From assembly GCF_000194605.1 (NCBI RefSeq), contig NC_015321.1:1798001-1862000 (forward strand): 64,000 bases of DNA, written 5' to 3'. The notes beneath the pieces were generated by a model. The model was not told where the DNA came from, did not search any database, and was given only the letters and a program-made list of their open reading frames with translations. Of this stretch, positions 1 to 64,000 are shown piece after piece. This DNA is from Fluviicola taffensis DSM 16823. GTDB lineage: Bacteria > Bacteroidota > Bacteroidia > Flavobacteriales_D > Crocinitomicaceae. The position numbers and the translations under genes were made by a program. Numbering within the stretch: position 1 is the first letter of the stretch; every line of letters starts with the position of its first letter.

Positions 1-653
1 TAGCCATGCTAGTAACGATTTTATTACAAGCATACCGTTATGCAGCCGAACCCTTTTTCTTTAACCAAATGAAGAATCAGGACCGCAATAAATTGTATGT
101 CAAATTGATGAATTATTTTGTGGCTGCTGTTTGCTTGGTCTTTTTACTCGTCTCACTGAATCTGGATATTTTCCAATACTTTATTACCAGCAAAGTTTTT
201 AGGGCAGGGCTAGATGTTGTGCCAATTTTGTTGTTGGCAAATGTCTTTTTGGGAATTTACTTCAACCAAAGTATCTGGTATAAACTCACGAATCAAACCA
301 AATATGGTGCGTACATTTCCATTATGGGTGCAATTCTGACGATAGGAATCAATTACCTGTTTATTCCCAAATATGGTTATAAAGCAAGTGCTTGGGCTAC
401 ACTGATTGTTTATGCATTTCAAATGGTGGTTTCCTATTTGTGGGGTCAAAAACACTTTCCGATTAAATACAACCTGCGCAAATTTTTCCTCTACTTGGGA
501 ATGAGTATTCTCATCTATTTTGTGTCGATTAAGATTCCTTATGGAGATCATTCCCTGATTAAGTTTTTCATGAATAACATGTTGATCGTGGTATTCATAT
601 ATCTTGTTTTTTCAGTGGAAGGAATCAAGCTTTCAACGCTTCGTAGAAAATAA
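1..653 (+). CDS. Wzx/MATE-like polysaccharide flippase, C-terminal part
   Basis: The reading frame is open from the first bases of the window, so this is the 3' part of a longer gene; about 216 codons are present. The product is almost entirely hydrophobic segments separated by short basic loops (about six membrane helices) and ends in a basic tail. The glycine/proline-containing helix after a YGAYISI stretch and the following IPKYGYKASAWAT segment resemble the C-terminal half of oligosaccharide flippases, which move undecaprenyl-linked sugars across the inner membrane. The family call is by protein character, not alignment. The N-terminus and operon partners lie outside the window. A hairpin directly after the stop separates it from the convergent T9SS gene. 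Confidence 0.75.
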   Translation, partial: AMLVTILLQAYRYAAEPFFFNQMKNQDRNKLYVKLMNYFVAAVCLVFLLVSLNLDIFQYFITSKVFRAGLDVVPILLLANVFLGIYFNQSIWYKLTNQTKYGAYISIMGAILTIGINYLFIPKYGYKASAWATLIVYAFQMVVSYLWGQKHFPIKYNLRKFFLYLGMSILIYFVSIKIPYGDHSLIKFFMNNMLIVVFIYLVFSVEGIKLSTLRRK

Positions 654-683
654 AAACCCCTTCAACGAAAGCTGAAAGGGTTT
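654..683. terminator. Bidirectional terminator between convergent genes
   Basis: AAACCCCTTCA (654-664) pairs with TGAAAGGGTTT (673-683), one mismatch, 8-base loop. The A-rich left side and T-rich right side let it work on both strands. It lies between the flippase stop and the stop of the minus-strand T9SS gene. Confidence 0.7.
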
Positions 684-702
684 CAAAAGTTGCAAGATGT
701 TC

Positions 703-2508
703 TTACTTAATTACTTTATAAGTCTTAGAAATACGTTCTCCCGAAAGGATTAACAAATACGTTCCATGAGAAACAGATTCCAATTGGTTCAATTCAATCA
801 ATCCTGAATTCAAATTAGGCATTTCCGAAAGCACTCTTCCGTTTAAATCAATCAACTTCATTGACAGAATCACACCATCTTTATTATCCACAGAAATGGA
901 ATTACTGAATGGATTTGGATAAATAGAAATGGATTCTAATGGATTTTCTTTGAGTTGGAGCGGAGTTGAAATGCTTGTTCCACTAAAGTAAAGAACACCA
1001 TTTATTTTGAAGAAATCATTTCCAGATTTGTTCGGGCAGAAAACAGAGATTGTTAGTGCATAATATCCTGGACTTCCAGCCAAACCAAGTGTGTCAAGAA
1101 TATATGTTGTATCCGTTGGGGTGTAAACGGCCCAAGTAACATACAAGTTCTGGTTGATTGAATCATAAACAGCTTGATACAATGAAGCTGAGTCAATTGT
1201 GTTGTAATCGATGATACAGTTTGTGACTAGATTTGAATACAAAGTGTCATTGATAAGACCGTTCGGATAGGGATTGTTTCCATAAATGGAAGAAGAATCT
1301 GCAATGATAAAATCTACAGTTGTTGAGTCATTTAAATTATCCCAAACTGTTACAGAGTAAATTCCAGCACAAAGATTTGAGATTGAATTACTGATTTGAC
1401 CATTACTCCATAGTATAGCATAAGGTGTATTTCCTCCGCTTGGTGAAACGGAAGCAGAACCTGAGCAATTTGAAATGTAGTCATCAGCAGTATTCAGATT
1501 TGCTGATAAAGCATATAGCGTATCCTGACCAACACCACTTGAAAGTTCATTGGCACAGCCGATAGCATCTGTACACCAAACTGAATAGTGCCCAGGACAT
1601 GCATTCGTTAAATTCTGGGTTGTATCACCGTTTGACCACAAATAGGTGTAAGGTGCTGTCCCACCAATTGGTGTAAAATTAATTCCCCCATCACACGAAC
1701 CTTGTGGATATGGTGTGCAGTTTATTAGAGAAACTCCCCAAACAAAGCCAGCACAGTCTAGGATAACAAAATTGATGGTAGTGTCATTATAAAGAGCATC
1801 CCAGATAGTGACAGAATGGGTTCCTGCACAAAGATTATTTGCGAAACTTGTAGTTACACCGATATCCCATTGATAAGTATATGGTGCTGTTCCTCCAGTT
1901 GGTAATAGAGAAGCCGATCCGTTGCAATTGTTGTTGGTAAGATCATTTACTGAGGTTAAATGAGGAACAATAGGTGTTAATTGTGTGGAATCTACTACTG
2001 CTGGGTTGTAAAAAAGGATACAGCCGGCTGCATCCGTGCATTTAACACCGTAAAGAGCAGGACAAAGATTAGATAGAGATTGGGTGGTGACCCCGTTTGA
2101 CCATTGATAAGTGTATGGAGCAGTACCATTAATTGGCGTGAAAGAAATTGCACCATCACAATTTGAGGGAGTACAATTTGTAACGGAAGCGGTATATGTA
2201 AAAGGTGAACAAGGATTAGTTATGGTGAAGTTTTCGTAAATCTGTACTCCCATTGAATCCAATATCAGCATGTAACCGGAACTACACAAGCCGGTGATCA
2301 TGGTGTCTCCTGAAGAGATAACAGTTGAATCGTTCCATGCCCATGTCCATGTCCAGTTCGAGCTGAAACTAGAATAATCTGAAAAATTGGCTGTTCCATC
2401 ACAGGTTGACTGACTGGTTGCGTTTGCTGTAGTAACGTTTTGTGCTGTACTTAGGTGAGAACTCGTCAGAACGATAAGTGTTAAAACAAGCAAATAAAGG
2501 TGTTTCAT
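703..2508 (-). CDS. SprB-repeat T9SS-secreted surface protein (paralog 1 of 3)
   Basis: Predicted 601-residue secreted protein. The start is set at the methionine of MKHLYLLVL (codon 2506-2508), which begins a clear signal peptide and matches both neighbours; the frame stays open upstream. The middle has about four copies of the SprB-type repeat (GTAPYTYQWSNG... then LC.G.Y.V...D..GC). Next come a pre-sorting module of about 110 residues (NNPYPNG ... FCPNKSGNDFF) and a T9SS type A sorting domain beginning SIYPNPF and ending TYKVIK. Such proteins cross the outer membrane through T9SS and are usually anchored on the surface or released; SprB itself is a gliding adhesin, but this protein is far smaller and its ligand is unknown. 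Its 3' end has diverged from the other two paralogs. Confidence 0.85.
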   Translation of the reverse strand: MKHLYLLVLTLIVLTSSHLSTAQNVTTANATSQSTCDGTANFSDYSSFSSNWTWTWAWNDSTVISSGDTMITGLCSSGYMLILDSMGVQIYENFTITNPCSPFTYTASVTNCTPSNCDGAISFTPINGTAPYTYQWSNGVTTQSLSNLCPALYGVKCTDAAGCILFYNPAVVDSTQLTPIVPHLTSVNDLTNNNCNGSASLLPTGGTAPYTYQWDIGVTTSFANNLCAGTHSVTIWDALYNDTTINFVILDCAGFVWGVSLINCTPYPQGSCDGGINFTPIGGTAPYTYLWSNGDTTQNLTNACPGHYSVWCTDAIGCANELSSGVGQDTLYALSANLNTADDYISNCSGSASVSPSGGNTPYAILWSNGQISNSISNLCAGIYSVTVWDNLNDSTTVDFIIADSSSIYGNNPYPNGLINDTLYSNLVTNCIIDYNTIDSASLYQAVYDSINQNLYVTWAVYTPTDTTYILDTLGLAGSPGYYALTISVFCPNKSGNDFFKINGVLYFSGTSISTPLQLKENPLESISIYPNPFSNSISVDNKDGVILSMKLIDLNGRVLSEMPNLNSGLIELNQLESVSHGTYLLILSGERISKTYKVIK

Positions 2509-2523
2509 AGATTGAATTTTGCC

Positions 2524-2531
2524 CAAAATTA
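2524..2531 (-). promoter_or_regulatory. -7 promoter box of SprB-repeat gene 1
   Basis: TAATTTTG on the minus strand fits the Bacteroidetes -7 consensus TAnnTTTG and ends 15 bases before the start codon at 2508. The same layout precedes paralog 3. No convincing -33 element was seen. Confidence 0.5.
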
Positions 2532-2551
2532 GTGATTTTCCTTCAATAAAA

Positions 2552-2578
2552 ATCCCCACTTATGAAACAAGTGGGGAT
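2552..2578 (-). terminator. Rho-independent terminator of SprB-repeat gene 2
   Basis: Perfect 10-bp stem ATCCCCACTT/AAGTGGGGAT with a 7-base loop, followed on the minus strand by a T-rich run. It lies 22 bases past the stop of the gene at 2601-4859, which makes that gene a separate transcription unit. Confidence 0.85.
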
Positions 2579-2600
2579 CCTTCGTTTGGCACAAAAGAAT

Positions 2601-4859
2601 TTACTTAATTACCTTATAAGTCCCGGAAGAATTTTCTCCGGAAAGGATCAATAAATAGGTTCCAGATGAAATGGCATCCAATTGATCCAGTTTCACCATT
2701 CCTGAATTCACAGAAGGCATTTCTGAAAGAACACGTCCGTTCAAATCTACCAGTTTCATCGATTTGATGACGCCGTCTTTGTTATCTACCGAAATCGAAT
2801 GTGTAAATGGATTCGGATAAATCGATATGTTATTGAGGGCATTTTCAGTGACATTCAATGTGGACATCCAAACTGTTGATCCGTCAAAATAGATCACGCT
2901 TTCAATCTTAAAGAAATCATTTCCGGATTTGTTTGGACAATATATGGCAATCATCAAATTGTAATAACCCGGATTACCAGTGAAGGCAAGTGTGTCATTG
3001 ATATAAACCGTATCTGTTGGGGAATAAATCGCCCAGGTCACATACAAACTTTGACTGCTTGAACTGTAAACCGCCTGGTACAAAGCTGCCGAATCGACGG
3101 TGTTGTAATCGATAACACAGTTCATTACCAAATCCGTATACAAAGTATCACTGATTGTTCCGTTCGGATAAGAATTGTTGCTGTAAGTGGAAGCAGAATC
3201 TGTAATGACAAAATTTACAGTTGTAGAATCTGTTCCAGCATCCCAGATAGTCACCGAGTAAATTCCCGCACACAGGTTTGAAACAGAAGCACCATTAGAT
3301 CCGTTGCTCCATGCAATGGTATAAGGAGCAATTCCTCCACCAGGAGAAACAGAAGCAGAACCGCTGCAATTATTCGTCAGATCGTCTGTTGAAGTCAGAT
3401 TCGCCAAAAGATTAATTAGAATGATGGAATCACTAATCGTAATTGGTTGATCGATTATGCATCCATTTGCATCCATGCCAATGAAATCATATGTTCCAGG
3501 ACAAAGTGAGTTAAAGGTGGCAAGGGGTGAAAATGTAACTCCATTATCTAATGAATATTGGTAACCTGGCAATCCTCCAGAAACAGCAACTGTTATCGTC
3601 CCGGTGCAATTTCCGTTGATTGTTCCTGTAGTAGTGAAACTCCCGGTAAAATTTGCACACGGATTCGTAATGGTAAAATTGGTCGTAATCGTATCCGCGT
3701 TATCCCAAACGGTTACATGGTAGTTTCCAACACAAAGATTGCCAATTGTAGAGGTTGTTTCACCAGTACTCCACAGGTAAGAATATGGACCTGAACTACC
3801 AGTAGGAGCTACCTGAGCTTCGCCTATGCAGTTACCAGTAAGATCGCCTGTAGTTGTGAGATTCACTGAGAACGGCGGCGGAGTTGCATTAACTACAACC
3901 ACTTCGGATGTCATACAGCCATATACATTCGTGCAAGTAACGGTATAAAATCCGGAACATAAGTTAGAAATGGATTGTGTGTTGGCTCCGTTATTCCAGT
4001 TGAATGTAAAAGGAGCACCGGTTCCAAAGACAGTAGCTGTGGCCGAACCGTCACAAACTCCGGGAGCTGATGCAGGTGTTTGAGAGACAATAACTCCAAA
4101 AGTACAGGCATCATGGATTTCGAAATTGAAAGTAACGGAGTCTGTACCATCATAAATAGTTACCCAATAATTTCCCACGCAAAGCATATAAACAAAACTG
4201 GTAGTTTCCCCTGTGCTCCAAAGATAAGTGTAAGAACCTGACCCTCCTGTTGGAGCTAAGGAAGCAGAACCCGTACAATTGGCGGAGGAATCGACAACCG
4301 TGAAATTCGGGCTGATGACACTGAGAGAAGTATCTGAAAGAGTAACTGCTAAGGTTGCAGTACAGCCCATTGCGTCGATACAAGAAAAATTATAAGTTCC
4401 AGGACACAGATTAGAAATGATTGGAGAGGGCGCAAGAACGGACTCTAAATAATATGTATAAGGAGAGGTTCCTAAGTATGCGTAAATATAAATCTCACCA
4501 TCACAATTTCCCGGAGTACAATCTGTGACTGAAGCGGTGGACATTGTCATATTCATACTCGAACAAGTATCGATTATTGTAAAAGAAACAAGTTGTGAAT
4601 ATCCAGTGGAATCAACCTCCAAGAAATAATGTCCAGCGCATAAGTTTGAAATTTGCTGGCCGCCAGATGCAATTATGGTGCTTGTATCATCTTCATACCA
4701 AACCCATGTGGAGGTACTGAAGTTTGCAGAATTGTTAAAAGTAGCAGATCCGTCACATGCTCCCGGACTTGAACAATTGTTAATAGGAAGAGAAATTTGT
4801 GCCGTACTTAGGTATGAATTTGTCCATACAATAAGTACTAGTAGGTAAAGGTGCTTCAT
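2601..4859 (-). CDS. SprB-repeat T9SS-secreted surface protein (paralog 2 of 3)
   Basis: Predicted 752-residue secreted protein, the longest of the three tandem paralogs. The start is placed at MKHLYLLVL (4857-4859), a signal peptide ending near STAQ. About five to six SprB-type repeats follow (GSGSYTYLWSTGETTS..., LC.G.Y.VTI.D), rich in Cys, Thr, Ser and Asn. Then come the shared pre-sorting module (FCPNKSG-like YCPNKSGNDFFKIESVIYF) and a type A T9SS sorting domain. The last ~340 bp of the gene are almost identical to the last ~340 bp of the next paralog, while the repeats upstream are clearly diverged, suggesting gene conversion. It is flanked by a terminator on each side. Surface display is inferred from the sorting domain; the binding partner is unknown. 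Confidence 0.85.
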   Translation of the reverse strand: MKHLYLLVLIVWTNSYLSTAQISLPINNCSSPGACDGSATFNNSANFSTSTWVWYEDDTSTIIASGGQQISNLCAGHYFLEVDSTGYSQLVSFTIIDTCSSMNMTMSTASVTDCTPGNCDGEIYIYAYLGTSPYTYYLESVLAPSPIISNLCPGTYNFSCIDAMGCTATLAVTLSDTSLSVISPNFTVVDSSANCTGSASLAPTGGSGSYTYLWSTGETTSFVYMLCVGNYWVTIYDGTDSVTFNFEIHDACTFGVIVSQTPASAPGVCDGSATATVFGTGAPFTFNWNNGANTQSISNLCSGFYTVTCTNVYGCMTSEVVVVNATPPPFSVNLTTTGDLTGNCIGEAQVAPTGSSGPYSYLWSTGETTSTIGNLCVGNYHVTVWDNADTITTNFTITNPCANFTGSFTTTGTINGNCTGTITVAVSGGLPGYQYSLDNGVTFSPLATFNSLCPGTYDFIGMDANGCIIDQPITISDSIILINLLANLTSTDDLTNNCSGSASVSPGGGIAPYTIAWSNGSNGASVSNLCAGIYSVTIWDAGTDSTTVNFVITDSASTYSNNSYPNGTISDTLYTDLVMNCVIDYNTVDSAALYQAVYSSSSQSLYVTWAIYSPTDTVYINDTLAFTGNPGYYNLMIAIYCPNKSGNDFFKIESVIYFDGSTVWMSTLNVTENALNNISIYPNPFTHSISVDNKDGVIKSMKLVDLNGRVLSEMPSVNSGMVKLDQLDAISSGTYLLILSGENSSGTYKVIK
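2605..2942 (-). repeat. Near-identical 3' coding tract, copy A
   Basis: Aligned at an offset of 2333 bp, this stretch matches 4938-5275 with one difference seen by eye (2720 versus 5053). It codes for the end of the pre-sorting module and the entire sorting domain. Similarity stops abruptly after the shared GGACAAT, at 2942. Confidence 0.85.
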
Positions 4860-4894
4860 CGTTTTAATTTTGAGAGGTGGTTTTTTGCGGAAAA

Positions 4895-4918
4895 CCTCGT
4901 TCACTTTTGTGGACGAGG
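4895..4918 (-). terminator. Terminator of SprB-repeat gene 3
   Basis: CCTCGTTCAC (4895-4904) and GTGGACGAGG (4909-4918) form a 10-bp stem with one wobble pair and a TTTT loop. On the minus strand it is followed by TTTTCC, just past the stop of the gene at 4934-6742. Confidence 0.7.
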
Positions 4919-4933
4919 CTTCGCTAGAGATCG

Positions 4934-6742
4934 TTATTTAATTACCTTATAAGTCCCGGAAGAATTTTCTCCGGAAAGGATCAATAAATAGGTTCCAGAT
5001 GAAATGGCATCCAATTGATCCAGTTTCACCATTCCTGAATTCACAGAAGGCACTTCTGAAAGAACACGTCCGTTCAAATCTACCAGTTTCATCGATTTGA
5101 TGACGCCGTCTTTGTTATCTACCGAAATCGAATGTGTAAATGGATTCGGATAAATCGATATGTTATTGAGGGCATTTTCAGTGACATTCAATGTGGACAT
5201 CCAAACTGTTGATCCGTCAAAATAGATCACGCTTTCAATCTTAAAGAAATCATTTCCGGATTTGTTTGGACAATAAACAGATATTGTAAGACCGTGATAT
5301 CCTGGAGGTAAACCTGCCAAACCAAGTGTATCGCTGATATAAACGGTATCTGTTGGAGAATAAACCGCCCAGGTAACATATAAATTTTGGTTGATCGAAT
5401 CATAAACTGCCTGGTAGAGTGAAGCCGAATCAATGACACTGTAATCGATGATGCAGTTGGTAACTAGGTCTGTATACAACGTATCGTTGATTGTCACGTT
5501 TGGAAACGGATTGTTACCATAAGTTGTAGAAGAATCCGCAATGATGAAATCTACCGTTGTGGAATCTGATCCGGAATCCCAAATAGTTACTGAGTAAATT
5601 CCTGCACAAAGGTTGGAGATGGAACCTCCGCCCTGGCCATTACTCCATAATACACTATAAGGAGCTATTCCTCCCGTTGGTGTAATAGAAGCAAAACCAT
5701 CGCAATTGCCCGAATAATCATCGGTTGAGTTGAAATTTGCAGAAAGATTACTGATCGTTCCGATTGAATCATAAATGAAGACAGTTAGAGTAACTCCGCA
5801 GCCATTTGAATCCTCAAGTGCTACCGTGTAAGTTCCTGTACAAAGGTTAGCTATGGATTGAGTGGTTAAGCCATTTGACCAAAGATAATTGTAGGGAGCA
5901 GTTCCGTTGACGGGTATAACAGAAGCTGATCCGTCACAGCTAACAGGGTTTGAAGCAAAAACAGCTGAAGTAGTTCCTGTGAAATTGGCACACGGATTCT
6001 GTGAACTTTGAATGGTAAAGTTAACAGTAACTGAATCAGTTCCATCCCAAATTGTTACGGAATAGTTCCCCCCGCAAAGATTAGAAATATTATAGGTAGT
6101 TTCTCCAGTACTCCAAAGATAGGAATAAGTCCCAGAACCGCCAGTTGGGAAAGCAGAGGCAGAACCATAACAGAATCCATTAGTGTCATCCACCAAAATC
6201 ATATTTGCATTGATAGATAGCATGGAAGAATCAGCTATTGTTGCTGTTGCACTAGTCGTACAGCCATTAACATCTGTACAAATGACGCTGTAAGTTCCGG
6301 CACAAATAAACGTTTGGTTCTGTACTGTTGCACCAGCGCCGTTTGACCAGTTATAGCTATATGGAGCACTTCCGCCTGTTACGGTCAATTGAATAGTTCC
6401 GTCGCAATTTCCGGGAGTGCAATTTGTTGTGGATAGATTAACAGTTAGATTTGAACACGGATTCGTAATTGTAAAGTTGAAGCTGACACTATCTTGATTT
6501 GCATCTTGAATAATGACAAAATAAGATCCAGCACATAATCCACTAATGGAACTGTTTGTGGAACCATTACTCCAGGTATAAGTATATCCACCTGCGCCAC
6601 CAGTTGGAGCTGCTGAAGCTGTTCCAGAACAAGTCATGGTATTATCATTGGTATACGTAACATTCGGAATAATTTGTGCTGTAATTAGGTTAGAACTTGC
6701 TAATGCAAAAATCACTAATACAAGCGAGTAAAGGTGTTTCAT
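4934..6742 (-). CDS. SprB-repeat T9SS-secreted surface protein (paralog 3 of 3)
   Basis: Predicted 602-residue secreted protein. Translation most likely starts at MKHLYSLVL (6740-6742); the frame extends three codons further to a TTG, but the ATG matches both paralogs. After the signal peptide there are about four SprB-type repeats (GGSAPYSYNWSNG, GTAPYNYLWSNG), the pre-sorting module and the T9SS sorting domain. It is a mosaic: the pre-sorting module resembles paralog 1 (YDSINQNLYVTWAVY), whereas the last 340 bp are nearly the same as paralog 2. It has its own promoter and a terminator after the stop. Role inferred: surface adhesin or structural repeat protein. Confidence 0.85.
   Translation of the reverse strand: MKHLYSLVLVIFALASSNLITAQIIPNVTYTNDNTMTCSGTASAAPTGGAGGYTYTWSNGSTNSSISGLCAGSYFVIIQDANQDSVSFNFTITNPCSNLTVNLSTTNCTPGNCDGTIQLTVTGGSAPYSYNWSNGAGATVQNQTFICAGTYSVICTDVNGCTTSATATIADSSMLSINANMILVDDTNGFCYGSASAFPTGGSGTYSYLWSTGETTYNISNLCGGNYSVTIWDGTDSVTVNFTIQSSQNPCANFTGTTSAVFASNPVSCDGSASVIPVNGTAPYNYLWSNGLTTQSIANLCTGTYTVALEDSNGCGVTLTVFIYDSIGTISNLSANFNSTDDYSGNCDGFASITPTGGIAPYSVLWSNGQGGGSISNLCAGIYSVTIWDSGSDSTTVDFIIADSSTTYGNNPFPNVTINDTLYTDLVTNCIIDYSVIDSASLYQAVYDSINQNLYVTWAVYSPTDTVYISDTLGLAGLPPGYHGLTISVYCPNKSGNDFFKIESVIYFDGSTVWMSTLNVTENALNNISIYPNPFTHSISVDNKDGVIKSMKLVDLNGRVLSEVPSVNSGMVKLDQLDAISSGTYLLILSGENSSGTYKVIK
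4938..5275 (-). repeat. Near-identical 3' coding tract, copy B
   Basis: Partner of 2605-2942, in direct orientation. The single visible difference in the tract changes Met to Val in the sorting domain (position 5053). Confidence 0.85.
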
Positions 6743-6758
6743 AAGTTTCAATTTTGCT

Positions 6759-6789
6759 CAAAGCTAAATCATTAGAATTAATCCTGCAA
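6759..6789 (-). promoter_or_regulatory. Promoter of SprB-repeat gene 3
   Basis: Minus-strand -33 TTG (6787-6789) and -7 TAGCTTTG (6759-6766) are separated by 20 bases, the usual Bacteroidetes spacing. The -7 box ends 16 bases before the start codon. Confidence 0.6.
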
Positions 6790-6828
6790 CTCTTTTTCAT
6801 TTATTACGTATACAAAAATTGATTTTCG

Positions 6829-6836
6829 TAACTTTG
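6829..6836 (+). promoter_or_regulatory. -7 box abutting the HU/SPOR gene start
   Basis: TAACTTTG followed by four bases and then the ATG at 6841. Transcription would start at or next to the start codon, giving a leaderless or nearly leaderless mRNA. Confidence 0.55.
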
Positions 6837-6840
6837 TGTA

Positions 6841-8046
6841 ATGCTGACAGTTGAACAACTCATAGGAGATTTATTATTGCAGAATAATTGTGTGATTATT
6901 CCTTCGTTTGGAGGGTTCGTTGCACAGCGTATGTCTGCAAAGATAGATCCAGTGAAAGGAGTGATGATTCCTCCTAGAAAATCGGTGTTGTTTAACAAGC
7001 AATTGATTAACAACGATGGATTGTTGATTGCAGCATTGTCTCAAGCAAATTCGATTTCTTATACAGATGCTTCACACGAAGTTCAAGCCCACATTTTAGA
7101 ATGGGAGGCAAAACTTCAACTAGGAGGAAGAATTACTATCGATCGTGTTGGGAATCTGTTTTATGACCAAGAACGTAATTTATGTTTTGAGCAAGATCGA
7201 TTCTACAATTTACTATTAGAATCTTTTGGACTGAGTGCTGTTCATTTTGTTTCTGCATCTGATGCGCAAGCAAAAGAATCGCATCAAACAATTTTGAATG
7301 TTGTTAAAGCGGTTGAAATAGAACAAAAGATAGTTGCTCCTATTTCAGAACCTTCGTTCGTATTGAATCACGAACCAATTGTTCCAGTATTGGAAGTTGT
7401 TCGAGAAGAGTCAATTCTTCATCCTGCAATTGCAGCTAAAAAGAAATCAACTGCTTGGCGTTATGTTGCTGCAGCATGTTTGTTACCCATTGCATTTTAT
7501 TCGTTCTGGCTTCCTGTTAAAACGGATGTTTTGGAATCTGGAGTCATTTCACTTTCTGATTTAAATCCTTTTCATAGAGTAAAGCAAGGAACATATCAAG
7601 CTCCAGAAAACGCGTATAGTTTCAAAGAGCGGCCGAGTAAGAACCAACTTGAAAATTTACCAAAGAACGTAGAAACCTTTTCGTATGAAATGGATGAAGA
7701 TACTTACGTTCCTGTTTCATTGAATAAGCAGCAGAAAGAAGTTGCAACCGTTCAAGTTGCATCAACACCTGAAACTCCAGAAGTGGTAGTGAAAGAAACT
7801 CCGAAACCCACACCAGCAATTGTTCCAGTGTCGAACAATTCAAAAGGTGGTGTTATCATTGTGGGAAGTTATGCCGCTAAAAAAAATGCAGAAGATTTAA
7901 TTCAGTTGTTAGAAACAAATGGAATAACTGCTCAAATCGTTGAGAAAGACGGAAAAATTCGGGTTACTGCTGGAAATGCTTCCCAGTTTTCTCAATTGGA
8001 ACCAAAGTTAAAAGGCTTAGGGATTACTCCTTGGATTCTAAAATAA
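6841..8046 (+). CDS. HU-CCDC81 and SPOR domain protein
   Basis: 401 residues. Residues about 1-60 and 65-135 resemble the paired CCDC81-like HU domains found in Bacteroidetes (IPSFGGFVAQ and LGGRITIDRVGNLFYDQERN stretches). A single membrane helix follows a KKKS basic patch at about residues 200-226, and the C-terminus (about 328-401) is a SPOR domain (GVIIVGSYAAKKNAEDLIQLL...). SPOR domains bind denuded glycan strands at the septum, so the likely role is a bridge between a cytoplasmic HU-like module and periplasmic peptidoglycan, perhaps in cell division; this role is inferred. The linker after the helix is Pro/Glu-rich, as expected for crossing the periplasm. The start is fixed by the HU domain beginning immediately at the ATG. 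Confidence 0.85.
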   Translation: MLTVEQLIGDLLLQNNCVIIPSFGGFVAQRMSAKIDPVKGVMIPPRKSVLFNKQLINNDGLLIAALSQANSISYTDASHEVQAHILEWEAKLQLGGRITIDRVGNLFYDQERNLCFEQDRFYNLLLESFGLSAVHFVSASDAQAKESHQTILNVVKAVEIEQKIVAPISEPSFVLNHEPIVPVLEVVREESILHPAIAAKKKSTAWRYVAAACLLPIAFYSFWLPVKTDVLESGVISLSDLNPFHRVKQGTYQAPENAYSFKERPSKNQLENLPKNVETFSYEMDEDTYVPVSLNKQQKEVATVQVASTPETPEVVVKETPKPTPAIVPVSNNSKGGVIIVGSYAAKKNAEDLIQLLETNGITAQIVEKDGKIRVTAGNASQFSQLEPKLKGLGITPWILK

Positions 8047-8128
8047 GAGAAGAGAAAGCATTGCTTTCGATATGAAGGAAGCGCAAGCGCAGCTCTCTCA
8101 ACAACTTTTTCATTTAGTAAATCTAAAA

Positions 8129-8143
8129 ATTCTGTGACAGAAT
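8129..8143. terminator. Inverted repeat between convergent genes
   Basis: Perfect 15-base inverted repeat ATTCTGT-G-ACAGAAT in the 141-bp gap between the HU/SPOR gene and the minus-strand DoxX gene. A second weak inverted repeat, TACGCT/AGCGTA, lies at about 8146-8172. No strong T-run follows, so the terminator role is tentative. Confidence 0.35.
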
Positions 8144-8187
8144 GCTTACGCTAAAGCTTCAGTACAAGCGTAGCTAAGGCCCAATTT

Positions 8188-8559
8188 TTAAATCGCTACT
8201 TGCAAACGCTTTTTCCAAAAAATATACGAAGTTGCTAAAACTCCCAGAAAAATAATTGGCGCTACAACCATTGAAGCCGGATCGTCACTTGTTGCATGCA
8301 TAATACTTGCTGAAATCAGTGTGATACCAAAACCAGCATAAACCCATTCTTTGATTGAGCCTTTGAATAATGGAATGATTAATACGAGCGACCCAATGAT
8401 TTTTGCTATTCCTAATTCAATGCGAAAAGCATCGTGGAATCCCATTTTTGTGAAATTTGCTTGGACTTCTGGTGATGTGAAATACATAGATGCAGAAAAA
8501 AGCATCATGACTGAGAATAAACTAGTTGTTGTCCAATAGATAATTGCGTTTTTTTTCAT
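8188..8559 (-). CDS. DoxX-like small membrane protein
   Basis: 123 residues with four predicted membrane helices and conserved-looking features of the DoxX/DoxD family (IELGIAKIIGSLVLIIPL in helix 2, EWVYAGFGITLISASIMHA in helix 3). The start is at MKKNAIIYW (8557-8559); the open frame upstream lacks hydrophobic character. DoxX relatives are often induced by quinones or other electrophiles and sit under MarR/HxlR-type control. Here the gene is divergent from an HxlR regulator with half-sites between them, suggesting control by that neighbour (inferred). The physiological substrate is unknown. Confidence 0.75.
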   Translation of the reverse strand: MKKNAIIYWTTTSLFSVMMLFSASMYFTSPEVQANFTKMGFHDAFRIELGIAKIIGSLVLIIPLFKGSIKEWVYAGFGITLISASIMHATSDDPASMVVAPIIFLGVLATSYIFWKKRLQVAI

Positions 8560-8628
8560 TTGTTGTTTTTTAGATCCTGACCCATCAAAAGCGTTGCTTT
8601 CTCTTATTGTTGGGATTGAATGATTGAG

Positions 8629-8636
8629 CAAAACTA
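8629..8636 (-). promoter_or_regulatory. -7 box of the DoxX gene
   Basis: TAGTTTTG on the minus strand, 69 bases upstream of the DoxX start, next to the repeated half-sites at 8666-8698 that would overlap its -33 region. Confidence 0.45.
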
Positions 8637-8665
8637 GATGATAATTAGTATCTTTTTTGCCTATA

Positions 8666-8698
8666 TTTCCTTTTGGAAACTAGTTTCCTTGAAGAAAC
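8666..8698. promoter_or_regulatory. Candidate HxlR operator cluster
   Basis: Four alternating half-sites: TTTCC (8666-8670), GGAAAC (8675-8680), GTTTCC (8683-8688), GAAAC (8694-8698). The central pair forms a perfect 14-bp palindrome, GGAAACTAGTTTCC (8675-8688). The cluster lies between the divergent DoxX and HxlR genes, where a dimeric winged-helix regulator would be expected to bind. Confidence 0.55.
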
Positions 8699-8701
8699 TC
8701 A

Positions 8702-8734
8702 TTGTTAAATCAGGCGGTTATCGCTGTATTTTTG
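8702..8734 (+). promoter_or_regulatory. Promoter of the HxlR regulator
   Basis: TTG at 8702-8704 and TATTTTTG at 8727-8734, 22 bases apart; the -7 box ends 8 bases before the ATG at 8743. The half-site cluster lies just upstream, allowing autoregulation. Confidence 0.5.
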
Positions 8735-8742
8735 TATTTATT

Positions 8743-9111
8743 ATGGCAACAAAAGAGAAAATGGTGCATGAACCGGCCGCTTGTGCAGGAAGAATGTTGG
8801 CAATTAGAGACACTGTAGAATTGCTTTCTGGGAAATGGAAAATTCAGATCATCGGAACTTTGGTATTCGAGACCTCGATGAAATTTATGGAATTGAAGCG
8901 AAACATTCCAGGAATTGGAGCAAAAATGCTGTCTAAGGAATTGCAGGAATTGGAAATCAATCAATTGATTACACGAACTGTTTGTGACACCAAACCAATT
9001 ACGGTAGAGTACAAAATTACGCCTTATGGTCTGACACTTGAGCCCATTATTGCTGAATTAGCAGTTTGGGGATCAAATCATAGAAAACATTTGTTTAGCA
9101 CTAGTAATTAA
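8743..9111 (+). CDS. HxlR-family winged-helix transcriptional regulator
   Basis: 122 residues. It carries the family hallmarks in order: an N-terminal Cys in a PAACAGRML context (about residue 14), LLSGKWKIQIIGTL (start of the winged helix), RFxELKR-like MKFMELKRNIPGIGAKMLSKELQELE (recognition helix), and the EYKITPYGLTLEPIIAELAVWG wing and dimer helix. HxlR proteins are dimeric DNA binders, often sensing aldehydes, quinones or thiol oxidation through a conserved Cys. The start is at MATKEKM because upstream codons in the open frame encode a non-family stretch over the promoter. It is divergent from DoxX, with the presumed operator between them. Confidence 0.9.
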   Translation: MATKEKMVHEPAACAGRMLAIRDTVELLSGKWKIQIIGTLVFETSMKFMELKRNIPGIGAKMLSKELQELEINQLITRTVCDTKPITVEYKITPYGLTLEPIIAELAVWGSNHRKHLFSTSN

Positions 9112-9192
9112 AATTAGTGAACATAGACGTTTTTGAAAACCATACGGTACGGCATTTGAAGTGTAAAACTAGCGCTACGACTGGCTGAATAG

Positions 9193-9208
9193 ACACATGT
9201 CTATGTGT
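9193..9208 (+). terminator. Weak hairpin after the HxlR gene
   Basis: ACACAT/ATGTGT with a GTCT loop, followed by ATTTT, in the 100-bp gap between the convergent HxlR and barrel genes. Confidence 0.35.
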
Positions 9209-9211
9209 ATT

Positions 9212-10939
9212 TTAGAAGCGGAAAGTAACTCCAATCATTGCTTGGAAACCTTGCGTTGGGTAATTGTACCAACGTTTGTAACGCTGTGCTGCAACATTAT
9301 TCAAGTTCAAAAATGCTGAAACACGTTTGTTGTAGCGGTATTCCAAGCTAATATTTGCATCCGCCAAAAATCCCATTTTCAATGCATATTGATTGTTTTC
9401 CTCCAATACATCATCTCCAGCAGCGAAAACTTGTACTCTTCTTCCTCCTTCCAAACTTACATCTGCTGTAAGAATAAACTTATCGTATAGATTGTAGGAG
9501 CCCCTTAAAATGAATTGCACTTGTGGTAAATTCCATGCAAAAATGTTGTTTTTAGCACTGTAAGAATAGTATCTTCCAATTAAATCAATTTTTACTTTTT
9601 CTTTCAATTGATAGTAAATCGACCCCTCAATTTTAGTGATATTCATGGTGTCATAAATCACGTTGAAGCGATTTCTTCCAGAGTAAACAGTGTCTGTTAC
9701 GAAAAGTGCTTTGTTCTTCACATGTGAAAAACTGATAAAAGCATTGAATCCAATTCGTTTAGACAATGTTCCTTTGATTCCTACAAATCCATCAGCTGCT
9801 TTATGTTCATTTTGCAAGGAAACATTTGAAAGTGAGAACTCATTTTCATCCGTTATTTTTTTGAATGACTGTTGTGTTAGTCCACCAGTTACACCTGCAT
9901 ACGGAATCAGAATATCATTGAAGAGTGAATATTTCACTTCGGCAATTGGATAGATGTAGACCTTGTTTTTTGCACCCAAACTAGCAGTCAAATCAACTCC
10001 AATTTTTGCTTTTAACTTCAAGTTTTTAGAATAAGTACTAATGCTTGGTTTTAAGCTGATAATGGTGTTTTTTGTTTCCAATCCAACGTTTACCCCGCCA
10101 GGAATGGAGTCTTTTAAAACTCCGTATTTGTAGGAGTTGTGCAAAATATCTAAGTCAACCGCGAATATTTCACGACCCCATTTGTATTCTCCACCAGCAC
10201 GGATTGCAAAGAAATTTTCGCGTGCATTCCAATCTTTCAATGAATCAGCTTTTGGTTTTTTATCGTTGAAATGTCTATATTCTAAACCGAGCTTCCAGTT
10301 TAATCCTAAACTGTCGTGGGCATGTGAATGAAATCCACCTTTTAAACCAAAGGTATTGAAACGTTGTGCTATGCTGTCTTTATTGGCGTTTTCATTCGGA
10401 AAACCGTAGAAATGAAGTCCTTGGTTTCTATAATAAGATTCTACATCCCAACTGTATTTCTTCTCATTGATTCCCACAAAACCCCTCACATTGGTGCGAT
10501 CAAAATTAGCAGGAGCCACATTTCTCATTTTTCCAAAAGAGCTGATATGATGTAAGTGTCCACCATAATTTAATTTTCTGCTGCGGCCATTGTTGTAGTA
10601 AACTTCTGCAAGAGGCATCAAGATTGATCCGATTCCAATGCGTGCGTATCCATTATACAATTGCGGTAATTTTTGCTGCAAGTTTACTTTTGCAGGCTCA
10701 ATCTTTGGAATCTCAAATGTTGGTTCGTAATTGATAGATAACAAAGGGTAAGAAGTTGTAGGAGTTGGAAAAACGGTGTCCAAAATTTTAGGCTGTGAAG
10801 TCTGACGGTACGCCGTTTCAATGGAGCGATTCCCTTCAGTTACTAAAATAACTTCATTGCCTTCTTGCCCGAACAGATTCGAAAAAGATCCAATCAATAC
10901 TGCACTTACAAGCGTTAATATGTGTGTACCTCTTTTCAT
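9212..10939 (-). CDS. TonB-receptor-like outer-membrane beta-barrel protein
   Basis: 575 residues with a signal peptide ending near NLFGQ. From about residue 95 to the end, alternating short beta strands rich in aromatic residues (YARIGIGSILMPLAEVYY, SWDVESYYRNQGLHFYG) run to a terminal Phe (GFQAMIGVTFRF), the standard C-terminal signal for outer-membrane insertion. It is shorter than true TonB-dependent receptors and I see no plug domain, so it may be a stand-alone barrel related to them. Its ATG overlaps the last base of the upstream TPR gene stop, so the two are translationally coupled and probably act together at the outer membrane. The ligand is unknown. Confidence 0.7.
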   Translation of the reverse strand: MKRGTHILTLVSAVLIGSFSNLFGQEGNEVILVTEGNRSIETAYRQTSQPKILDTVFPTPTTSYPLLSINYEPTFEIPKIEPAKVNLQQKLPQLYNGYARIGIGSILMPLAEVYYNNGRSRKLNYGGHLHHISSFGKMRNVAPANFDRTNVRGFVGINEKKYSWDVESYYRNQGLHFYGFPNENANKDSIAQRFNTFGLKGGFHSHAHDSLGLNWKLGLEYRHFNDKKPKADSLKDWNARENFFAIRAGGEYKWGREIFAVDLDILHNSYKYGVLKDSIPGGVNVGLETKNTIISLKPSISTYSKNLKLKAKIGVDLTASLGAKNKVYIYPIAEVKYSLFNDILIPYAGVTGGLTQQSFKKITDENEFSLSNVSLQNEHKAADGFVGIKGTLSKRIGFNAFISFSHVKNKALFVTDTVYSGRNRFNVIYDTMNITKIEGSIYYQLKEKVKIDLIGRYYSYSAKNNIFAWNLPQVQFILRGSYNLYDKFILTADVSLEGGRRVQVFAAGDDVLEENNQYALKMGFLADANISLEYRYNKRVSAFLNLNNVAAQRYKRWYNYPTQGFQAMIGVTFRF

Positions 10940-13900
10940 TATTTCCCTGTTTTTACATCCACATCAATAACCGTTGGGTCACTTGGATTGGTAATTGTTT
11001 TTGGCTGTGTTTTCAATTGCATAATCTCATCGTATAACTCACCAGCTTCCTGTAAGATTCCATTATCTTTTATGGGGTAATGATCAATAACAGACTTGAT
11101 TGTATTTTCGGCTTGGAACAGGTCTTTTTTCTGAAGTAACACTTTTGTTTGTAGAATCAACCCTTTTGCAATCCAGTAATCATAACCCGGTTTCATTTTT
11201 AGCAACTCCCGAATAACCGCTTCTGCTTTCGTATAATCTGCTTGAGAGAATGCATTTTCTGCAAGCATATATTTCGATTCTGCTGCCCAAATGGTAGTTG
11301 CATTTTTAACGACATATTCCAGCGAAATTTCTGCTTCTGCGACTCTCTTTTCTTTGGAAAGAGAAACCCCTTTGATGTATTCAGCCTCCAATTTTAGTTG
11401 TGTAGTTTGCTGAACACCCAGCACCTTTTGAGCATACTCTACCGCATTTGCGTAGTTCTCTAACAAGAAATGACAACGCATTAAACCAATTCGCGCATTG
11501 TTCAAATATTCTGGATTGGAGCTAGACTCTTCCGTTCGTTTGTAGTAAGGAAGCGCGGCTTCTTTTTGGGTTCCGTTGAACAAGAATTTTGCTGTTCGAA
11601 CGGAAGCTAATTCTGTATAATCGTCATTTGGACCAGCAAGTGTAATTTTGTAAATGGCAATTGCATCCGATTCTTTTTTCAAACGGTACAAGGCATCTGC
11701 TTTTTGATTCATGGCATCTCTGTAGAATTTACCATTCGGATACTTGTTCAAATACTTGTCGAATTCAACAATGGAAGCATTCCACTCTGATTTTTCATAC
11801 AAATCAAATCCTTGGCGGTAGTATTCATCTTCCACTTGAGTTGCAATGGAATCTGCACAACTGTATTTACCAGCCAAGCTTTCAATTTTATTTAATAAAC
11901 GCTGCGCACGGTATACATCTGCCAAAGAAGTTACCTCGCGTTCACAAATGGTATCGTTGAGATTGAATTCGTTTAGAACTTTTAAGTAAAAGGTTTCCGC
12001 CTGATTGAAGTTACTTCGTTTGAAAGCAATATCTCCCAAATAATGATAAGCTTCTGGAACTCTGGAACTAGTTGGATAATCGGAAATGATTTGTTTGTAA
12101 TAGCGCTCTGCCTTATCCAAGTTCTCTCTTTGATAATACACCAATGCAATTTCTTCAATAGAACGTTGCATGTATCTGGATTTGGGGTAATTATTGATTA
12201 AATCAGTTAAACTTTGGATTTTTTCATCGCTTTTACCCATGTATCCATACGTACGTGCCATGTAATACAAGGCTTGATCGTCGTATCCAACTTTTAAGTT
12301 ATAAGCTGCTTTGTAATTGTCAATAGCCAATTGATTGATACCATTATCCGCTTTTGGATTTCTAAAGTATTCATCTCCTACGCGCATGTGAGCATCCGCT
12401 TTTTTGTTTAAATCAGTAAGATTTGACTCTTTCAGGTAATTTCTAAAGGCATCTTGGGTTTTAATAGGGTCTTTTAAAGCTAAATAAGCGTAACCAGTAT
12501 TATACATTGCATCGCTTCTTAAACCACTCGATTGAGAGCCAGACATTCCCATAAACTGACTATATTTTTTCACCGCTTCTGAGTACTTTTTCAAGTAGAA
12601 TTCCGCATCGGCGCTCCAATACATGGCCTTTGCGCTTACTTCTGGGCTAATTGGATATTTATCAACCAGTTCAAATGCTTTGATTGCGTTTTGATATTCT
12701 GATTTTTGGAACAACTCAACCCCTCTGTTAAAGGCAATTAGTTGGTATGCCGACTTTAACTTGATGTCTTTGATGCTGATTTGATCCAAAGATTCTAAAG
12801 CTTTTTGGTAATTTTTAGTAGATGTATAGACATTTACCAAGTACTGATAAATAACTGGTTTGCGCTTCGAATCGGGGTATTTATCAAGATATAATTTGAA
12901 TGCTTCAACTGCTTCGTCATAAGCATTCATGTCCAATTTGTAGGAAAGCAAAGCATAATTGTAAAGCGCATCCTCCTGAATCATTTTGTCCATGTCCAAC
13001 TCACTCGCTGCTTCAAAGGCCGTTCTTGCATAAACGAGTTCTCCCAAGTTGGTATAACATTCTCCCGCATGGTAAAGTGCAATCTGACCAAGCACATCCT
13101 TTTCACGGGCAACGCGGTCGAAGTATTTTACTGCTTTTGTGCAATTAGAGGTTCTGGAGTAAGTCAATGCTAAGGCATAATCATCGTCTCGGGTTGTGTT
13201 GGATTTTGCGTTGTAGAATTCCAAATAAGGAAGTGCTTCGTCGTATTTTTCAAGGTGAAAGTAACTGTCTCCGATAATGTGGCTGATTTCTACTTGTTCC
13301 GCTGGTTTCAAACTATCTACTTTGCTTGGTGCAAAATCTACAACTTCTTGGTATTTGTGTTGGATATAGTAAATCTGCGTAATGTAATAGGGAACAACGC
13401 GGTTGAATCGGTTGTCAATCAACAATTTTTCAAATCCTTCCAATGCTGTTTGGAACGAACTATCCAAATAACAAATGTGTGAATAGTAGTATAAACTTGG
13501 CGCACCATATTGACTGCTTGAATCTTTTACTTCGTAAAAAGCCAATTTAGATTCTGGATATTGCTTCTCATCGAAGTAAGCATATCCCAATTTGAAGTAA
13601 TATTCCTCTTGATTTTCTTTCTCAACAGAAGATCTATTCAGCTGATTAAAGTAAACAATCGATCTTTTGTAATCCTTTTTTTGATAATAATAGCGCCCAA
13701 TTTGGAAAAGAATATTGTCTCGGTAAATGCTTTCAGGGTATTCCCGATTGAATGTTTCCAATAAATCGATTGCATCATTGTTGAAGAGTTCTAATGCGGA
13801 AAGACCTTCGTAATACAAGGCTTTGATATAGTATGAGTCATTCTTAGAACCCTTGTAATCCGTTATAAACAGCCGAAATTCTTTGCGTGCGGCACTGTAT

Positions 13901-14025
13901 TGTTCTTTCTCAAACAAATCTTCTGCTTTGTAGAATCCACTGAGAGGAGAATGGTACTTCTCGCTCACTTGGGACCATGCCGAAGAGCTTGCAACAAGTA
14001 AAAAAAGGAAAACAATAATCCGCAT
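10939..14025 (-). CDS. Large secreted TPR-repeat protein
   Basis: 1028 residues with a signal peptide (cleavage near SAWSQ) and no lipobox cysteine, so a soluble periplasmic or membrane-associated protein is predicted. Nearly the whole chain is tetratricopeptide repeats, many with the YxxAxxxFxxxLxxYPxS pattern (for example AVEAFKLYLDKYPDSKRK, AERYYKQIISDYPTSSR, SIVEFDKYLNKYPNGKF). Such solenoids scaffold envelope complexes; in Bacteroidetes they are common next to outer-membrane barrels. The stop overlaps the start of the barrel gene by one base. It is longer than most T9SS TPR proteins of the SprE/PorW type and lacks their lipoprotein signal, so I do not assign that role. Confidence 0.85.
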   Translation of the reverse strand: MRIIVFLFLLVASSSAWSQVSEKYHSPLSGFYKAEDLFEKEQYSAARKEFRLFITDYKGSKNDSYYIKALYYEGLSALELFNNDAIDLLETFNREYPESIYRDNILFQIGRYYYQKKDYKRSIVYFNQLNRSSVEKENQEEYYFKLGYAYFDEKQYPESKLAFYEVKDSSSQYGAPSLYYYSHICYLDSSFQTALEGFEKLLIDNRFNRVVPYYITQIYYIQHKYQEVVDFAPSKVDSLKPAEQVEISHIIGDSYFHLEKYDEALPYLEFYNAKSNTTRDDDYALALTYSRTSNCTKAVKYFDRVAREKDVLGQIALYHAGECYTNLGELVYARTAFEAASELDMDKMIQEDALYNYALLSYKLDMNAYDEAVEAFKLYLDKYPDSKRKPVIYQYLVNVYTSTKNYQKALESLDQISIKDIKLKSAYQLIAFNRGVELFQKSEYQNAIKAFELVDKYPISPEVSAKAMYWSADAEFYLKKYSEAVKKYSQFMGMSGSQSSGLRSDAMYNTGYAYLALKDPIKTQDAFRNYLKESNLTDLNKKADAHMRVGDEYFRNPKADNGINQLAIDNYKAAYNLKVGYDDQALYYMARTYGYMGKSDEKIQSLTDLINNYPKSRYMQRSIEEIALVYYQRENLDKAERYYKQIISDYPTSSRVPEAYHYLGDIAFKRSNFNQAETFYLKVLNEFNLNDTICEREVTSLADVYRAQRLLNKIESLAGKYSCADSIATQVEDEYYRQGFDLYEKSEWNASIVEFDKYLNKYPNGKFYRDAMNQKADALYRLKKESDAIAIYKITLAGPNDDYTELASVRTAKFLFNGTQKEAALPYYKRTEESSSNPEYLNNARIGLMRCHFLLENYANAVEYAQKVLGVQQTTQLKLEAEYIKGVSLSKEKRVAEAEISLEYVVKNATTIWAAESKYMLAENAFSQADYTKAEAVIRELLKMKPGYDYWIAKGLILQTKVLLQKKDLFQAENTIKSVIDHYPIKDNGILQEAGELYDEIMQLKTQPKTITNPSDPTVIDVDVKTGK

Positions 14026-14359
14026 TACAACTATTTTAAGAACCTAAAATTAAGTAGTACCAATGGAGATAAGGGAAGCTTGTGTAAAAGTTTTAAACTT
14101 ATAAGTGTTAAGAGATAATCTTGTTACACCGGAATTTTACGAATCGGAATCGTCAATTTTACATTGAGAGATTGTCTTGAAGAAAACGGCATTTAGATTT
14201 TGTAAATCGATTGAAGTTTTAATCAGTTCAAAGAGTTCAAAGAGTTCAAAGAGTTCAAAGTTGAACCTTTTAAACTTTTGGAACAATTGAACTCCATTTT
14301 AAAACAAGAACTGGGGTCGCTTGTCTCTTAGATAGATCTCACATTAAAAACTCACAAAG
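14026..14359. other. Gene-free stretch with 9-bp tandem repeats
   Basis: 334 bp between divergent genes (TPR operon and ftsE). It holds four direct copies of AGTTCAAAG (14225-14260) followed by TTGAACC, which makes the last copy part of an inverted repeat, GTTCAA-AG-TTGAAC. I found no TAnnTTTG box close to the ftsE start and no ORF. Confidence 0.7.
14225..14260. repeat. Four tandem copies of a 9-bp unit
   Basis: AGTTCAAAG repeated exactly at 14225, 14234, 14243 and 14252. A related GTTCAAAAGTTCAAA sequence lies at about 24710. The repeat is a slippage candidate upstream of ftsE. Confidence 0.9.
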
Positions 14360-15070
14360 GTGGAGAAAGTTATTCGTATTCAAAATGGACGAATTGACCA
14401 ATTGGGTCAAACGGTTCTTGATAACATCAATTTCGAGGTGGAATCGGATGAATTGGTTTTTTTAATTGGAAAAACGGGTTCAGGTAAAAGTAGTTTATTG
14501 AAAGTGCTTTACGGAGAATTGGAGCTTAGTGATGGCTCTGGGTCGATGGTGGAGTATGATTTGCGAAAACTCACGAAGAAACAGATTCCAAATCTCCGGA
14601 GAAAACTAGGTGTTGTTTTTCAGGATTTCCAATTGTTATCTGATCGTTCGATTACGGATAATTTACGTTTTGTGATGCGAGCTACAGGCTGGAAAGATAA
14701 GCGTGAAATGGATCAACGGATTCTAACTGTTTTGTCCATGGTTGGTTTGGAAGGAAAGGAACATATTCAGCCACACCGTCTTTCTGGAGGAGAACAACAA
14801 CGCGTTGCAATTGCCCGGGCTTTAATCAACCACCCAAAAGTGATCATTGCTGATGAACCTACTGGAAATCTAGATCCAGAAACGTCTACTGAAATTATGC
14901 ATTTGATTGTGGCTGTTGCGAAGGAAGAAAAAGCAGCAGTAATCATGGCAACCCACGATATGTCTTTGATTGAGAAATTCCCTGGGAAAGTATACAAAGT
15001 AGAGAATAGAGAATTGAAATCACTGGATTTGATGAATCGATTTGATCCTTTCCAACCGTTGTTTGATTAG
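14360..15070 (+). CDS. ftsE: FtsE-type ABC transporter ATP-binding protein
   Basis: 236 residues, beginning with GTG. Walker A is GKTGSGKSS (about 37-45), the Q-loop VVFQDFQLL, the signature [15 protein letters not shown], Walker [10 protein letters not shown] with NLDPETS, and the switch His in MATHDMS. Length and the [15 protein letters not shown] region fit FtsE, which with the membrane protein FtsX activates septal peptidoglycan hydrolases during division. No ftsX gene is within the window, as is common in Bacteroidetes where the two genes are apart. A LolD-type lipoprotein exporter ATPase is the main alternative. Upstream is a slippage-prone repeat; downstream is the inverted-repeat block. 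Confidence 0.75.
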
Positions 15071-15103
15071 GATGTGAACCTAATAAAGAGGGTTTTCTTC
15101 GCT

Positions 15104-15585
15104 CTCCCCCTTCGGAGGGGGATAAAGGGGGAGGATTTTCCAAATGATTATACTTTAATGACTTTATTTGGAATCGATTTTTCATTCAAGTTATTCAGAT
15201 ACTCCATTTTCCATTATCTACCAGAGTTAACTGAACTGACCTCAATACCTTTAATCTCGTGAAAGTATGAAATACCATTTCCCTTAGGGTCTAAAAAATT
15301 GAAAGACAACCCAATGTGATCGAAATTGGAAGCTGATGAATACTCTTTTGATGAAAATTCAATTTTAACGATATTAACTTTAGGACCACCTATTAAAATT
15401 GCGCTAAGTCTTGATACCCTTAAGTCTTGTAAGCAAATACTAATAATAGAGATAATTATTGCAGTTATAGCTAAAAGGGATGTTACAATCTCATTTTTTG
15501 TCATTCTTAGCATTTACGTGTTTCAATAAGACTAGTAAAATTCAACAAAAATTTCCTCCCCCTTTATCCCCCTCCGAAGGGGGAG
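15104..15585. mobile_element. 482-bp block bounded by perfect 32-bp inverted repeats
   Basis: The left arm (15104-15135) starts CTCCCCCTTCGGAGGGGG and ends AAAGGGGGAGGA; the right arm (15554-15585) is its exact reverse complement. Identity stops at the arm ends. Each arm can fold alone (CCCCC with either of two GGGGG blocks). The block contains a single 96-99-residue minus-strand ORF and no transposase or recombinase. It could be a REP-like palindrome pair, a non-autonomous mobile unit, or two independent intergenic hairpins. Confidence 0.5.
15214..15504 (-). CDS. Small membrane-anchored hypothetical protein
   Basis: 96 residues from MTKNEIV (99 if the upstream MLRM start is used). A strongly hydrophobic helix at residues 5-24 (IVTSLLAITAIIISIISICL) is followed by a basic RVSR junction and a soluble, beta-rich tail (KVNIVKIEFSS... 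GLSFNFLDPKGNGISYFHEI). That layout suggests a membrane anchor with an external domain. I recognise no family. It sits alone between ftsE and the glycosyltransferases, inside the inverted-repeat block. No clear promoter box was seen upstream, so expression is uncertain. Confidence 0.5.
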   Translation of the reverse strand: MTKNEIVTSLLAITAIIISIISICLQDLRVSRLSAILIGGPKVNIVKIEFSSKEYSSASNFDHIGLSFNFLDPKGNGISYFHEIKGIEVSSVNSGR

Positions 15586-15616
15586 TTTTAAAATATCTCC
15601 TTGTTAGGATTGAATT

Positions 15617-16723
15617 TTAAAACCCAATTTCCTCCAAAACACTCTTTAATTTCTCAATCCCAAATTCTTCCTCCAATTCTTCCAATCGATTCGTTGACTC
15701 TTGATTTCTTCCTAGAACATGATTGATTTTTTCTGCTAATGGCAAAGCTGGATCCCAAATTTCACAGTGTTTTTCCAAAGTTCCATTTCCCACCATTTCT
15801 TGGGTTGCAATACATGGTTTCCCAGTCAGCAAAGCGCGGATTACTTTTAATTTAATACCTGCAGATTTGAATCCGATTAATAAGTGTAAAGAACAGCTGC
15901 TCATGAGTTTATTTAATTCTGAATCACTTGGATTTGCGATACATTCCCATCCTTGCTTTTGGATTTTCTTTACAAGAATCGGACTCGGATTTTTACCAGC
16001 AATCACTACTGGAATTGTCAATTTCGATTGCCGATTTTCTGCTATCAGTTTGTCAATTGCTTCTTCATTTTCTGAAACGGACAAATTTCCGTGATAAAGC
16101 GCAAATGGATTTTTTGCTTCTGTGGGTTTTAAAATTAAATCCGCATCAATAGTTACAGGAAGATAAATTGCATGAAACCCCAAATTCTGATAATAAACCA
16201 AATCGTTTTCAGAAATGCAGAATAGTGGAATTTTCTTGAGTTGAAGTTCCTGTTTTTTCAGTTTTCGAGCTTCCCAACCAAAGTACATTCGTTCCGAATA
16301 CGTTTTGGCATTTTTTGCTAAATCACCGTAATATTCCCATTCAATATTGTGCATCCGAATGGCCAATTTCCGATTATTTTTGCTGAGTTCATTTGCCCAA
16401 AAAGTGCTATGCTGACCTTCCAATAGAATGGGATTTTCATCCTGCATCAACCGCTTTAAAAGGGCTTCCGAATTTCTGCTTTTTACAATGTATGGGAGTT
16501 TTGACAAGAGCGATTTTAATCCAGTTTTTCGCTCGTAGTAATGAATTTCATCGGCGATCTCCAAAAAATCATGTGTTCTTCCTCTGCCATATTCGTAGCA
16601 ATGAAGAATGACGAAATAACCCAATTTTTTAAATCCTTTTGCTCTTAGATAAACATCCAAAACACCCCCGTAATCTGGAGGAAAAGGAACATCAAAAGAA
16701 ACAATGTGGATTTGCTTATTCAT
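15617..16723 (-). CDS. GT4-type glycosyltransferase
   Basis: 368 residues. The N-terminus IHIVSFDVPFPPDYGGVLDV has the PPDYGG loop of GT-B glycosyltransferases; an acceptor-side segment (IRMHNIEWEYY) and a donor-side domain (FALYHGNLSVSENEEAID, IPVVIAGKNP, GIKLKVIRALLTGKPCIAT) follow. The GIKLKVxxALxxGKP motif corresponds to the nucleotide-sugar binding EX7E region of family 1/4 enzymes. It overlaps the upstream glycosyltransferase by 8 bp and is co-transcribed with it; surface polysaccharide or glycan decoration is the likely pathway. Sugar specificity cannot be read from the sequence. No stop-proximal hairpin other than the right inverted-repeat arm was found. Confidence 0.8.
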   Translation of the reverse strand: MNKQIHIVSFDVPFPPDYGGVLDVYLRAKGFKKLGYFVILHCYEYGRGRTHDFLEIADEIHYYERKTGLKSLLSKLPYIVKSRNSEALLKRLMQDENPILLEGQHSTFWANELSKNNRKLAIRMHNIEWEYYGDLAKNAKTYSERMYFGWEARKLKKQELQLKKIPLFCISENDLVYYQNLGFHAIYLPVTIDADLILKPTEAKNPFALYHGNLSVSENEEAIDKLIAENRQSKLTIPVVIAGKNPSPILVKKIQKQGWECIANPSDSELNKLMSSCSLHLLIGFKSAGIKLKVIRALLTGKPCIATQEMVGNGTLEKHCEIWDPALPLAEKINHVLGRNQESTNRLEELEEEFGIEKLKSVLEEIGF

Positions 16724-17840
16724 GAATTTTTGGATAGAATTCGTTTAGTTGTTGAACTTCTACTTCCCAATTTTCTTTACTGGCTGCAATTTTACAATTG
16801 TTTTTCCAGGATTCCATCAATTCAGGATTGTTTAGAACCGTTTGGATTTGTTTGGCAAGTTCTTTTGGATTGAAATCACTTACGATTTTGCCCACTTCAT
16901 AACTCTTTACCAGCTTGGAAACCTCCACTAAATCGGAACAAATAATAGGAGTAGACGTTTGAATATAGTCGAAAATCTTATTTGGAAGCGAAAACAAATA
17001 ATTCGGATTCGTAGGTTGATCGAAGCTTAAACCCAAGTCTGCCTGTTGCGTGAACTGGAGTAATTCCAGATACGAACGTTTTCCAAAGAAAAGCACCAAA
17101 TCAGTCCATTTTTCGCGTTCAACGAGCTTTTTCATTTCGGGAATAATGTCTCCATCTCCCACAATGAGGAGAACCGTGTTTTCCAAGAAAGGCATCATGC
17201 GAATTGCTTCTTCCACTCCGCGATCTACATTCAATCCGGCGCCTTGCATGATTAGTATGTGCTTTCCTTCTGGAATTCCGAGCTCTTTTTTCGACTGAAT
17301 TTTCGGTGGATTCCAACGGGGTGAAACATTGCGAACAACCTTCAAATCGACGCCATATTTTTGGCGGTACTTTTCCGCGATAGAATGATTGACAGTACTC
17401 ACAAATTTCAACTTTGGAAAGAAAAACCGTTCAATTCGTTCCCAAATAGCTTTCACTTTTGGCCGATTAATTAACTCAGGAACTTCCGTAAAATATTCGT
17501 GTGAATCGTACACCAAATTGATTCCTTTTAGTTTGGAAACCAAATAGTTTGGAAGAAGGGTATCCAAATCATTGGCTACAAGAATCGACGAGCGATGAAA
17601 AAGTAAGAACCAAAACAGTCGAAAGTTGAACCAGGCATAAAACAGCACACCTTTTTCAAAAAACATCCGAAAGCGCTTTGTACGATAGGTTCGAAACTCC
17701 ATTGCCTGACTCGATTTGAGAGCCCGACCAACCAACAAGACATCGTATCCTTGATTTTGAATAAAGGAACATACTTTATGAACACGTTGATCCGTATTCA
17801 AATCATTGATTACGCTAACAATAACGGTTTGTTTTTTCAA
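16716..17840 (-). CDS. Family 4 glycosyltransferase
   Basis: 374 residues of GT-B fold: VIVSVINDLNTDQRVHKVC at the N-terminus, LVYDSHEYFTEVPEL in the first domain, then ILIMQGAGLNVDRGVEEAI, VLLIVGDGD and NPNYLFSLPNKIFDYIQTSTPII in the donor domain. The start is TTG (17838-17840): the family N-terminal strand begins directly after it and there is no in-frame ATG before it. It begins one base after the stop of the upstream protease gene and overlaps the next glycosyltransferase by 8 bp, so the three may share a transcript. Weak start usage may keep its level low (inferred). Confidence 0.8.
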   Translation of the reverse strand: MKKQTVIVSVINDLNTDQRVHKVCSFIQNQGYDVLLVGRALKSSQAMEFRTYRTKRFRMFFEKGVLFYAWFNFRLFWFLLFHRSSILVANDLDTLLPNYLVSKLKGINLVYDSHEYFTEVPELINRPKVKAIWERIERFFFPKLKFVSTVNHSIAEKYRQKYGVDLKVVRNVSPRWNPPKIQSKKELGIPEGKHILIMQGAGLNVDRGVEEAIRMMPFLENTVLLIVGDGDIIPEMKKLVEREKWTDLVLFFGKRSYLELLQFTQQADLGLSFDQPTNPNYLFSLPNKIFDYIQTSTPIICSDLVEVSKLVKSYEVGKIVSDFNPKELAKQIQTVLNNPELMESWKNNCKIAASKENWEVEVQQLNEFYPKIHE

Positions 17841-17841
17841 T

Positions 17842-20331
17842 TTATAGTTTTACAATTCGAGCGATGCGTTGAATAGTTCCGTCCGTAATCCGCAATTGAT
17901 AACTTCCTTGAGCCAAGTTTCTCAAATCAAAAACACCTGTATTACTTGTTAGTTGTTTTTGAGTTTGAAGAATTTTGCCAGTCATATCCATTAGTTCTAC
18001 AGAAATTGTTTCAGCTTCTAATCCAGCAAGGTCAATTGTAACTTCATCATTTGCAGGATTCGGGTAAATTGAAACTACATCCAAGTAATTTTGCTCCAAA
18101 CCTAAAGGGTTTGAAAGAATTATATTGTAATCCTCCACTTCACCGTAGTTTGTGTTTCCACATGGGTTTATTGGACCTTCACCACCTTGTGTTGCATTGT
18201 AAGAAATTCGAACGCGCATTTTTACTGAACCACTTGTGGCATTTTGTGGAACTGTGAAGTTGAAAACAAGCGAAGCGCCAGCAGTAATAGATACAAAGGC
18301 AATTCGTTCCCCCACATCATCAAAATCAAAATCGCCATTGAAATCAATCCAAGCAGCAATTTCATCCCCCGTGTAAGCACTTCCAGGAGCTTGACCTGTA
18401 ATTTGTGGAGTAATTGTAATGCTATATAGTTGACCCTTGGTTAAAGTTGTTCCGATGTTATAACTCGTGTAGTTGTTACAAGTACTTTGATTATTAATAG
18501 TAGCTAAACTTACGTTTTGAATAAATTCATCGCAAAAGGTAGATGAAGCAGTGCAAGGACCAGTAGAATTTGTGACAACAATGTAATTTGTTTTTAACTC
18601 TACATCAGATCCTGAGGTATTTGTAGCGGTTAATTGTACAGTATAAGTTCCTGTTGTGTTAAAAGTAACTTGTGGATTCTGAGAAGAAGCATTTGTTCCT
18701 CCAGAATAAGCCCAACCTGTTGCAGGAGTGATGATCCAAGCCCATGATGTAGGACTTCCTGTAGATTGATCTGTAAATTGGGAAACTCCTCCGGAAGTTA
18801 CCGTAGTTGGATTTGCTACAAATTGAGCAACGGGAGCATTCGGCGTTACAGTACAAGGAGCGGCAATTCCATTAATAGCGGTTGCTCCAGTATTCGTTGC
18901 GTCTAACCAAGGTTTTAAGCGTGCATTGTTAGTTGTTCCGTTTAAATCCCAATCTGTAAATAGTTTTCCATAGACATCCGCTTCATTTGGACCTGTTCCA
19001 TTTCCAGCTCCATTTACGGTACAAGCTGAACCACCTCCAGTTAGCTGTCCAACAATTCTTCCACTTGTATTAAAAAGGGGAGACCCTGAAGAACCCCCTT
19101 CCGTTACACCATGTCCATTCGCAGTGGTTGCCCAAAAAACAGCCCAGTGTGCGTTTGCAGCTCCGCCATTGAAATTACTACTGGATAAACCTTGAGTATA
19201 AGTAGATATTTTTTTGGCACTCCCATCTGGGTGATGAATTCCAACGCCACTTGCCGATCCCGTATTGGTTCTATCCCAACCGGCATAATAGACTTCATAA
19301 GATGCTGGTGGTTGAGCAGATAATTCGACCAAATAAAAATCAGATCCAGCCACTTTACCATTTCCTGGAGGATTATTTAAAGTGCCATTTCCTGAAGAAG
19401 CACGAACGGTTCCGCCAGTCATTGTTTTTGTTCCTTGTGAAGGATCGTTTTGGTTTTGACTACCTGTTGCACAAGTTGTTTTTTGATATTTCCAATACCA
19501 AACCCAAGTAGAAATTGATTGTCCAGCAACTCTTTCGCCACAATGCCAAGCGGTAAGAATATAGGGTTTGCAATCATTGGATGTATTATTGATCGTAGAA
19601 GCGCTACAAACGTAAGTTCCCGTTCCATCGTTAAAGGTATAATGAACGACAGATTTTATTTGATTTGCCCAGTTGTTTCCTTCTGTACAGGCAACATCTA
19701 CTTGACAATTTGCAGCTTTCTCTTGATTGGCTGATGATTTACTTGAAAATGCTCCAACATGTTCCTCCACTCCTCTGTAAAAATACACAACTTCATTAAT
19801 GTTGAAAACTGGCGTTTCTTGTACCCAAGATGGTGCGCTGTATTCCAAATACATTTTTTCTCCTTGAACCATTTCCATTGCCTGAAAATCGTCTGTTGAA
19901 GAGGTATAAGAACCTAAGATTTGTTTTCCGTTTTCATTGTAGGCAAATAATTTTCCTCCTGCTGGAATTTGAACGCTTTCTGAAAAATAAAGACCCAATG
20001 CCATTGCATCTTTTCCAGATATAATTAATCTCCAAACTTTTGTTCCATCGGGCAACAAAGACCAAGTTCCTGAATTTGTCATAGTGATTGATACAGGAAG
20101 GTTTAGTCCAACGCGGTATGCACCTTTTGAATCATTGAGTGCATCGTCATTTTTTGCAGCAACGATATTTGGTTTTGAAAGTGTATAAATTGCTTGAGAA
20201 TATGTAAAAGGTGAATTGCTTGTTGCATTTATTTTTTGTAAGCTAATAGGAATACCGCCTTCGCTAACCTGGGCTTTTAAGACATTGACAAAGCATAGAA
20301 TTGTGCTGAGTATGAAAACGATTTTTAGCAT
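17842..20331 (-). CDS. T9SS-secreted trypsin-like (lysyl endopeptidase-type) protease
   Basis: 829 residues. Signal peptide to about residue 21; an N-terminal pro-region; then a chymotrypsin-fold protease with candidate catalytic His263 (LTAWHCGE), Asp331 (GSDFYLVEL) and Ser415 (EGGSSGSPLF). Paired cysteines (CQVDVAC, CSAST, TTCATG) resemble lysyl endopeptidases. Downstream are a PKD domain (about 500-585), a GEVED domain (about 620-740, ending GEVEDYNI) and a T9SS sorting domain (VSIYPNP ... ARIVKL). It is expected to be exported by T9SS and to digest external protein, cleaving after Lys if the family specificity holds. It is divergent from an OmpR-type regulator and directly upstream of two glycosyltransferases. 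Confidence 0.85.
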   Translation of the reverse strand: MLKIVFILSTILCFVNVLKAQVSEGGIPISLQKINATSNSPFTYSQAIYTLSKPNIVAAKNDDALNDSKGAYRVGLNLPVSITMTNSGTWSLLPDGTKVWRLIISGKDAMALGLYFSESVQIPAGGKLFAYNENGKQILGSYTSSTDDFQAMEMVQGEKMYLEYSAPSWVQETPVFNINEVVYFYRGVEEHVGAFSSKSSANQEKAANCQVDVACTEGNNWANQIKSVVHYTFNDGTGTYVCSASTINNTSNDCKPYILTAWHCGERVAGQSISTWVWYWKYQKTTCATGSQNQNDPSQGTKTMTGGTVRASSGNGTLNNPPGNGKVAGSDFYLVELSAQPPASYEVYYAGWDRTNTGSASGVGIHHPDGSAKKISTYTQGLSSSNFNGGAANAHWAVFWATTANGHGVTEGGSSGSPLFNTSGRIVGQLTGGGSACTVNGAGNGTGPNEADVYGKLFTDWDLNGTTNNARLKPWLDATNTGATAINGIAAPCTVTPNAPVAQFVANPTTVTSGGVSQFTDQSTGSPTSWAWIITPATGWAYSGGTNASSQNPQVTFNTTGTYTVQLTATNTSGSDVELKTNYIVVTNSTGPCTASSTFCDEFIQNVSLATINNQSTCNNYTSYNIGTTLTKGQLYSITITPQITGQAPGSAYTGDEIAAWIDFNGDFDFDDVGERIAFVSITAGASLVFNFTVPQNATSGSVKMRVRISYNATQGGEGPINPCGNTNYGEVEDYNIILSNPLGLEQNYLDVVSIYPNPANDEVTIDLAGLEAETISVELMDMTGKILQTQKQLTSNTGVFDLRNLAQGSYQLRITDGTIQRIARIVKL

Positions 20332-20358
20332 TTAATTAAATTTATATTGTAGTTTTCT

Positions 20359-20366
20359 CAAAATTA
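20359..20366 (-). promoter_or_regulatory. -7 box of the T9SS protease gene
   Basis: TAATTTTG on the minus strand, 27 bases before the start codon at 20331, within the 92-bp divergent region shared with the response regulator. Confidence 0.5.
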
Positions 20367-20423
20367 CACTCTTTTAACACAAGAATCCAATATGAAAACG
20401 CTTTTTTTAAAGAAGTTTGTCAA

Positions 20424-21116
20424 ATGAAACAGGTATTAGTAATTGAAGATGAGCAAAGTTTGCTTGAAATGATGCAATTCAATTTGGAGTTGGAAGGGTA
20501 TTCTGTTACTACAATTACCAATGGTAAAGAAGCTTTGAAATACAAAACCCAGCTGGACAACTTTGATTTGGTTATTCTAGATGTGATGTTGCCAGAAGTA
20601 AGTGGTTTGGATATTTGCCGGGCATATCGGGAAGAATCTTCTGTTCCAATCATCTTTGTTTCTGCCAAAGGGAACACGATAGATCGGATTGCTGGACTAA
20701 AATTAGGCGCGAATGATTATTTGCCAAAACCGTTTGATTTAGAAGAGTTCCTTTTACGCTGTTCTATCTTGGTTCAACCGAATAAGAAGCAACTGACAAT
20801 TCCTTCAGAAATTAGAATTGGAAATTACCGTGTTTTCCCTGCTTCGTTTGAAGTGGAAAGCATGAACACTGGTGCAAAACAAGAATTGAGTAAACGCGAG
20901 ATGGAATTGATTCAATTGTTTTATGCCCGAAAAGATGAGGTTGTTTCCCGCGATGAAATACTGAACACACTTTGGACGAATGATCAATTTCCAACAGGAC
21001 GAACAATCGACAATTATATCCTAAGTTTTCGCAAGTTGTTTGAAGATGACCCAAAGAATCCGCAATTCTTTCATTCAATACGAGGTGTAGGATATAAATT
21101 CACGTTACTTGATTAA
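20424..21116 (+). CDS. OmpR-family response regulator
   Basis: 230 residues. Receiver domain 1-120 has the acidic pair (IEDE, residues 8-10), phospho-acceptor Asp53 (VILDVMLPE), Ser80 and Lys102 (PKPF). The C-terminal winged helix (about 135-230) ends with the typical RTIDNYILSFRKLFEDDP...HSIRGVGYKF. It acts as a phosphorylation-dependent DNA-binding regulator. No histidine kinase lies nearby, so its partner must be elsewhere. An imperfect -7 box (GAAGTTTG) ends four bases before the ATG. Downstream the dCMP deaminase gene has its own promoter. Confidence 0.92.
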   Translation: MKQVLVIEDEQSLLEMMQFNLELEGYSVTTITNGKEALKYKTQLDNFDLVILDVMLPEVSGLDICRAYREESSVPIIFVSAKGNTIDRIAGLKLGANDYLPKPFDLEEFLLRCSILVQPNKKQLTIPSEIRIGNYRVFPASFEVESMNTGAKQELSKREMELIQLFYARKDEVVSRDEILNTLWTNDQFPTGRTIDNYILSFRKLFEDDPKNPQFFHSIRGVGYKFTLLD

Positions 21117-21120
21117 ATCT

Positions 21121-21128
21121 TATCTTTG
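21121..21128 (+). promoter_or_regulatory. -7 box abutting the dCMP deaminase start
   Basis: TATCTTTG, then four bases (CAGC), then the ATG at 21133. It begins five bases after the response-regulator stop, so the deaminase mRNA is predicted to be leaderless. Confidence 0.6.
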
Positions 21129-21132
21129 CAGC

Positions 21133-21585
21133 ATGTTTGTAGAACTAGATAAAGAAGTGACAGAAGAGAAAAAATTAAGATACGACAAAGCTTACTTGAG
21201 AATGGCTCAAACTTGGGCTGAATTATCACATTGTGAGCGCAAAAAAGTTGGAGCGTTGATTGTCCGTGATGGAAGAATTATTTCAGATGGTTACAATGGA
21301 ACTCCTGCAGGATTTGAAAATTGTTGCGAAGATCAAAACGGAAATACACAGTGGTATGTTTTGCATGCTGAGGCAAATGCCATTTTGAAAGTTGCTCGGT
21401 CTACGAATGATTGCAGTGGAGCGACTCTTTTTATTACCTTGTCACCTTGTAAAGATTGCAGTAAATTGGTTCTACAAGCAGGAATCAAACGTGTTGTTTA
21501 TATGATGGAATACAAAGACACTACTGGTGTTGACTTTTTAAAAAGCGCTGGTGTTGAAGTGGTTCACATCTCAGATCCGAATTAA
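21133..21585 (+). CDS. dCMP deaminase family protein
   Basis: 150 residues. Zinc site: HAE at 78-80 and PCKDC at 105-109 (ligands His78, Cys106, Cys109; proton shuttle Glu80). An extra Cys/His set (HCER at 33-36, FENCCED at 61-67) matches the second metal site common in ComEB/dCMP deaminases. The enzyme converts dCMP to dUMP, feeding thymidylate synthesis. The start at 21133 is chosen because MFVELDKEV follows a -7 box; the open frame extends eight codons upstream through that box. The stop is directly followed by the ATG of the S41 protease, so the two are probably one operon. Confidence 0.88.
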   Translation: MFVELDKEVTEEKKLRYDKAYLRMAQTWAELSHCERKKVGALIVRDGRIISDGYNGTPAGFENCCEDQNGNTQWYVLHAEANAILKVARSTNDCSGATLFITLSPCKDCSKLVLQAGIKRVVYMMEYKDTTGVDFLKSAGVEVVHISDPN

Positions 21586-23157
21586 ATGAATAGAAAATAT
21601 GCCTTTATTTATCCAACATTATTGATGATTTTTTTAGTCATTGGATTATTGATTGGATCCCGTTTGAATCAGAAAGAACCTCAAATCGTTTCTGGTTCTT
21701 ATTCCAAGATGCAAGAAATTATTGGCTTGCTAGATCGCGAATATGTAGATTCTATTGAAAGCAAAAAACTATTTGAAAAAACCATTTCAGATATGTTGCA
21801 TGAGTTAGATCCGCATTCAAATTATATTCCATCCGAAAATTTAAAGGCTGTAAATGAACAAATCCAAGGAAAATTTGGTGGTGTAGGAATTCGATTTGCA
21901 ATTATTCGAGATACATTATGCGTTACCAATGTGGTTCCAAATTCCCCCTCTTTTCTAGCGGGTGTAAAAGCAGGAGATAAAATTCTAATGATTGACGGTA
22001 AAAGGATTACGGGTAAAAAAATTAAAAACGAAGATGTCCTTAGTAAATTGAAAGGTGATCCTGAAACGAAGGTTCAAGTTCAAATTTATAGAGATAGAAA
22101 GAAGAACAGTAAAACCATTACTCGTGGAATTATTCCACTTCCATCAATTGTTTGTGCTCAAATGCTCGACAATCAAGTAGGATATATCCGCCTAGATAAT
22201 TTTTCGATTTCTAGTGCTGACGAATTTTATTTTGCAGCGCAATCCTTGAAGCAATTGGGAATGAAAAAGCTGATTTTTGATTTGCGTGACAATGGAGGAG
22301 GCGTGCTAGATGGAGCTGTTAGAATTGCGGATGAATTCTTGCCAAAAGGGCAAAAAATCGTTACAGTTAAAGGAAAAAAATACCTAAGTACTACGGAATA
22401 CTCAAAAGGAGGAGGTTTATTGGAACAAACAGAATTGGTTATCTTAATCAATGAAAATTCGGCTTCAGCCTCTGAAATTTTAGCTGGAGCAATTCAAGAC
22501 AATGACCGAGGAACAATTATTGGAAGAAGATCTTTTGGAAAAGGGTTGGTACAAAAAGATTTCTCGCTATCAGACAAAAGTGATTTGCGACTTACGATTG
22601 CTAGGTACTACACTCCTTCTGGTCGATCAATTCAAAAGTCGTTTGGTGAAAGCTATGAAGATTATTACCACAGCAATGACAAAAGAAGAGATAACGGAGA
22701 ATATTTTGCTCCAGATTCATCGGTTTTCAAAAACGCAAAAAAGTTTAAGACTTTAAAAGGAAGAACCGTTTACGATGGTGGGGGAATTATGCCGGATGTG
22801 TTTGTTCCGCTTGATACGACCAATTCTACGTATTATTATTTGGCACTTAGATATTCAGGTGCTTTCCAACAAGTAGCATTTGATTTCGCCTCTAAAAACA
22901 GATCTTCTTGGAAAACCATTCAAGATTTTAACGCCAATTTTGAAACACCAAAAAACCTGTTGCAAAATTTAATTAAAACGGGTGAAAATCTTGATATTCC
23001 TTATAGATCTGATGATTTCAAAAGAAGTGAAGGGCTTATCAAAGAAGTGATGAAAGCCGAAATTGCCCGACAATTGTTTATTGAAGAGGGTTATTTCTTA
23101 GTAACGGCATCTTCGGATAAAGAAGTTCAAAAGGCGCTCCAAATTTTGAAGCGCTAA
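21586..23157 (+). CDS. S41-family C-terminal processing peptidase
   Basis: 523 residues. An N-terminal membrane anchor (residues 8-25), a PDZ domain (about 90-175, GGVGIRF ... LAGVKAGDKILMIDGK), and the protease core: IFDLRDNGGGVLDGAV and the catalytic Ser in the NENSASASEILAGAI motif (residues 289-303), with Lys319 in RRSFGKG. These enzymes trim hydrophobic C-termini of periplasmic proteins. The C-terminal ~140 residues extend beyond the minimal family, as in other Bacteroidetes members. The ATG follows the dCMP deaminase stop with no gap, and a gene of unknown function follows 23 bp later. Confidence 0.92.
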   Translation: MNRKYAFIYPTLLMIFLVIGLLIGSRLNQKEPQIVSGSYSKMQEIIGLLDREYVDSIESKKLFEKTISDMLHELDPHSNYIPSENLKAVNEQIQGKFGGVGIRFAIIRDTLCVTNVVPNSPSFLAGVKAGDKILMIDGKRITGKKIKNEDVLSKLKGDPETKVQVQIYRDRKKNSKTITRGIIPLPSIVCAQMLDNQVGYIRLDNFSISSADEFYFAAQSLKQLGMKKLIFDLRDNGGGVLDGAVRIADEFLPKGQKIVTVKGKKYLSTTEYSKGGGLLEQTELVILINENSASASEILAGAIQDNDRGTIIGRRSFGKGLVQKDFSLSDKSDLRLTIARYYTPSGRSIQKSFGESYEDYYHSNDKRRDNGEYFAPDSSVFKNAKKFKTLKGRTVYDGGGIMPDVFVPLDTTNSTYYYLALRYSGAFQQVAFDFASKNRSSWKTIQDFNANFETPKNLLQNLIKTGENLDIPYRSDDFKRSEGLIKEVMKAEIARQLFIEEGYFLVTASSDKEVQKALQILKR

Positions 23158-23180
23158 TTTCATCCATCAATTCAACCCCT

Positions 23181-24689
23181 ATGAAGTATCTCCAATTAGG
23201 TGCTGTAAAAAAGGAAAATCCAAACATCCAGTTTCCACTTTCTGAAGCTGAAAAAGTGGAGTTTTTAGAAACGTGCAAAAGCATTTTTCCAAATGCAACG
23301 GAGAAAGAGTTGACTCATTTTGTAGGTGTTTGTTCATCGAGTAAAGCGTTGATTTTTGCTTCTTGGGTAGAAACGGATTCAAATTTATTTTCCACACTTC
23401 AAAAAGGAGAATTCAGTGACTTATTTAAAGATTCTCTAAAACTAAAAGAACATGCTCTTTATGAAGAGTTTAAGTTATTTTTAGAACCCTTTTTATTTTC
23501 AATATATACCAACAAGATTTCTTCTATTTCAGAGAAAAACAGTCACTTTTTTGCAAGTTATTCGATATTATTGCCAGCATACCAGCAAAATTTGGTGCAG
23601 GATTCGATATCGGAGTGGGTTTTAAGTCAAAAGGAGGAGTTGAGCATTGCTTTAAAAAAAGCCAAGAAAGATACCGATCTACATAAATTGGTAGCGGCTT
23701 ATCTGAGTGAAAACAGGATTCTGACCTTGGATTCGTTGAACTTGAATCACTACCGAATTAAAACTCAATTATTGGAGTTTTTTATGGGCTTGACTTTTCA
23801 TCCAAAAAGTTCCAGTCGATTTTTACTCTTTCTTTCGCAGAGACTCTTGCAGTTGCAGCTCACAGACGAACATCGCAAGCAAGTAACTGAATTCGGAAGC
23901 AATGTAAAAAAAGGAAAGATTGTGGTGGAATCGTCCCGTATTTCATGGCTCAGATTAAGTGGAATAATTTTACTCCTTTTGATTTGTGTTGTTGGAATTA
24001 TTGCCTTGTTTTATGTGAAAGAAGATCCGGAAAATGATTTAGCGCAAGAGCAAACGGCTTATATGGCTTTTAGTAAAGAAGAGCGTCAAAAGTTGGATTC
24101 ATTAATTACTGAAGTGAAAAGCGAAAAACGACTGGTTGATGATGCTCGGTTGGACTCAAACTTACCATTTGTTGGAGAAGATTTGGTCGAAAAACGCACT
24201 TGGACGAACGCACTTTTTAGAGATTTGATTAATCATTGGGCACACAATGATTCTGTTCCCTTCACGAAATTATTCACTCAGAGCAAGCCATTTTCTTCTA
24301 CTTATCCTCAAACAAAACCGTTATCGAAGAAAGGGGGTAATGCCAAAGTTGAGTTTCACAATGAAACTGATTTAATGGCTTTGGTGGTTGTTTTTCAAAA
24401 TTCGAAAAATGGGTTGATTTACACCAAGTATGTTCATTCAAAATCATTGGCAAAGTGGACGATGAACGAAGGAGATTACCTGTTTGTTTTGCCTGGAAAT
24501 AAAGTTCCATCAAACATGAAGTTTGGAAATCTTCCATTCAAAGAGTTGGATCAGCATTTCTATGAAAACTTGGGAATTTCTTACCGAGTAGATGCATTTC
24601 AGGGAAAAAAAATAAAGTTGATTTGGGAAAACTTAGGAAACAACAATTCGTATTTGATGGATTTATCGAATGCCTTGATTAAGGAATGA
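23181..24689 (+). CDS. Unknown single-pass membrane protein
   Basis: 502 residues, no family recognised. Residues 1-250 are largely helical and charged with scattered LxxL motifs; one strong membrane helix follows at about 257-278 (LSGIILLLLICVVGIIALFYV); then an acidic region (KEDPENDLAQEQ), a predicted coil (residues 295-325) and a beta-rich C-terminal domain (KVEFHNETDLMALVVVFQNSKNG...). With no N-terminal signal, the first half should be cytoplasmic and the second external. It follows the S41 protease by 23 bp on the same strand and is likely co-transcribed. A link to envelope proteolysis is only a positional guess. Confidence 0.75.
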   Translation: MKYLQLGAVKKENPNIQFPLSEAEKVEFLETCKSIFPNATEKELTHFVGVCSSSKALIFASWVETDSNLFSTLQKGEFSDLFKDSLKLKEHALYEEFKLFLEPFLFSIYTNKISSISEKNSHFFASYSILLPAYQQNLVQDSISEWVLSQKEELSIALKKAKKDTDLHKLVAAYLSENRILTLDSLNLNHYRIKTQLLEFFMGLTFHPKSSSRFLLFLSQRLLQLQLTDEHRKQVTEFGSNVKKGKIVVESSRISWLRLSGIILLLLICVVGIIALFYVKEDPENDLAQEQTAYMAFSKEERQKLDSLITEVKSEKRLVDDARLDSNLPFVGEDLVEKRTWTNALFRDLINHWAHNDSVPFTKLFTQSKPFSSTYPQTKPLSKKGGNAKVEFHNETDLMALVVVFQNSKNGLIYTKYVHSKSLAKWTMNEGDYLFVLPGNKVPSNMKFGNLPFKELDQHFYENLGISYRVDAFQGKKIKLIWENLGNNNSYLMDLSNALIKE

Positions 24690-24762
24690 TAGAATTGTTA
24701 AAAAGGTTCAAAAGTTCAAAATGAACAGGTTGTATTTTTCTCGATAGCTATTCCGAATTAGA

Positions 24763-24981
24763 ATAAAAAAAAGAAGAGAGACTGGAAATAAAGTCTCTCT
24801 TCACACGCTACCTAAACTAAACCTAACTACTACTACTTATATATTCTTTAACGCATGTTTTTTTGTTTTGGTACATCTGAAGGCTGTAATTAACTTCTTT
24901 TAACGCCTATTAAATAATGCCTTATTTCAAAAAAAGATTTTAATTATTACAAAATCGATTTAGCATAAAGTGGTGTACTTT
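24763..24981 (-). ncRNA. Candidate intergenic small RNA, copy 1
   Basis: On the minus strand a TAGTTTTG -7 box (24982-24989) is followed by about 140 bases, the sequence ATAAGTAGTAGTAGTTAGGT (complement of 24821-24840), and a perfect 11-bp hairpin (24773-24783/24792-24802) running into eight Ts. The conserved sequence and hairpin recur at 33541-33673 in the same orientation. No coding potential. Transcript ends are inferred from these signals only. Confidence 0.4.
24773..24802 (-). terminator. Rho-independent terminator, minus strand
   Basis: GAAGAGAGACT/AGTCTCTCTTC, perfect 11-bp stem, 8-base loop, followed on the minus strand by a run of eight Ts. There is no T-run on the plus strand, so it does not serve the upstream plus-strand gene well. 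Confidence 0.7.
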
Positions 24982-25068
24982 CAAAACTAAAATCACTATT
25001 TTTTAAAATAAATCATAGGAATTTATTTTTTATTAATAATTTGGACTCTAAACAATTGAATACTACCT

Positions 25069-28000
25069 ATGAAACGTACCTTAACTATTCTATTTTCACT
25101 TTTCTTATTTGTATTAAACGCCCAACAAGACTCGAGTAATCTGTCTCCCAACGGTATATTTGACAAGGTTTTTGACATGAATGGAAGGCAGTACCAATTA
25201 AGTGATTTACAAGTTGGCAGTATTCCTAAAAATGCACAGCTCGCGCCCGCATTATTGTGTTCCAGTGGTTACTTCGATTTATACTTCGAACAAGGAAGTG
25301 GCATGGAAGGCAGTTCTCAGACTGAAATTGACCGCAGAAATGTGATTTGTCAGGTTTTTTCCGATTTATCTCAGTTTATTGTACCTGCAAACTCCAACGT
25401 GCATGTCAATATTTTGGTGCGAAATATTAATCAAGAGCTGCCAGGATATGATCCGTTGACCAATCCTTTTCCAGCAGCTATAAGTAATGTGTTGGGTTTA
25501 GCCTCGGGTTTTTACGTAGTCCCTTCAAATGCGTCCGCTACTAAAGGAATAATTGACAATGAAATTTGGAAAACAATCAATTCAGGTGTTGATTCCTATA
25601 CCGGAGTGGCATCTCCTCTTATTTCAACAGTTCCAAATGGGGCCATGTTTTATCATGGAATGGTAGGATTTAATTTTGATAATATCGGAAACCCCTGGAA
25701 TATCCTGTTAAATCAAGCTCCATCCTCTTCAAGTTATTTTGATTTATATTCAGTAGCACTTCATGAAATTACACATGCTTTGGGCTTTGCTTCGTTAATT
25801 GATGCGAATGGAGATTCAAAATTTAATACGGGTTATGAATATTATTCGCGTTACGATTTGTTTTTGAAAACCGCCGGAAATCAATCTTTAATAACAAATA
25901 CCGGAGCATGTTCTTTATACAATTACAGCTTCAATCCTGCATTGAATCCAACGGTTATGACTCCTGCTTCATTTGATTGTGCAACGCACATTAAATTTGC
26001 AGGAACGGTTAATAAATCGGTATATTCTCCATCAACTTTTCAACCGCCAAGCAGTTTAAGCCACATGGAAGACGTGTGTCATCATACAGTGAATCCTTAT
26101 CTGGATGATGAATATTATGTGATGTCTAACGGACAAAACGGCGGTTCTATGAAAAGGTATTTAAAACCAGAAGAAAGAGCTGTTTTGTGTGATATTGGTT
26201 ATCAGGTAAATACAACTTATGGTATTACTTCCAACTTAAATTATTTCAACTATAATGTGGGTGTTTGTCCAGGACTGCAAATTGCCGGAGTTAATGATGG
26301 AATTACATCAGGGGGATTATACCAACATGTTGTAAGTCCTGGTGGATCACTGACCATTTCAACTATCCTGCAAAATGATGTAAATGCGAGTAGCTTTGAG
26401 TGTTTGGAGAATATTTATGGAAATGGTACACTGACCGCGATTTCCAGTACCAGTTTTACCTATACAGCAGCTACTCCGGGAGTTGTCCTGTTAAGGTATA
26501 TTCCTGTTTCAGGCACCGGGGTGAGAGGAAACATTACCTATGTACTTATTTATGTTTCAGCAGGAAATTGCACACCAACAGTTTGCAGTATGCTGAATAA
26601 CGGCAATTTTGAAGGTGCTGGTCAATGCGGTCAGCTGGAAGTACCTGCTAGTAACGGAATTTCGATAAATTGTTGGTCTCCTGCAGTTCTTACACCAGAT
26701 CTTTTTAAAAGGAATTGTACCAGCACCTTCAATAATAATTTTTCTATTCCTGCTACTTATTATAATTCCCCGGGAGCTGAATCCTGGAATGGTTCTCCTA
26801 ACAATCACTTCATGGGGTTTGCAGGTTTGAGTAATGGATTTGAAGCCGCACAATCGTTACTGAATATTCCTTTAGTTCAAAACCAAACGTATACACTTTC
26901 GTTCCGTGCAAAAGTTGCTTATAATGCGATGAATCAGATGCCTCCTCTAGGTACGAATGGTCAAATAACTTTTGGTGCTGCACTTTCAACTATTGCATGG
27001 CCCGGTGCTAATTCAGTTTTACCGTCTATTCCCGGTTCGGTATATCAATTGGGTACTCCGATAATAATAAACAATACCGCTAACAATAATTGGGACTATT
27101 ATTCGCAAACATTTACCTATACAGGTTCTGGTAATTTGTCCAATTTTTTTATTGCGAATACCTCCTTATTGGGAACGTCTGGAAATACTTACGGTTTGTA
27201 CATTTACATGGATGATATTTCATTGGTTGCAGCAAATCCCACGATTGTGATGGATTTGCCAAATGCAATGTGTTCCAATCAATCTATTTCTGATTTATCC
27301 CCATATGCACCTCTTCCAAATGGATCTTTTTCCGGAAACGGGGTGCAATACAGTGGAGGTGTTTACAGCTTCAATGCAGCTGTTGCGGGTATTGGGATGC
27401 ACACCATTGTTTATACCTATACGGATAATAATGGTTGCTCTCAAACGATTTCAGACATCATTGAGGTAGGACCAATTATTACCGTTTCAGCCATTAATAA
27501 TTTTATTTGTTCAGGTCAGCAGGTGTCAATAACTGCAAGTGGAGCAGATACTTATACCTGGTCTCCTGCAACCGGATTATCTACAACTACAGGCCCTGTT
27601 GTCATCGCATCTCCCACAGCAAGTACTACCTATACGATTACAGGAACAAATTCTTTAGGATGTACAGCATCGAAATTGGTGCATGTTTTTATTACACCTC
27701 CAACCGCTACTATTTCAGGTACTACATCGGTCTGTCAAAACTCCGGATCACCGAGTATTGCTTTAACTGCATCATTTGGAACTGCACCATATACATTTGT
27801 CTATACTATCAACGGCGGAGCAAACCAAACGATCACCACAACCTATGGAAATGGGATTGGTATTCCTGTACCCACCAATACTTCTGGAACATTCACATAT
27901 AATTTAGTCAGTGTAACAAGCGCAACAGGCTGTTCCCAAATTCTGAGCGGTTCAGCTACCGTTACAATAAAGCCGCTGCCAACAGCAACCATTTCAACTG

Positions 28001-31000
28001 TTCCAACTGTGTGTCAGGGAGCACCTTCACCAACTATTACCTTTACAGGATTAAATGGTACTGCACCTTACACGTTTTATTATACGACAAATGGGGTTAA
28101 TCAATCAATTGGAAGTGGGAGCGGAAATGTTGCTACGGTTCTAGTACCAACAAGTGCTACGGGAACGTTTACCTATACTTTAACAAGTGTAAACAGTGCT
28201 ATGGGATGTTCTAAAAGCCAAAGCGGAACTGCTGCAATTACGGTTAGTCCATGTCCGGATTGTGGAACAGGAACACTGATTTCTGGAACGGTAACTACTT
28301 CACCAACAGCGAATACTACTTTGCGTGTTGCAAGCAATACTACAATCTCCGGAAATGTAACGTTTACCGGAAACAATGTAAAAATTCAGCCTGGAGTTAC
28401 AATTACAGTAGCTTCAACGGCAACATTAAATATTACAGGATCACATTTTTACGGTTGTGAAAACATGTGGCAGGGAATTGTTGTGCAACCTGGTGGAAAG
28501 GTAAATATGCAGCCATACATCGTGTCTTCAACGGTTACAAAAACACCCCTAATTGAAGATGCAGTTATTGGGGTAGACTTTTTACCGGTTACAACCCAGC
28601 AAAGCGTTATTTTATTGCAGGTAAATAATGCAACGTTTAACAAAAACGCAACAGCAATCAGAGTGCAGGGTTATCCGTTTGCGAACGTTGCAAGCATGTT
28701 CTCGGTGAAGAACAGTTTGTTTACTTGCAGAACTATCTACAATACTTCTGCTTCAACTTGGCCTTTGACAACTACCGTGAAAGCTTTAAACGGAAGTACA
28801 GACCCATACGTAAATCCTTACATTACCACGACTTATCCAATAACGACTATGAAAGTGCCTCAAAACAGCACCTTTTCAGATAAAGGAATTCAATTGGTAA
28901 ATGTTGGTACAGTATTTAATTCAATGAATATTGGATCTACTGTTGCGGCTGAATACAATGTATTTGATAACTTAAAGGTTGCACTTCATTGTTCGAATGC
29001 CAATGTTAAAGTAGAAAATACTGCGGTACAATTCCCGCAGATCATTACTTCTGCCATGTATTCAAGCCAAAGTTTGCCCAATATTGGAACTGGAATTTTT
29101 GCCACAGCTACATCTGGTTATTTGGGTAAAGTAGATGTTGCAGGAACTACCTCGCTTCCTAATAAATTTTATGGATTGAGCAGAGTACTTCATGTGGTCA
29201 ATTATCAGAATGTTCAGTTCAATTACAATACGATTCGCAGCACCCGTACCAACAATTATCCAGTACAAGGCTATTACAATGGAAATATGGGGCTTTATCT
29301 CTCTTTGGAGCAATTTCAAACAGTGGGTGTTGTTTACAATACCATTTACAATACCAATACAGGTGTTTTTGTGAGTGTTAACAATGGAATTAATCCATGT
29401 GTTGGAGCAAGCATTGCCGTTTCCAACAATTTATTTCAAAAGAATTTAGGAACGAATAATGGCTCTTTTGGAACGAGTGCCATTCATTTAGAAAATAATA
29501 GTGCGCTTGATGTTTTTGCAGGATCTATTTACTCAATTAGCAATACTATTACAGGTTCTCTGCGAGGAATCACTGTTAATAATTGGCTTAAAACGAGTAT
29601 TACGACCAATGAAAACACCCTTACTTTGGGTATTAACCCCAATGCTTTTGTGGGTGCTTCCAGTTATGGTATTGCGTATAATAATTGTACAGCTGGAAAT
29701 GGGATGAATCAGATCTATGGAAACAACGTAATTGGGTTTTCACAGGCTTATGAAAACTATAAAGGCATTCAGTTTACGCAATCAATGGGAAACAATATCT
29801 CTTGTAATGGAACACGTGACACACATACCGGGTTGTATTTTAATGGAACTTGCAGCCAAACCAAAACCTACAAAACAACCATGCAAAACCACCGCTACGG
29901 CTTTGTGTTGGATAATAGCGCAATTATAGGACAGCAGGGAACCACCACCACACCCACGGATAATACCTGGGTGGGTACAACTTGGTCTCCCACTGGAACC
30001 ACAAATGGAAATTTTAAAAATGCCTGTTTGAACGGAAGTAATACAAATAATTCAAAAATGTATGTGCGGAATAGCAGCAGTTGCAATCCGAATGGTTCAA
30101 CATTTACTTCAGGATTAGGTAGTTGGTCATATACCGCGAGCATTTCTCCAATCACCTTATTTTACGTGTCTAATCCACCACTTGAAACAGCATGTGTGAC
30201 CAGCCTTCCACCAGAAGAAGGCTTGATGGCTGGAACTAACGGCAGTGAAGAAGGCATCGCATCAGAAACGGCTAGTGCAGAAGAATCTGCGGCTAGTTGG
30301 TTGGAAGAATCTGCAGAATTGGTCGAATCGGTTATAGATTCAGATCACCAAGTGGTGATGAAGAACCAATTGTATCGATTATCGGAAGAGGAATCGGGTA
30401 CTTTAAGTTCAGCTCAACCAGAGTTGGATGCTTTAATTGAAACAGAGTCACAAACCAATATTGGCACGTTATGGGAAGTGGAAAAATCCTTGTCAGTTGG
30501 CGATTTGGCAGAGGCCGCGGCAATTAACAATAGCGTGAATCCGGAAAACAGGTTGGAAGAAAGTTACCAACTTCTCTACGAAGCAGATTTGCATTACCGC
30601 AACGAGGTGTTTAACACATCGGACAGTTTGGTGCTAGTTGATTTGGCTCAAGGTTGCCCTGCCCAACAAGGAGGATCTGTGTTCCAAGCACAAGCGCTCT
30701 ATAATCACGTGTACCACACAGCTACTATTTTCACGCCAGATTGTCAAACTAGTTCAGCGAAAAGCATGCAACAAACTGCTAGTGCAGATCATCCCGATGA
30801 TGAAAATGTGTTGTATAAGTTGTATCCTGTTCCTAATAATGGGATCTTCAAGTTGCAAGGATCCTTGTTAGCAGGTGATCAATTACAAATCATGCAGTTG
30901 GATGGTAAGTTATTGCTAGCACAAACAATCATGCAAGATGAAGAAACAATGGATTTGGCAACTCATTTGAGTTCAGGAACCTATGTGGTTGTATTGAAAA

Positions 31001-31050
31001 ATAGCGAGGGACAAGTGAAATACCGAAACCGCATTGTTGTGCTCCAGTAA
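25069..31050 (+). CDS. Giant T9SS-secreted leishmanolysin-like metalloprotease with beta-helix
   Basis: 1993 residues with a signal peptide to about residue 19. HEITHALGF (232-240) is an HEXXHALGF zinc motif; a third ligand candidate is His332 in SHMED, followed by YVMS, an arrangement reminiscent of leishmanolysin (M8) metzincins. Next come a jelly-roll-like segment (about 505-730), Ig/PKD-like domains rich in GCS/GCT turns (about 800-1060) and a long parallel beta-helix (about 1080-1700: NATFNKNATAIRVQGY-type coils). An acidic Glu/Ser-rich linker (about 1715-1770) leads to the T9SS sorting domain (about 1917-1993). Predicted to act outside the cell on protein or polysaccharide-associated substrate. 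Its sorting-domain DNA is duplicated in the next gene. Confidence 0.8.
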   Translation: MKRTLTILFSLFLFVLNAQQDSSNLSPNGIFDKVFDMNGRQYQLSDLQVGSIPKNAQLAPALLCSSGYFDLYFEQGSGMEGSSQTEIDRRNVICQVFSDLSQFIVPANSNVHVNILVRNINQELPGYDPLTNPFPAAISNVLGLASGFYVVPSNASATKGIIDNEIWKTINSGVDSYTGVASPLISTVPNGAMFYHGMVGFNFDNIGNPWNILLNQAPSSSSYFDLYSVALHEITHALGFASLIDANGDSKFNTGYEYYSRYDLFLKTAGNQSLITNTGACSLYNYSFNPALNPTVMTPASFDCATHIKFAGTVNKSVYSPSTFQPPSSLSHMEDVCHHTVNPYLDDEYYVMSNGQNGGSMKRYLKPEERAVLCDIGYQVNTTYGITSNLNYFNYNVGVCPGLQIAGVNDGITSGGLYQHVVSPGGSLTISTILQNDVNASSFECLENIYGNGTLTAISSTSFTYTAATPGVVLLRYIPVSGTGVRGNITYVLIYVSAGNCTPTVCSMLNNGNFEGAGQCGQLEVPASNGISINCWSPAVLTPDLFKRNCTSTFNNNFSIPATYYNSPGAESWNGSPNNHFMGFAGLSNGFEAAQSLLNIPLVQNQTYTLSFRAKVAYNAMNQMPPLGTNGQITFGAALSTIAWPGANSVLPSIPGSVYQLGTPIIINNTANNNWDYYSQTFTYTGSGNLSNFFIANTSLLGTSGNTYGLYIYMDDISLVAANPTIVMDLPNAMCSNQSISDLSPYAPLPNGSFSGNGVQYSGGVYSFNAAVAGIGMHTIVYTYTDNNGCSQTISDIIEVGPIITVSAINNFICSGQQVSITASGADTYTWSPATGLSTTTGPVVIASPTASTTYTITGTNSLGCTASKLVHVFITPPTATISGTTSVCQNSGSPSIALTASFGTAPYTFVYTINGGANQTITTTYGNGIGIPVPTNTSGTFTYNLVSVTSATGCSQILSGSATVTIKPLPTATISTVPTVCQGAPSPTITFTGLNGTAPYTFYYTTNGVNQSIGSGSGNVATVLVPTSATGTFTYTLTSVNSAMGCSKSQSGTAAITVSPCPDCGTGTLISGTVTTSPTANTTLRVASNTTISGNVTFTGNNVKIQPGVTITVASTATLNITGSHFYGCENMWQGIVVQPGGKVNMQPYIVSSTVTKTPLIEDAVIGVDFLPVTTQQSVILLQVNNATFNKNATAIRVQGYPFANVASMFSVKNSLFTCRTIYNTSASTWPLTTTVKALNGSTDPYVNPYITTTYPITTMKVPQNSTFSDKGIQLVNVGTVFNSMNIGSTVAAEYNVFDNLKVALHCSNANVKVENTAVQFPQIITSAMYSSQSLPNIGTGIFATATSGYLGKVDVAGTTSLPNKFYGLSRVLHVVNYQNVQFNYNTIRSTRTNNYPVQGYYNGNMGLYLSLEQFQTVGVVYNTIYNTNTGVFVSVNNGINPCVGASIAVSNNLFQKNLGTNNGSFGTSAIHLENNSALDVFAGSIYSISNTITGSLRGITVNNWLKTSITTNENTLTLGINPNAFVGASSYGIAYNNCTAGNGMNQIYGNNVIGFSQAYENYKGIQFTQSMGNNISCNGTRDTHTGLYFNGTCSQTKTYKTTMQNHRYGFVLDNSAIIGQQGTTTTPTDNTWVGTTWSPTGTTNGNFKNACLNGSNTNNSKMYVRNSSSCNPNGSTFTSGLGSWSYTASISPITLFYVSNPPLETACVTSLPPEEGLMAGTNGSEEGIASETASAEESAASWLEESAELVESVIDSDHQVVMKNQLYRLSEEESGTLSSAQPELDALIETESQTNIGTLWEVEKSLSVGDLAEAAAINNSVNPENRLEESYQLLYEADLHYRNEVFNTSDSLVLVDLAQGCPAQQGGSVFQAQALYNHVYHTATIFTPDCQTSSAKSMQQTASADHPDDENVLYKLYPVPNNGIFKLQGSLLAGDQLQIMQLDGKLLLAQTIMQDEETMDLATHLSSGTYVVVLKNSEGQVKYRNRIVVLQ

Positions 31051-32047
31051 GAATGTGTTGTTTGAATGGAAATTAAAAAGAAACCGGATGAAAAAATGGA
31101 CGATATGGATTTTTTTGATCACAAACCAGGTGTTTGGGCAAGTCAATTTGGTTCCCAATCCAAGCTTTGAACAGTGTGTGAATTGTATAACAACTGATTT
31201 TGGCCCAGCTTCATACCAAGCCTCAATTGTTGATTGGTTCAACCCCAATACCTGTACTCCAGATTATTGTACAGCAATGGATTATCCAGCGTGGTTGAAT
31301 TATCAAATTCCAGATGGGCAAGCATTTATAGGGATAGGAACTTATGATCCAGCAGGTTCGAATGGTCGGGAATATGCCACCTGTGCCTTGCTGGATACAT
31401 TGTTGGCTTCGAAGTGGTATGAGGTGTCATTTTATGCACGTGTGAAAGAAGGGCATTCTCGTTTTGCCTCCAATAATTTAGGAGTACATTTCAGTGATAC
31501 GGCTTTGCATGCAGCTAATATGTATTTGTTTAATGTCTATAATCCACCCTTGTTGGAAGCTCAGGTAAAATATTTCAACAACGAAATAATCTCTGATTCG
31601 GCGCATTGGACTTTGGTGTGTGGTTTGTATCAGGCACATGGCGGGGAGAAATACCTGACCTTGGGTAATTTCAATACCGATGCGCAGACCACTCAAGGCA
31701 TGGAATACACGGATGGTATCGTATGGCAAACCTATTTTCTGATTGATCAGGTATCGGTGATTCCTTTAGACAGCATAGTGGGTGGTATTCCAGCAGATGC
31801 GGGCCCAGATCAAACGATCTACATCAACGACACTGCATTTATAGGTCAAAAAATAAGCAATATGCCTTCTGTGTGGCAGAAGCTGGATGGCACATCAGTT
31901 GCTATGAATACTGCTGGGGTTTACGTTTCCCCGCAAGTAAACACAACGTATGTAGTTTCACAAACCATTAATGGGTTTTATTCCACGGATACGGTCACCG
32001 TTTTTGTGATCGATGATTTAGGTATTGAAGAAGATTTTCAATCGAAG
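30814..32047 (+). repeat. 1234-bp tandem duplication, unit 1
   Basis: Starts within the sorting-domain region of the giant protein, crosses the 37-bp intergenic gap and covers the body of the gene at 31088. Sequence at 30826 matches 32060, and the start codon at 31088 matches 32322, both at an offset of 1234. Confidence 0.8.
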
Positions 32048-32284
32048 TATAAGTTGTTCCCTGTTCCCAATAATGGGATCTTCAAGTTGCAAGGATCCTT
32101 GTTAGCAGGTGATCAATTACAAATCATGCAGTTGGATGGTAAGTTATTGCTTGCGCAAACGATGATGCAGGATGAAGAAACAATGGATTTGGCAACTCAT
32201 TTGAGTTCAGGAACCTATGTGGTTGTGTTGAAAAATAGCGAGGGACAAGTGAAATACCGAAACCGCATTGTTGTGATCCTGTAA
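31088..32284 (+). CDS. T9SS-secreted jelly-roll-like protein, chimeric copy
   Basis: 398 residues. The start is at MKKWTIWIF (31088), a signal peptide ending VFGQ; the frame is open upstream but has no signal. Mature body NLVPNPSFEQC ... begins like lectin/CBM-type jelly-roll domains of Bacteroidetes, with AHGGEKYLTLGNFNTDAQT near residue 195 and a Pro/Thr segment (VGGIPADAGPD). The body is nearly the same as the next gene, but its sorting domain (FPVPNNGIFKLQGSLLAGDQ ...) is nearly the same as that of the upstream giant protein. It therefore appears to be a chimera created by tandem duplication. Cargo role unknown. Confidence 0.85.
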   Translation: MKKWTIWIFLITNQVFGQVNLVPNPSFEQCVNCITTDFGPASYQASIVDWFNPNTCTPDYCTAMDYPAWLNYQIPDGQAFIGIGTYDPAGSNGREYATCALLDTLLASKWYEVSFYARVKEGHSRFASNNLGVHFSDTALHAANMYLFNVYNPPLLEAQVKYFNNEIISDSAHWTLVCGLYQAHGGEKYLTLGNFNTDAQTTQGMEYTDGIVWQTYFLIDQVSVIPLDSIVGGIPADAGPDQTIYINDTAFIGQKISNMPSVWQKLDGTSVAMNTAGVYVSPQVNTTYVVSQTINGFYSTDTVTVFVIDDLGIEEDFQSKYKLFPVPNNGIFKLQGSLLAGDQLQIMQLDGKLLLAQTMMQDEETMDLATHLSSGTYVVVLKNSEGQVKYRNRIVVIL

Positions 32285-33281
32285 GAATGTGTTGTTTGAA
32301 TGGAAATTAAAAAGAAACCAGATGAAAAAGGGAATGGTATGGATTGTACTGATAACAAACACGGTGTTTGGGCAGGTGAATTTGGTTCCCAATCCCAGTT
32401 TTGAACAGTGCACAAATTGCATAACAGGGCCTTTTGGACCAGCATTTTTTGAAGCATCAATTGTTGATTGGTACAACCCCAATACCTGTACCCCGGATTA
32501 TTGTACAGCAATGGATTATCCAGCGTGGTTGAATTATCAAATTCCTGATGGACAGGCATTTATAGGACTTTCGACTTATGATCCTGTTGGATCAAATATC
32601 AGAGATTATGCCACCTGTGCCTTGCTGGATACATTGTTGGCTTCCCATTGGTATGAAGTGTCTTTTTATGCACGGGTGAAAGAAGGGCATTCTCGTTTTG
32701 CTTCTAATAATTTAGGAGTACATTTCAGTGATACAGCTTTGCATGCAGCTAATATGTATTTGTTTAATGTCTATAATCCACCCTTGTTGGAAGCTCAGGT
32801 AAAATATTTCAACAACGAAATAATCTCTGATTCAGCTCATTGGACCTTGGTGCGTGGTTTGTACCAGGCACATGGTGGGGAGAAATACTTGACCTTAGGT
32901 AATTTCAATACCGATGCGCAAACCACCCAAGGTATGGAATACACAGATGGAATAGTGTGGCAAACCTATTTTATCATTGACATGGTTTCCGTCATTCCTT
33001 TAGACAGCATAGTGGGTGGTATTCCAGCAGATGCGGGCCCAGATACAACGATTTACATCAATGACACTGCATTTATTGGTCAAAAAATCAGTAATATGCC
33101 TTCTGTGTGGCAGAAGCTGGATGGAACAGCCGTTGCTATGAATACTGCTGGGGTTTACGTTTCACCGCAAGTAAACACAACGTATGTGGTTTCACAAACC
33201 ATCAACGGGTTTTATTCCACGGATACGGTTACTGTTTTTGTGATCGATGATTTGGGAATAGATGAGCCCGAAGAATACAAT
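32048..33281 (+). repeat. 1234-bp tandem duplication, unit 2
   Basis: Second unit: sorting domain of the chimeric gene, the same 37-bp intergenic gap, and the body of the gene at 32322. The right boundary, about 33265-33281, is where the unrelated sorting domain of that gene begins. Confidence 0.75.
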
Positions 33282-33518
33282 TTTACCGTTTCACCGAACC
33301 CTAACAAAGGAGTTTTTACCATTCAACTGCAACAGCTGATTAAAGAAACCACGGAGCTTGTTATTTATGACAATACTGGTCGGGAAGTTATGAACCAAGC
33401 GGTGGAATCTCCCATTACGCAAATAAAGGTTGTTACAGCAGTTAAACCAGGAATATATTTAGTGCAGCTTAGGCAAAAAGGAACTGTTGGAAAGAGACAA
33501 ACAGTAGTGATAGAGTGA
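32322..33518 (+). CDS. T9SS-secreted jelly-roll-like protein, parental copy
   Basis: 398 residues. The start is at MKKGMVWIV (32322), signal peptide to VFGQ. The body is the paralog of the preceding gene; residues about 310-398 carry a different sorting domain (NFTVSPNPNKGVFTIQLQQL ... KRQTVVIE). This combination is most simply the ancestral one. The 37-bp gap before it is a copy of the gap before 31088. Followed by the second minus-strand hairpin element. Confidence 0.85.
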   Translation: MKKGMVWIVLITNTVFGQVNLVPNPSFEQCTNCITGPFGPAFFEASIVDWYNPNTCTPDYCTAMDYPAWLNYQIPDGQAFIGLSTYDPVGSNIRDYATCALLDTLLASHWYEVSFYARVKEGHSRFASNNLGVHFSDTALHAANMYLFNVYNPPLLEAQVKYFNNEIISDSAHWTLVRGLYQAHGGEKYLTLGNFNTDAQTTQGMEYTDGIVWQTYFIIDMVSVIPLDSIVGGIPADAGPDTTIYINDTAFIGQKISNMPSVWQKLDGTAVAMNTAGVYVSPQVNTTYVVSQTINGFYSTDTVTVFVIDDLGIDEPEEYNFTVSPNPNKGVFTIQLQQLIKETTELVIYDNTGREVMNQAVESPITQIKVVTAVKPGIYLVQLRQKGTVGKRQTVVIE

Positions 33519-33540
33519 TTTTTTCAAAACAAAAAGGTCT

Positions 33541-33673
33541 TAAAAACAACAAGAGAGAAGCAGGCGCTCCTCTCTTGTTCCAACCTAAACTACTACTACT
33601 TATGAAAACTAACCTCTAAAACTAAATCAAATAACGTACCAAAGTATTTACTTGTTTCTAGCCTTAGCGTATA
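33541..33673 (-). ncRNA. Candidate intergenic small RNA, copy 2
   Basis: A minus-strand TATCTTTG -7 box (33674-33681) is followed by the conserved ATAAGTAGTAGTAGTTTAGGT (complement of 33583-33603) and a perfect 10-bp hairpin (33548-33557/33570-33579) running into GTTTTT. It resembles copy 1 at 24763-24981 in sequence and layout, although the stems and loops differ. Together the two flank the T9SS cluster. Ends inferred. Confidence 0.4.
33548..33579 (-). terminator. Rho-independent terminator, minus strand
   Basis: AACAAGAGAG/CTCTCTTGTT, perfect 10-bp stem, 12-base loop, followed on the minus strand by GTTTTT. Confidence 0.6.
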
Positions 33674-33780
33674 CAAAGATAACGGACGTATTTCGATTTT
33701 GTTTCATATTGAACTCAGTTTTAACATTATTTGGAGAACCGGAATTTTGCTCAAAAAGACACGTAAGATAAGATTTCATG

Positions 33781-33788
33781 TATCTTTG
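33781..33788 (+). promoter_or_regulatory. -7 box of metF
   Basis: TATCTTTG, 32 bases before the ATG at 33821. No -33 TTG at the usual distance. Confidence 0.55.
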
Positions 33789-33820
33789 GCGACGAATTTA
33801 ATTATATCCTCTCTGAAGGC

Positions 33821-34771
33821 ATGAAAGTTATCGATCACATTAACGCAGCGAAAGACACGCTATTTTCATTTGAAATTCTACCTCCGCTAAAAGGAGCGAA
33901 TATTCAATCTATTTACGATGGTATTGACCCCTTAATGGAATTCAAACCGAAATACATCAATGTAACCTATCATCGGGAAGAATTTATCTATAAAGAACGC
34001 GAAAAAGGACTTCTTGAAAAGATAGCAATCCGAAAAAGACCAGGAACAGTTGGAATTTGTGCGGCGATTATGAATAAGTACAACATTGATGCTGTTCCTC
34101 ATTTAATTTGTGGAGGTTTTTCTCGAGAAGAAACAGAGAATGCATTAATCGATTTACAATTTTTAGGAATTGATAATGTGCTTGCTTTGCGTGGAGATTC
34201 CATTAAAACAGAATCGACCTTTAAGCCAGATCCAGAAGGGCATAAACACGCGGTAGATTTGATTAATCAGATTACAGATATGAATCGTGGGAGCTATTTA
34301 GTAGACGATATTCAATTGGCTCCAACCAATTTTTGTATCGGTGCGGCTGGTTATCCTGAAAAGCATTTCGAAGCGATGAATTTGAGTACGGATTTACACT
34401 ACTTGAAATCGAAAGTGGACGCTGGAGCAGAATACATCGTTACTCAAATGTTCTTTAATAATCAAAAATATTTTGATTTTGTAGATGCTTGTAGAGCTAT
34501 TGGAATCACTGTTCCAATTATTCCAGGAATCAAACCGATAACAACATTGAATCACATTTCATTCTTGCCAAAAGTCTTTCATATTGATCTTCCAGAAGAA
34601 TTAAGTAAGGACTTGATAAAATGTAAAAGCAATAAAGACGTTTTTGAAGTAGGAGTTGAATGGGGAATTCATCAATCACAAGAACTTAAAAAAGCAAAAG
34701 TTCCTGTTATTCATTATTATACGATGTCTACCTCTGAAAGCGTTAAAACGATAGCAGAAAAAATATTCTAA
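33821..34771 (+). CDS. metF: Methylenetetrahydrofolate reductase
   Basis: 316 residues, the usual length of bacterial MetF. FSFEILPPLKG at the N-terminus carries the catalytic Glu; VTYHREEF, ALRGDS, IGAAGYPEKH and YIVTQMFFNNQKYFDFVDACR follow as in the TIM-barrel flavoprotein. It reduces 5,10-methylene-THF to 5-methyl-THF for methionine synthesis in the cytoplasm. The start is fixed by the conserved N-terminus and a promoter upstream. A small secreted protein gene follows after two bases, so the two share a transcript, though a functional link is not evident. Confidence 0.95.
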   Translation: MKVIDHINAAKDTLFSFEILPPLKGANIQSIYDGIDPLMEFKPKYINVTYHREEFIYKEREKGLLEKIAIRKRPGTVGICAAIMNKYNIDAVPHLICGGFSREETENALIDLQFLGIDNVLALRGDSIKTESTFKPDPEGHKHAVDLINQITDMNRGSYLVDDIQLAPTNFCIGAAGYPEKHFEAMNLSTDLHYLKSKVDAGAEYIVTQMFFNNQKYFDFVDACRAIGITVPIIPGIKPITTLNHISFLPKVFHIDLPEELSKDLIKCKSNKDVFEVGVEWGIHQSQELKKAKVPVIHYYTMSTSESVKTIAEKIF

Positions 34772-34773
34772 TC

Positions 34774-35319
34774 ATGAGAAAAGCACCTTTAAGTATTCTT
34801 TTTAGTATCCTTTGTTTCATTGGATTTACACAAGTTAAAAATCAGCCATTGAAGCTTAATAATGCACTTGTAGTGAGTCATTTGGATAAGCAAGCAGATC
34901 AGTTTTCATTGGAAATTGCGGTTTCGGTTGTATTATCTCAAGCAAAGGTGAACAATACAGTTTCCTTAAATGTGTTGAAGGCTGGTGGAGATCCACAGGT
35001 TTTAATGACAGACTCTTTGACGCAAATATTACAAGCAAAAGGAATCAACACCTTGATGCTCGTTTCGGTACGTGGATTTGACAACCGTTTCAGACCCTCA
35101 TCTGGAAACATCACGTTGGCAGAAGACTTAGCAGCAGATAACTTATTTCCAATTTACAAGGACGACATTACTTCTGTAACTTTTGAGTTTCACTTCTACA
35201 GAGACGGAAAGTTGGTTTATACCGATTTGTTGAGAATTGGCGGAATCAATTCGAGAGATAAAGTCTTGCGAAAATTGAGAAAGAAATTGGCGAAGAAGGT
35301 TAAGAAAGAGTGGATTTAA
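34774..35319 (+). CDS. Secreted hypothetical protein
   Basis: 181 residues with a signal peptide (SILFSILCFIGFTQ). No family recognised. The mature part has an LxxxLTQILQAKGINTLMLVSVRGFDNRF segment, suggesting an alpha/beta domain, and ends in a very basic helix (LRKLRKKLAKKVKKEW), unusual for a periplasmic protein and possibly membrane- or peptidoglycan-binding. Starts two bases after metF and ends five bases from the convergent TPR gene, leaving no room for a separate terminator. Confidence 0.75.
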   Translation: MRKAPLSILFSILCFIGFTQVKNQPLKLNNALVVSHLDKQADQFSLEIAVSVVLSQAKVNNTVSLNVLKAGGDPQVLMTDSLTQILQAKGINTLMLVSVRGFDNRFRPSSGNITLAEDLAADNLFPIYKDDITSVTFEFHFYRDGKLVYTDLLRIGGINSRDKVLRKLRKKLAKKVKKEWI

Positions 35320-35324
35320 ATTAA

Positions 35325-35900
35325 TTACGAATTACTTTTCTTAGAGATTTCTTTTTGAGCAGATTGAACAGCAGCTAGAACAATTTCATTTTCTGGATTG
35401 TGGATAAGGTAATAATCGAAATCGGCTAGCGCGTCAATATATTGCCCCATTTTCAAATAACAGATACCACGCTTTTCGTAAATATCAATATCGTATTTGG
35501 AATATGGCGCCGCCAATGAAAAAAAGCGAATTGCTTCTTGGTACTCCTGTTTTTCAAAAGCATCAATAGCTTCTCTTTTCAGGGTTAAAAATCCAGATTC
35601 ACGCGCAATTTTCCCTGCTTTAATTTTGAGAAATTGTGCTATTTCTTTGTGTTGATCGGCTGTAATTTCATGTTTTCCTATGCAAATGATTTCATCAAAC
35701 GGCTCATCAAATTCCGAACAAGCGCTCTTGACATCGAAGTGGCGTAGTTTGTCGATGGAAGGAACATTGGTGGTTGACCAAAAGCGTTGAACTAAAATTT
35801 GATTGGGAGAAAACTCCAATAGTTGAAATAAGTAATAAAGAGAATCATGACGAAAGTAAAAGTAACTTCCAACGGGGAGTATTTCTATTGCTGATTTCAT
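35325..35900 (-). CDS. Small TPR-containing hypothetical protein
   Basis: 191 residues, no signal peptide, presumably cytoplasmic. The N-terminal ~90 residues form a beta-rich region (VGSYFYFRHDSLYYLFQLLEF). The C-terminal half has two TPR motifs (AIDAFEKQEYQEAIRFFSLAAPYSK and YEKRGICYLKMGQYIDALADFDYYLIHNP). No partner is evident. A degenerate -7 box (TATCTTTC) ends four bases before the start codon, similar to the spacing seen for several other genes here. Confidence 0.75.
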   Translation of the reverse strand: MKSAIEILPVGSYFYFRHDSLYYLFQLLEFSPNQILVQRFWSTTNVPSIDKLRHFDVKSACSEFDEPFDEIICIGKHEITADQHKEIAQFLKIKAGKIARESGFLTLKREAIDAFEKQEYQEAIRFFSLAAPYSKYDIDIYEKRGICYLKMGQYIDALADFDYYLIHNPENEIVLAAVQSAQKEISKKSNS

Positions 35901-35938
35901 AGAGGAAAGATACGGATTTATGAAGAAATAAATTCGAA

Positions 35939-36577
35939 TTACAATCCTTTTCCTATTCTCCTTCCCAACGAAAATCCAAAATAGTAATTTCGATCATATT
36001 TTGTTAGCGGAAACTTATCGTCAACGAATTTGCGCATCGTGAATTCAAATCCGATACTGAAACGACTAAAATTAAGTTTTACCTCGGGCATGAAGAAATA
36101 ACCATAAGGTGTAATATCTCCGCCGTATGGATCTCCGCTTGTGATGAGATAACCAAAATGAATGGTCGGTTCAATAGAAAAGGCGGTTTTGATTCGAAAA
36201 TGTTTACCTAAACCTAATTGTGGGGGGACGAAGTAAGGAAAAATACCAAAATCACCAAAATTTGCTCCAAATCGGAAGTAGGTCACCCGAATGATGAATG
36301 GGCTTTTTCCTTGTCCGATGTAAAAATTATTCCCTATTCTAAAATCAGAAGTAAATGTGTATTCCTTATAATTATAATTTCCGTCAATATGTTTTAGAAA
36401 ACCAAATCCAATAACGCCATCAATAAATAGACGATTTAATCCTCTTGCGCCAAGGGTTTGTTTTTCATTTGATAGCCGTTCGTTCTCTTCTTGCTCTTCG
36501 TATCTTTTTAATGGATCCTTTTGTTGCGCGAAAAGTGAGTTGTGATAAATCAAGATGATGAGAAGTATCCATTTCAT
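35939..36577 (-). CDS. Putative outer-membrane protein
   Basis: 212 residues with a short signal peptide (MKWILLIILIYHNSLFAQ). After a charged region (about 22-45) the rest alternates short hydrophobic strands with Gly/Tyr/Phe turns (FIDGVIGFGFLKHIDG, FIIRVTYFRFGANFGDFG, YYFGFSLGRRIG), typical of a small beta-barrel of eight to ten strands. No family assigned. It lies downstream of hemL on the same strand but has its own -7 box. Confidence 0.7.
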   Translation of the reverse strand: MKWILLIILIYHNSLFAQQKDPLKRYEEQEENERLSNEKQTLGARGLNRLFIDGVIGFGFLKHIDGNYNYKEYTFTSDFRIGNNFYIGQGKSPFIIRVTYFRFGANFGDFGIFPYFVPPQLGLGKHFRIKTAFSIEPTIHFGYLITSGDPYGGDITPYGYFFMPEVKLNFSRFSIGFEFTMRKFVDDKFPLTKYDRNYYFGFSLGRRIGKGL

Positions 36578-36603
36578 TAGTTGGTGGAGGATTTAGTTTC
36601 AAC

Positions 36604-36611
36604 CAAATATA
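36604..36611 (-). promoter_or_regulatory. -7 box of the outer-membrane protein gene
   Basis: TATATTTG on the minus strand, 26 bases before the start at 36577 and just past the hemL stop. Confidence 0.5.
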
Positions 36612-36631
36612 ACGAAATAATTAACAGTTTG

Positions 36632-37936
36632 TTAGCTCATAATTCGATCCAAAGCATTAATAAACAATTGAGCAGCTTTCAGTAACAACTCATCCGTATG
36701 AACAGCAGAAATGAAACCAACCTCGTAGCCACTTGGACCCATGTAAAGTCCTTCTTCCAATAATGCACGGTGCAAATGTTTGAAGTTTGTCATATCTGGA
36801 TTAATTTCTTCAGCAGCGTGAATATGTTTTGAATTATCGAATGAAATCCAGAAAATGGAACCGATTGTTACCAATTCGAAAACATACCCTTTTGCTTTCG
36901 CATGGGAATTGATTTTATCAGTGAATAATTTGGTTCTGCGTTCCTGATCTTCGTAAAAACTGGGTTTACTTAATTCAGTTAATTGAGCCAAGCCGGCGGC
37001 CATTGCAACTGGATTTCCGGATAGTGTTCCCGCTTGGTAAACTGGTCCGTCTGGTGCAACGCACGCCATGATTTCTTTTTTCGCTCCGTAAGCGCCAACG
37101 GGCAAACCGCCGCCGATTATTTTTCCGTATGTCACCAAATCTGGTGCAATTCCGTAATATTCAGCCGCACCAGAAAAAGCTACTCGGAATCCTGAAATCA
37201 CTTCGTCGAAGAATAACAAAGCGCCATTTTGTGTACAGATTTCTCTTAATTCTTTCAAGAAACTCAATTCTTGCAAAAGCAATCCATTATTTGCAGGAAT
37301 CGGTTCAATAATCACACAAGCAATCTCTTTTCCAAATTGCTCGAAACAACTCTTTAAAGCTTCTGAATCATTCAATGGTAAAACCAAGGTTTCGTTTGCA
37401 AATGCTTCTGGAACTCCAGCACTGGAAGTATTTCCGAAAGTCACCAACCCAGATCCAGCTTTCACCAATAAGGAATCGCTGTGACCGTGATAACAGCCCT
37501 CGAATTTCACAATTTTGTTTCTGCCAGTATAACCTCTCGCTAAGCGAATTGCCGACATTACAGCTTCGGTTCCTGAACTTGTAAAACGGATTTTGTCAAT
37601 AAACGGATTTCTCGAAAGGATCAATTCAGCCAATTCATTTTCTAAACGAGTTGGAGCACCAAAACTTGCTCCATTTTGCAAAGCAGCAACGATTCCTGCG
37701 TATACTTTTGGATGGTTGTGACCCAAAATCAGCGGCCCCCAACTTCCACAAAAATCGATGAATTCATTGTCATCTTCGTCCCAAATAATAGCACCATCCC
37801 CTTTTTTGATAAATAAGGGAGAACCCTCAACCGATTTAAACGCTCTTACAGGAGAATTTACTCCACCTGGAAAGTAATTTTTCGCTTTTTCGTAAAGTGC
37901 TTCTGAGTTTGATCTGTTGAGTTTGTTTGTTGCCAT
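36632..37936 (-). CDS. hemL: Glutamate-1-semialdehyde 2,1-aminomutase
   Basis: 434 residues from MATNKLNRS (37934-37936); the frame remains open 50 codons upstream but that part is not family-like and overlaps the promoter. Conserved features: FPGGVNSPVRAF, GPLILGHNHP, FTSSGTEAVMSAIRLAR, the PLP aspartate in LLFFDEVISGFRV, and PLP-binding Lys272 in YGKIIGGGLPVGAYG. It makes 5-aminolevulinate from glutamate-1-semialdehyde, the C5 route to heme. No other heme gene is nearby. Confidence 0.95.
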   Translation of the reverse strand: MATNKLNRSNSEALYEKAKNYFPGGVNSPVRAFKSVEGSPLFIKKGDGAIIWDEDDNEFIDFCGSWGPLILGHNHPKVYAGIVAALQNGASFGAPTRLENELAELILSRNPFIDKIRFTSSGTEAVMSAIRLARGYTGRNKIVKFEGCYHGHSDSLLVKAGSGLVTFGNTSSAGVPEAFANETLVLPLNDSEALKSCFEQFGKEIACVIIEPIPANNGLLLQELSFLKELREICTQNGALLFFDEVISGFRVAFSGAAEYYGIAPDLVTYGKIIGGGLPVGAYGAKKEIMACVAPDGPVYQAGTLSGNPVAMAAGLAQLTELSKPSFYEDQERRTKLFTDKINSHAKAKGYVFELVTIGSIFWISFDNSKHIHAAEEINPDMTNFKHLHRALLEEGLYMGPSGYEVGFISAVHTDELLLKAAQLFINALDRIMS

Positions 37937-37959
37937 GGAGCCGAAGATTTTATTTGATG

Positions 37960-37989
37960 CAAAATTACGAATTCGATTGGCAGACTCAA
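37960..37989 (-). promoter_or_regulatory. Promoter of hemL
   Basis: Minus-strand TTG (37987-37989), 19 bases, TAATTTTG (37960-37967), ending 23 bases before the start codon. Both elements and the spacing fit the Bacteroidetes consensus. Confidence 0.65.
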
Positions 37990-38170
37990 CCGAAAAGACA
38001 TAGAATTTCCAATGATATACTGGTATAATTATAAACCGCAAAGAAAAGGGGGGCGCAGAGGATTTAAAATCTTTGCGTTCTTTCATTCTTTGCGGTTAAA
38101 TTTTAGGAAAATGAAGTTTTACGAAGGTTTCTTTGTTGTTGTGGAGCGTTAAAAAATCTCGAAGATTGGT

Positions 38171-38178
38171 TATATTTG
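38171..38178 (+). promoter_or_regulatory. -7 box of kynU
   Basis: TATATTTG, 45 bases before the ATG at 38224. It overlaps an upstream in-frame start candidate (38176), which supports the downstream ATG. Confidence 0.5.
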
Positions 38179-38223
38179 ACACATATTTTTTACCCGTTCT
38201 CAACAGAACAATCGATTTATCAG

Positions 38224-39507
38224 ATGAAATACGAATTTACTCCCGAGTTTGCAGCTCAAATGGATGCTTCAGACGCGTTAAAGTCTTACAGAGACCGCTT
38301 CCATTTTCCAACTTTCACTAAGAATCCTGTGAGATATTTCACAGGAAACTCGTTAGGCCTACAGCCAAAAACAGTGCGTGAAAAAGTAAACCTTGAATTG
38401 GATGACTGGGCGAAATGGGGAGTAGAGGGCCATTTTTTAGGAACAAATCCGTGGTATAAGTATCATGAATTCTTAACCGAATCTTCTGCAAAAATCGTAG
38501 GAGCATTGCCTAAAGAAGTGGTAGTTACGCATTCTTTGACGACGAATCTGCACTTACTAATGGTTTCGTTTTATCAACCAAAAGGAACACGAACAAAAAT
38601 TCTGTGTGAAGCAAAAGCATTTCCAAGTGATTTGTATGCATTGGAATCACAAGTGCGTTTTCATGGGTTAAATCCAGAAACTGATTTAGTAGGAATGAGT
38701 CCGCGAGCAGGAGAACATACTTTGCGCGATGAAGATATTTTGGCCAAAATTTTAGAGCTGGGAGATTCTTTGGCTTTAGTTATGTTTGGCGGAGTGAATT
38801 ATTATACGGGCCAACTTTTGGATATGGAATCAATAACCAAAGCGGGTAAAGGAGTTGGTGCAATGGTTGGATTTGACTTGGCGCACGCTGCTGGAAATAT
38901 TCCGGTGAAACTGCACGATTGGGGAGTTGATTTCGCCGCTTGGTGTTCGTATAAATATTTGAACTCAAGTCCTGGAGGAGTTTCAGGGATGTTTGTTCAC
39001 GAAAAACATGCAAATAATAATTCACTTCCTCGTTTTGCAGGATGGTGGGGATACGATAAAAGCACACGTTTTCAAATGGAACCTGGTTTTGTTCCAATGG
39101 AAGGTGCTGAAGGCTGGCAGTTGAGTAATGCGCCTATTTTAGGAATGGCTGCTCATTGGGCATCATTGGAAATTTTTGATGAGGTTGGAATGGATCAACT
39201 AAAGGCAAAAAGTGATATTTTGACTGCCTATTTGGAGTTCATCTTGGATGGATTATCCGCGAAACATCCGTCTAAATGCCGCTTTGAAATCATTACGCCA
39301 AGAGAACCAAAACGTAGAGGAGCACAGTTGTCAATCTTAGTTCACGGAAAAGGAAAACAAATATTCGATGCGATTTCTGAAAAAGGAGTAGTTGCTGATT
39401 GGAGAGAACCAAATGTAATTCGCGTGGCACCCGTTCCATTATATAATTCCTTTGAGGATGTTTATTTCCTTGGGAAGTATTTGGAGGAGGCTATTATAGA
39501 ACAATAG
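38224..39507 (+). CDS. kynU: Kynureninase
   Basis: 427 residues. Family features: YFTGNSLGLQP near the N-terminus, SLTTNLHLLMVSFY, VGFDLAHAAGN, PLP-binding Lys244 in CSYKYLNSSPGG, and the RFAGWWGYDK stretch. It cleaves kynurenine or 3-hydroxykynurenine to (3-hydroxy)anthranilate and alanine. The start is at MKYEFTPEF because the open frame before it runs through the promoter. The kynurenine 3-monooxygenase gene follows 93 bp later on the same strand, so the pair covers two successive steps of tryptophan breakdown towards 3-hydroxyanthranilate and possibly NAD. Confidence 0.93.
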   Translation: MKYEFTPEFAAQMDASDALKSYRDRFHFPTFTKNPVRYFTGNSLGLQPKTVREKVNLELDDWAKWGVEGHFLGTNPWYKYHEFLTESSAKIVGALPKEVVVTHSLTTNLHLLMVSFYQPKGTRTKILCEAKAFPSDLYALESQVRFHGLNPETDLVGMSPRAGEHTLRDEDILAKILELGDSLALVMFGGVNYYTGQLLDMESITKAGKGVGAMVGFDLAHAAGNIPVKLHDWGVDFAAWCSYKYLNSSPGGVSGMFVHEKHANNNSLPRFAGWWGYDKSTRFQMEPGFVPMEGAEGWQLSNAPILGMAAHWASLEIFDEVGMDQLKAKSDILTAYLEFILDGLSAKHPSKCRFEIITPREPKRRGAQLSILVHGKGKQIFDAISEKGVVADWREPNVIRVAPVPLYNSFEDVYFLGKYLEEAIIEQ

Positions 39508-39530
39508 AAAGATGATAGACAAAAGACGCG

Positions 39531-39590
39531 AGACAAGAGTAAATCCAAAGTCTTAAGTCTTAAGTCTCTTGTCTTAGGTCTTAAGTCTTA
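39531..39590. repeat. Heptamer repeats and inverted repeat between kynU and kmo
   Basis: Repeated AGTCTTA/TCTTAAG units fill 39549-39590, and AGACAAGAG (39531-39539) pairs with CTCTTGTCT (39566-39574). Could be an attenuator-like hairpin or simple slippage sequence. Confidence 0.6.
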
Positions 39591-39600
39591 AAAAAAGGAT

Positions 39601-40938
39601 ATGGAAAAAATAGCAGTAGTAGGAGCAGGACTTGTTGGAAGTTTACAAGCCATTTTACTAGCACAAAAGGGATATCAGGTTTCAGTTTTTGAAAGAAGAC
39701 CAGACCTAAGAAAAGCAACATTGGTTGGTGGAAAATCGATCAATTTGGCGCTTTCGGATCGTGGCTGGAAAGCCTTGGAGATTGCTGGCATTGCTGAAGA
39801 TATTCGCAAAATAGCTATTCCAATGTACAACCGATGTATGCACGCTTTGGATGGAACATTGACCTATCAGCCGTATGGTGTAAATAATGAAGCGATTTAT
39901 TCTGTTTCTCGTGGAGGATTGAATCAAAAGCTCATGAATTTGGCGGATAATTATCCGAATATTGAATACTTCTTCGACCGAAAATGTTTGGACGTTAATT
40001 TGAAATCGAATACCCTTTCTTTTTTGAATGACCAAACCAACCAGAAAGAAGAAGTTCAAGTAGACCGAATTTTTGCAACGGATGGAGCTTATTCTGCAGT
40101 TCGTATGCGTATGCAAAAATCAATGACATTTGATTATTCTCAAAAATATTTGGATCACGGATACAAAGAATTGGTGATTCCAGCGAATGCTGATGGAAGT
40201 CATAAATTGGATAAGAACTGCTTGCATATTTGGCCAAGAGGTGAATTCATGATGATTGCTTTAGCGAATTTGGATGGAAGTTTTACGTGCACTTTGTTCT
40301 TTCCAATGGAAGGAGAAACATCTTTTGAAACGTTGAAATCGCGGCAACAAGTAGCTGCCTTTTTTGATTTGACCTTTCCAGATGCAGTAGAGATGATGCC
40401 GACTTTACTGGAAGATTATTTCGAAAATCCCACTAGTTCATTGATTATGGTTCGTTGTGAACCGTGGAATTACCAAGACAAGATTGTTTTATTGGGGGAT
40501 GCTGCTCATGCCATTGTTCCTTTCTACGGACAAGGAATGAATTGTGGATTTGAAGACTGCACGGTTTTCAATGAAATGTATGATGAAAGTAAAGGAGATT
40601 GGAATGGTTTGTTGAATCGTTTTTCAGACCAGCGAGTTCCAGATGCCAATGCCATTTTAGATTTAGCGTTGGATAATTACGTTGAAATGCGCGATAAAAC
40701 TGCTGATCCTGAATTTTTATTGCAAAAGAAAATCGAAGGAAAATTCTCCAGATTGCACCCAGAGAAATGGACTCCACTTTATTCACAAGTGACATTTAGT
40801 AATACGCGTTACAGCGATGCGTTGAAAAACGGAAGAAAGCAAGACGCATTGATGCAACAGATTTTGAAATTGGAAAACATTCATGAAAAATGGGACGAAC
40901 CATTCGTTATGGATAAAATGTTGGAACTTATCTCGTAA
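39601..40938 (+). CDS. kmo: Kynurenine 3-monooxygenase
   Basis: 445 residues. FAD-binding GAGLVG (8-13) and ERRPD motif at the end of strand 2, VGGKSINLALSDRGW, IYSVSRGGLNQKLM (substrate arginine region), and LLGDAAHAIVPFYGQGMNCGFEDC (FAD ribityl site). It is an FAD/NADPH-dependent hydroxylase making 3-hydroxykynurenine. The last ~60 residues, which form the membrane-associated part in eukaryotic KMO, are short and polar here, so a soluble or peripheral enzyme is likely. It forms a pathway pair with kynU upstream. Confidence 0.95.
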   Translation: MEKIAVVGAGLVGSLQAILLAQKGYQVSVFERRPDLRKATLVGGKSINLALSDRGWKALEIAGIAEDIRKIAIPMYNRCMHALDGTLTYQPYGVNNEAIYSVSRGGLNQKLMNLADNYPNIEYFFDRKCLDVNLKSNTLSFLNDQTNQKEEVQVDRIFATDGAYSAVRMRMQKSMTFDYSQKYLDHGYKELVIPANADGSHKLDKNCLHIWPRGEFMMIALANLDGSFTCTLFFPMEGETSFETLKSRQQVAAFFDLTFPDAVEMMPTLLEDYFENPTSSLIMVRCEPWNYQDKIVLLGDAAHAIVPFYGQGMNCGFEDCTVFNEMYDESKGDWNGLLNRFSDQRVPDANAILDLALDNYVEMRDKTADPEFLLQKKIEGKFSRLHPEKWTPLYSQVTFSNTRYSDALKNGRKQDALMQQILKLENIHEKWDEPFVMDKMLELIS

Positions 40939-40977
40939 CCAATCGGAATTCTTTGGATATTTATATAAATTATTGAA

Positions 40978-41895
40978 ATGAAGGTTATTGTTTGTTTGTT
41001 GGTGTTGGTGTTGTCTGTCAATCAAGGATTTGCGCAGAAATCGCGAAAATTCAACGGAAAAAGTCGAAAAGACATGTTTGGTGGTGCTCGTGATTACCGT
41101 CAGCTTACAAAGGATGGCTTGCAAATTTCATTCGGGTTGAATTATACGTTTACAAATCCGAAAAACACGGTGTATGAATTGAATGACGCAAACAATAGAC
41201 CTACAACTACAACGATTGATCCCATTGGTAGACCAGGCGCTTTTATAGATATCGGTGCTGCTCATTACCGCTTGAAACCTTCTCGCATTTTAGCTGCTAT
41301 TTACAAAAGTAGAGGTGAGAAAGGTTCTGTAAAATGGATTGGTGCGAATTTGATTCACCGTATTGATTGGGGAATTGGGTTTAACTATATTGGTGGAAGT
41401 GAGTATGTAAAGAACGAAATCAAAGATCCAGCAGGAACTATTTTCACAGAAGGCACTCAAACTTTTTACAATGGGTATTTGACAGCTCGAGTTACTGCTG
41501 ACCGTTTTACGCAAATTGGTGAAGGATGGCATTTGGAAACAGGTTTTGGATTTAACTTCAATTACAATGTTCTCCCATCTCCCAAAGCACCTAAAATAAT
41601 TTCAGGCGCTCCACTAAAATTCCAACAAGATTTTATGGCACAGTTTCATTTACACATTGCCTTCGATAAAACAATTCGCCGTGGAGATTACTTGATTTTT
41701 GGATTCTTCATACCAACATTTGGAATCTATGAACCAAACATTGCCCGACCAACTGTTCAGTGGTATTCTAGTAATTATTGGCCTGTACAATTACAAGTAA
41801 AATGGATTCATCATTTCACAAAAAAATCAAATGGTTGTAATACAGGAACTCCTGAAGACCGCAAGCGAAATGACGAATACATGCAGAATAGATAA
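40978..41895 (+). CDS. Putative outer-membrane protein
   Basis: 305 residues with a signal peptide ending near QGFAQ and a basic segment after it (KSRKFNGKSRKDMFGGARDYR). The remainder alternates short hydrophobic strands (QISFGLNYTFTNP, GWHLETGFGFNFNYN, YLIFGFFIPTFGIYEP), suggesting a beta-barrel or beta-rich surface protein. No family assigned. Its stop overlaps the start of the downstream DUF2079 gene by one base. Confidence 0.7.
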   Translation: MKVIVCLLVLVLSVNQGFAQKSRKFNGKSRKDMFGGARDYRQLTKDGLQISFGLNYTFTNPKNTVYELNDANNRPTTTTIDPIGRPGAFIDIGAAHYRLKPSRILAAIYKSRGEKGSVKWIGANLIHRIDWGIGFNYIGGSEYVKNEIKDPAGTIFTEGTQTFYNGYLTARVTADRFTQIGEGWHLETGFGFNFNYNVLPSPKAPKIISGAPLKFQQDFMAQFHLHIAFDKTIRRGDYLIFGFFIPTFGIYEPNIARPTVQWYSSNYWPVQLQVKWIHHFTKKSNGCNTGTPEDRKRNDEYMQNR

Positions 41896-43355
41896 TGCGT
41901 AAACTGACTTTGATAAAGGAGCATCGGTTTTTGTTGGTTGCTTTGTTTATTGCTTCAGTGGTTTATGCTCTGATTACCTTTGTAAATCAGTATTGTTTTC
42001 GCACGTATTCACTTGATTTAGGTGTATACACAAACGCCATGTATGATTATGCTCATTTAAGATTTAATGATAGTTTAGCGTTTAAATCTGAATCCGAGAA
42101 TTTATTAGCAGATCATTTTGATTTGTATTTGCCACTGTTTTCGCCATTGATTTATGTTTTTGGTAGCTACACACTTCTGATTGTTCAATGGATTTCTATT
42201 TTATTCGGAGGAGTAGGAATATATACCTTCTTTTTACAATTGTACCCAAATCAAGGAACCCGAAAGTTTGCGTTGATCTATTTCTTATTGTTTTTTGGCG
42301 TATTTGCAGCAATCTCATATGATTATCATAGCAATGTTGTTGCTAGTATGTTTGTACCATGGTTGTTCTTAGCTTTTGAACGGAAAAAAGGGATTTCTAT
42401 TATCATTTGGACCATACTCATTGCTATAGGAAAAGAGAACATGGCCTTGTGGTTACTATTTATTGCTATTGGCTTGGCTTATATAAATCGAAAAGATTGG
42501 TGGAAACTTAAAATTGCGATAGGGATTGCCTGTTTTTCCTTAATTTACTTTATTGTTGTCATAGGCTGGGTAATGCCTTCTTTCTCGAATACTGGCGTTT
42601 TTTCTCAATTTCGCTACTCTGTATTAGGGGCGAATGTATCAGAAGGGATTTTACAATTAGTAAAGCATCCGCTCGATTCATTGAGCGTTTTATTTCAGAA
42701 TCATTCAGGAAAATCCGTCTATAATTTTGTGAAATTTGAATTTTGGATGATGATTTTGATGGTTGGTTTCTTCTGTATTTTCCGCCCAGTATATTTATTT
42801 ATGTTGATTCCAATTATCGGTCAGAAAATGTTTCATGATAATGCAGATACTTGGGGTGTCGTTCAGCAATATTGTATCGAATTTGCACCAATTTTGACTA
42901 TAGGAACCTTTGTCTTTATCGGTGACAAAAAAACAAAATCAAAGCGCTTGATTCTAAGTTACATTGCTGTTTTTTTAGCTTTAGTTACATCCATACGATT
43001 AATGGATAACACCATAGCTCATTATGACAAAGCACGACTCCGAATTTACAAATCGGCGCATTATAAAAGCGAATTTCCAATCAAAGAAGCATACGAAGTT
43101 TTGAATTTAATTCCATCAGATGCCATCGTTAGCGCACAGTCTACATTTGTCCCACATCTTGCTGTAAGGGATAAAATTTATACTTTTCCGACTATCAAAA
43201 ATGCGGAATTTGTTCTTGTTTCTCCTGTTGAGGATCCATATCCATTGAATCAAATTGAATTTGAACAGGAGACTTCGAAATTATTGAAAAACCCAGATTG
43301 GAAGGTTGTGCGTAAAAACAACTATTTTGTATTATTAAAAAAACAGTCATTATGA
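41895..43355 (+). CDS. DUF2079-like multispanning membrane protein
   Basis: 486 residues with about eleven membrane helices and a soluble C-terminal tail. The N-terminus (YCFRTYSLDLGVYTNAMYDYAHL... ADHFDLYLPLFSPLIY) carries the acidic/His motif region of DUF2079 proteins, which resemble GT-C type glycosyltransferases: an acidic residue in the first external loop (SLDLG) is the likely catalytic site if this holds. Function unproven. It overlaps the upstream gene by one base and the downstream ArsC-like gene by four, so the three form an operon. Confidence 0.75.
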   Translation: MRKLTLIKEHRFLLVALFIASVVYALITFVNQYCFRTYSLDLGVYTNAMYDYAHLRFNDSLAFKSESENLLADHFDLYLPLFSPLIYVFGSYTLLIVQWISILFGGVGIYTFFLQLYPNQGTRKFALIYFLLFFGVFAAISYDYHSNVVASMFVPWLFLAFERKKGISIIIWTILIAIGKENMALWLLFIAIGLAYINRKDWWKLKIAIGIACFSLIYFIVVIGWVMPSFSNTGVFSQFRYSVLGANVSEGILQLVKHPLDSLSVLFQNHSGKSVYNFVKFEFWMMILMVGFFCIFRPVYLFMLIPIIGQKMFHDNADTWGVVQQYCIEFAPILTIGTFVFIGDKKTKSKRLILSYIAVFLALVTSIRLMDNTIAHYDKARLRIYKSAHYKSEFPIKEAYEVLNLIPSDAIVSAQSTFVPHLAVRDKIYTFPTIKNAEFVLVSPVEDPYPLNQIEFEQETSKLLKNPDWKVVRKNNYFVLLKKQSL

Positions 43356-43711
43356 AACGGTTTTATTATTTGAGTTCATGCGATACGTGTCAGAAGATTC
43401 TAAAAGCATTGAATTTACCAAATGATGTTGAATTGATTGATATCAAACAAACAAACATTGATGCGAAAGCTCTTGATTGGTTGAAGGAAAAAGTAGGTTC
43501 TTACGAAGGATTGTTTTCGAAACGCGCTATGAAATTTCGCTCTCAAGGACTTCACGAAATGACTTTAACAGAAGCAGATTACCGTAGGTATATGTTGGAA
43601 GAATACACTTTCTTGAAACGACCTTTCGTTATTTACGACGAAAATGTTTGGATTGGAAATGCGAAGAAAGAAGTGGAGGCAGCACAGCAATTTTTTGCGA
43701 ATAGTAAGTGA
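43352..43711 (+). CDS. ArsC/Spx-family thioredoxin-fold protein
   Basis: 119 residues with a CxxC at 10-13 (SSCDTCQKIL), a LDWLKEK segment, SKRAMKFRS and the KRPFVIYDENVWIGN region typical of the ArsC superfamily. These proteins are arsenate reductases or redox-sensing Spx-type regulators; the CxxC favours a redox-switch or reductase role, but arsenic resistance genes are absent. It starts four bases before the stop of the DUF2079 gene (ATGA overlap). Confidence 0.8.
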   Translation: MKRFYYLSSCDTCQKILKALNLPNDVELIDIKQTNIDAKALDWLKEKVGSYEGLFSKRAMKFRSQGLHEMTLTEADYRRYMLEEYTFLKRPFVIYDENVWIGNAKKEVEAAQQFFANSK

Positions 43712-43788
43712 GAATCTAGTTGTTAATAGTTTTATTAACTCATTTATAATTTCAGTATAAAACACTGATAAACAATTATTTATTTAAA

Positions 43789-43822
43789 ATCTGTTAGCAA
43801 TTTTACTAAATTGCTAACAGAT
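43789..43822. terminator. Perfect 15-bp hairpin between convergent genes
   Basis: ATCTGTTAGCAATTT (43789-43803) and its exact reverse complement (43808-43822) with a TACT loop. On the minus strand it is followed by TTTTAAATAAATAATT, so it most likely ends the Sufu-like gene at 43843. The stem is unusually long and perfect. Confidence 0.7.
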
Positions 43823-43842
43823 GTAATTATTCAATAAAATTC

Positions 43843-44457
43843 TTAAAAGAATTTTAGTCGACTATCCAAAATGGAGTGACGATAATCATCTAGTTTTTCG
43901 TCGTTTTTCCTTTGAATAAACTTGCGAATGAATTTTTGCGTCCCTTTCCCCATTTTGAAATCCAATTCATCTCCAAAAATTGGAACAACGCTTAAGAAAT
44001 GAATGGTTTTTTCTTGAATGGTAATCGGAGCAAGTTCTTTTTGAAGTAAAATCGGATCTAGGAAAATGAAGTATTCTTGTTTCATTAATAGAGAAATTGG
44101 AACTTCTGGATTTGCTGTAGGAATAGTGTGCCCAGGTCCAAACCAGGTATTTTTATCACGAACAAAGCGCTCTAGTTTGTAAATCCATTCATAGATCCAC
44201 GAAGAATTTGGGTTGGTGTAATTTTCGAAATCCCAATAAGTGGGTAAACAGAAATAGATTTCATTAAATTCTCTTCCAACCCATTGTTCTAAAACAGGCA
44301 TTTGATAGGTCGATAGTGAAGCTGTCATTAAAACAGTTACAGGAACCTCTAACTCCAAAAATAAGAGAAGTAACTCCTGTTCTGGGTGTAAAGGATTCGT
44401 TATCGATTTTACGCGATGATTTCCAAAACGATCTTCCAATGATTGAATCAATTCCAT
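43843..44457 (-). CDS. Suppressor-of-fused-like domain protein
   Basis: 204 residues from MELIQSLEDR (44455-44457). The pattern of the bacterial Sufu family is recognisable: a hydrophobic LLLFLELEVPVTVLMTASLSTYQMP region, EIYFCLPTYWDF, an amphipathic helix WIYEWIYKLERFVRDKNTWFGPGHTIP, and FLSVVPIFGDELDFKMGKG. In bacteria such proteins often occur near toxin immunity genes, but no toxin is visible here. A -7 box TATATTTG ends five bases before the start codon. Confidence 0.65.
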   Translation of the reverse strand: MELIQSLEDRFGNHRVKSITNPLHPEQELLLLFLELEVPVTVLMTASLSTYQMPVLEQWVGREFNEIYFCLPTYWDFENYTNPNSSWIYEWIYKLERFVRDKNTWFGPGHTIPTANPEVPISLLMKQEYFIFLDPILLQKELAPITIQEKTIHFLSVVPIFGDELDFKMGKGTQKFIRKFIQRKNDEKLDDYRHSILDSRLKFF

Positions 44458-44462
44458 GGTAA

Positions 44463-44470
44463 CAAATATA
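44463..44470 (-). promoter_or_regulatory. -7 box next to the Sufu-like gene start
   Basis: TATATTTG on the minus strand, five bases before the ATG at 44457. Confidence 0.5.
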
Positions 44471-44573
44471 GTGTATCTTAAATGCTTTGTAGCAATAATA
44501 GAGAGTCGACCTGACAATAATTAACTAACCTTGGCCAGATTTTATTACGAAATCAAACGACTTAAAACTAAAA

Positions 44574-44589
44574 AGGGGCCGAAGCCCCT
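44574..44589 (-). terminator. Terminator of the lipoprotein gene
   Basis: AGGGGC/GCCCCT with a CGAA loop; on the minus strand it is followed by TTTTT. Lies 22 bases past the stop at 44612. Confidence 0.8.
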
Positions 44590-44611
44590 CATCATTGGTT
44601 ATTGGTTTATA

Positions 44612-45010
44612 TTATTTCGCTCTAAAGAAATGTTCCATTTCTGAATTGCGCATCGTCATCTCCTCTTCTTCAATCTTAACGATATCAAAAATGATAGACT
44701 TCTTTTGGTTGGGGCCGTAAAAGAGCAATAATCTAATTTTGTCTTCATATTCTGTGGTTAACCACTTTCCTTTTAAATCAATGAATTCAGTCATGTTGTT
44801 TTTATCATACCATCTCCCACTAAAAGTTTCATTTTCTTTTAAATCGAAATAGACATGATTTATGCCAAGCACTTTATTTTTTTCAGGACCGAACTCGCCC
44901 ACTTTTGTTAAGACCCATTTTTTTACTAATCGTTGATTTATGTTCGAGTTGGAACAGGATAACACCAATAATTGAAACAGCAAAAGCAAATAAAAAAGTT
45001 GAATCTTCAT
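44612..45010 (-). CDS. Small lipoprotein of unknown function
   Basis: 132 residues. A lipoprotein signal (LLLLFQLLVLSC, lipidated Cys at residue 19) is followed by SNSN, a tail without Asp at +2. The mature part (KKWVLTKVG, VYFDLKENETFSGRWYD, GKWLTTEYEDKIRLLLFYG) has the strand pattern of lipocalin-like small Bacteroidetes lipoproteins. Predicted to be envelope-anchored. It has a strong terminator and no close partner. Confidence 0.8.
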   Translation of the reverse strand: MKIQLFYLLLLFQLLVLSCSNSNINQRLVKKWVLTKVGEFGPEKNKVLGINHVYFDLKENETFSGRWYDKNNMTEFIDLKGKWLTTEYEDKIRLLLFYGPNQKKSIIFDIVKIEEEEMTMRNSEMEHFFRAK

Positions 45011-45162
45011 AATTTAAATAAGCAGTGTGCTTAAGTAAAACTAAGCTTTCTCCAAAAAGTATGAATAGCTTTTTGGAGAGATTGTACTTATTCAAATATT
45101 GGGTGTGTATTTGTCGAATTTGATTGTGCAAATTACTTATGCCTTCCTAGTATTTAGGGCGT

Positions 45163-45630
45163 TTAGATGATTTTTTGTAAAGAATTCCAAAATTCGTCAC
45201 TCGATAAAACAGCTCCTTGTTCAATCAATTGATGAATCTCTTTTTCTCGTCCTAAATGATATTCCTTCTTGCTAGTAAAAACAGACAATTCTTTTAAGTG
45301 TTTACTGAGTGCTTGGTGAATGCTATCAATAGTTGAAAGGTCTAGTTCGGAGTTTGGTTTTCGCTGAATAGCAATCAATTCTTGCTCCTTTTCCTTGAAA
45401 TAAAATACCAAGCAAGATTCTGGTGTTCTGTGCTCTAAGAATTTTACTTTCTCATAAACTGTTTGTAAGACTTGATCTGAAAAGAGCTCCACAAGTGCAA
45501 AAGCTTGCTCGGGTTCTTCCCTATTCATTTTTCCCCACTCTTCTCCATGAATGCCATTTATAATCAAGAAAGCTTTTAAATCGCCTTCCAAATGTTGAAG
45601 TTCTTCGTCAGATAAGATACGGTATTTCAT
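45163..45630 (-). CDS. DUF6495-like small cytoplasmic protein
   Basis: 155 residues. The N-terminus MKYRILSDEELQHLEGDLKAFLIINGIHGEEW ... NREEPEQAFALVELFSDQVLQTVYEKVKFLEHR fits a Bacteroidetes family I recall as DUF6495; the family name is from memory. Charged, helical, no signal or membrane helix. Function unknown. It is divergent from dxr, and each has a -7 box exactly four bases before its start codon. Confidence 0.7.
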   Translation of the reverse strand: MKYRILSDEELQHLEGDLKAFLIINGIHGEEWGKMNREEPEQAFALVELFSDQVLQTVYEKVKFLEHRTPESCLVFYFKEKEQELIAIQRKPNSELDLSTIDSIHQALSKHLKELSVFTSKKEYHLGREKEIHQLIEQGAVLSSDEFWNSLQKII

Positions 45631-45634
45631 AGCA

Positions 45635-45642
45635 CAAATTTA
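45635..45642 (-). promoter_or_regulatory. -7 box abutting the DUF6495-like gene
   Basis: TAAATTTG on the minus strand, exactly four bases before the ATG at 45628-45630. Confidence 0.55.
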
Positions 45643-45707
45643 AAAAGAAACGACCAAACAAAGTAGGAATATGCTTCATTGACAATTCAATGGTAACGAA
45701 TGATTTT

Positions 45708-45715
45708 TAACTTTG
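45708..45715 (+). promoter_or_regulatory. -7 box abutting dxr
   Basis: TAACTTTG, ending four bases before the second of two overlapping ATGs (45720) and one base before the first (45717). Confidence 0.6.
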
Positions 45716-45719
45716 TATG

Positions 45720-46880
45720 ATGCAGAAAAAAGGTGTTGCAATTCTCGGCTCTACTGGTTCAATCGGTACACAAGCTCTAGAAGTTATTCAAGAGTATCCA
45801 GATAAATTCGACTTGCAAGTGATTACCGCTCAGTCTAATTCAAAATTACTAATTGAACAGGCCAAATTCTTTCAACCAAATACGGTAGTAATTGGAGACG
45901 AAGCGAAATATCAAGAAGTAAAAGACGCTCTTTTTTCAGAAGATATTCATGTGTATGCCGGAGCTCAAGCACTTTGTCAAGTAGTAGAATTTAACGAAGT
46001 CGACATTGTATTAACAGCATTAGTGGGTTATGCGGGATTAAAACCAACATTAGCTGCTATCGAAGCTGGAAAAGACATTGCTTTGGCAAACAAGGAAACA
46101 TTGGTTGTTGCAGGCGAAATTGTTACGGAAAGAGCTCGCGCAAAAGGAATCAATATCTATCCAGTAGATTCAGAGCATTCTGCCATTTTCCAATGTTTAG
46201 TAGGAGAATTTCACAATCCAATAGAAAAAATTTACCTCACGGCTTCTGGAGGTCCATTTAGAGGGTGGAGTATAGATGCTTTGAAATCCGTTACTTTGAG
46301 TCAAGCATTAAGGCATCCAAATTGGTCAATGGGGGCGAAAATTACGATTGATTCAGCTTCCATGATGAATAAAGGATTGGAGGTCATTGAGGCAAAATGG
46401 CTTTTTGGCTTGAAAAGTGAGCAAATTGATGTGATTGTTCATCCGCAATCCATTGTTCATTCTTTGGTTCAGTTTCAAGATGGAAGTATGAAAGCACAAA
46501 TGGGACTTCCAGACATGAAACTTCCCATTCAGTTCGCATTGACTTATCCTGATAGACTTCAAACTAATTTACCCCGCTTTAACTTCTTGGATTATCCTCA
46601 ATTGACTTTCGAACAAGCAGACAAGAAAACTTTTCGCAATTTGCAACTAGCTTATGAAGCTTTGGATAAAAAAGGAACAGCAGCTTGCGCATTAAATGCA
46701 GCAAATGAGATAGCTGTTCAACTTTTTTTAGAAGAAAAAATAGGGTTTTTAGATATCGCTCGAATCAATGAAAGGGTACTATTAGACACACCTTTTCTTT
46801 CTAATCCGAGTTATGAAGATTATGTGGAAACAGATCTTTTGGCACGGGAATTGGCCACTAAATTATCATTCAGAAAATAA
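45720..46880 (+). CDS. dxr: 1-deoxy-D-xylulose-5-phosphate reductoisomerase
   Basis: 386 residues. NADPH-binding GSTGSIGTQALEV at the N-terminus, ALANKETLVVAG, PVDSEHSAIFQCL (metal site Asp-Ser-Glu), LTASGGPFRGW, HPNWSMGAKITIDSASMMNKGLEVIEAKWLF. It catalyses the second step of the MEP isoprenoid pathway. Two ATGs are possible (45717, 45720); I chose 45720 because the upstream box would make 45717 untranscribed or at the transcript's edge, and because four other genes here show the same spacing. Confidence 0.95.
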   Translation: MQKKGVAILGSTGSIGTQALEVIQEYPDKFDLQVITAQSNSKLLIEQAKFFQPNTVVIGDEAKYQEVKDALFSEDIHVYAGAQALCQVVEFNEVDIVLTALVGYAGLKPTLAAIEAGKDIALANKETLVVAGEIVTERARAKGINIYPVDSEHSAIFQCLVGEFHNPIEKIYLTASGGPFRGWSIDALKSVTLSQALRHPNWSMGAKITIDSASMMNKGLEVIEAKWLFGLKSEQIDVIVHPQSIVHSLVQFQDGSMKAQMGLPDMKLPIQFALTYPDRLQTNLPRFNFLDYPQLTFEQADKKTFRNLQLAYEALDKKGTAACALNAANEIAVQLFLEEKIGFLDIARINERVLLDTPFLSNPSYEDYVETDLLARELATKLSFRK

Positions 46881-46936
46881 CCGATTGATGCTGCAAGCAA
46901 AAGAGTTGAATCTAAAAAGCTTGAAGTAGAAGAAGG

Positions 46937-47344
46937 TCAGTAGTAAAGAAATAGAATTACTAAGATTAAGTAGCGAAGGAATTTCCCCAATGTCATGTAA
47001 ATGAATGTTGGGATTTTTTTTGTTTCATAGATTCCAAGTGCAATCATGATGGGGTCACCAATGATTGGCAACCAAGAAAGCAAGGCAGAATAAACTCCAT
47101 ATTTTAGAACGAACTGCTGTGCCTTTGGAGCCGTTTTTTTCATTAGGCGATTCCGAGCAAATTTCCCGATAAAATAATTAGTGGCACCCCCAAGGCTATT
47201 TCCAACAGTTGCTATTAAAAGCACCAACAGCGAATTTTGTCCTTGAGAAAGGCAATAGATTACAGAGGCTTCCGAAGGAAAAGGAATAATGGTTGAGGAT
47301 AAGAAACAACTTGCAAAACATGTTACTAAACTCCAGTATTCCAT
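46937..47344 (-). CDS. YqaA-like small VTT/DedA-type membrane protein
   Basis: 135 residues with four predicted membrane helices. SSTIIPFPSEASVIYCLSQG and ATVGNSLGGATNYFIGKFARN (the latter carrying the G-N-x-L-G-G-x-x-x-Y motif) match YqaA-type members of the DedA/VTT superfamily, which are linked to lipid-carrier flipping and membrane homeostasis. It is shorter than canonical DedA proteins, as expected for YqaA. A -7 box lies four bases before the start. Confidence 0.8.
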   Translation of the reverse strand: MEYWSLVTCFASCFLSSTIIPFPSEASVIYCLSQGQNSLLVLLIATVGNSLGGATNYFIGKFARNRLMKKTAPKAQQFVLKYGVYSALLSWLPIIGDPIMIALGIYETKKIPTFIYMTLGKFLRYLILVILFLYY

Positions 47345-47348
47345 CTGC

Positions 47349-47356
47349 CAAATTTA
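47349..47356 (-). promoter_or_regulatory. -7 box abutting the YqaA-like gene
   Basis: TAAATTTG on the minus strand, exactly four bases (GCAG) before the ATG at 47342-47344. Confidence 0.55.
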
Positions 47357-47364
47357 GGAAATAA

Positions 47365-47401
47365 AAAAACCCTGACGTTCTTTTCAGAAGTCAGGGTTTT
47401 T
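47365..47401 (-). terminator. Strong terminator of the T9SS gene at 47420
   Basis: AAAAACCCTGAC/GTCAGGGTTTTT, 12-bp stem. Directly after the stop of the 617-residue T9SS gene and just upstream of the YqaA-like promoter. Confidence 0.85.
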
Positions 47402-47419
47402 AACCAAAATGAATTTGGA

Positions 47420-49273
47420 TTATTTTTTAACGATACGTTTTGTGATCGTTTCGTTACCAACAGTCAATGTGTAGTTGTAAATACCAGCTACAAAGTTTGT
47501 TCCGTCGATAGAAATTGTTTGCTCACCAGCATTCATTTGAGTAGCAGGAACTGTTGCAACTGTACGACCAGCAACATCAGTAATAACTACAGAAACTTTA
47601 TTGTCTGCTTTCAAGTTAAATTTCATTTCAGTTGTTCCAACAAATGGATTCGGGAATACATTTACCTCACTAACTGAAGTTAATTCAGAAAGGCTTGCAG
47701 GTTGTACGAATTGTAAACGAACAACAGGAGCTTCAACTTTGTTACCATCAGAAGCTAAACCAGTAGCAGTTGCCCCGTTGAATCCTCTTGTATTACCAGC
47801 AGCAATACTACCAGAAAATGCGATTGGAACTGGGAAATTATTATAAGTACCACCTGTTACTAAATAAAGACCTACCGGTAATTCAGGAACATTTGCAAAA
47901 GTACATGTAATTAAATTTCCGAAATCAGCAGCAACTATTTCATGATCATCTGATCTGTCAAAATAAACGAAAGTTTGTGTAGTAGCATCATATTTGTAAA
48001 TAGAAGCATAAACAGAACGACCAATATAAGGAGTTTGAGAAGCTGCAGGTACAGTTCCAATACCTACTTGAACAGCTGCAACTTCATCAGCAGCAAATAC
48101 TTGATACATCGTTCCAATTTGTGGATTTCCTGTTTGATTTTGCCATCCAGTAAAGCTTCCTGTAACTGTAGAAGGTCCGTTGTAAGTATCTACAGCATAT
48201 GTAGTAGTTGTTACAGCGAAACCACTAGAAATAGTATCATCAATAATAAAATCAAGTGTATTGTCAGATAATGCTCTATGCATAAAGTTATATGTTCCAA
48301 CTGTTGTAGGAATTGTATAGCCAGAAACAGCAGGAATTTCAAGTGAATCCATTGCAAAAGGAGCTAAACTAACTTCAGCACTTGTTTGAGTGTAAGCAGT
48401 ACCTGTAACACTGAAACTTGTAGGTTGAGCTACTGCTCCTACATTTTCAATTTCAGCAGCGAAAGACATTTTTCCTGCACCAGCCGTTTGTGATAAAGGC
48501 ATTTTTGTTGCTGATAAAAGCTCAGTTCCGTATGCAGAATAAGCGTTAACCAATTTAAGGTTATTTTGATATCCTTCAAGCACTTTGAAGTTGTCAATTG
48601 CCCATCCATAACCACTTCCGTAATCATCATCAGCATCTAAAGACTCCCAACGAACACGAACTTTACCTTGAGTTACTCCTGCACCAATTAAGAAATCTGT
48701 TGTTGAAACATTTCTTAAAGTAGGACCATTTCCAACAGCTTCTGTATTGACTTTTTTAGACAATGCTGCAGGCCAAGTAACTCCATTATCAGTACTTACT
48801 TCAACATAAACGATATCGTTGTTGAAACGACGATAAATTTGATTGAAGCTTACAGAAATAATATTTGTTACAGACATATCAATTGTTTCTGTTTGCATAA
48901 AAGCATTCTGAATTCCAACTGGTGGAGCAATTAAGTACTGAATACCATTAAAGAATGCCATAGGTTGTGTTAAACCAGTAGTTGTAGCAGTCATATAGTC
49001 AGAGAAATCTACAGGGTATGGACCAAATTGGAAGGCACCTTGTACTCCTGGAGTAACATTTCCTGTTGTCCAAACAGCAGTATTTGAAAAATCAGATTGC
49101 CAAATAATAGCTCCTCCTGCTTTTTCATCAGTATTAGTATTTCCAACAACCGCTTTTGAGGTTGTCATTTTCATCGGCATCTTGCGACCAATTTCAGCGC
49201 TCTTAGCAATTTGAGCTGTTGAAATTCCAGTAACAAATAAAGCAGATGCTAAAAGTGTAATGTGTTTTTTCAT
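47420..49273 (-). CDS. T9SS-secreted protein with choice-of-anchor J-like domain
   Basis: 617 residues with a signal peptide to about STAQ. Residues about 55-235 (IIWQSDFSNTAVWTTGN ... VYVEVSTDNGVTW ... SGYGWAIDNFKVLEG) match the choice-of-anchor J / MAM-like jelly roll. A central beta-rich region is followed by a type A T9SS sorting domain (NVFPNPFVGTTEMKFNL ... TKRIVKK). Ser/Thr/Ala content and codon use suggest a highly expressed exoprotein. Secreted by T9SS; ligand unknown. It is monocistronic with a strong terminator. Confidence 0.85.
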   Translation of the reverse strand: MKKHITLLASALFVTGISTAQIAKSAEIGRKMPMKMTTSKAVVGNTNTDEKAGGAIIWQSDFSNTAVWTTGNVTPGVQGAFQFGPYPVDFSDYMTATTTGLTQPMAFFNGIQYLIAPPVGIQNAFMQTETIDMSVTNIISVSFNQIYRRFNNDIVYVEVSTDNGVTWPAALSKKVNTEAVGNGPTLRNVSTTDFLIGAGVTQGKVRVRWESLDADDDYGSGYGWAIDNFKVLEGYQNNLKLVNAYSAYGTELLSATKMPLSQTAGAGKMSFAAEIENVGAVAQPTSFSVTGTAYTQTSAEVSLAPFAMDSLEIPAVSGYTIPTTVGTYNFMHRALSDNTLDFIIDDTISSGFAVTTTTYAVDTYNGPSTVTGSFTGWQNQTGNPQIGTMYQVFAADEVAAVQVGIGTVPAASQTPYIGRSVYASIYKYDATTQTFVYFDRSDDHEIVAADFGNLITCTFANVPELPVGLYLVTGGTYNNFPVPIAFSGSIAAGNTRGFNGATATGLASDGNKVEAPVVRLQFVQPASLSELTSVSEVNVFPNPFVGTTEMKFNLKADNKVSVVITDVAGRTVATVPATQMNAGEQTISIDGTNFVAGIYNYTLTVGNETITKRIVKK

Positions 49274-49345
49274 GTTTTTTTAATTTACGAAGTTCTAAAT
49301 TTAATCAATTAGTCACAAAAAGACTAATTTATTTATTAAAAGGTA

Positions 49346-50137
49346 TTAATTTTTAAATGAACGGTAATTACTATCTCTAAGGAAGGGTAATTTATCCCGT
49401 ATTTCAAATTGGTTTAAATAACTAATACTACAGGTGATGATGCTTTCAGAATTCGAAAGGTTGGAAAGTTCTTCTCCTAAAAGATTAATTAATTTACTTT
49501 GACCAGTATAAGTATGTCCCAATTGATCGCTACCAATCCGATTCAACCCAGCAACATAACACTGATTTTCAATTGCTCTAGCTGGAAGTAGTGTCGACCA
49601 ATGATGAATTCTTCTTTCTGGCCAATTGGCTACATATAAAAGAAGGTCGTAAAGAGGTTTTCCTTCTATTTCTCCATTTCGGATGTTTTCTGGGAAACGC
49701 AAATCGTAACAAATCTGTAAATTGATCTTCCAACCCAAGTATTCAACAATCACTTCTTTCGACCCCGCTGTGAAATGAACAGACTCTTCTGCCATTCCAA
49801 ATAATTTTCGCTTATCATAACAAGTAATATTGCCAGTTGGCTCTACAAATACACCTCTATTATAGTAGTTTCCATGCTCTTCTATAATCAATGAGGTATA
49901 GAAAGCTGTGTTTTTCTCTTTCGCTTGCTGTTTTAGCCACGAAATGCTGAAACTATCTTCCATCTTCTCCGCTAAACGTTCTGCATTCATTGAAAAACCA
50001 GTTTGAAACATCTCAGGGAGCAATATTAAATCAGTTTCAGTGATAGATCCTAGTAATTCTGTATAATGCTGTAAATTGGCAGCTTTGTCTTCCCAAATTT
50101 GATTTGCTTGTACTAACGTAATACTTAAGTCTCTCAT
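49346..50137 (-). CDS. Omega-amidase (nitrilase superfamily, YafV-type)
   Basis: 263 residues with the nitrilase triad Glu42 (LLPEMF), Lys109 (YDKRKLF) and Cys143 (QICYDLRFPE). The combination LPEMFQTGFSMN and ARAIENQCYVAGLNR fits omega-amidases of the YafV/NIT2 group, which hydrolyse 2-oxoglutaramate and 2-oxosuccinamate. These work with glutamine transaminases, and a matching aminotransferase lies at 51805-52935 on the same strand, separated by two plus-strand T9SS-type genes. Role in methionine salvage or glutamine transamination is inferred. Confidence 0.85.
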   Translation of the reverse strand: MRDLSITLVQANQIWEDKAANLQHYTELLGSITETDLILLPEMFQTGFSMNAERLAEKMEDSFSISWLKQQAKEKNTAFYTSLIIEEHGNYYNRGVFVEPTGNITCYDKRKLFGMAEESVHFTAGSKEVIVEYLGWKINLQICYDLRFPENIRNGEIEGKPLYDLLLYVANWPERRIHHWSTLLPARAIENQCYVAGLNRIGSDQLGHTYTGQSKLINLLGEELSNLSNSESIITCSISYLNQFEIRDKLPFLRDSNYRSFKN

Positions 50138-50290
50138 TTATTAGTTCTATGGTGTTTTTTCTTTGTTGAATTGATTCTTGTTTCTAAAAGTAAGAATTCT
50201 CTATCAGTTGATTAAATAACGGGATTTTGGGGCAATCATTTTCATCAAAATTTAAAAAAAGGTATATTTAACGAAATCTATTATTACTCT

Positions 50291-50752
50291 ATGAAGCATT
50301 TGTATTTATTAGCAATAGCAGGATTAAGCTCTTATTCATTTGGGCAGCAGTCTGTTAACGCATCAGGTGGCAATGTGCAATCTTCTCAAGGTTCTGTTTC
50401 ATTTTCAGTTGGTCAAATTTCGACAAACTATATAGGAACTGGGGCGAATCTGAATGAAGGAGTTCAACAGCCGTATGAATTTTTTAATGTTCTTTCTGTT
50501 GAAAAACAAGATGAACTCATGACTTTCGAAGTGTTTCCGAATCCAACAGAAGGGATTATTTATTTGAAAGCTACAGAATCCTTTAATGGAATCATTCAGA
50601 TTTATGACGAAAGTGGTCGATTGGTTTGGAACAATCAATGGAAAAATACTACTACGTCGACAATCGATCTAACAAATTACGCTAGAGGGGTTTATTCTAT
50701 AAAAATAACGGACAATTCCTCTTTCCAAATTATCAAAATCATTAAAAACTAA
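50291..50752 (+). CDS. Small T9SS sorting-domain protein
   Basis: 153 residues. Signal peptide to about SFGQ, a short Ser/Gly-rich body (QQSVNASGGNVQSSQGSVSFSVGQISTN, ending NLNEGVQQPYEF), then a complete type A sorting domain (FEVFPNPTEGIIYL ... FQIIKIIKN). The body resembles the short head region that precedes sorting domains in Bacteroidetes repeat families. It precedes the collagen-like gene by 14 bp and is likely co-transcribed. Confidence 0.85.
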   Translation: MKHLYLLAIAGLSSYSFGQQSVNASGGNVQSSQGSVSFSVGQISTNYIGTGANLNEGVQQPYEFFNVLSVEKQDELMTFEVFPNPTEGIIYLKATESFNGIIQIYDESGRLVWNNQWKNTTTSTIDLTNYARGVYSIKITDNSSFQIIKIIKN

Positions 50753-50766
50753 TTAATTCTACTACA

Positions 50767-51735
50767 ATGAAATTACTTACTCTCGTTAGCGCTTTATTAT
50801 TAAGCGGATCTCTTTTTGCACAAGCTCCACAAGTCTTCACTTATCAATCCGTTATTCGAAACAATTCGAATCAATTAGTAAGTAGTTCTCCAATCGGAAC
50901 AAAAATCTCCATACTTCAAGGTAGTACAACAGGAACTATTGTATATGCAGAAACGCACAATGCTTCTACGAATGCAAATGGTTTGCTGTCATTGGTAATT
51001 GGAGCTGGAACTGTTCAAAACGGTACTTTTTCTTCTATCAATTGGGGAAATGGACCTTATTTCATTAAAACAGAAACTGATCCAGCTGGAGGCACTAATT
51101 ATTCGTTAACAGGAACTCAACAATTAATGAGTGTTCCGTATGCTCTATATGCTGAAAAAGCAGGGACAGCAGTTAATGGAACTCCAGGAGCGCAAGGCCC
51201 TCAAGGAATTCCAGGTCCAATTGGTGCAACGGGTCCTGCGGGAGCAAATGGCGCAACTGGTTCTCCAGGAACTCCAGGAGCCGTTGGCGCTACGGGTCCA
51301 GCTGGAACAACAGGACAAGCTGCAAATACTGTTTTTTCAACAGGTCAGTTAATTTTAACTGCTGCAGTGACGACTTACACTTTGATTCCAGGGTTAACTC
51401 AAACGATTACAGTTCCTGCAAACGCAAAAGTGTATGTTTCAACGAATGGTGGATTTCAGAATGCAGGAACAGGAACAACTTATGCTGCTGCTAATTTCGC
51501 GATTTATTTGGATGGTACAGCAAGTAGTATTCAGCGTCAAGTTGTTGCTGCAAATACAACGGGTATAGGACAAATCATGTCACAGTGGACTTTATCAGGT
51601 GTTTTCTCCCTCACAGCTGGTTCGCATACTATTGAGGTTCGTGCAAGAGATGCAGGAGGAACAGCGGATGCAAATGTTGCTGGAACGAATGATCTAATTA
51701 AAGGAAATTTAACCGTTATGATTATCAAAGAATAA
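50767..51735 (+). CDS. Secreted collagen-like repeat protein
   Basis: 322 residues with a signal peptide ending LFAQ. An N-terminal beta domain (PQVFTYQSVIRNNSNQLV ... GPYFIKTETDPAGG) ends in SVPYALYAEKAG, a common junction before stalks. About sixteen uninterrupted Gly-X-Y triplets follow (GTPGAQGPQGIPGPIGATG...), then a C1q/TNF-like beta domain at about 190-322. Likely a trimeric surface or exopolymer protein. No sorting domain, so export route is uncertain; the upstream T9SS partner may matter. Confidence 0.85.
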   Translation: MKLLTLVSALLLSGSLFAQAPQVFTYQSVIRNNSNQLVSSSPIGTKISILQGSTTGTIVYAETHNASTNANGLLSLVIGAGTVQNGTFSSINWGNGPYFIKTETDPAGGTNYSLTGTQQLMSVPYALYAEKAGTAVNGTPGAQGPQGIPGPIGATGPAGANGATGSPGTPGAVGATGPAGTTGQAANTVFSTGQLILTAAVTTYTLIPGLTQTITVPANAKVYVSTNGGFQNAGTGTTYAAANFAIYLDGTASSIQRQVVAANTTGIGQIMSQWTLSGVFSLTAGSHTIEVRARDAGGTADANVAGTNDLIKGNLTVMIIKE

Positions 51736-51764
51736 GATTCTTATTCTGAAGTCAAGTTATTTAG

Positions 51765-51803
51765 AAAAGGAATCAATTCTGTGTTTTCAGAGTGATTCCT
51801 TTT
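51765..51803. terminator. Bidirectional terminator
   Basis: AAAAGGAATCA/TGATTCCTTTT, 11-bp perfect stem with a 17-base loop, in the 69-bp gap between the convergent collagen-like and aminotransferase genes. Confidence 0.8.
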
Positions 51804-51804
51804 T

Positions 51805-52935
51805 TTATATCCTACATAATCGTTCAGCAGCTTGAACAAGTGTTTCATCTGTTTTCGCAAAACAAAAGCGAATGGTACGATAATCTGTTGAGTCTTCGTA
51901 GAAAACAGAAAGCGGGATGGCAGCAACACCAACTTCTTTGACCATCCATTCGCAGAATTGAACATCTGATAGTTGAGAAATAGCCTTGTATCTTGCTGTT
52001 TGAAAATAAGTTCCCTCACTTGGAAGAAGTTCAAACTTACTTTTAGCCATTAATTCTTTGAAGCGATCTCGTTTGTCTTGGTAGAATGTTCCAAGGGTTG
52101 TAACATCTGTTGTGGAGATATAATCTGCTAAAGTTTTTTGAGCGACGCTATTGACAGAAAAGACCAAGTATTGATGCACTTTCTTTATTTCTTTGAGAAT
52201 GTATTCAGGGGCTATAAGATAACCCACTTTCCATCCTGTTAGATGAAAGGTTTTTCCGAAAGAAGAAACGATGATGCTTCTGTTTCGCAAAATTTCATGA
52301 TTATGTGCGGAAAAGTGCTTTTTTTCGAAAGTAATGAATTCATACACTTCATCTGAAATCAAAATTAAATTGGGATGATCTCCCATCACTTGTACCAACG
52401 AATTGAAATCAGATTCTTCCATCATTTTCCCAGATGGATTGTGTGGATTATTGATAATCAGAATACGCGTTTTTTGATTCACTGTTTCTCGTACTTCTTT
52501 CCAATCAATGGTGAAATCTTCTCGCATTGAAATATGAACGGGCTTTCCACCAGCTAAATGAACTGCAGGATCGTAACAATCATAAGCAGGATCTAAAATA
52601 ACGACTTCTTCACCTGGGTGAACCAATGCTTGAAGTGCTGCAAAAATTCCTTGTGTTGCACCAGCTGTTACCAAAATTTCAGTGGCAGGATGTATGTTTC
52701 GTTGATAAACGCGACTCACCAAAGCTGCAATTCCTTCTAGCAAAGCAGGCAAGCCAGCCATGGGTGTATATTGATGTACATTTTCTTTACTATTCTTCGC
52801 TAATAATTCTTCAATTAACGGATCAATTGGAAAATTTGGAAATCCTTGAGAAAGATTAATGGCTTGATATTCATTGGCCATCTGACTCATGGTTGTAAAG
52901 ATGGTTGTTCCTACTTTTGGAAGTTTTGTTTGCAT
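51805..52935 (-). CDS. Class I PLP aminotransferase (glutamine transaminase K / YbdL type)
   Basis: 376 residues, fold type I. LSQGFPNFPID, VTAGATQGIFAAL, INNPHNPSGK, ISDEVYEF and PLP-binding Lys228 in SSFGKTFHLTGWKVGY match the kynurenine aminotransferase I / glutamine transaminase K / methionine aminotransferase YbdL group. It transfers amino groups from Met, Gln or aromatic amino acids to 2-oxoacids. Paired function with the omega-amidase at 49346 would pull the reaction to completion; whether it also uses kynurenine made in this genome cannot be told from sequence. Confidence 0.88.
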   Translation of the reverse strand: MQTKLPKVGTTIFTTMSQMANEYQAINLSQGFPNFPIDPLIEELLAKNSKENVHQYTPMAGLPALLEGIAALVSRVYQRNIHPATEILVTAGATQGIFAALQALVHPGEEVVILDPAYDCYDPAVHLAGGKPVHISMREDFTIDWKEVRETVNQKTRILIINNPHNPSGKMMEESDFNSLVQVMGDHPNLILISDEVYEFITFEKKHFSAHNHEILRNRSIIVSSFGKTFHLTGWKVGYLIAPEYILKEIKKVHQYLVFSVNSVAQKTLADYISTTDVTTLGTFYQDKRDRFKELMAKSKFELLPSEGTYFQTARYKAISQLSDVQFCEWMVKEVGVAAIPLSVFYEDSTDYRTIRFCFAKTDETLVQAAERLCRI

Positions 52936-53033
52936 GGGTTACATTTGTTTGCACTAGCAAAGTAAATCATTCCTTGATTATCTGATACTTTCAGTATAGG
53001 ATATTTAATAGGAATTCACATAAAATAATAATC

Positions 53034-53288
53034 ATGAAACTTCAAATTTTCGCAGTTCTAACTCTTTTTTCGCTTGTAATATCTTCTTGTAGTGAAGATT
53101 CTATTTGTGATTGTATTCGTGCAAGTGATGAATTGACGAGTAAATACGATGAGTTGCGAACCAAAAAATTGACTAAAAAAGGTCAAAAAGAAGTGAAAGA
53201 ACTCATCCAAACGAAGAAAGCTAAATGCAAAGAATTTGAGCTGATGAGTGGCCCGGAAATGATGGAAAGAAAGGCGGATTGTAAGTAG
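53034..53288 (+). CDS. Small lipoprotein
   Basis: 84 residues. Lipoprotein signal LTLFSLVISSC (lipidated Cys about residue 19), followed by a Cys pair (CDC), a strongly charged helix (YDELRTKKLTKKGQKEVKELIQTKKAKCKEFELM) and Cys near the C-terminus, so disulphides are likely. Unknown family; similar small cysteine-containing lipoproteins are frequent in Bacteroidetes. Confidence 0.75.
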   Translation: MKLQIFAVLTLFSLVISSCSEDSICDCIRASDELTSKYDELRTKKLTKKGQKEVKELIQTKKAKCKEFELMSGPEMMERKADCK

Positions 53289-53423
53289 AAAGCCACAATC
53301 TGTTTTAGCTGAATTTCAGTAGTATCGCGAATTTGAATTCCATTATTGAATCGCTATTGAAAACTTCCCATTTGACTTAACAAATATTCGAGCTAAATCG
53401 AAATAATAAAACGCGAATTTCGC

Positions 53424-53431
53424 TATCTTTG
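53424..53431 (+). promoter_or_regulatory. -7 box of gcvP
   Basis: TATCTTTG, 48 bases before the ATG at 53480. The short leader (about 40 bases) is too small to contain a glycine riboswitch. Confidence 0.55.
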
Positions 53432-53479
53432 CACCAGCTTACTAGTAAAAGTAGGTGTCAAAAAATTAGTGAAATTTTT

Positions 53480-56308
53480 ATGAGTGCATTTTCATCCCGT
53501 CACATTGGACCTAATTCAGCTGAGAAATCTGAGATGTTAGCCGCTATTGGTGTTCAATCAATTCAAGAATTAGTAGATAAAACAATTCCTTCGCATATTC
53601 GATTATCCGGAGAGTTGAAGATTGATGCTGCTATGAGTGAGCAAGAATATTTGCAGCACATCACAGAACTTGGTGCTCAAAATAAAGTCTACAAATCTTT
53701 TATCGGTTTAGGATACAATGAAACCATTGTTCCTTCTGTGATTTTGCGGAACGTTTTGGAGAATCCAGGATGGTACACAGCATATACGCCATACCAAGCT
53801 GAAATTTCTCAAGGTCGTTTGGAGGCTTTGTTGAATTTCCAGACCATGGTGTTGGAATTGTCAGGAATGGAAATTGCAAATGCTTCTTTATTGGATGAAG
53901 GAACAGCTGCTTCTGAAGCAATGATTTTGTTTTGGAATTCACGTTCTCGCCAAGAAACAAAAGACGGAGTAAATAAGTTCTTCATTTCTAAAAATGCTTT
54001 CCCTCAAACAAAAGATGTTGTTTTGGGTCGCGCATTGAATTTAGGAATCGAATTGGTTGAAGGTGATGAAACAACATTCAAAAACGATGGAACTTACTTT
54101 GGAGCAATCGTTCAATACCCAGATGTTTATGGAAACATTACGGATTTGGCAGGATTCATTGGAAGAAATGAAGGATTACGCGTTGCAGTAGCGGCTGATA
54201 TTCTTTCATTGGTTGTCTTGAAATCACCAGGTTCTTTAGGAGCTGATGTGGTTTTTGGTACTTCTCAACGTTTCGGAGTTCCGATGGGTTATGGTGGACC
54301 TCACGCAGCATTCTTCGCAGCAAAAGACGAATACAAACGTTCTATGCCAGGTCGTATTATCGGTGTATCGAAAGACGCTGACGACAATATGGCTTTGCGT
54401 ATGGCTTTGCAAACGAGAGAACAACATATTAAAAGAGATAAAGCGACTTCGAATATTTGTACAGCGCAAGCATTATTAGCTGTTATGGCTTCTATGTATG
54501 CAGTATATCACGGTCCGATTGGAATGAAGGAGATTGCTAACCACGTAAATGGGTTGGCTTCTGCAACAGCAAATGGATTGAAAGCGGCAGGAATTCAAGT
54601 TGGATCCGATTCGTTTTTTGATACCGTTTGGGTAAAAGGAGTAGACACAGCTAAAATCAAAGCAGCAGCTGAAGCAAAGGAAATGAACTTCCGCATCATC
54701 AATGCATCTGAATTGACAATTAGCTTTGGTGAACCACACACGATGGAAGATGTTGCAACGATTTTGTCGATCTTTGGAGCTAATAAAGCTGAATCATCTG
54801 CATTAGCTTCATCGGTTTTGCGTACAGACGGAGTATTTACTCATGCAACGTTCAACAAACATCATTCTGAATCCAAGATGATGCGTTACCTGAAACGTTT
54901 GGAGAATAAAGATTTGTCATTGGTTCACTCGATGATTCCATTGGGATCTTGTACCATGAAATTAAATGCCGCTTCTGAATTGATTCCGATTACGAATCCT
55001 CAGTTTGCAAATATGCACCCATTTGCTCCGGTTGCTCAGGCAGCTGGTTACCACGCGATGTTCCGTCAGTTGGAAAAAGATTTGTGTGAATCCACCGGAT
55101 TTGCAGCAATGTCTTTGCAACCAAACTCTGGTGCTCAAGGTGAATACGCTGGGTTGATGGTTATCAAAGCATATCATGAAAGTAGAGGAGACAATCAACG
55201 TAAAAAAATGATTATTCCTTCATCGGCACACGGAACAAATCCAGCTTCTGCAGTAATGGCAGGAATGGAAGTAGTTGTAACAGGTTGTGACGAAAACGGA
55301 AATATCAATATCGAAGAATTAAAAGCTGTGGCAAACCAAATCGGAAACGAATTGGCTGGATTGATGGTGACTTATCCATCCACTCACGGTGTTTACGAAG
55401 AAGGAATTCGCGAGATTACGTCTATCATCCACGAAAATGGTGGACAGGTTTATATGGACGGTGCGAACATGAATGCACAAGTTGGATTAACAAATCCAGG
55501 AAACATTGGAGCAGACGTTTGTCACTTGAACTTACACAAAACATTTGCAATTCCTCACGGAGGTGGTGGACCAGGAATGGGACCAATCGGAGTTGCAGCG
55601 CATTTAGCTCCTTTCTTGCCAAGTAACCCGGTTATTGCAGCAGGAGGAAGCACACCGATCCATGCAGTTTCAGCAGCACCTTACGGAAGTGCATTGATCT
55701 TATTGATCTCTTACGGTTACATCAAAATGTTGGGAGCTGAAGGTTTAAGAGAATCTACCGAAGCAGCGATCCTGAATGCAAATTACATTGCAGCGAAATT
55801 AAAAGGTCATTATGACGTATTGTACACCGGTAAAAACGGTACAGTTGCTCACGAAATGATCTTGGATTGTCGTGAATTCAAGAAAACAGCAGACGTAGAA
55901 GTTGCAGATATGGCAAAACGCCTAATCGACTTTAATTTCCACGCACCAACGGTATCTTTCCCGGTAGCTGGAACATTGATGGTTGAGCCAACAGAATCGG
56001 AAGACAAAGAAGAATTGGATCGTTTCATTGAAGCAATGATCAAGATTCGTCAAGAAATTGCTGACATTGAAAGCGGCTTAGCAGACAAAGAAAATAACTT
56101 GTTGAAAAATGCTCCGCACACAGCAGATTGTATCATCAATCAAGAATGGAATTACCCGTATTCTCCGCAAGAAGCAGCTTATCCAGTTGCCTACTTGAAA
56201 GAGTGGAAATACTGGGTTCCGGTTCGCCGTGTAGACAACGCTTATGGAGATAGAAACTTAGTGTGTTCTTGTCCGAGTGTAGAGAGTTACATGCACGTGG
56301 AGGCGTAA
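53480..56308 (+). CDS. gcvP: Glycine dehydrogenase (decarboxylating), single-chain P-protein
   Basis: 942 residues, the long type in which the two halves (P1 and P2) are fused. RHIGPN at the start, the N-terminal half (GYNETIVPSVILRNVLENPGWYTAYTPYQAEISQGRLE), then the C-terminal half with PLP-binding Lys687 in HLNLHKTFAIPHGGGGPGMGPIG. It decarboxylates glycine in the cleavage system with GcvH, GcvT and Lpd, none of which is in the window. The start is at MSAFSSRHIGPN; the open frame upstream reads through the promoter. Confidence 0.96.
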   Translation: MSAFSSRHIGPNSAEKSEMLAAIGVQSIQELVDKTIPSHIRLSGELKIDAAMSEQEYLQHITELGAQNKVYKSFIGLGYNETIVPSVILRNVLENPGWYTAYTPYQAEISQGRLEALLNFQTMVLELSGMEIANASLLDEGTAASEAMILFWNSRSRQETKDGVNKFFISKNAFPQTKDVVLGRALNLGIELVEGDETTFKNDGTYFGAIVQYPDVYGNITDLAGFIGRNEGLRVAVAADILSLVVLKSPGSLGADVVFGTSQRFGVPMGYGGPHAAFFAAKDEYKRSMPGRIIGVSKDADDNMALRMALQTREQHIKRDKATSNICTAQALLAVMASMYAVYHGPIGMKEIANHVNGLASATANGLKAAGIQVGSDSFFDTVWVKGVDTAKIKAAAEAKEMNFRIINASELTISFGEPHTMEDVATILSIFGANKAESSALASSVLRTDGVFTHATFNKHHSESKMMRYLKRLENKDLSLVHSMIPLGSCTMKLNAASELIPITNPQFANMHPFAPVAQAAGYHAMFRQLEKDLCESTGFAAMSLQPNSGAQGEYAGLMVIKAYHESRGDNQRKKMIIPSSAHGTNPASAVMAGMEVVVTGCDENGNINIEELKAVANQIGNELAGLMVTYPSTHGVYEEGIREITSIIHENGGQVYMDGANMNAQVGLTNPGNIGADVCHLNLHKTFAIPHGGGGPGMGPIGVAAHLAPFLPSNPVIAAGGSTPIHAVSAAPYGSALILLISYGYIKMLGAEGLRESTEAAILNANYIAAKLKGHYDVLYTGKNGTVAHEMILDCREFKKTADVEVADMAKRLIDFNFHAPTVSFPVAGTLMVEPTESEDKEELDRFIEAMIKIRQEIADIESGLADKENNLLKNAPHTADCIINQEWNYPYSPQEAAYPVAYLKEWKYWVPVRRVDNAYGDRNLVCSCPSVESYMHVEA

Positions 56309-56329
56309 GAAACAGAATAATTTACAAGG

Positions 56330-56371
56330 AAAATCCGTTCGTCAATTGATGGGCGGATTTTCGTATTTTTG
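56330..56371 (+). promoter_or_regulatory. Terminator-promoter module, copy A
   Basis: AAAATCCG (56330-56337) and CGGATTTT (56354-56361) form a terminator for gcvP; TATTTTTG (56364-56371) follows after two bases as the -7 box for the next gene. The closest TTG (56346-56348) in the loop is only 15 bases from the box. Confidence 0.6.
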
Positions 56372-56452
56372 TGGCATCAATATAACTGTATGAATTTGTA
56401 TTAACTCATTTGTAATTAGATTATTAGGATGAGTTATTAAAACCAACTAAAA

Positions 56453-59400
56453 ATGAAGCAAATACTATTTTTCACTATTCTGATTTTTCACAGTCAATTT
56501 TCTATTGCCCAAACTCCTGTGCTTCAAGAAGGTACATGGCAACCAAATGGAGGGGTTAATTGTATGGAAACTGACACGAATAATAACGTTGTATATATCG
56601 GAGGAAATTTTAATTATGTTGGACCAGATGAACGAAACGGTGCCCTAATAGGATTAAATGGAATTGTTGATTTTTCTTTTGCGAATCCAAATGAACGAGT
56701 TAGAACATCCATTTCAGATGAAAATGGCGGATGGTATATTGGTGGTGATTTTACGATGGTGGGCGATAGCATAAGGAATTATTTAGCACACATAGATTCA
56801 ACTGGTCATGTTACAGATAAAATCGGGAGAAATGGGCCTGGAAGCTATGTTAATTCGCTCTTATTGCATGATTCAAGTTTATATGTATCGGGACCGTTTT
56901 CAAAATTTGGGTTATCGGGAGGAAAGTATGGAGCTGTTTTAAATAGCCAAAACGCTTATCCTGATTTAACTGTTCTTAGCCCCAACACAGATGTAAACAG
57001 TGTGTTATCCGATAATAATGGCGGCTGGTATATTAGTGGTAATTTTTCGCAGATTGGTGATAGTGTTAGATCCGGGCTAGCTCACATCACATCATCAGGC
57101 TTGTTAAGCGATTGGAAACCAATAATTAATGGAACAATTGAGACGTTAAAAATTAAGGACTCCATATTATATATTGGAGGTAATTTTAGCACAATTAATG
57201 GAATTACCCGAAATAATGTTGCTTCATTCAACTTGAATAATGGTTTTCTTACATCTTGGAATCCAAATGTAAGCGGTTTCGTAAATACATTATGTATTTC
57301 TGACTCTGTAATCTATATTGGAGGAGATTTTTATCAGATAGGGGGAGTAAATCGAGATTACATTGCAGCTATAAATATCACAACTGGCTTAGTTACTTCA
57401 TGGAACCCAATTCTCAATGGAACAATCAATGAATTAGCCGTTTCGGGAGACTCACTTTTTTTTGCTGGTTATTTTAACATTGTGAACGGGCAATCTAAGC
57501 TAGGTATTGCTGCTTTGAATTGTGCGTCCGGAGATCTTTCACTTTGGAATTACAACTATAATGCTCCAATAAGATGTTTGTATATTTCAGACACAATTTT
57601 ATATATTGGAAGTGAATATTATTTTGATCATTTAACTGCTGTTAGTTTATTGAATGGTGAGATTATTACCAATTTAAATATTACTACCGATGGTTTAGTA
57701 AATTCAATTATTAAATCTGGAGACACGCTTTTTTTAGGAGGAGACTTTTCTATTGTTAATGGAGAACCAATCAAACGAATAGCGGGAATTAGATTAAGTA
57801 CTGGAGAAATGACAGAATTTCAATCTTATGTTGATGGCTCAGTTAAGACAATGGCTTTATATGGTGAAAAAATGTATGTAGGAGGATCATTTACTGAAAT
57901 TGGAAGAAAAGAAAGAGAGCGTGTAGTTGAAATTAATGTGAATAATGGTCTGGCTACTTCCTGGCATCCTATTTTAACAGGTAGTTGGAAATCAATTGTT
58001 GCAAGAGACTCGATTGCATATGTTTCAGGTGATTTTTCTTCGTTTAATGGTCAAACGCGAAATGGGCTAGCGTCATTTAATTTATACACAAAAACTCTTA
58101 CAAACTGGAGCCCAAATCCGAGTAACACAGTTAGTGTCTTACTAATATCCGATTCTATATTATATGTTGGTGGACGCTTTACCACAATAGCAGGACAAAC
58201 TAGAAATCGTGCCGCAGCATTTAAATTATCTACTGGCGCGATAACAAACTGGAATCCTAATTTGGATAATGAAGTTTTTGCCTTAGCTGCAACGGCTAAT
58301 TCAATTATTGTTGGAGGAGCGTTTAATTATGTTGGAGCTCAAATAAGAAGCCGTATTGGAGCGGTTAATAAAACGAATGGAACTGTGCTAAGTTGGAATC
58401 CAAATGCTAATGATAATATATATTCATTAGCCACAACAAATTCATCCGTTTATGTTGGGGGGTTATTCACAGTATTGGGTGGACAAAAAAAGAATTATCT
58501 AGCTGAAATAGATTTGATTACTGGTGCACCAACTCCATGGGATGTTTCAACTGAGGGAACAGTTATGACGTTGACATTCAGTCTTGGCAAGTTATTCGTT
58601 GGAGGATCATATTACTCTATTGGTGGACAATTAAGAGATGGCATCGCGTCAATTGATGCTTCATCTGGGGTGTTAACATCCTGGAATCCGATTATTTCAG
58701 GAGGAATAATAAATACAATGAAATACTACCATAATAAACTCTATGTAGGGGGAACCTTTACAACTATAAATGGGCAAATGAGAAATGGATTGATGGCATT
58801 TTCATCAAATGGACAACTTACTAGTTGGAACCCTGCTCCAAGTAATCCAAATGTTTACTCTATAGAAGCAAATAATGGATCTATATACATTGCAGGCCCT
58901 ATTTATGTTCTTGGTGGTCAAAACCGACAATATTTGGGAGCTGTTGACACATTAACTGGTTTGGCAACAAGTTGGAACCCTTCTGCAAATTTATTAGTCC
59001 ATAAACTGTTCTCAGTAGATTCAATAATTTATGCCTCAGGTCTTTTCAATTCAATTGGTGGACAAAGTAGAGTTGGATTTGCTTCTATAAATAGGACAAC
59101 AGGTTTAGCAAATGCGTGGAATCCAATTGTTTCATCACCGGTTTTCTCATTAATCAAAGGTAATCAAGGCACTTTATTTTTAGGGGGTCAATTTGATTCT
59201 ATAAATGGAATTAGCAGAAAATATTTTGGAGAAGTAGACCTCTTAAATGGATTATTAACGTCGTTGAATTTGAATTTCAATTATGGGGGACTTAGTACCA
59301 TTGCTAAAAAGGGAAACATGGTTTTTATGGGTGGTGGATTTACATATATTAATGGACAACCAAGAAACGGAATGGCTTCTGTAAATTTGAATAATGGAGT

Positions 59401-60655
59401 ATTATCCAATTGGACTCCAAATCCAGTTGGTGGAGTAAAAGAAATAGAAAACGTTGAGCAGAAATTATTTGTAGTCGGTCAATTTACGGGAATTGCAAAT
59501 AAACCGATGCGTAATTTCGCAATTTTTAACCTCTGTTATGAAACACAATCGGTACAAATAGTGACAGCTTGTTATTCTTATACATGGCTGGAAAATGGAC
59601 AAACGTACTACAATACTGGAAATTACAACGTCGTTTATACAAATGCAGGTGGTTGTGATTCAATTATTACATTGGATTTGACAATTTTAAATTCGAATGG
59701 TACAGAAACCCAAACAGCTTGCGATTCTTTCACTTGGCCAATCAACAATCAAACGTATACTGCTTCCGGTCAATATACCGATACCATTCCAAATGCTGCC
59801 AGCTGCGATTCAATCATTACTTTAGATCTGACTATCATCCCATCTCTTCCATTAACCATCGAAAACTCCTTCTCAATGCCTTCCGATGCCAACTCGTGTT
59901 TAGGTGAAGCGGCAATTGATCTTTCAGGGAATCCGGACTTCGAACTGGATTTAGACAATGGTTCACAAGTTATCACTTCTGGCGGATATAGTTTGGTGAC
60001 AAATCTTTGTCCCGGAACTCACGATTTGCACGTAACCGACAACTGCGGAGATACACTCTCCACAACCCTCGTCATCCCAGTCGATTCGAATTACGTCTTC
60101 AACAACCCGTTCATCGACTCTTTGGCACAAGACTCTTTGGGAGTGACTTTGACGAACTGTGATATTTATTACGCAGGAATAGACACCGCTTACATCGATT
60201 CGATTTGGGCAACTGGAAACACGGTGAATGTAATCTGGAATATTGTGGATTCAAACGGCTCCAATTTCGATACCACCACTTACGTGCTGAACAATGGAAA
60301 CGGAGTTTACTGGTTGCAATTGAGTGTGTTCTGCCCGTTCAAATCGGTTGGAGAGTACTTCACGGTGACGGAAGCCATTTATTTTAATAACGGTTCAGTT
60401 TCAACAGCAGGGTTTCCACATATTGGAAAAGATCTGTTTGCCATTTACCCCAACCCAACGAACGATCAGGTCCATATCTCTTTCTCTGGTTCAGATGCTG
60501 AACTAATTGTTTACGATGTTCAGGGAAAAGTAGTTTTGAAAGACCAAATTCAGAACAACGGAATAGTTTCCCTTCAGAATTTCGAACGCGGAGTTTATTT
60601 ATTTGATTTTAAAAATTCGCAAGGAATTAGTGTTCAAAGAGTTGTAAAGCAGTAA
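56453..60655 (+). CDS. Giant T9SS-secreted repeat protein (21 IGGxF repeats)
   Basis: 1400 residues with a signal peptide ending SIAQ. About 21 repeats of roughly 45-50 residues follow, each with a (L/I)YIGG(N/D/S)F core and a trailing (N/S)W(N)P, for example LYIGGNFSTING...SWNPNVSG; they should form one or more beta-propellers or a solenoid. Then come two C-(x)-Y/FTW-GQTY Cys repeats (GGCDSIITLDLTI), a pre-sorting module like that in the SprB-repeat cluster (about 1210-1315, with FCPFKSVGEYF) and a type A sorting domain (YPNPTNDQVHISFSG ...). Surface or secreted structural/adhesive role inferred. Confidence 0.85.
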   Translation: MKQILFFTILIFHSQFSIAQTPVLQEGTWQPNGGVNCMETDTNNNVVYIGGNFNYVGPDERNGALIGLNGIVDFSFANPNERVRTSISDENGGWYIGGDFTMVGDSIRNYLAHIDSTGHVTDKIGRNGPGSYVNSLLLHDSSLYVSGPFSKFGLSGGKYGAVLNSQNAYPDLTVLSPNTDVNSVLSDNNGGWYISGNFSQIGDSVRSGLAHITSSGLLSDWKPIINGTIETLKIKDSILYIGGNFSTINGITRNNVASFNLNNGFLTSWNPNVSGFVNTLCISDSVIYIGGDFYQIGGVNRDYIAAINITTGLVTSWNPILNGTINELAVSGDSLFFAGYFNIVNGQSKLGIAALNCASGDLSLWNYNYNAPIRCLYISDTILYIGSEYYFDHLTAVSLLNGEIITNLNITTDGLVNSIIKSGDTLFLGGDFSIVNGEPIKRIAGIRLSTGEMTEFQSYVDGSVKTMALYGEKMYVGGSFTEIGRKERERVVEINVNNGLATSWHPILTGSWKSIVARDSIAYVSGDFSSFNGQTRNGLASFNLYTKTLTNWSPNPSNTVSVLLISDSILYVGGRFTTIAGQTRNRAAAFKLSTGAITNWNPNLDNEVFALAATANSIIVGGAFNYVGAQIRSRIGAVNKTNGTVLSWNPNANDNIYSLATTNSSVYVGGLFTVLGGQKKNYLAEIDLITGAPTPWDVSTEGTVMTLTFSLGKLFVGGSYYSIGGQLRDGIASIDASSGVLTSWNPIISGGIINTMKYYHNKLYVGGTFTTINGQMRNGLMAFSSNGQLTSWNPAPSNPNVYSIEANNGSIYIAGPIYVLGGQNRQYLGAVDTLTGLATSWNPSANLLVHKLFSVDSIIYASGLFNSIGGQSRVGFASINRTTGLANAWNPIVSSPVFSLIKGNQGTLFLGGQFDSINGISRKYFGEVDLLNGLLTSLNLNFNYGGLSTIAKKGNMVFMGGGFTYINGQPRNGMASVNLNNGVLSNWTPNPVGGVKEIENVEQKLFVVGQFTGIANKPMRNFAIFNLCYETQSVQIVTACYSYTWLENGQTYYNTGNYNVVYTNAGGCDSIITLDLTILNSNGTETQTACDSFTWPINNQTYTASGQYTDTIPNAASCDSIITLDLTIIPSLPLTIENSFSMPSDANSCLGEAAIDLSGNPDFELDLDNGSQVITSGGYSLVTNLCPGTHDLHVTDNCGDTLSTTLVIPVDSNYVFNNPFIDSLAQDSLGVTLTNCDIYYAGIDTAYIDSIWATGNTVNVIWNIVDSNGSNFDTTTYVLNNGNGVYWLQLSVFCPFKSVGEYFTVTEAIYFNNGSVSTAGFPHIGKDLFAIYPNPTNDQVHISFSGSDAELIVYDVQGKVVLKDQIQNNGIVSLQNFERGVYLFDFKNSQGISVQRVVKQ

Positions 60656-60680
60656 ATGAATAGCCATAAATAAGTAATTG

Positions 60681-60722
60681 AAAATCCGTTTTGAGAAATC
60701 AGGGCCGATTTTTGTATGTTTG
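60681..60722 (+). promoter_or_regulatory. Terminator-promoter module, copy B
   Basis: AAAATCCG/CCGATTTT hairpin (60681-60688/60705-60712, one mismatch), then TATGTTTG (60715-60722). A TTTG at 60690-60693 in the loop is 21 bases before the -7 box, so the -33 element lies inside the terminator. The start codon follows at 60741. Confidence 0.6.
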
Positions 60723-60740
60723 TCGAATCAATTTAGCCCT

Positions 60741-63740
60741 ATGAATCGTATTCTAACTATTCTAATTATTCTCCACCTTTCAATTGTGAGTTTCTCGCAA
60801 TCTGTAACGAACGATCTAACATTTAATCCATTGGACATTGGATATAATCAAGGATATGGTGCGGATGATGAAGTTTACGCAACCGCTGTTCAAACAGATG
60901 GGAAAGTGATTATCGGCGGAGATTTATACTCGGTGAATTTGGTTCAGTTAAGAATTGCCCGATTGCATACCAATGGATCTGTTGATACTAGTTTTCACCC
61001 ACCATTTTATGGTATTTCAGCTATTAACGACTTGAAAATACAGAACGATGGTAAAATAATTGCAGTCGGAAACTTCGTGATAGATGAATATGGATTGGGG
61101 CACCGCAATATTTCAAGATTAAATTCGGATGGCAGTGTTGATTCGACTTTTCAGTTGGATTTCTTTACGAATGGCTCAATTCGTAATGTTCTGATCCAAC
61201 CAGATGGAAGAATGATTATTGCTGGAAATTTTCAATTGTGGTCTGGGGCGCAAGTGAGAAATCATATAGCTCGCATACTTCCAAATGGTTTATTGGACAC
61301 TACATTTATCTCTTCTGGTACTGATTACGAAGCTTTGACAATAGCTCTGCAGAATGATGGTAAAATACTATTGGGAGGTGTTTTTTCAACAGTGAATGGA
61401 AGCCCCTTATATTGTTTGGCTAGACTGGATTCCGATGGGAGTTTAGATTCATCTTTTCCAACTGACTTGGGAATCGCAGGTCAGGTTAAAGATATTGCTG
61501 TTCAAAGTGATGGTAAAATAATGGTTACCGGAAGTTTTACATCCTTTAACGGATCTAATTATGCAAATATGTTTCGATTATTGCCTGATGGGACTGTCGA
61601 TAATTCCTTTGACTTAAGTGCCTTATTAGACTCATCGGTAGGCGTATCCAGAGTTGCTGTTCAGTCAGACGATAAAATACTGATGGTAATAGAATCGGAA
61701 GTGCCTATGCCGGGGTTTCCTAATTATATAATCAATTCTCTTGTCAGATTGAATTCGGATGGAGCTGAAGATAATACATTTACAGAATCAACCAATCTAG
61801 CTAGAGTATATAGTTTGTCAGTTCAAACAGATGGAAAAATTATTGTAGGAGGGTCATTTTCATACATTTCAGGTGTTTTTAAAAATAACATTGCTCGTCT
61901 AGAGTCGAATGGCTTATTGGACTTGGATTTTAATAGATTAACTGGATTGGGTGGACCAGGTACTTGCTCCATATTGCAACCAGATGGAAAGATTGTAGTG
62001 GCTGGTAATTTCAGGGTTGTAAACACTGAAAATTATCGTGGGATAGTGCGTCTGGAATCAAATGGAGAAGTAGATACCAGTTTCCAGGATTCTGGAATAG
62101 GTTATCCGTGGATCCGGATTATGAAATCATTACCGGATGGAAAAATTCTAATTATTGGAGATTTCCATAATTATCAGGGGGTTATATGTCCAAAAATCGC
62201 CAGACTTCATCCGAACGGAGCAATTGATACGACATTCATTTCACCCTTTCAAAACTATTCTGGGACCATTTATACGCTTTCATTGCAGTCAGATGGGAAA
62301 ATAGTTGTAGCGGGTGATTTTAATAATACAAACTCTTCTCAGTTTAGGAAAATAGCCAGGTTATTGCCAAGTGGCTCTTTTGATATGAGTTTTAACAGTG
62401 AAATAGTACTAAATGAAAGAATTCTTACCAGTGAGATTCAATCGGATGGTAAAATAATTATAGGTGGATCGTTTACAATAATAAATACTGTGTTTCGTTT
62501 CTATTTGGCAAGATTGTTACCCAACGGAGATTTGGATAATACTTACAATATTTCTTGCAATGCATACGTTTCGGCATGTAAGTTACAGCCAGATGGAAAA
62601 TTGATAATAGGTGGTTACTTTGATGGGGTTAATAATCTGGATCATAAGGGAATTGCTAGGATCAATGAAGATGGAACATTGGATAATTCATTTCAGACGG
62701 GTAACACTGTTTATTCAACATTTATTCAAGAAATTTCCGTTTTTCCTAGTGGAAAAATTTTGGTTTGCGGGGCTTTTTCTACGGATGGATTTCTACAGCT
62801 AAATAATCTGGCACGATTCCAGGCCAACGGAGAATTAGATTACACCTTCAATACTGGTACAGGTCCAAATTTAACGGTTAATTCATTTGAAATCCAACCA
62901 GATGAAAAGATCATAATTTGTGGTAGTTTTAGTGCGGTCGACGATATAGGACGAAATAGCATATCCCGTTTGGAGATTTGTCAATCTACCTTTGGGCCAG
63001 ACACCAGTGTTACCGAATGTGGTCATTTTACCTGGACGAATGGGATAACATATAATCAGAGCGGAAGTTATATTCGAATCATTCCAAATAACATGGGGTG
63101 CGATTCGATTCTAAGATTAAACCTGACACTCAATAATAATTCTTCCACTACAAATATAACGTCTTGCGGTTTATACACGTGGACAAATGAACAGACCTAT
63201 TTTGCATCAGGCTCTTATGATCAAACATTGGTTAATTCAGCAGGCTGTGATTCTTCTGTAAATTTGAATCTGACAGTATTAAATCTACCAAATGCGCAAG
63301 CTTTCTTTAATAATGGAACGATGTCGGCATTAGGTGGCAGCACGTATCAATGGATAAATTGCACAACGAATTCGCTTATTCCAGAGGCATCGAGTAATAT
63401 GTTCATCCCTTCTGAGAATGGATCTTATGCGGTTATTGTTGTGAATGTTGATGGATGCTCCGATACCTCGGACTGTGTCTCCATCATGGATTTAGGTGTT
63501 GGTTCTTATACAGATCAGGAATTTTCAGTCATGCCCAACCCAACGAACGATCAGGTCCACATCAATTTCTCTGGCTCAGATGCAGAATTGACCGTTTACG
63601 ATTTACAAGGAAAAGTCGTCTTGAAAGATCAAATCCAAAATCAAGGAATCATTTCGCTTCAAAACTTCGAACGCGGAGTTTATTTATTTGATTTTAAAAA
63701 TTCGCAAGGGCATAGCGTTCAGCGAGTGGTGAAACAGTAA
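60741..63740 (+). CDS. Giant T9SS-secreted delta-60-repeat protein
   Basis: 999 residues from MNRILTILI (60741), signal peptide ending SFSQ. About 14 repeats follow, each with QxDGKI(I/L)(I/V)GG(S/N/D)F and then (I)ARL..(D/N)G.(L/V)D.(S/T)F: the delta-60 (DUF5122) repeat, predicted to build beta-propellers. The end has two Cys-containing FTW-type repeats and a type A sorting domain nearly identical at DNA level in patches to that of the upstream gene (NPTNDQVHINFSG). The start is chosen over 60678 because that extension runs through the promoter module and has no signal peptide. Confidence 0.88.
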   Translation: MNRILTILIILHLSIVSFSQSVTNDLTFNPLDIGYNQGYGADDEVYATAVQTDGKVIIGGDLYSVNLVQLRIARLHTNGSVDTSFHPPFYGISAINDLKIQNDGKIIAVGNFVIDEYGLGHRNISRLNSDGSVDSTFQLDFFTNGSIRNVLIQPDGRMIIAGNFQLWSGAQVRNHIARILPNGLLDTTFISSGTDYEALTIALQNDGKILLGGVFSTVNGSPLYCLARLDSDGSLDSSFPTDLGIAGQVKDIAVQSDGKIMVTGSFTSFNGSNYANMFRLLPDGTVDNSFDLSALLDSSVGVSRVAVQSDDKILMVIESEVPMPGFPNYIINSLVRLNSDGAEDNTFTESTNLARVYSLSVQTDGKIIVGGSFSYISGVFKNNIARLESNGLLDLDFNRLTGLGGPGTCSILQPDGKIVVAGNFRVVNTENYRGIVRLESNGEVDTSFQDSGIGYPWIRIMKSLPDGKILIIGDFHNYQGVICPKIARLHPNGAIDTTFISPFQNYSGTIYTLSLQSDGKIVVAGDFNNTNSSQFRKIARLLPSGSFDMSFNSEIVLNERILTSEIQSDGKIIIGGSFTIINTVFRFYLARLLPNGDLDNTYNISCNAYVSACKLQPDGKLIIGGYFDGVNNLDHKGIARINEDGTLDNSFQTGNTVYSTFIQEISVFPSGKILVCGAFSTDGFLQLNNLARFQANGELDYTFNTGTGPNLTVNSFEIQPDEKIIICGSFSAVDDIGRNSISRLEICQSTFGPDTSVTECGHFTWTNGITYNQSGSYIRIIPNNMGCDSILRLNLTLNNNSSTTNITSCGLYTWTNEQTYFASGSYDQTLVNSAGCDSSVNLNLTVLNLPNAQAFFNNGTMSALGGSTYQWINCTTNSLIPEASSNMFIPSENGSYAVIVVNVDGCSDTSDCVSIMDLGVGSYTDQEFSVMPNPTNDQVHINFSGSDAELTVYDLQGKVVLKDQIQNQGIISLQNFERGVYLFDFKNSQGHSVQRVVKQ

Positions 63741-63761
63741 GAATTTAATAATGTACATTGT

Positions 63762-63802
63762 AAATCCGTCTTGAGAAATCAGGGCGGATTTTTGTATTTT
63801 TG
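63762..63802 (+). promoter_or_regulatory. Terminator-promoter module, copy C
   Basis: AAATCCG (63762-63768)/CGGATTT (63785-63791) hairpin, then TATTTTTG (63795-63802). TTG at 63771-63773 in the loop is 21 bases upstream of the -7 box. Drives the response regulator starting at 63828. Confidence 0.6.
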
Positions 63803-63827
63803 AAGTACTCCATTTTTACATCCATTG

Positions 63828-64000
63828 ATGAAAATATTAATTGTAGACGACGAAAAAATAGCCCGGGAAAACTGTCAGATGGTATTATCTCTTAGTGGTA
63901 TCAACGAACTCGTTGTCCGCGAAGCTGATAGTGTTGCCAGTGCTCTGAAAGAAATCGCAGATTTTGATCCAGATTTGCTGTTGCTAGATATTCAACTACA
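63828..64000 (+). CDS. Response regulator, N-terminal receiver fragment
   Basis: 57 codons are present; the gene runs off the window. MKILIVDDEKIAREN (acidic pocket Asp8-Asp9) and LLLLDIQL (phospho-acceptor Asp54) define a receiver domain. The MKILIVDDEKIAREN start is typical of LytTR-type regulators in Bacteroidetes, but the output domain is not in the window, so the subclass is a guess. Confidence 0.85.
   Translation, partial: MKILIVDDEKIARENCQMVLSLSGINELVVREADSVASALKEIADFDPDLLLLDIQL

Follow-up and report, generated by a model that had tools for sequence, protein, structure and literature searches.

A duplicated gene for a predicted secreted protein of Fluviicola taffensis carries the sorting domain of its upstream neighbour

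The locus and its 1234-bp repeat

How did two adjacent genes of the freshwater bacterium Fluviicola taffensis with nearly the same body come to end in different T9SS sorting domains, one of which also closes the gene upstream? The locus lies on the plus strand of the window, by which we mean the whole 64,000-nucleotide stretch that was analysed (positions 1798001-1862000 of a single contig of 4,633,577 bp). Gene G (25069-31050), an open reading frame with an orthologue in the related genome G010, encodes a predicted secreted protein of 1993 aa that ends in sorting domain A (30814-31047). After a gap of 37 bp (31051-31087) comes B1 (31088-32284, 398 aa), in which body B is followed by a linker and a second copy of domain A (32048-32281). 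Another 37-bp gap (32285-32321), differing from the former at 1 of 37 bases, leads to B2 (32322-33518, 398 aa), where body B is followed by sorting domain B (33288-33512; genome 1831288-1831512). The bodies of B1 and B2 are 88.7% identical in DNA and the two copies of domain A 95.3%; domain A of B1 and domain B of B2 have 26% identity in the last 90 residues. This is the order of genes, gaps and domains that the initial annotation had claimed.

The segment 30814-32019 recurs without gaps 1234 bp downstream; 116 of its 1206 bp differ (90.4% identity), and its next best placement within the window is 31.7% identical. The differences fall chiefly at third codon positions (72 of 105 in the body, 8 of 11 in the domain). 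Compared base by base, the two places show background similarity until about 30812 and gapless homology from there to about 32019. The repeat holds the last 78 codons of G (domain A), the stop codon, the 37-bp gap and the body of B1. A repeat search returned a two-copy family of 300 nt with a spacing of 1234; the final two copies of a 23-nt family have this spacing too. All repeated parts have a single constant offset and there is one new joint, as a single tandem duplication would produce. The self-comparison thus confirmed the sharp 1234-bp offset proposed earlier, at which the starts (31088 and 32322), the stops, the gap and domain A all recur. When the own genome was searched with the domain of G, that domain itself and the copy on B1 (96%) were close; other matches reached at most 41% identity over 48 residues, and among matches of 60 or more residues the highest further identity was 35%.

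Both B proteins score above the TIGR04183 cut-off of 23 bits (B1 29.4, B2 35.4), which places them among type A cargo. For Pfam PF18962 (cut-off 27) B2 passes at 36.2 and B1 lies just below at 25.9, and full-length G had no sorting-domain match in Pfam and NCBIfam at E up to 0.1. The type A sorting domain is described in the accessible text of PMC11285876 as a seven-stranded beta-sandwich. Seven strands are predicted at residues 322-396 of B1 (block pLDDT 56-76) and 320-397 of B2 (44-63), in AlphaFold models (three sequences) that are poor overall, with mean pLDDT of 37.0 and 35.2, respectively. Body B had no useful match among solved structures or in Pfam. Residues ~166-272 of G show a weak metalloprotease signature, both hits being below cut-off (Pfam Peptidase_M10, E 0.046; NCBIfam NF038122, E 3.6e-10). 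Promoter and terminator scanning of 30900-33800 gave matches at chance level.

Direction of transfer and the history of B1

Related loci without the duplication bear on the direction of the transfer. In G010 the orthologue of G (1889 aa) runs into the beginning of one B gene, and on contig 21 of G046 a 203-aa ORF bearing the G tail is followed by one B gene. The 152 sorting domains listed for the own genome (described below) were ranked against the domains of these loci. For the two G-type domains, the two copies of domain A rank first and second among the 152; for the two B domains it is domain B that ranks first, with the copies of domain A at places 39-40 (G010) and 24-27 (G046, contig 21). 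The parental arrangement without duplication is present in two of five adjacent G-B loci, namely these. At the loci in G046 (contig 1), G113 and G014 (contig 8, which stops 110 bp past B) a single B lies in the stretch read, and the sorting domains there resemble neither A nor B clearly; the body B scan of the named genomes gave one locus. The initial annotation had suggested looking for relatives with a single B, and in G010 and G046 (contig 21) G or its tail carries an A-type domain and the one B a B-type domain. Since this makes the domain A of B1 derived, sequence comparison indicates that domain A belongs to G and that B1 is a derived chimera, and the claim that domain A was placed in frame on a copy of body B is upheld.

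Two observations concern the B relatives themselves. The 203-aa ORF of G046 (L066 7795-8406), directly before B, is a possible chimera, with an N-terminus like that of B and the G tail and sorting domain behind it; as proteins the two N-termini look alike, and their longest DNA match is 8 bases. Outside the genus, B relatives at L067 5549-6760 and L051 1975-3231 have sorting domains slightly nearer to A than to B, and in the stretch read around them no G match exceeds 85 bits.

The best breakpoints in B1 are at 32026-32034 or 32043-32049, i.e. in the linker that leads into the domain (junction zone 32026-32049). Bases 32032-32046 match each parent at merely 33%, and no clear microhomology was found at the B1 joint. 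Breakpoints inside sorting-domain code, as originally proposed for both ends, are not what we see; the best positions are in the linker directly before the domains. By visual count, 11 of 14 B proteins, among them B1 and B2, have a spacing of 11 residues between the GI/GL/GV of the body and the PxPN motif.

The best explanation of the locus is a single tandem duplication that took in domain A, gap and body B, to which we give a probability of roughly 0.6. The ancestor would have had G with domain A at its end and behind it a single gene B with domain B, an arrangement for which the two related loci speak. Tandem duplication of a segment of about 1234 bp, which begins where domain A starts in G and stops at the corresponding start of domain B in gene B, would yield G-A, B-A and B-B in a single step, which we infer as the most economical course. 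The new joint preserves both the frame and the length of the linker, and later gene conversion may have held some stretches alike, for which the data are suggestive only. The tandem duplication put forward by the initial annotation is thus retained for its economy and its agreement with the relatives, with its breakpoints moved to the linker and a two-step rival beside it. B1 is predicted to be exported by the T9SS through the sorting signal of its neighbour. According to the accessible text of PMC10202324, fusing a CTD promotes T9SS-dependent secretion, so export should survive whichever tail is fused.

Silent divergence is relevant to the number of steps. For the bodies of B1 and B2 dS is 0.47 (dN/dS 0.10), and for the domain A copies of G and B1 it is 0.16 (dN/dS 0.14); the low dN/dS is consistent with both copies being kept as proteins, as a pairwise value that cannot separate the copies. 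At codons for identical residues, silent differences are fewer in the domain (6 of 71) than in the body (59 of 274; Fisher p 0.011, block borders chosen after the data were seen), which fits a younger transfer of the domain and counts against duplication in a single step. Fourfold sites do not separate domain and body (5/27 vs 36/124, p 0.34). The dS of 93-bp body windows is 0.17-1.07 and that of 78-bp domain windows 0.06-0.35, with block borders likewise set after inspection. These windows looked like a mosaic of ages along the repeat, a reading that we dropped because permutation of the silent changes gave p 0.10 for the variance among windows and p 0.07 for the longest run. A run test on all sites was significant and, as it mixes in protein constraint, was not relied on. 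Uneven silent divergence along the repeat is suggested at most. The duplication had been called dated-looking, and this did not hold: dS runs from ~0.06 to 1.1 by window and the unevenness tests disagree. Given these conflicting tests and the homogenisation of sorting domains between neighbours in the genus (see below), the repeat gives no clean age.

The main rival, unlikely to our mind, has two steps, in which whole B with the gap would have been duplicated, both copies ending in domain B, and the 3′ end of G would then have converted the 3′ end of B1. The conversion tract would be domain A plus the gap, with the duplicated gap and body as anchors. Domain-only similarity between neighbours elsewhere in the own genome and in relatives speaks for such a course, as do one orthologous tandem pair whose sorting domains were homogenised lineage by lineage and, by one of the tests, the lower share of silent changes in the domain than in the body. 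However, two events are required, a single offset without any indel runs through the entire 1.2-kb repeat, and the fourfold test does not tell the ages apart. The reverse transfer, to G from an old B1 that already had domain A, is highly improbable. Identity by itself carries no direction, and the B of G040 (another genus) and the B of MAG locus L051 have domains that resemble A a little more than B (scores 96 vs 81 and 95 vs 80); near both, the stretch read holds no G match above 85 bits. In G010 and G046 (contig 21), however, the G-type domains have their best match among the 152 listed in domain A, and the single adjacent B ends in a B-type domain. An assembly artefact, for which no sign was found, has next to no probability: of 1206 sites 116 differ between the copies, mostly third codon positions, and the genome is a single contig of the 4,633,577 bp published for Fluviicola taffensis RW262 (PMC3236050, accessible text). 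The single tandem duplication is the history that we prefer.

Sorting domains shared by neighbouring genes

Neighbouring cargo genes share sorting domains more often than the other pairs compared, in the own genome and in two related ones. The own-genome set holds 152 listed domains, i.e. 150 of 268 candidate places scored with TIGR04183 and the two copies of domain A added by hand. Neighbours are consecutive pairs within 8 kb, sharing means at least 50% domain identity and a body match is a BLASTP hit with E up to 0.001 in the last 450 residues or fewer. Among the 152 listed domains, sharing was found in 11 of 40 same-strand neighbour pairs, against 6 of 11,427 other pairs, and in none of the 9 opposite-strand neighbour pairs. 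The 11 pairs take in G/B1 and plain paralogues with similar bodies. Sharing without a body match, in the same set, occurs in 2 of 28 neighbour pairs vs 2 of 11,094 (Fisher p 3.7e-5); the two are G/B1 and 1111117/1115104, and without G/B1 the count is 1 of 27. Seven pairs were examined along the DNA: identity steps up from background at the domain start to 89% in G/B1, to ~82-83% in 1858443/1861528 and to 77% in 1111117/1115104, and three others of the seven have no step at the domain.

Further observations were made on individual genes. The pair 1800604/1802937 (window 2601-6751, minus strand) has sorting domains that are 99% identical (DNA 99.5%) on bodies that are 56% identical, and DNA identity jumps from ~70% to 98-100% about 100 bp before the domain; the domain of a third paralogue (window 703-2559) is 77 and 75% identical to theirs. 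In 1858443/1861528 (window 56453-63740, plus strand), genes of 1400 and 1020 aa, the sorting domains are 89% and the bodies 32% identical, and DNA similarity continues past the stop codon. Outside the window, three 375-aa frames dispersed over 34 kb (4221892, 4227665 and 4256103 of G000:C1; L153, L154) have identical sorting-domain DNA and 300 aa of identical body.

The related genomes G004 and G088 were treated by the same method, with 150 domains listed for each and a background of the 44 and 66 domains, respectively, that are in neighbour pairs. Among the domains listed, 1 of 25 neighbour pairs reaches 50% in G004, vs 0 of 921 others, and 9 of 38 in G088, vs 4 of 2107. In G004 the pair 399345/400090 has domains 81% identical and bodies without a match. 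In G088 one of the nine sharing pairs has a body match of just 33% over 184 residues, and none of the 25 listed pairs without a body match reaches 50%. A small selective look at G150 and G151 covered eight pairs picked among those listed. Of three pairs picked in G151, two have domains 65 and 57% identical and no body match; the third (L207, contig 54) consists of neighbouring paralogues with bodies 67% and domains 34% identical, the pattern of B1/B2. In G150 one of five pairs picked shares 68% (bodies 79%) and four share 22-29%. Sharing with a weak or no body match is thus seen in three of the four other genomes sampled (G004, G088 and G151, not G150).

One tandem pair has orthologues in two species, 2383349/2386933 in the own genome (G000) and 3502344/3505754 in G088. 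For the bodies, identity is 68 and 72% when orthologues are compared and 70 and 74% when the two genes of one genome are; for the domains it is 81 and 94% within genomes vs 54% between. Of the 516 columns of this family, it is chiefly the last 150-200 that carry the excess of within-genome identity; the windows before them are mixed. These comparisons indicate that the pair homogenised its domains separately in the two species. Another pair, 1379082/1381474, does not discriminate, with bodies that are also closest within their own genome and domains of the G088 partners 58% alike.

Slow evolution of the domain on old paralogues could account for 1858443/1861528 and for some of the sharing in G088, as in the 1858443 family the domain is more alike between genomes (83-86% identity to G088 relatives) than the bodies are (58-59% for the best orthologues). 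It fails, however, for the contrast of 54% vs 81-94% in the 2383349/2386933 family and for G/B1. Identities to G010, with block borders again drawn after inspection, are 40% for domain B, 49% for domain A, 46-76% for body B blocks and 37% for the G tail just before the domain, hence sorting domains are not uniformly fast-evolving. Tentatively, we propose that in Flavobacteriales whose T9SS cargo sets are large the sorting domain may be a 3′ cassette that moves locally. Neighbours may exchange or homogenise it by duplication and conversion, with a tail that tracks the neighbourhood and not the body, a mechanism that we hold equally tentatively. Slow domain evolution has lowered our confidence in this general reading slightly, and the sharing pattern comes from the listed domains of three genomes of one family and the small selective look at two others.

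Relation to known systems

The case, as read from the genes, is one of a duplicated secreted-protein gene with the export tail of an unrelated upstream neighbour. The T9SS literature searched, in which few subscription papers were covered, contained no report that we found of sorting-domain exchange. The locus points to one route by which a bacterium may obtain new secreted proteins, a body combined with the export tail of a neighbour, with related loci as controls, and it offers a testable case of a secretion signal under concerted evolution.

Tandem duplications whose two breakpoints lie in different genes are known to create chimeric genes. As there, one duplication would fuse the first part of one gene with the last part of another and leave a single new joint, but the part captured here is a secretion signal. 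Tandem paralogues are also known to undergo concerted evolution by gene conversion. The likeness is that neighbouring copies are more alike within a genome than orthologues are between genomes (in one pair); the difference is that the effect falls mainly on the 3′ end, where the sorting domain lies, and leaves the older divergence in most of the body. T9SS cargo of P. gingivalis such as RgpA and Kgp is described, in the accessible text of PMC5266723, as diversified by domain rearrangement and allelic exchange, so surface cargo of the same secretion system is changed by domain rearrangement in both cases. In RgpA and Kgp, however, the adhesin domains are modular and the C-terminal domain is called conserved (PMC5266723), whereas at the F. 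taffensis locus it is the sorting domain itself that appears to move onto an unrelated body.
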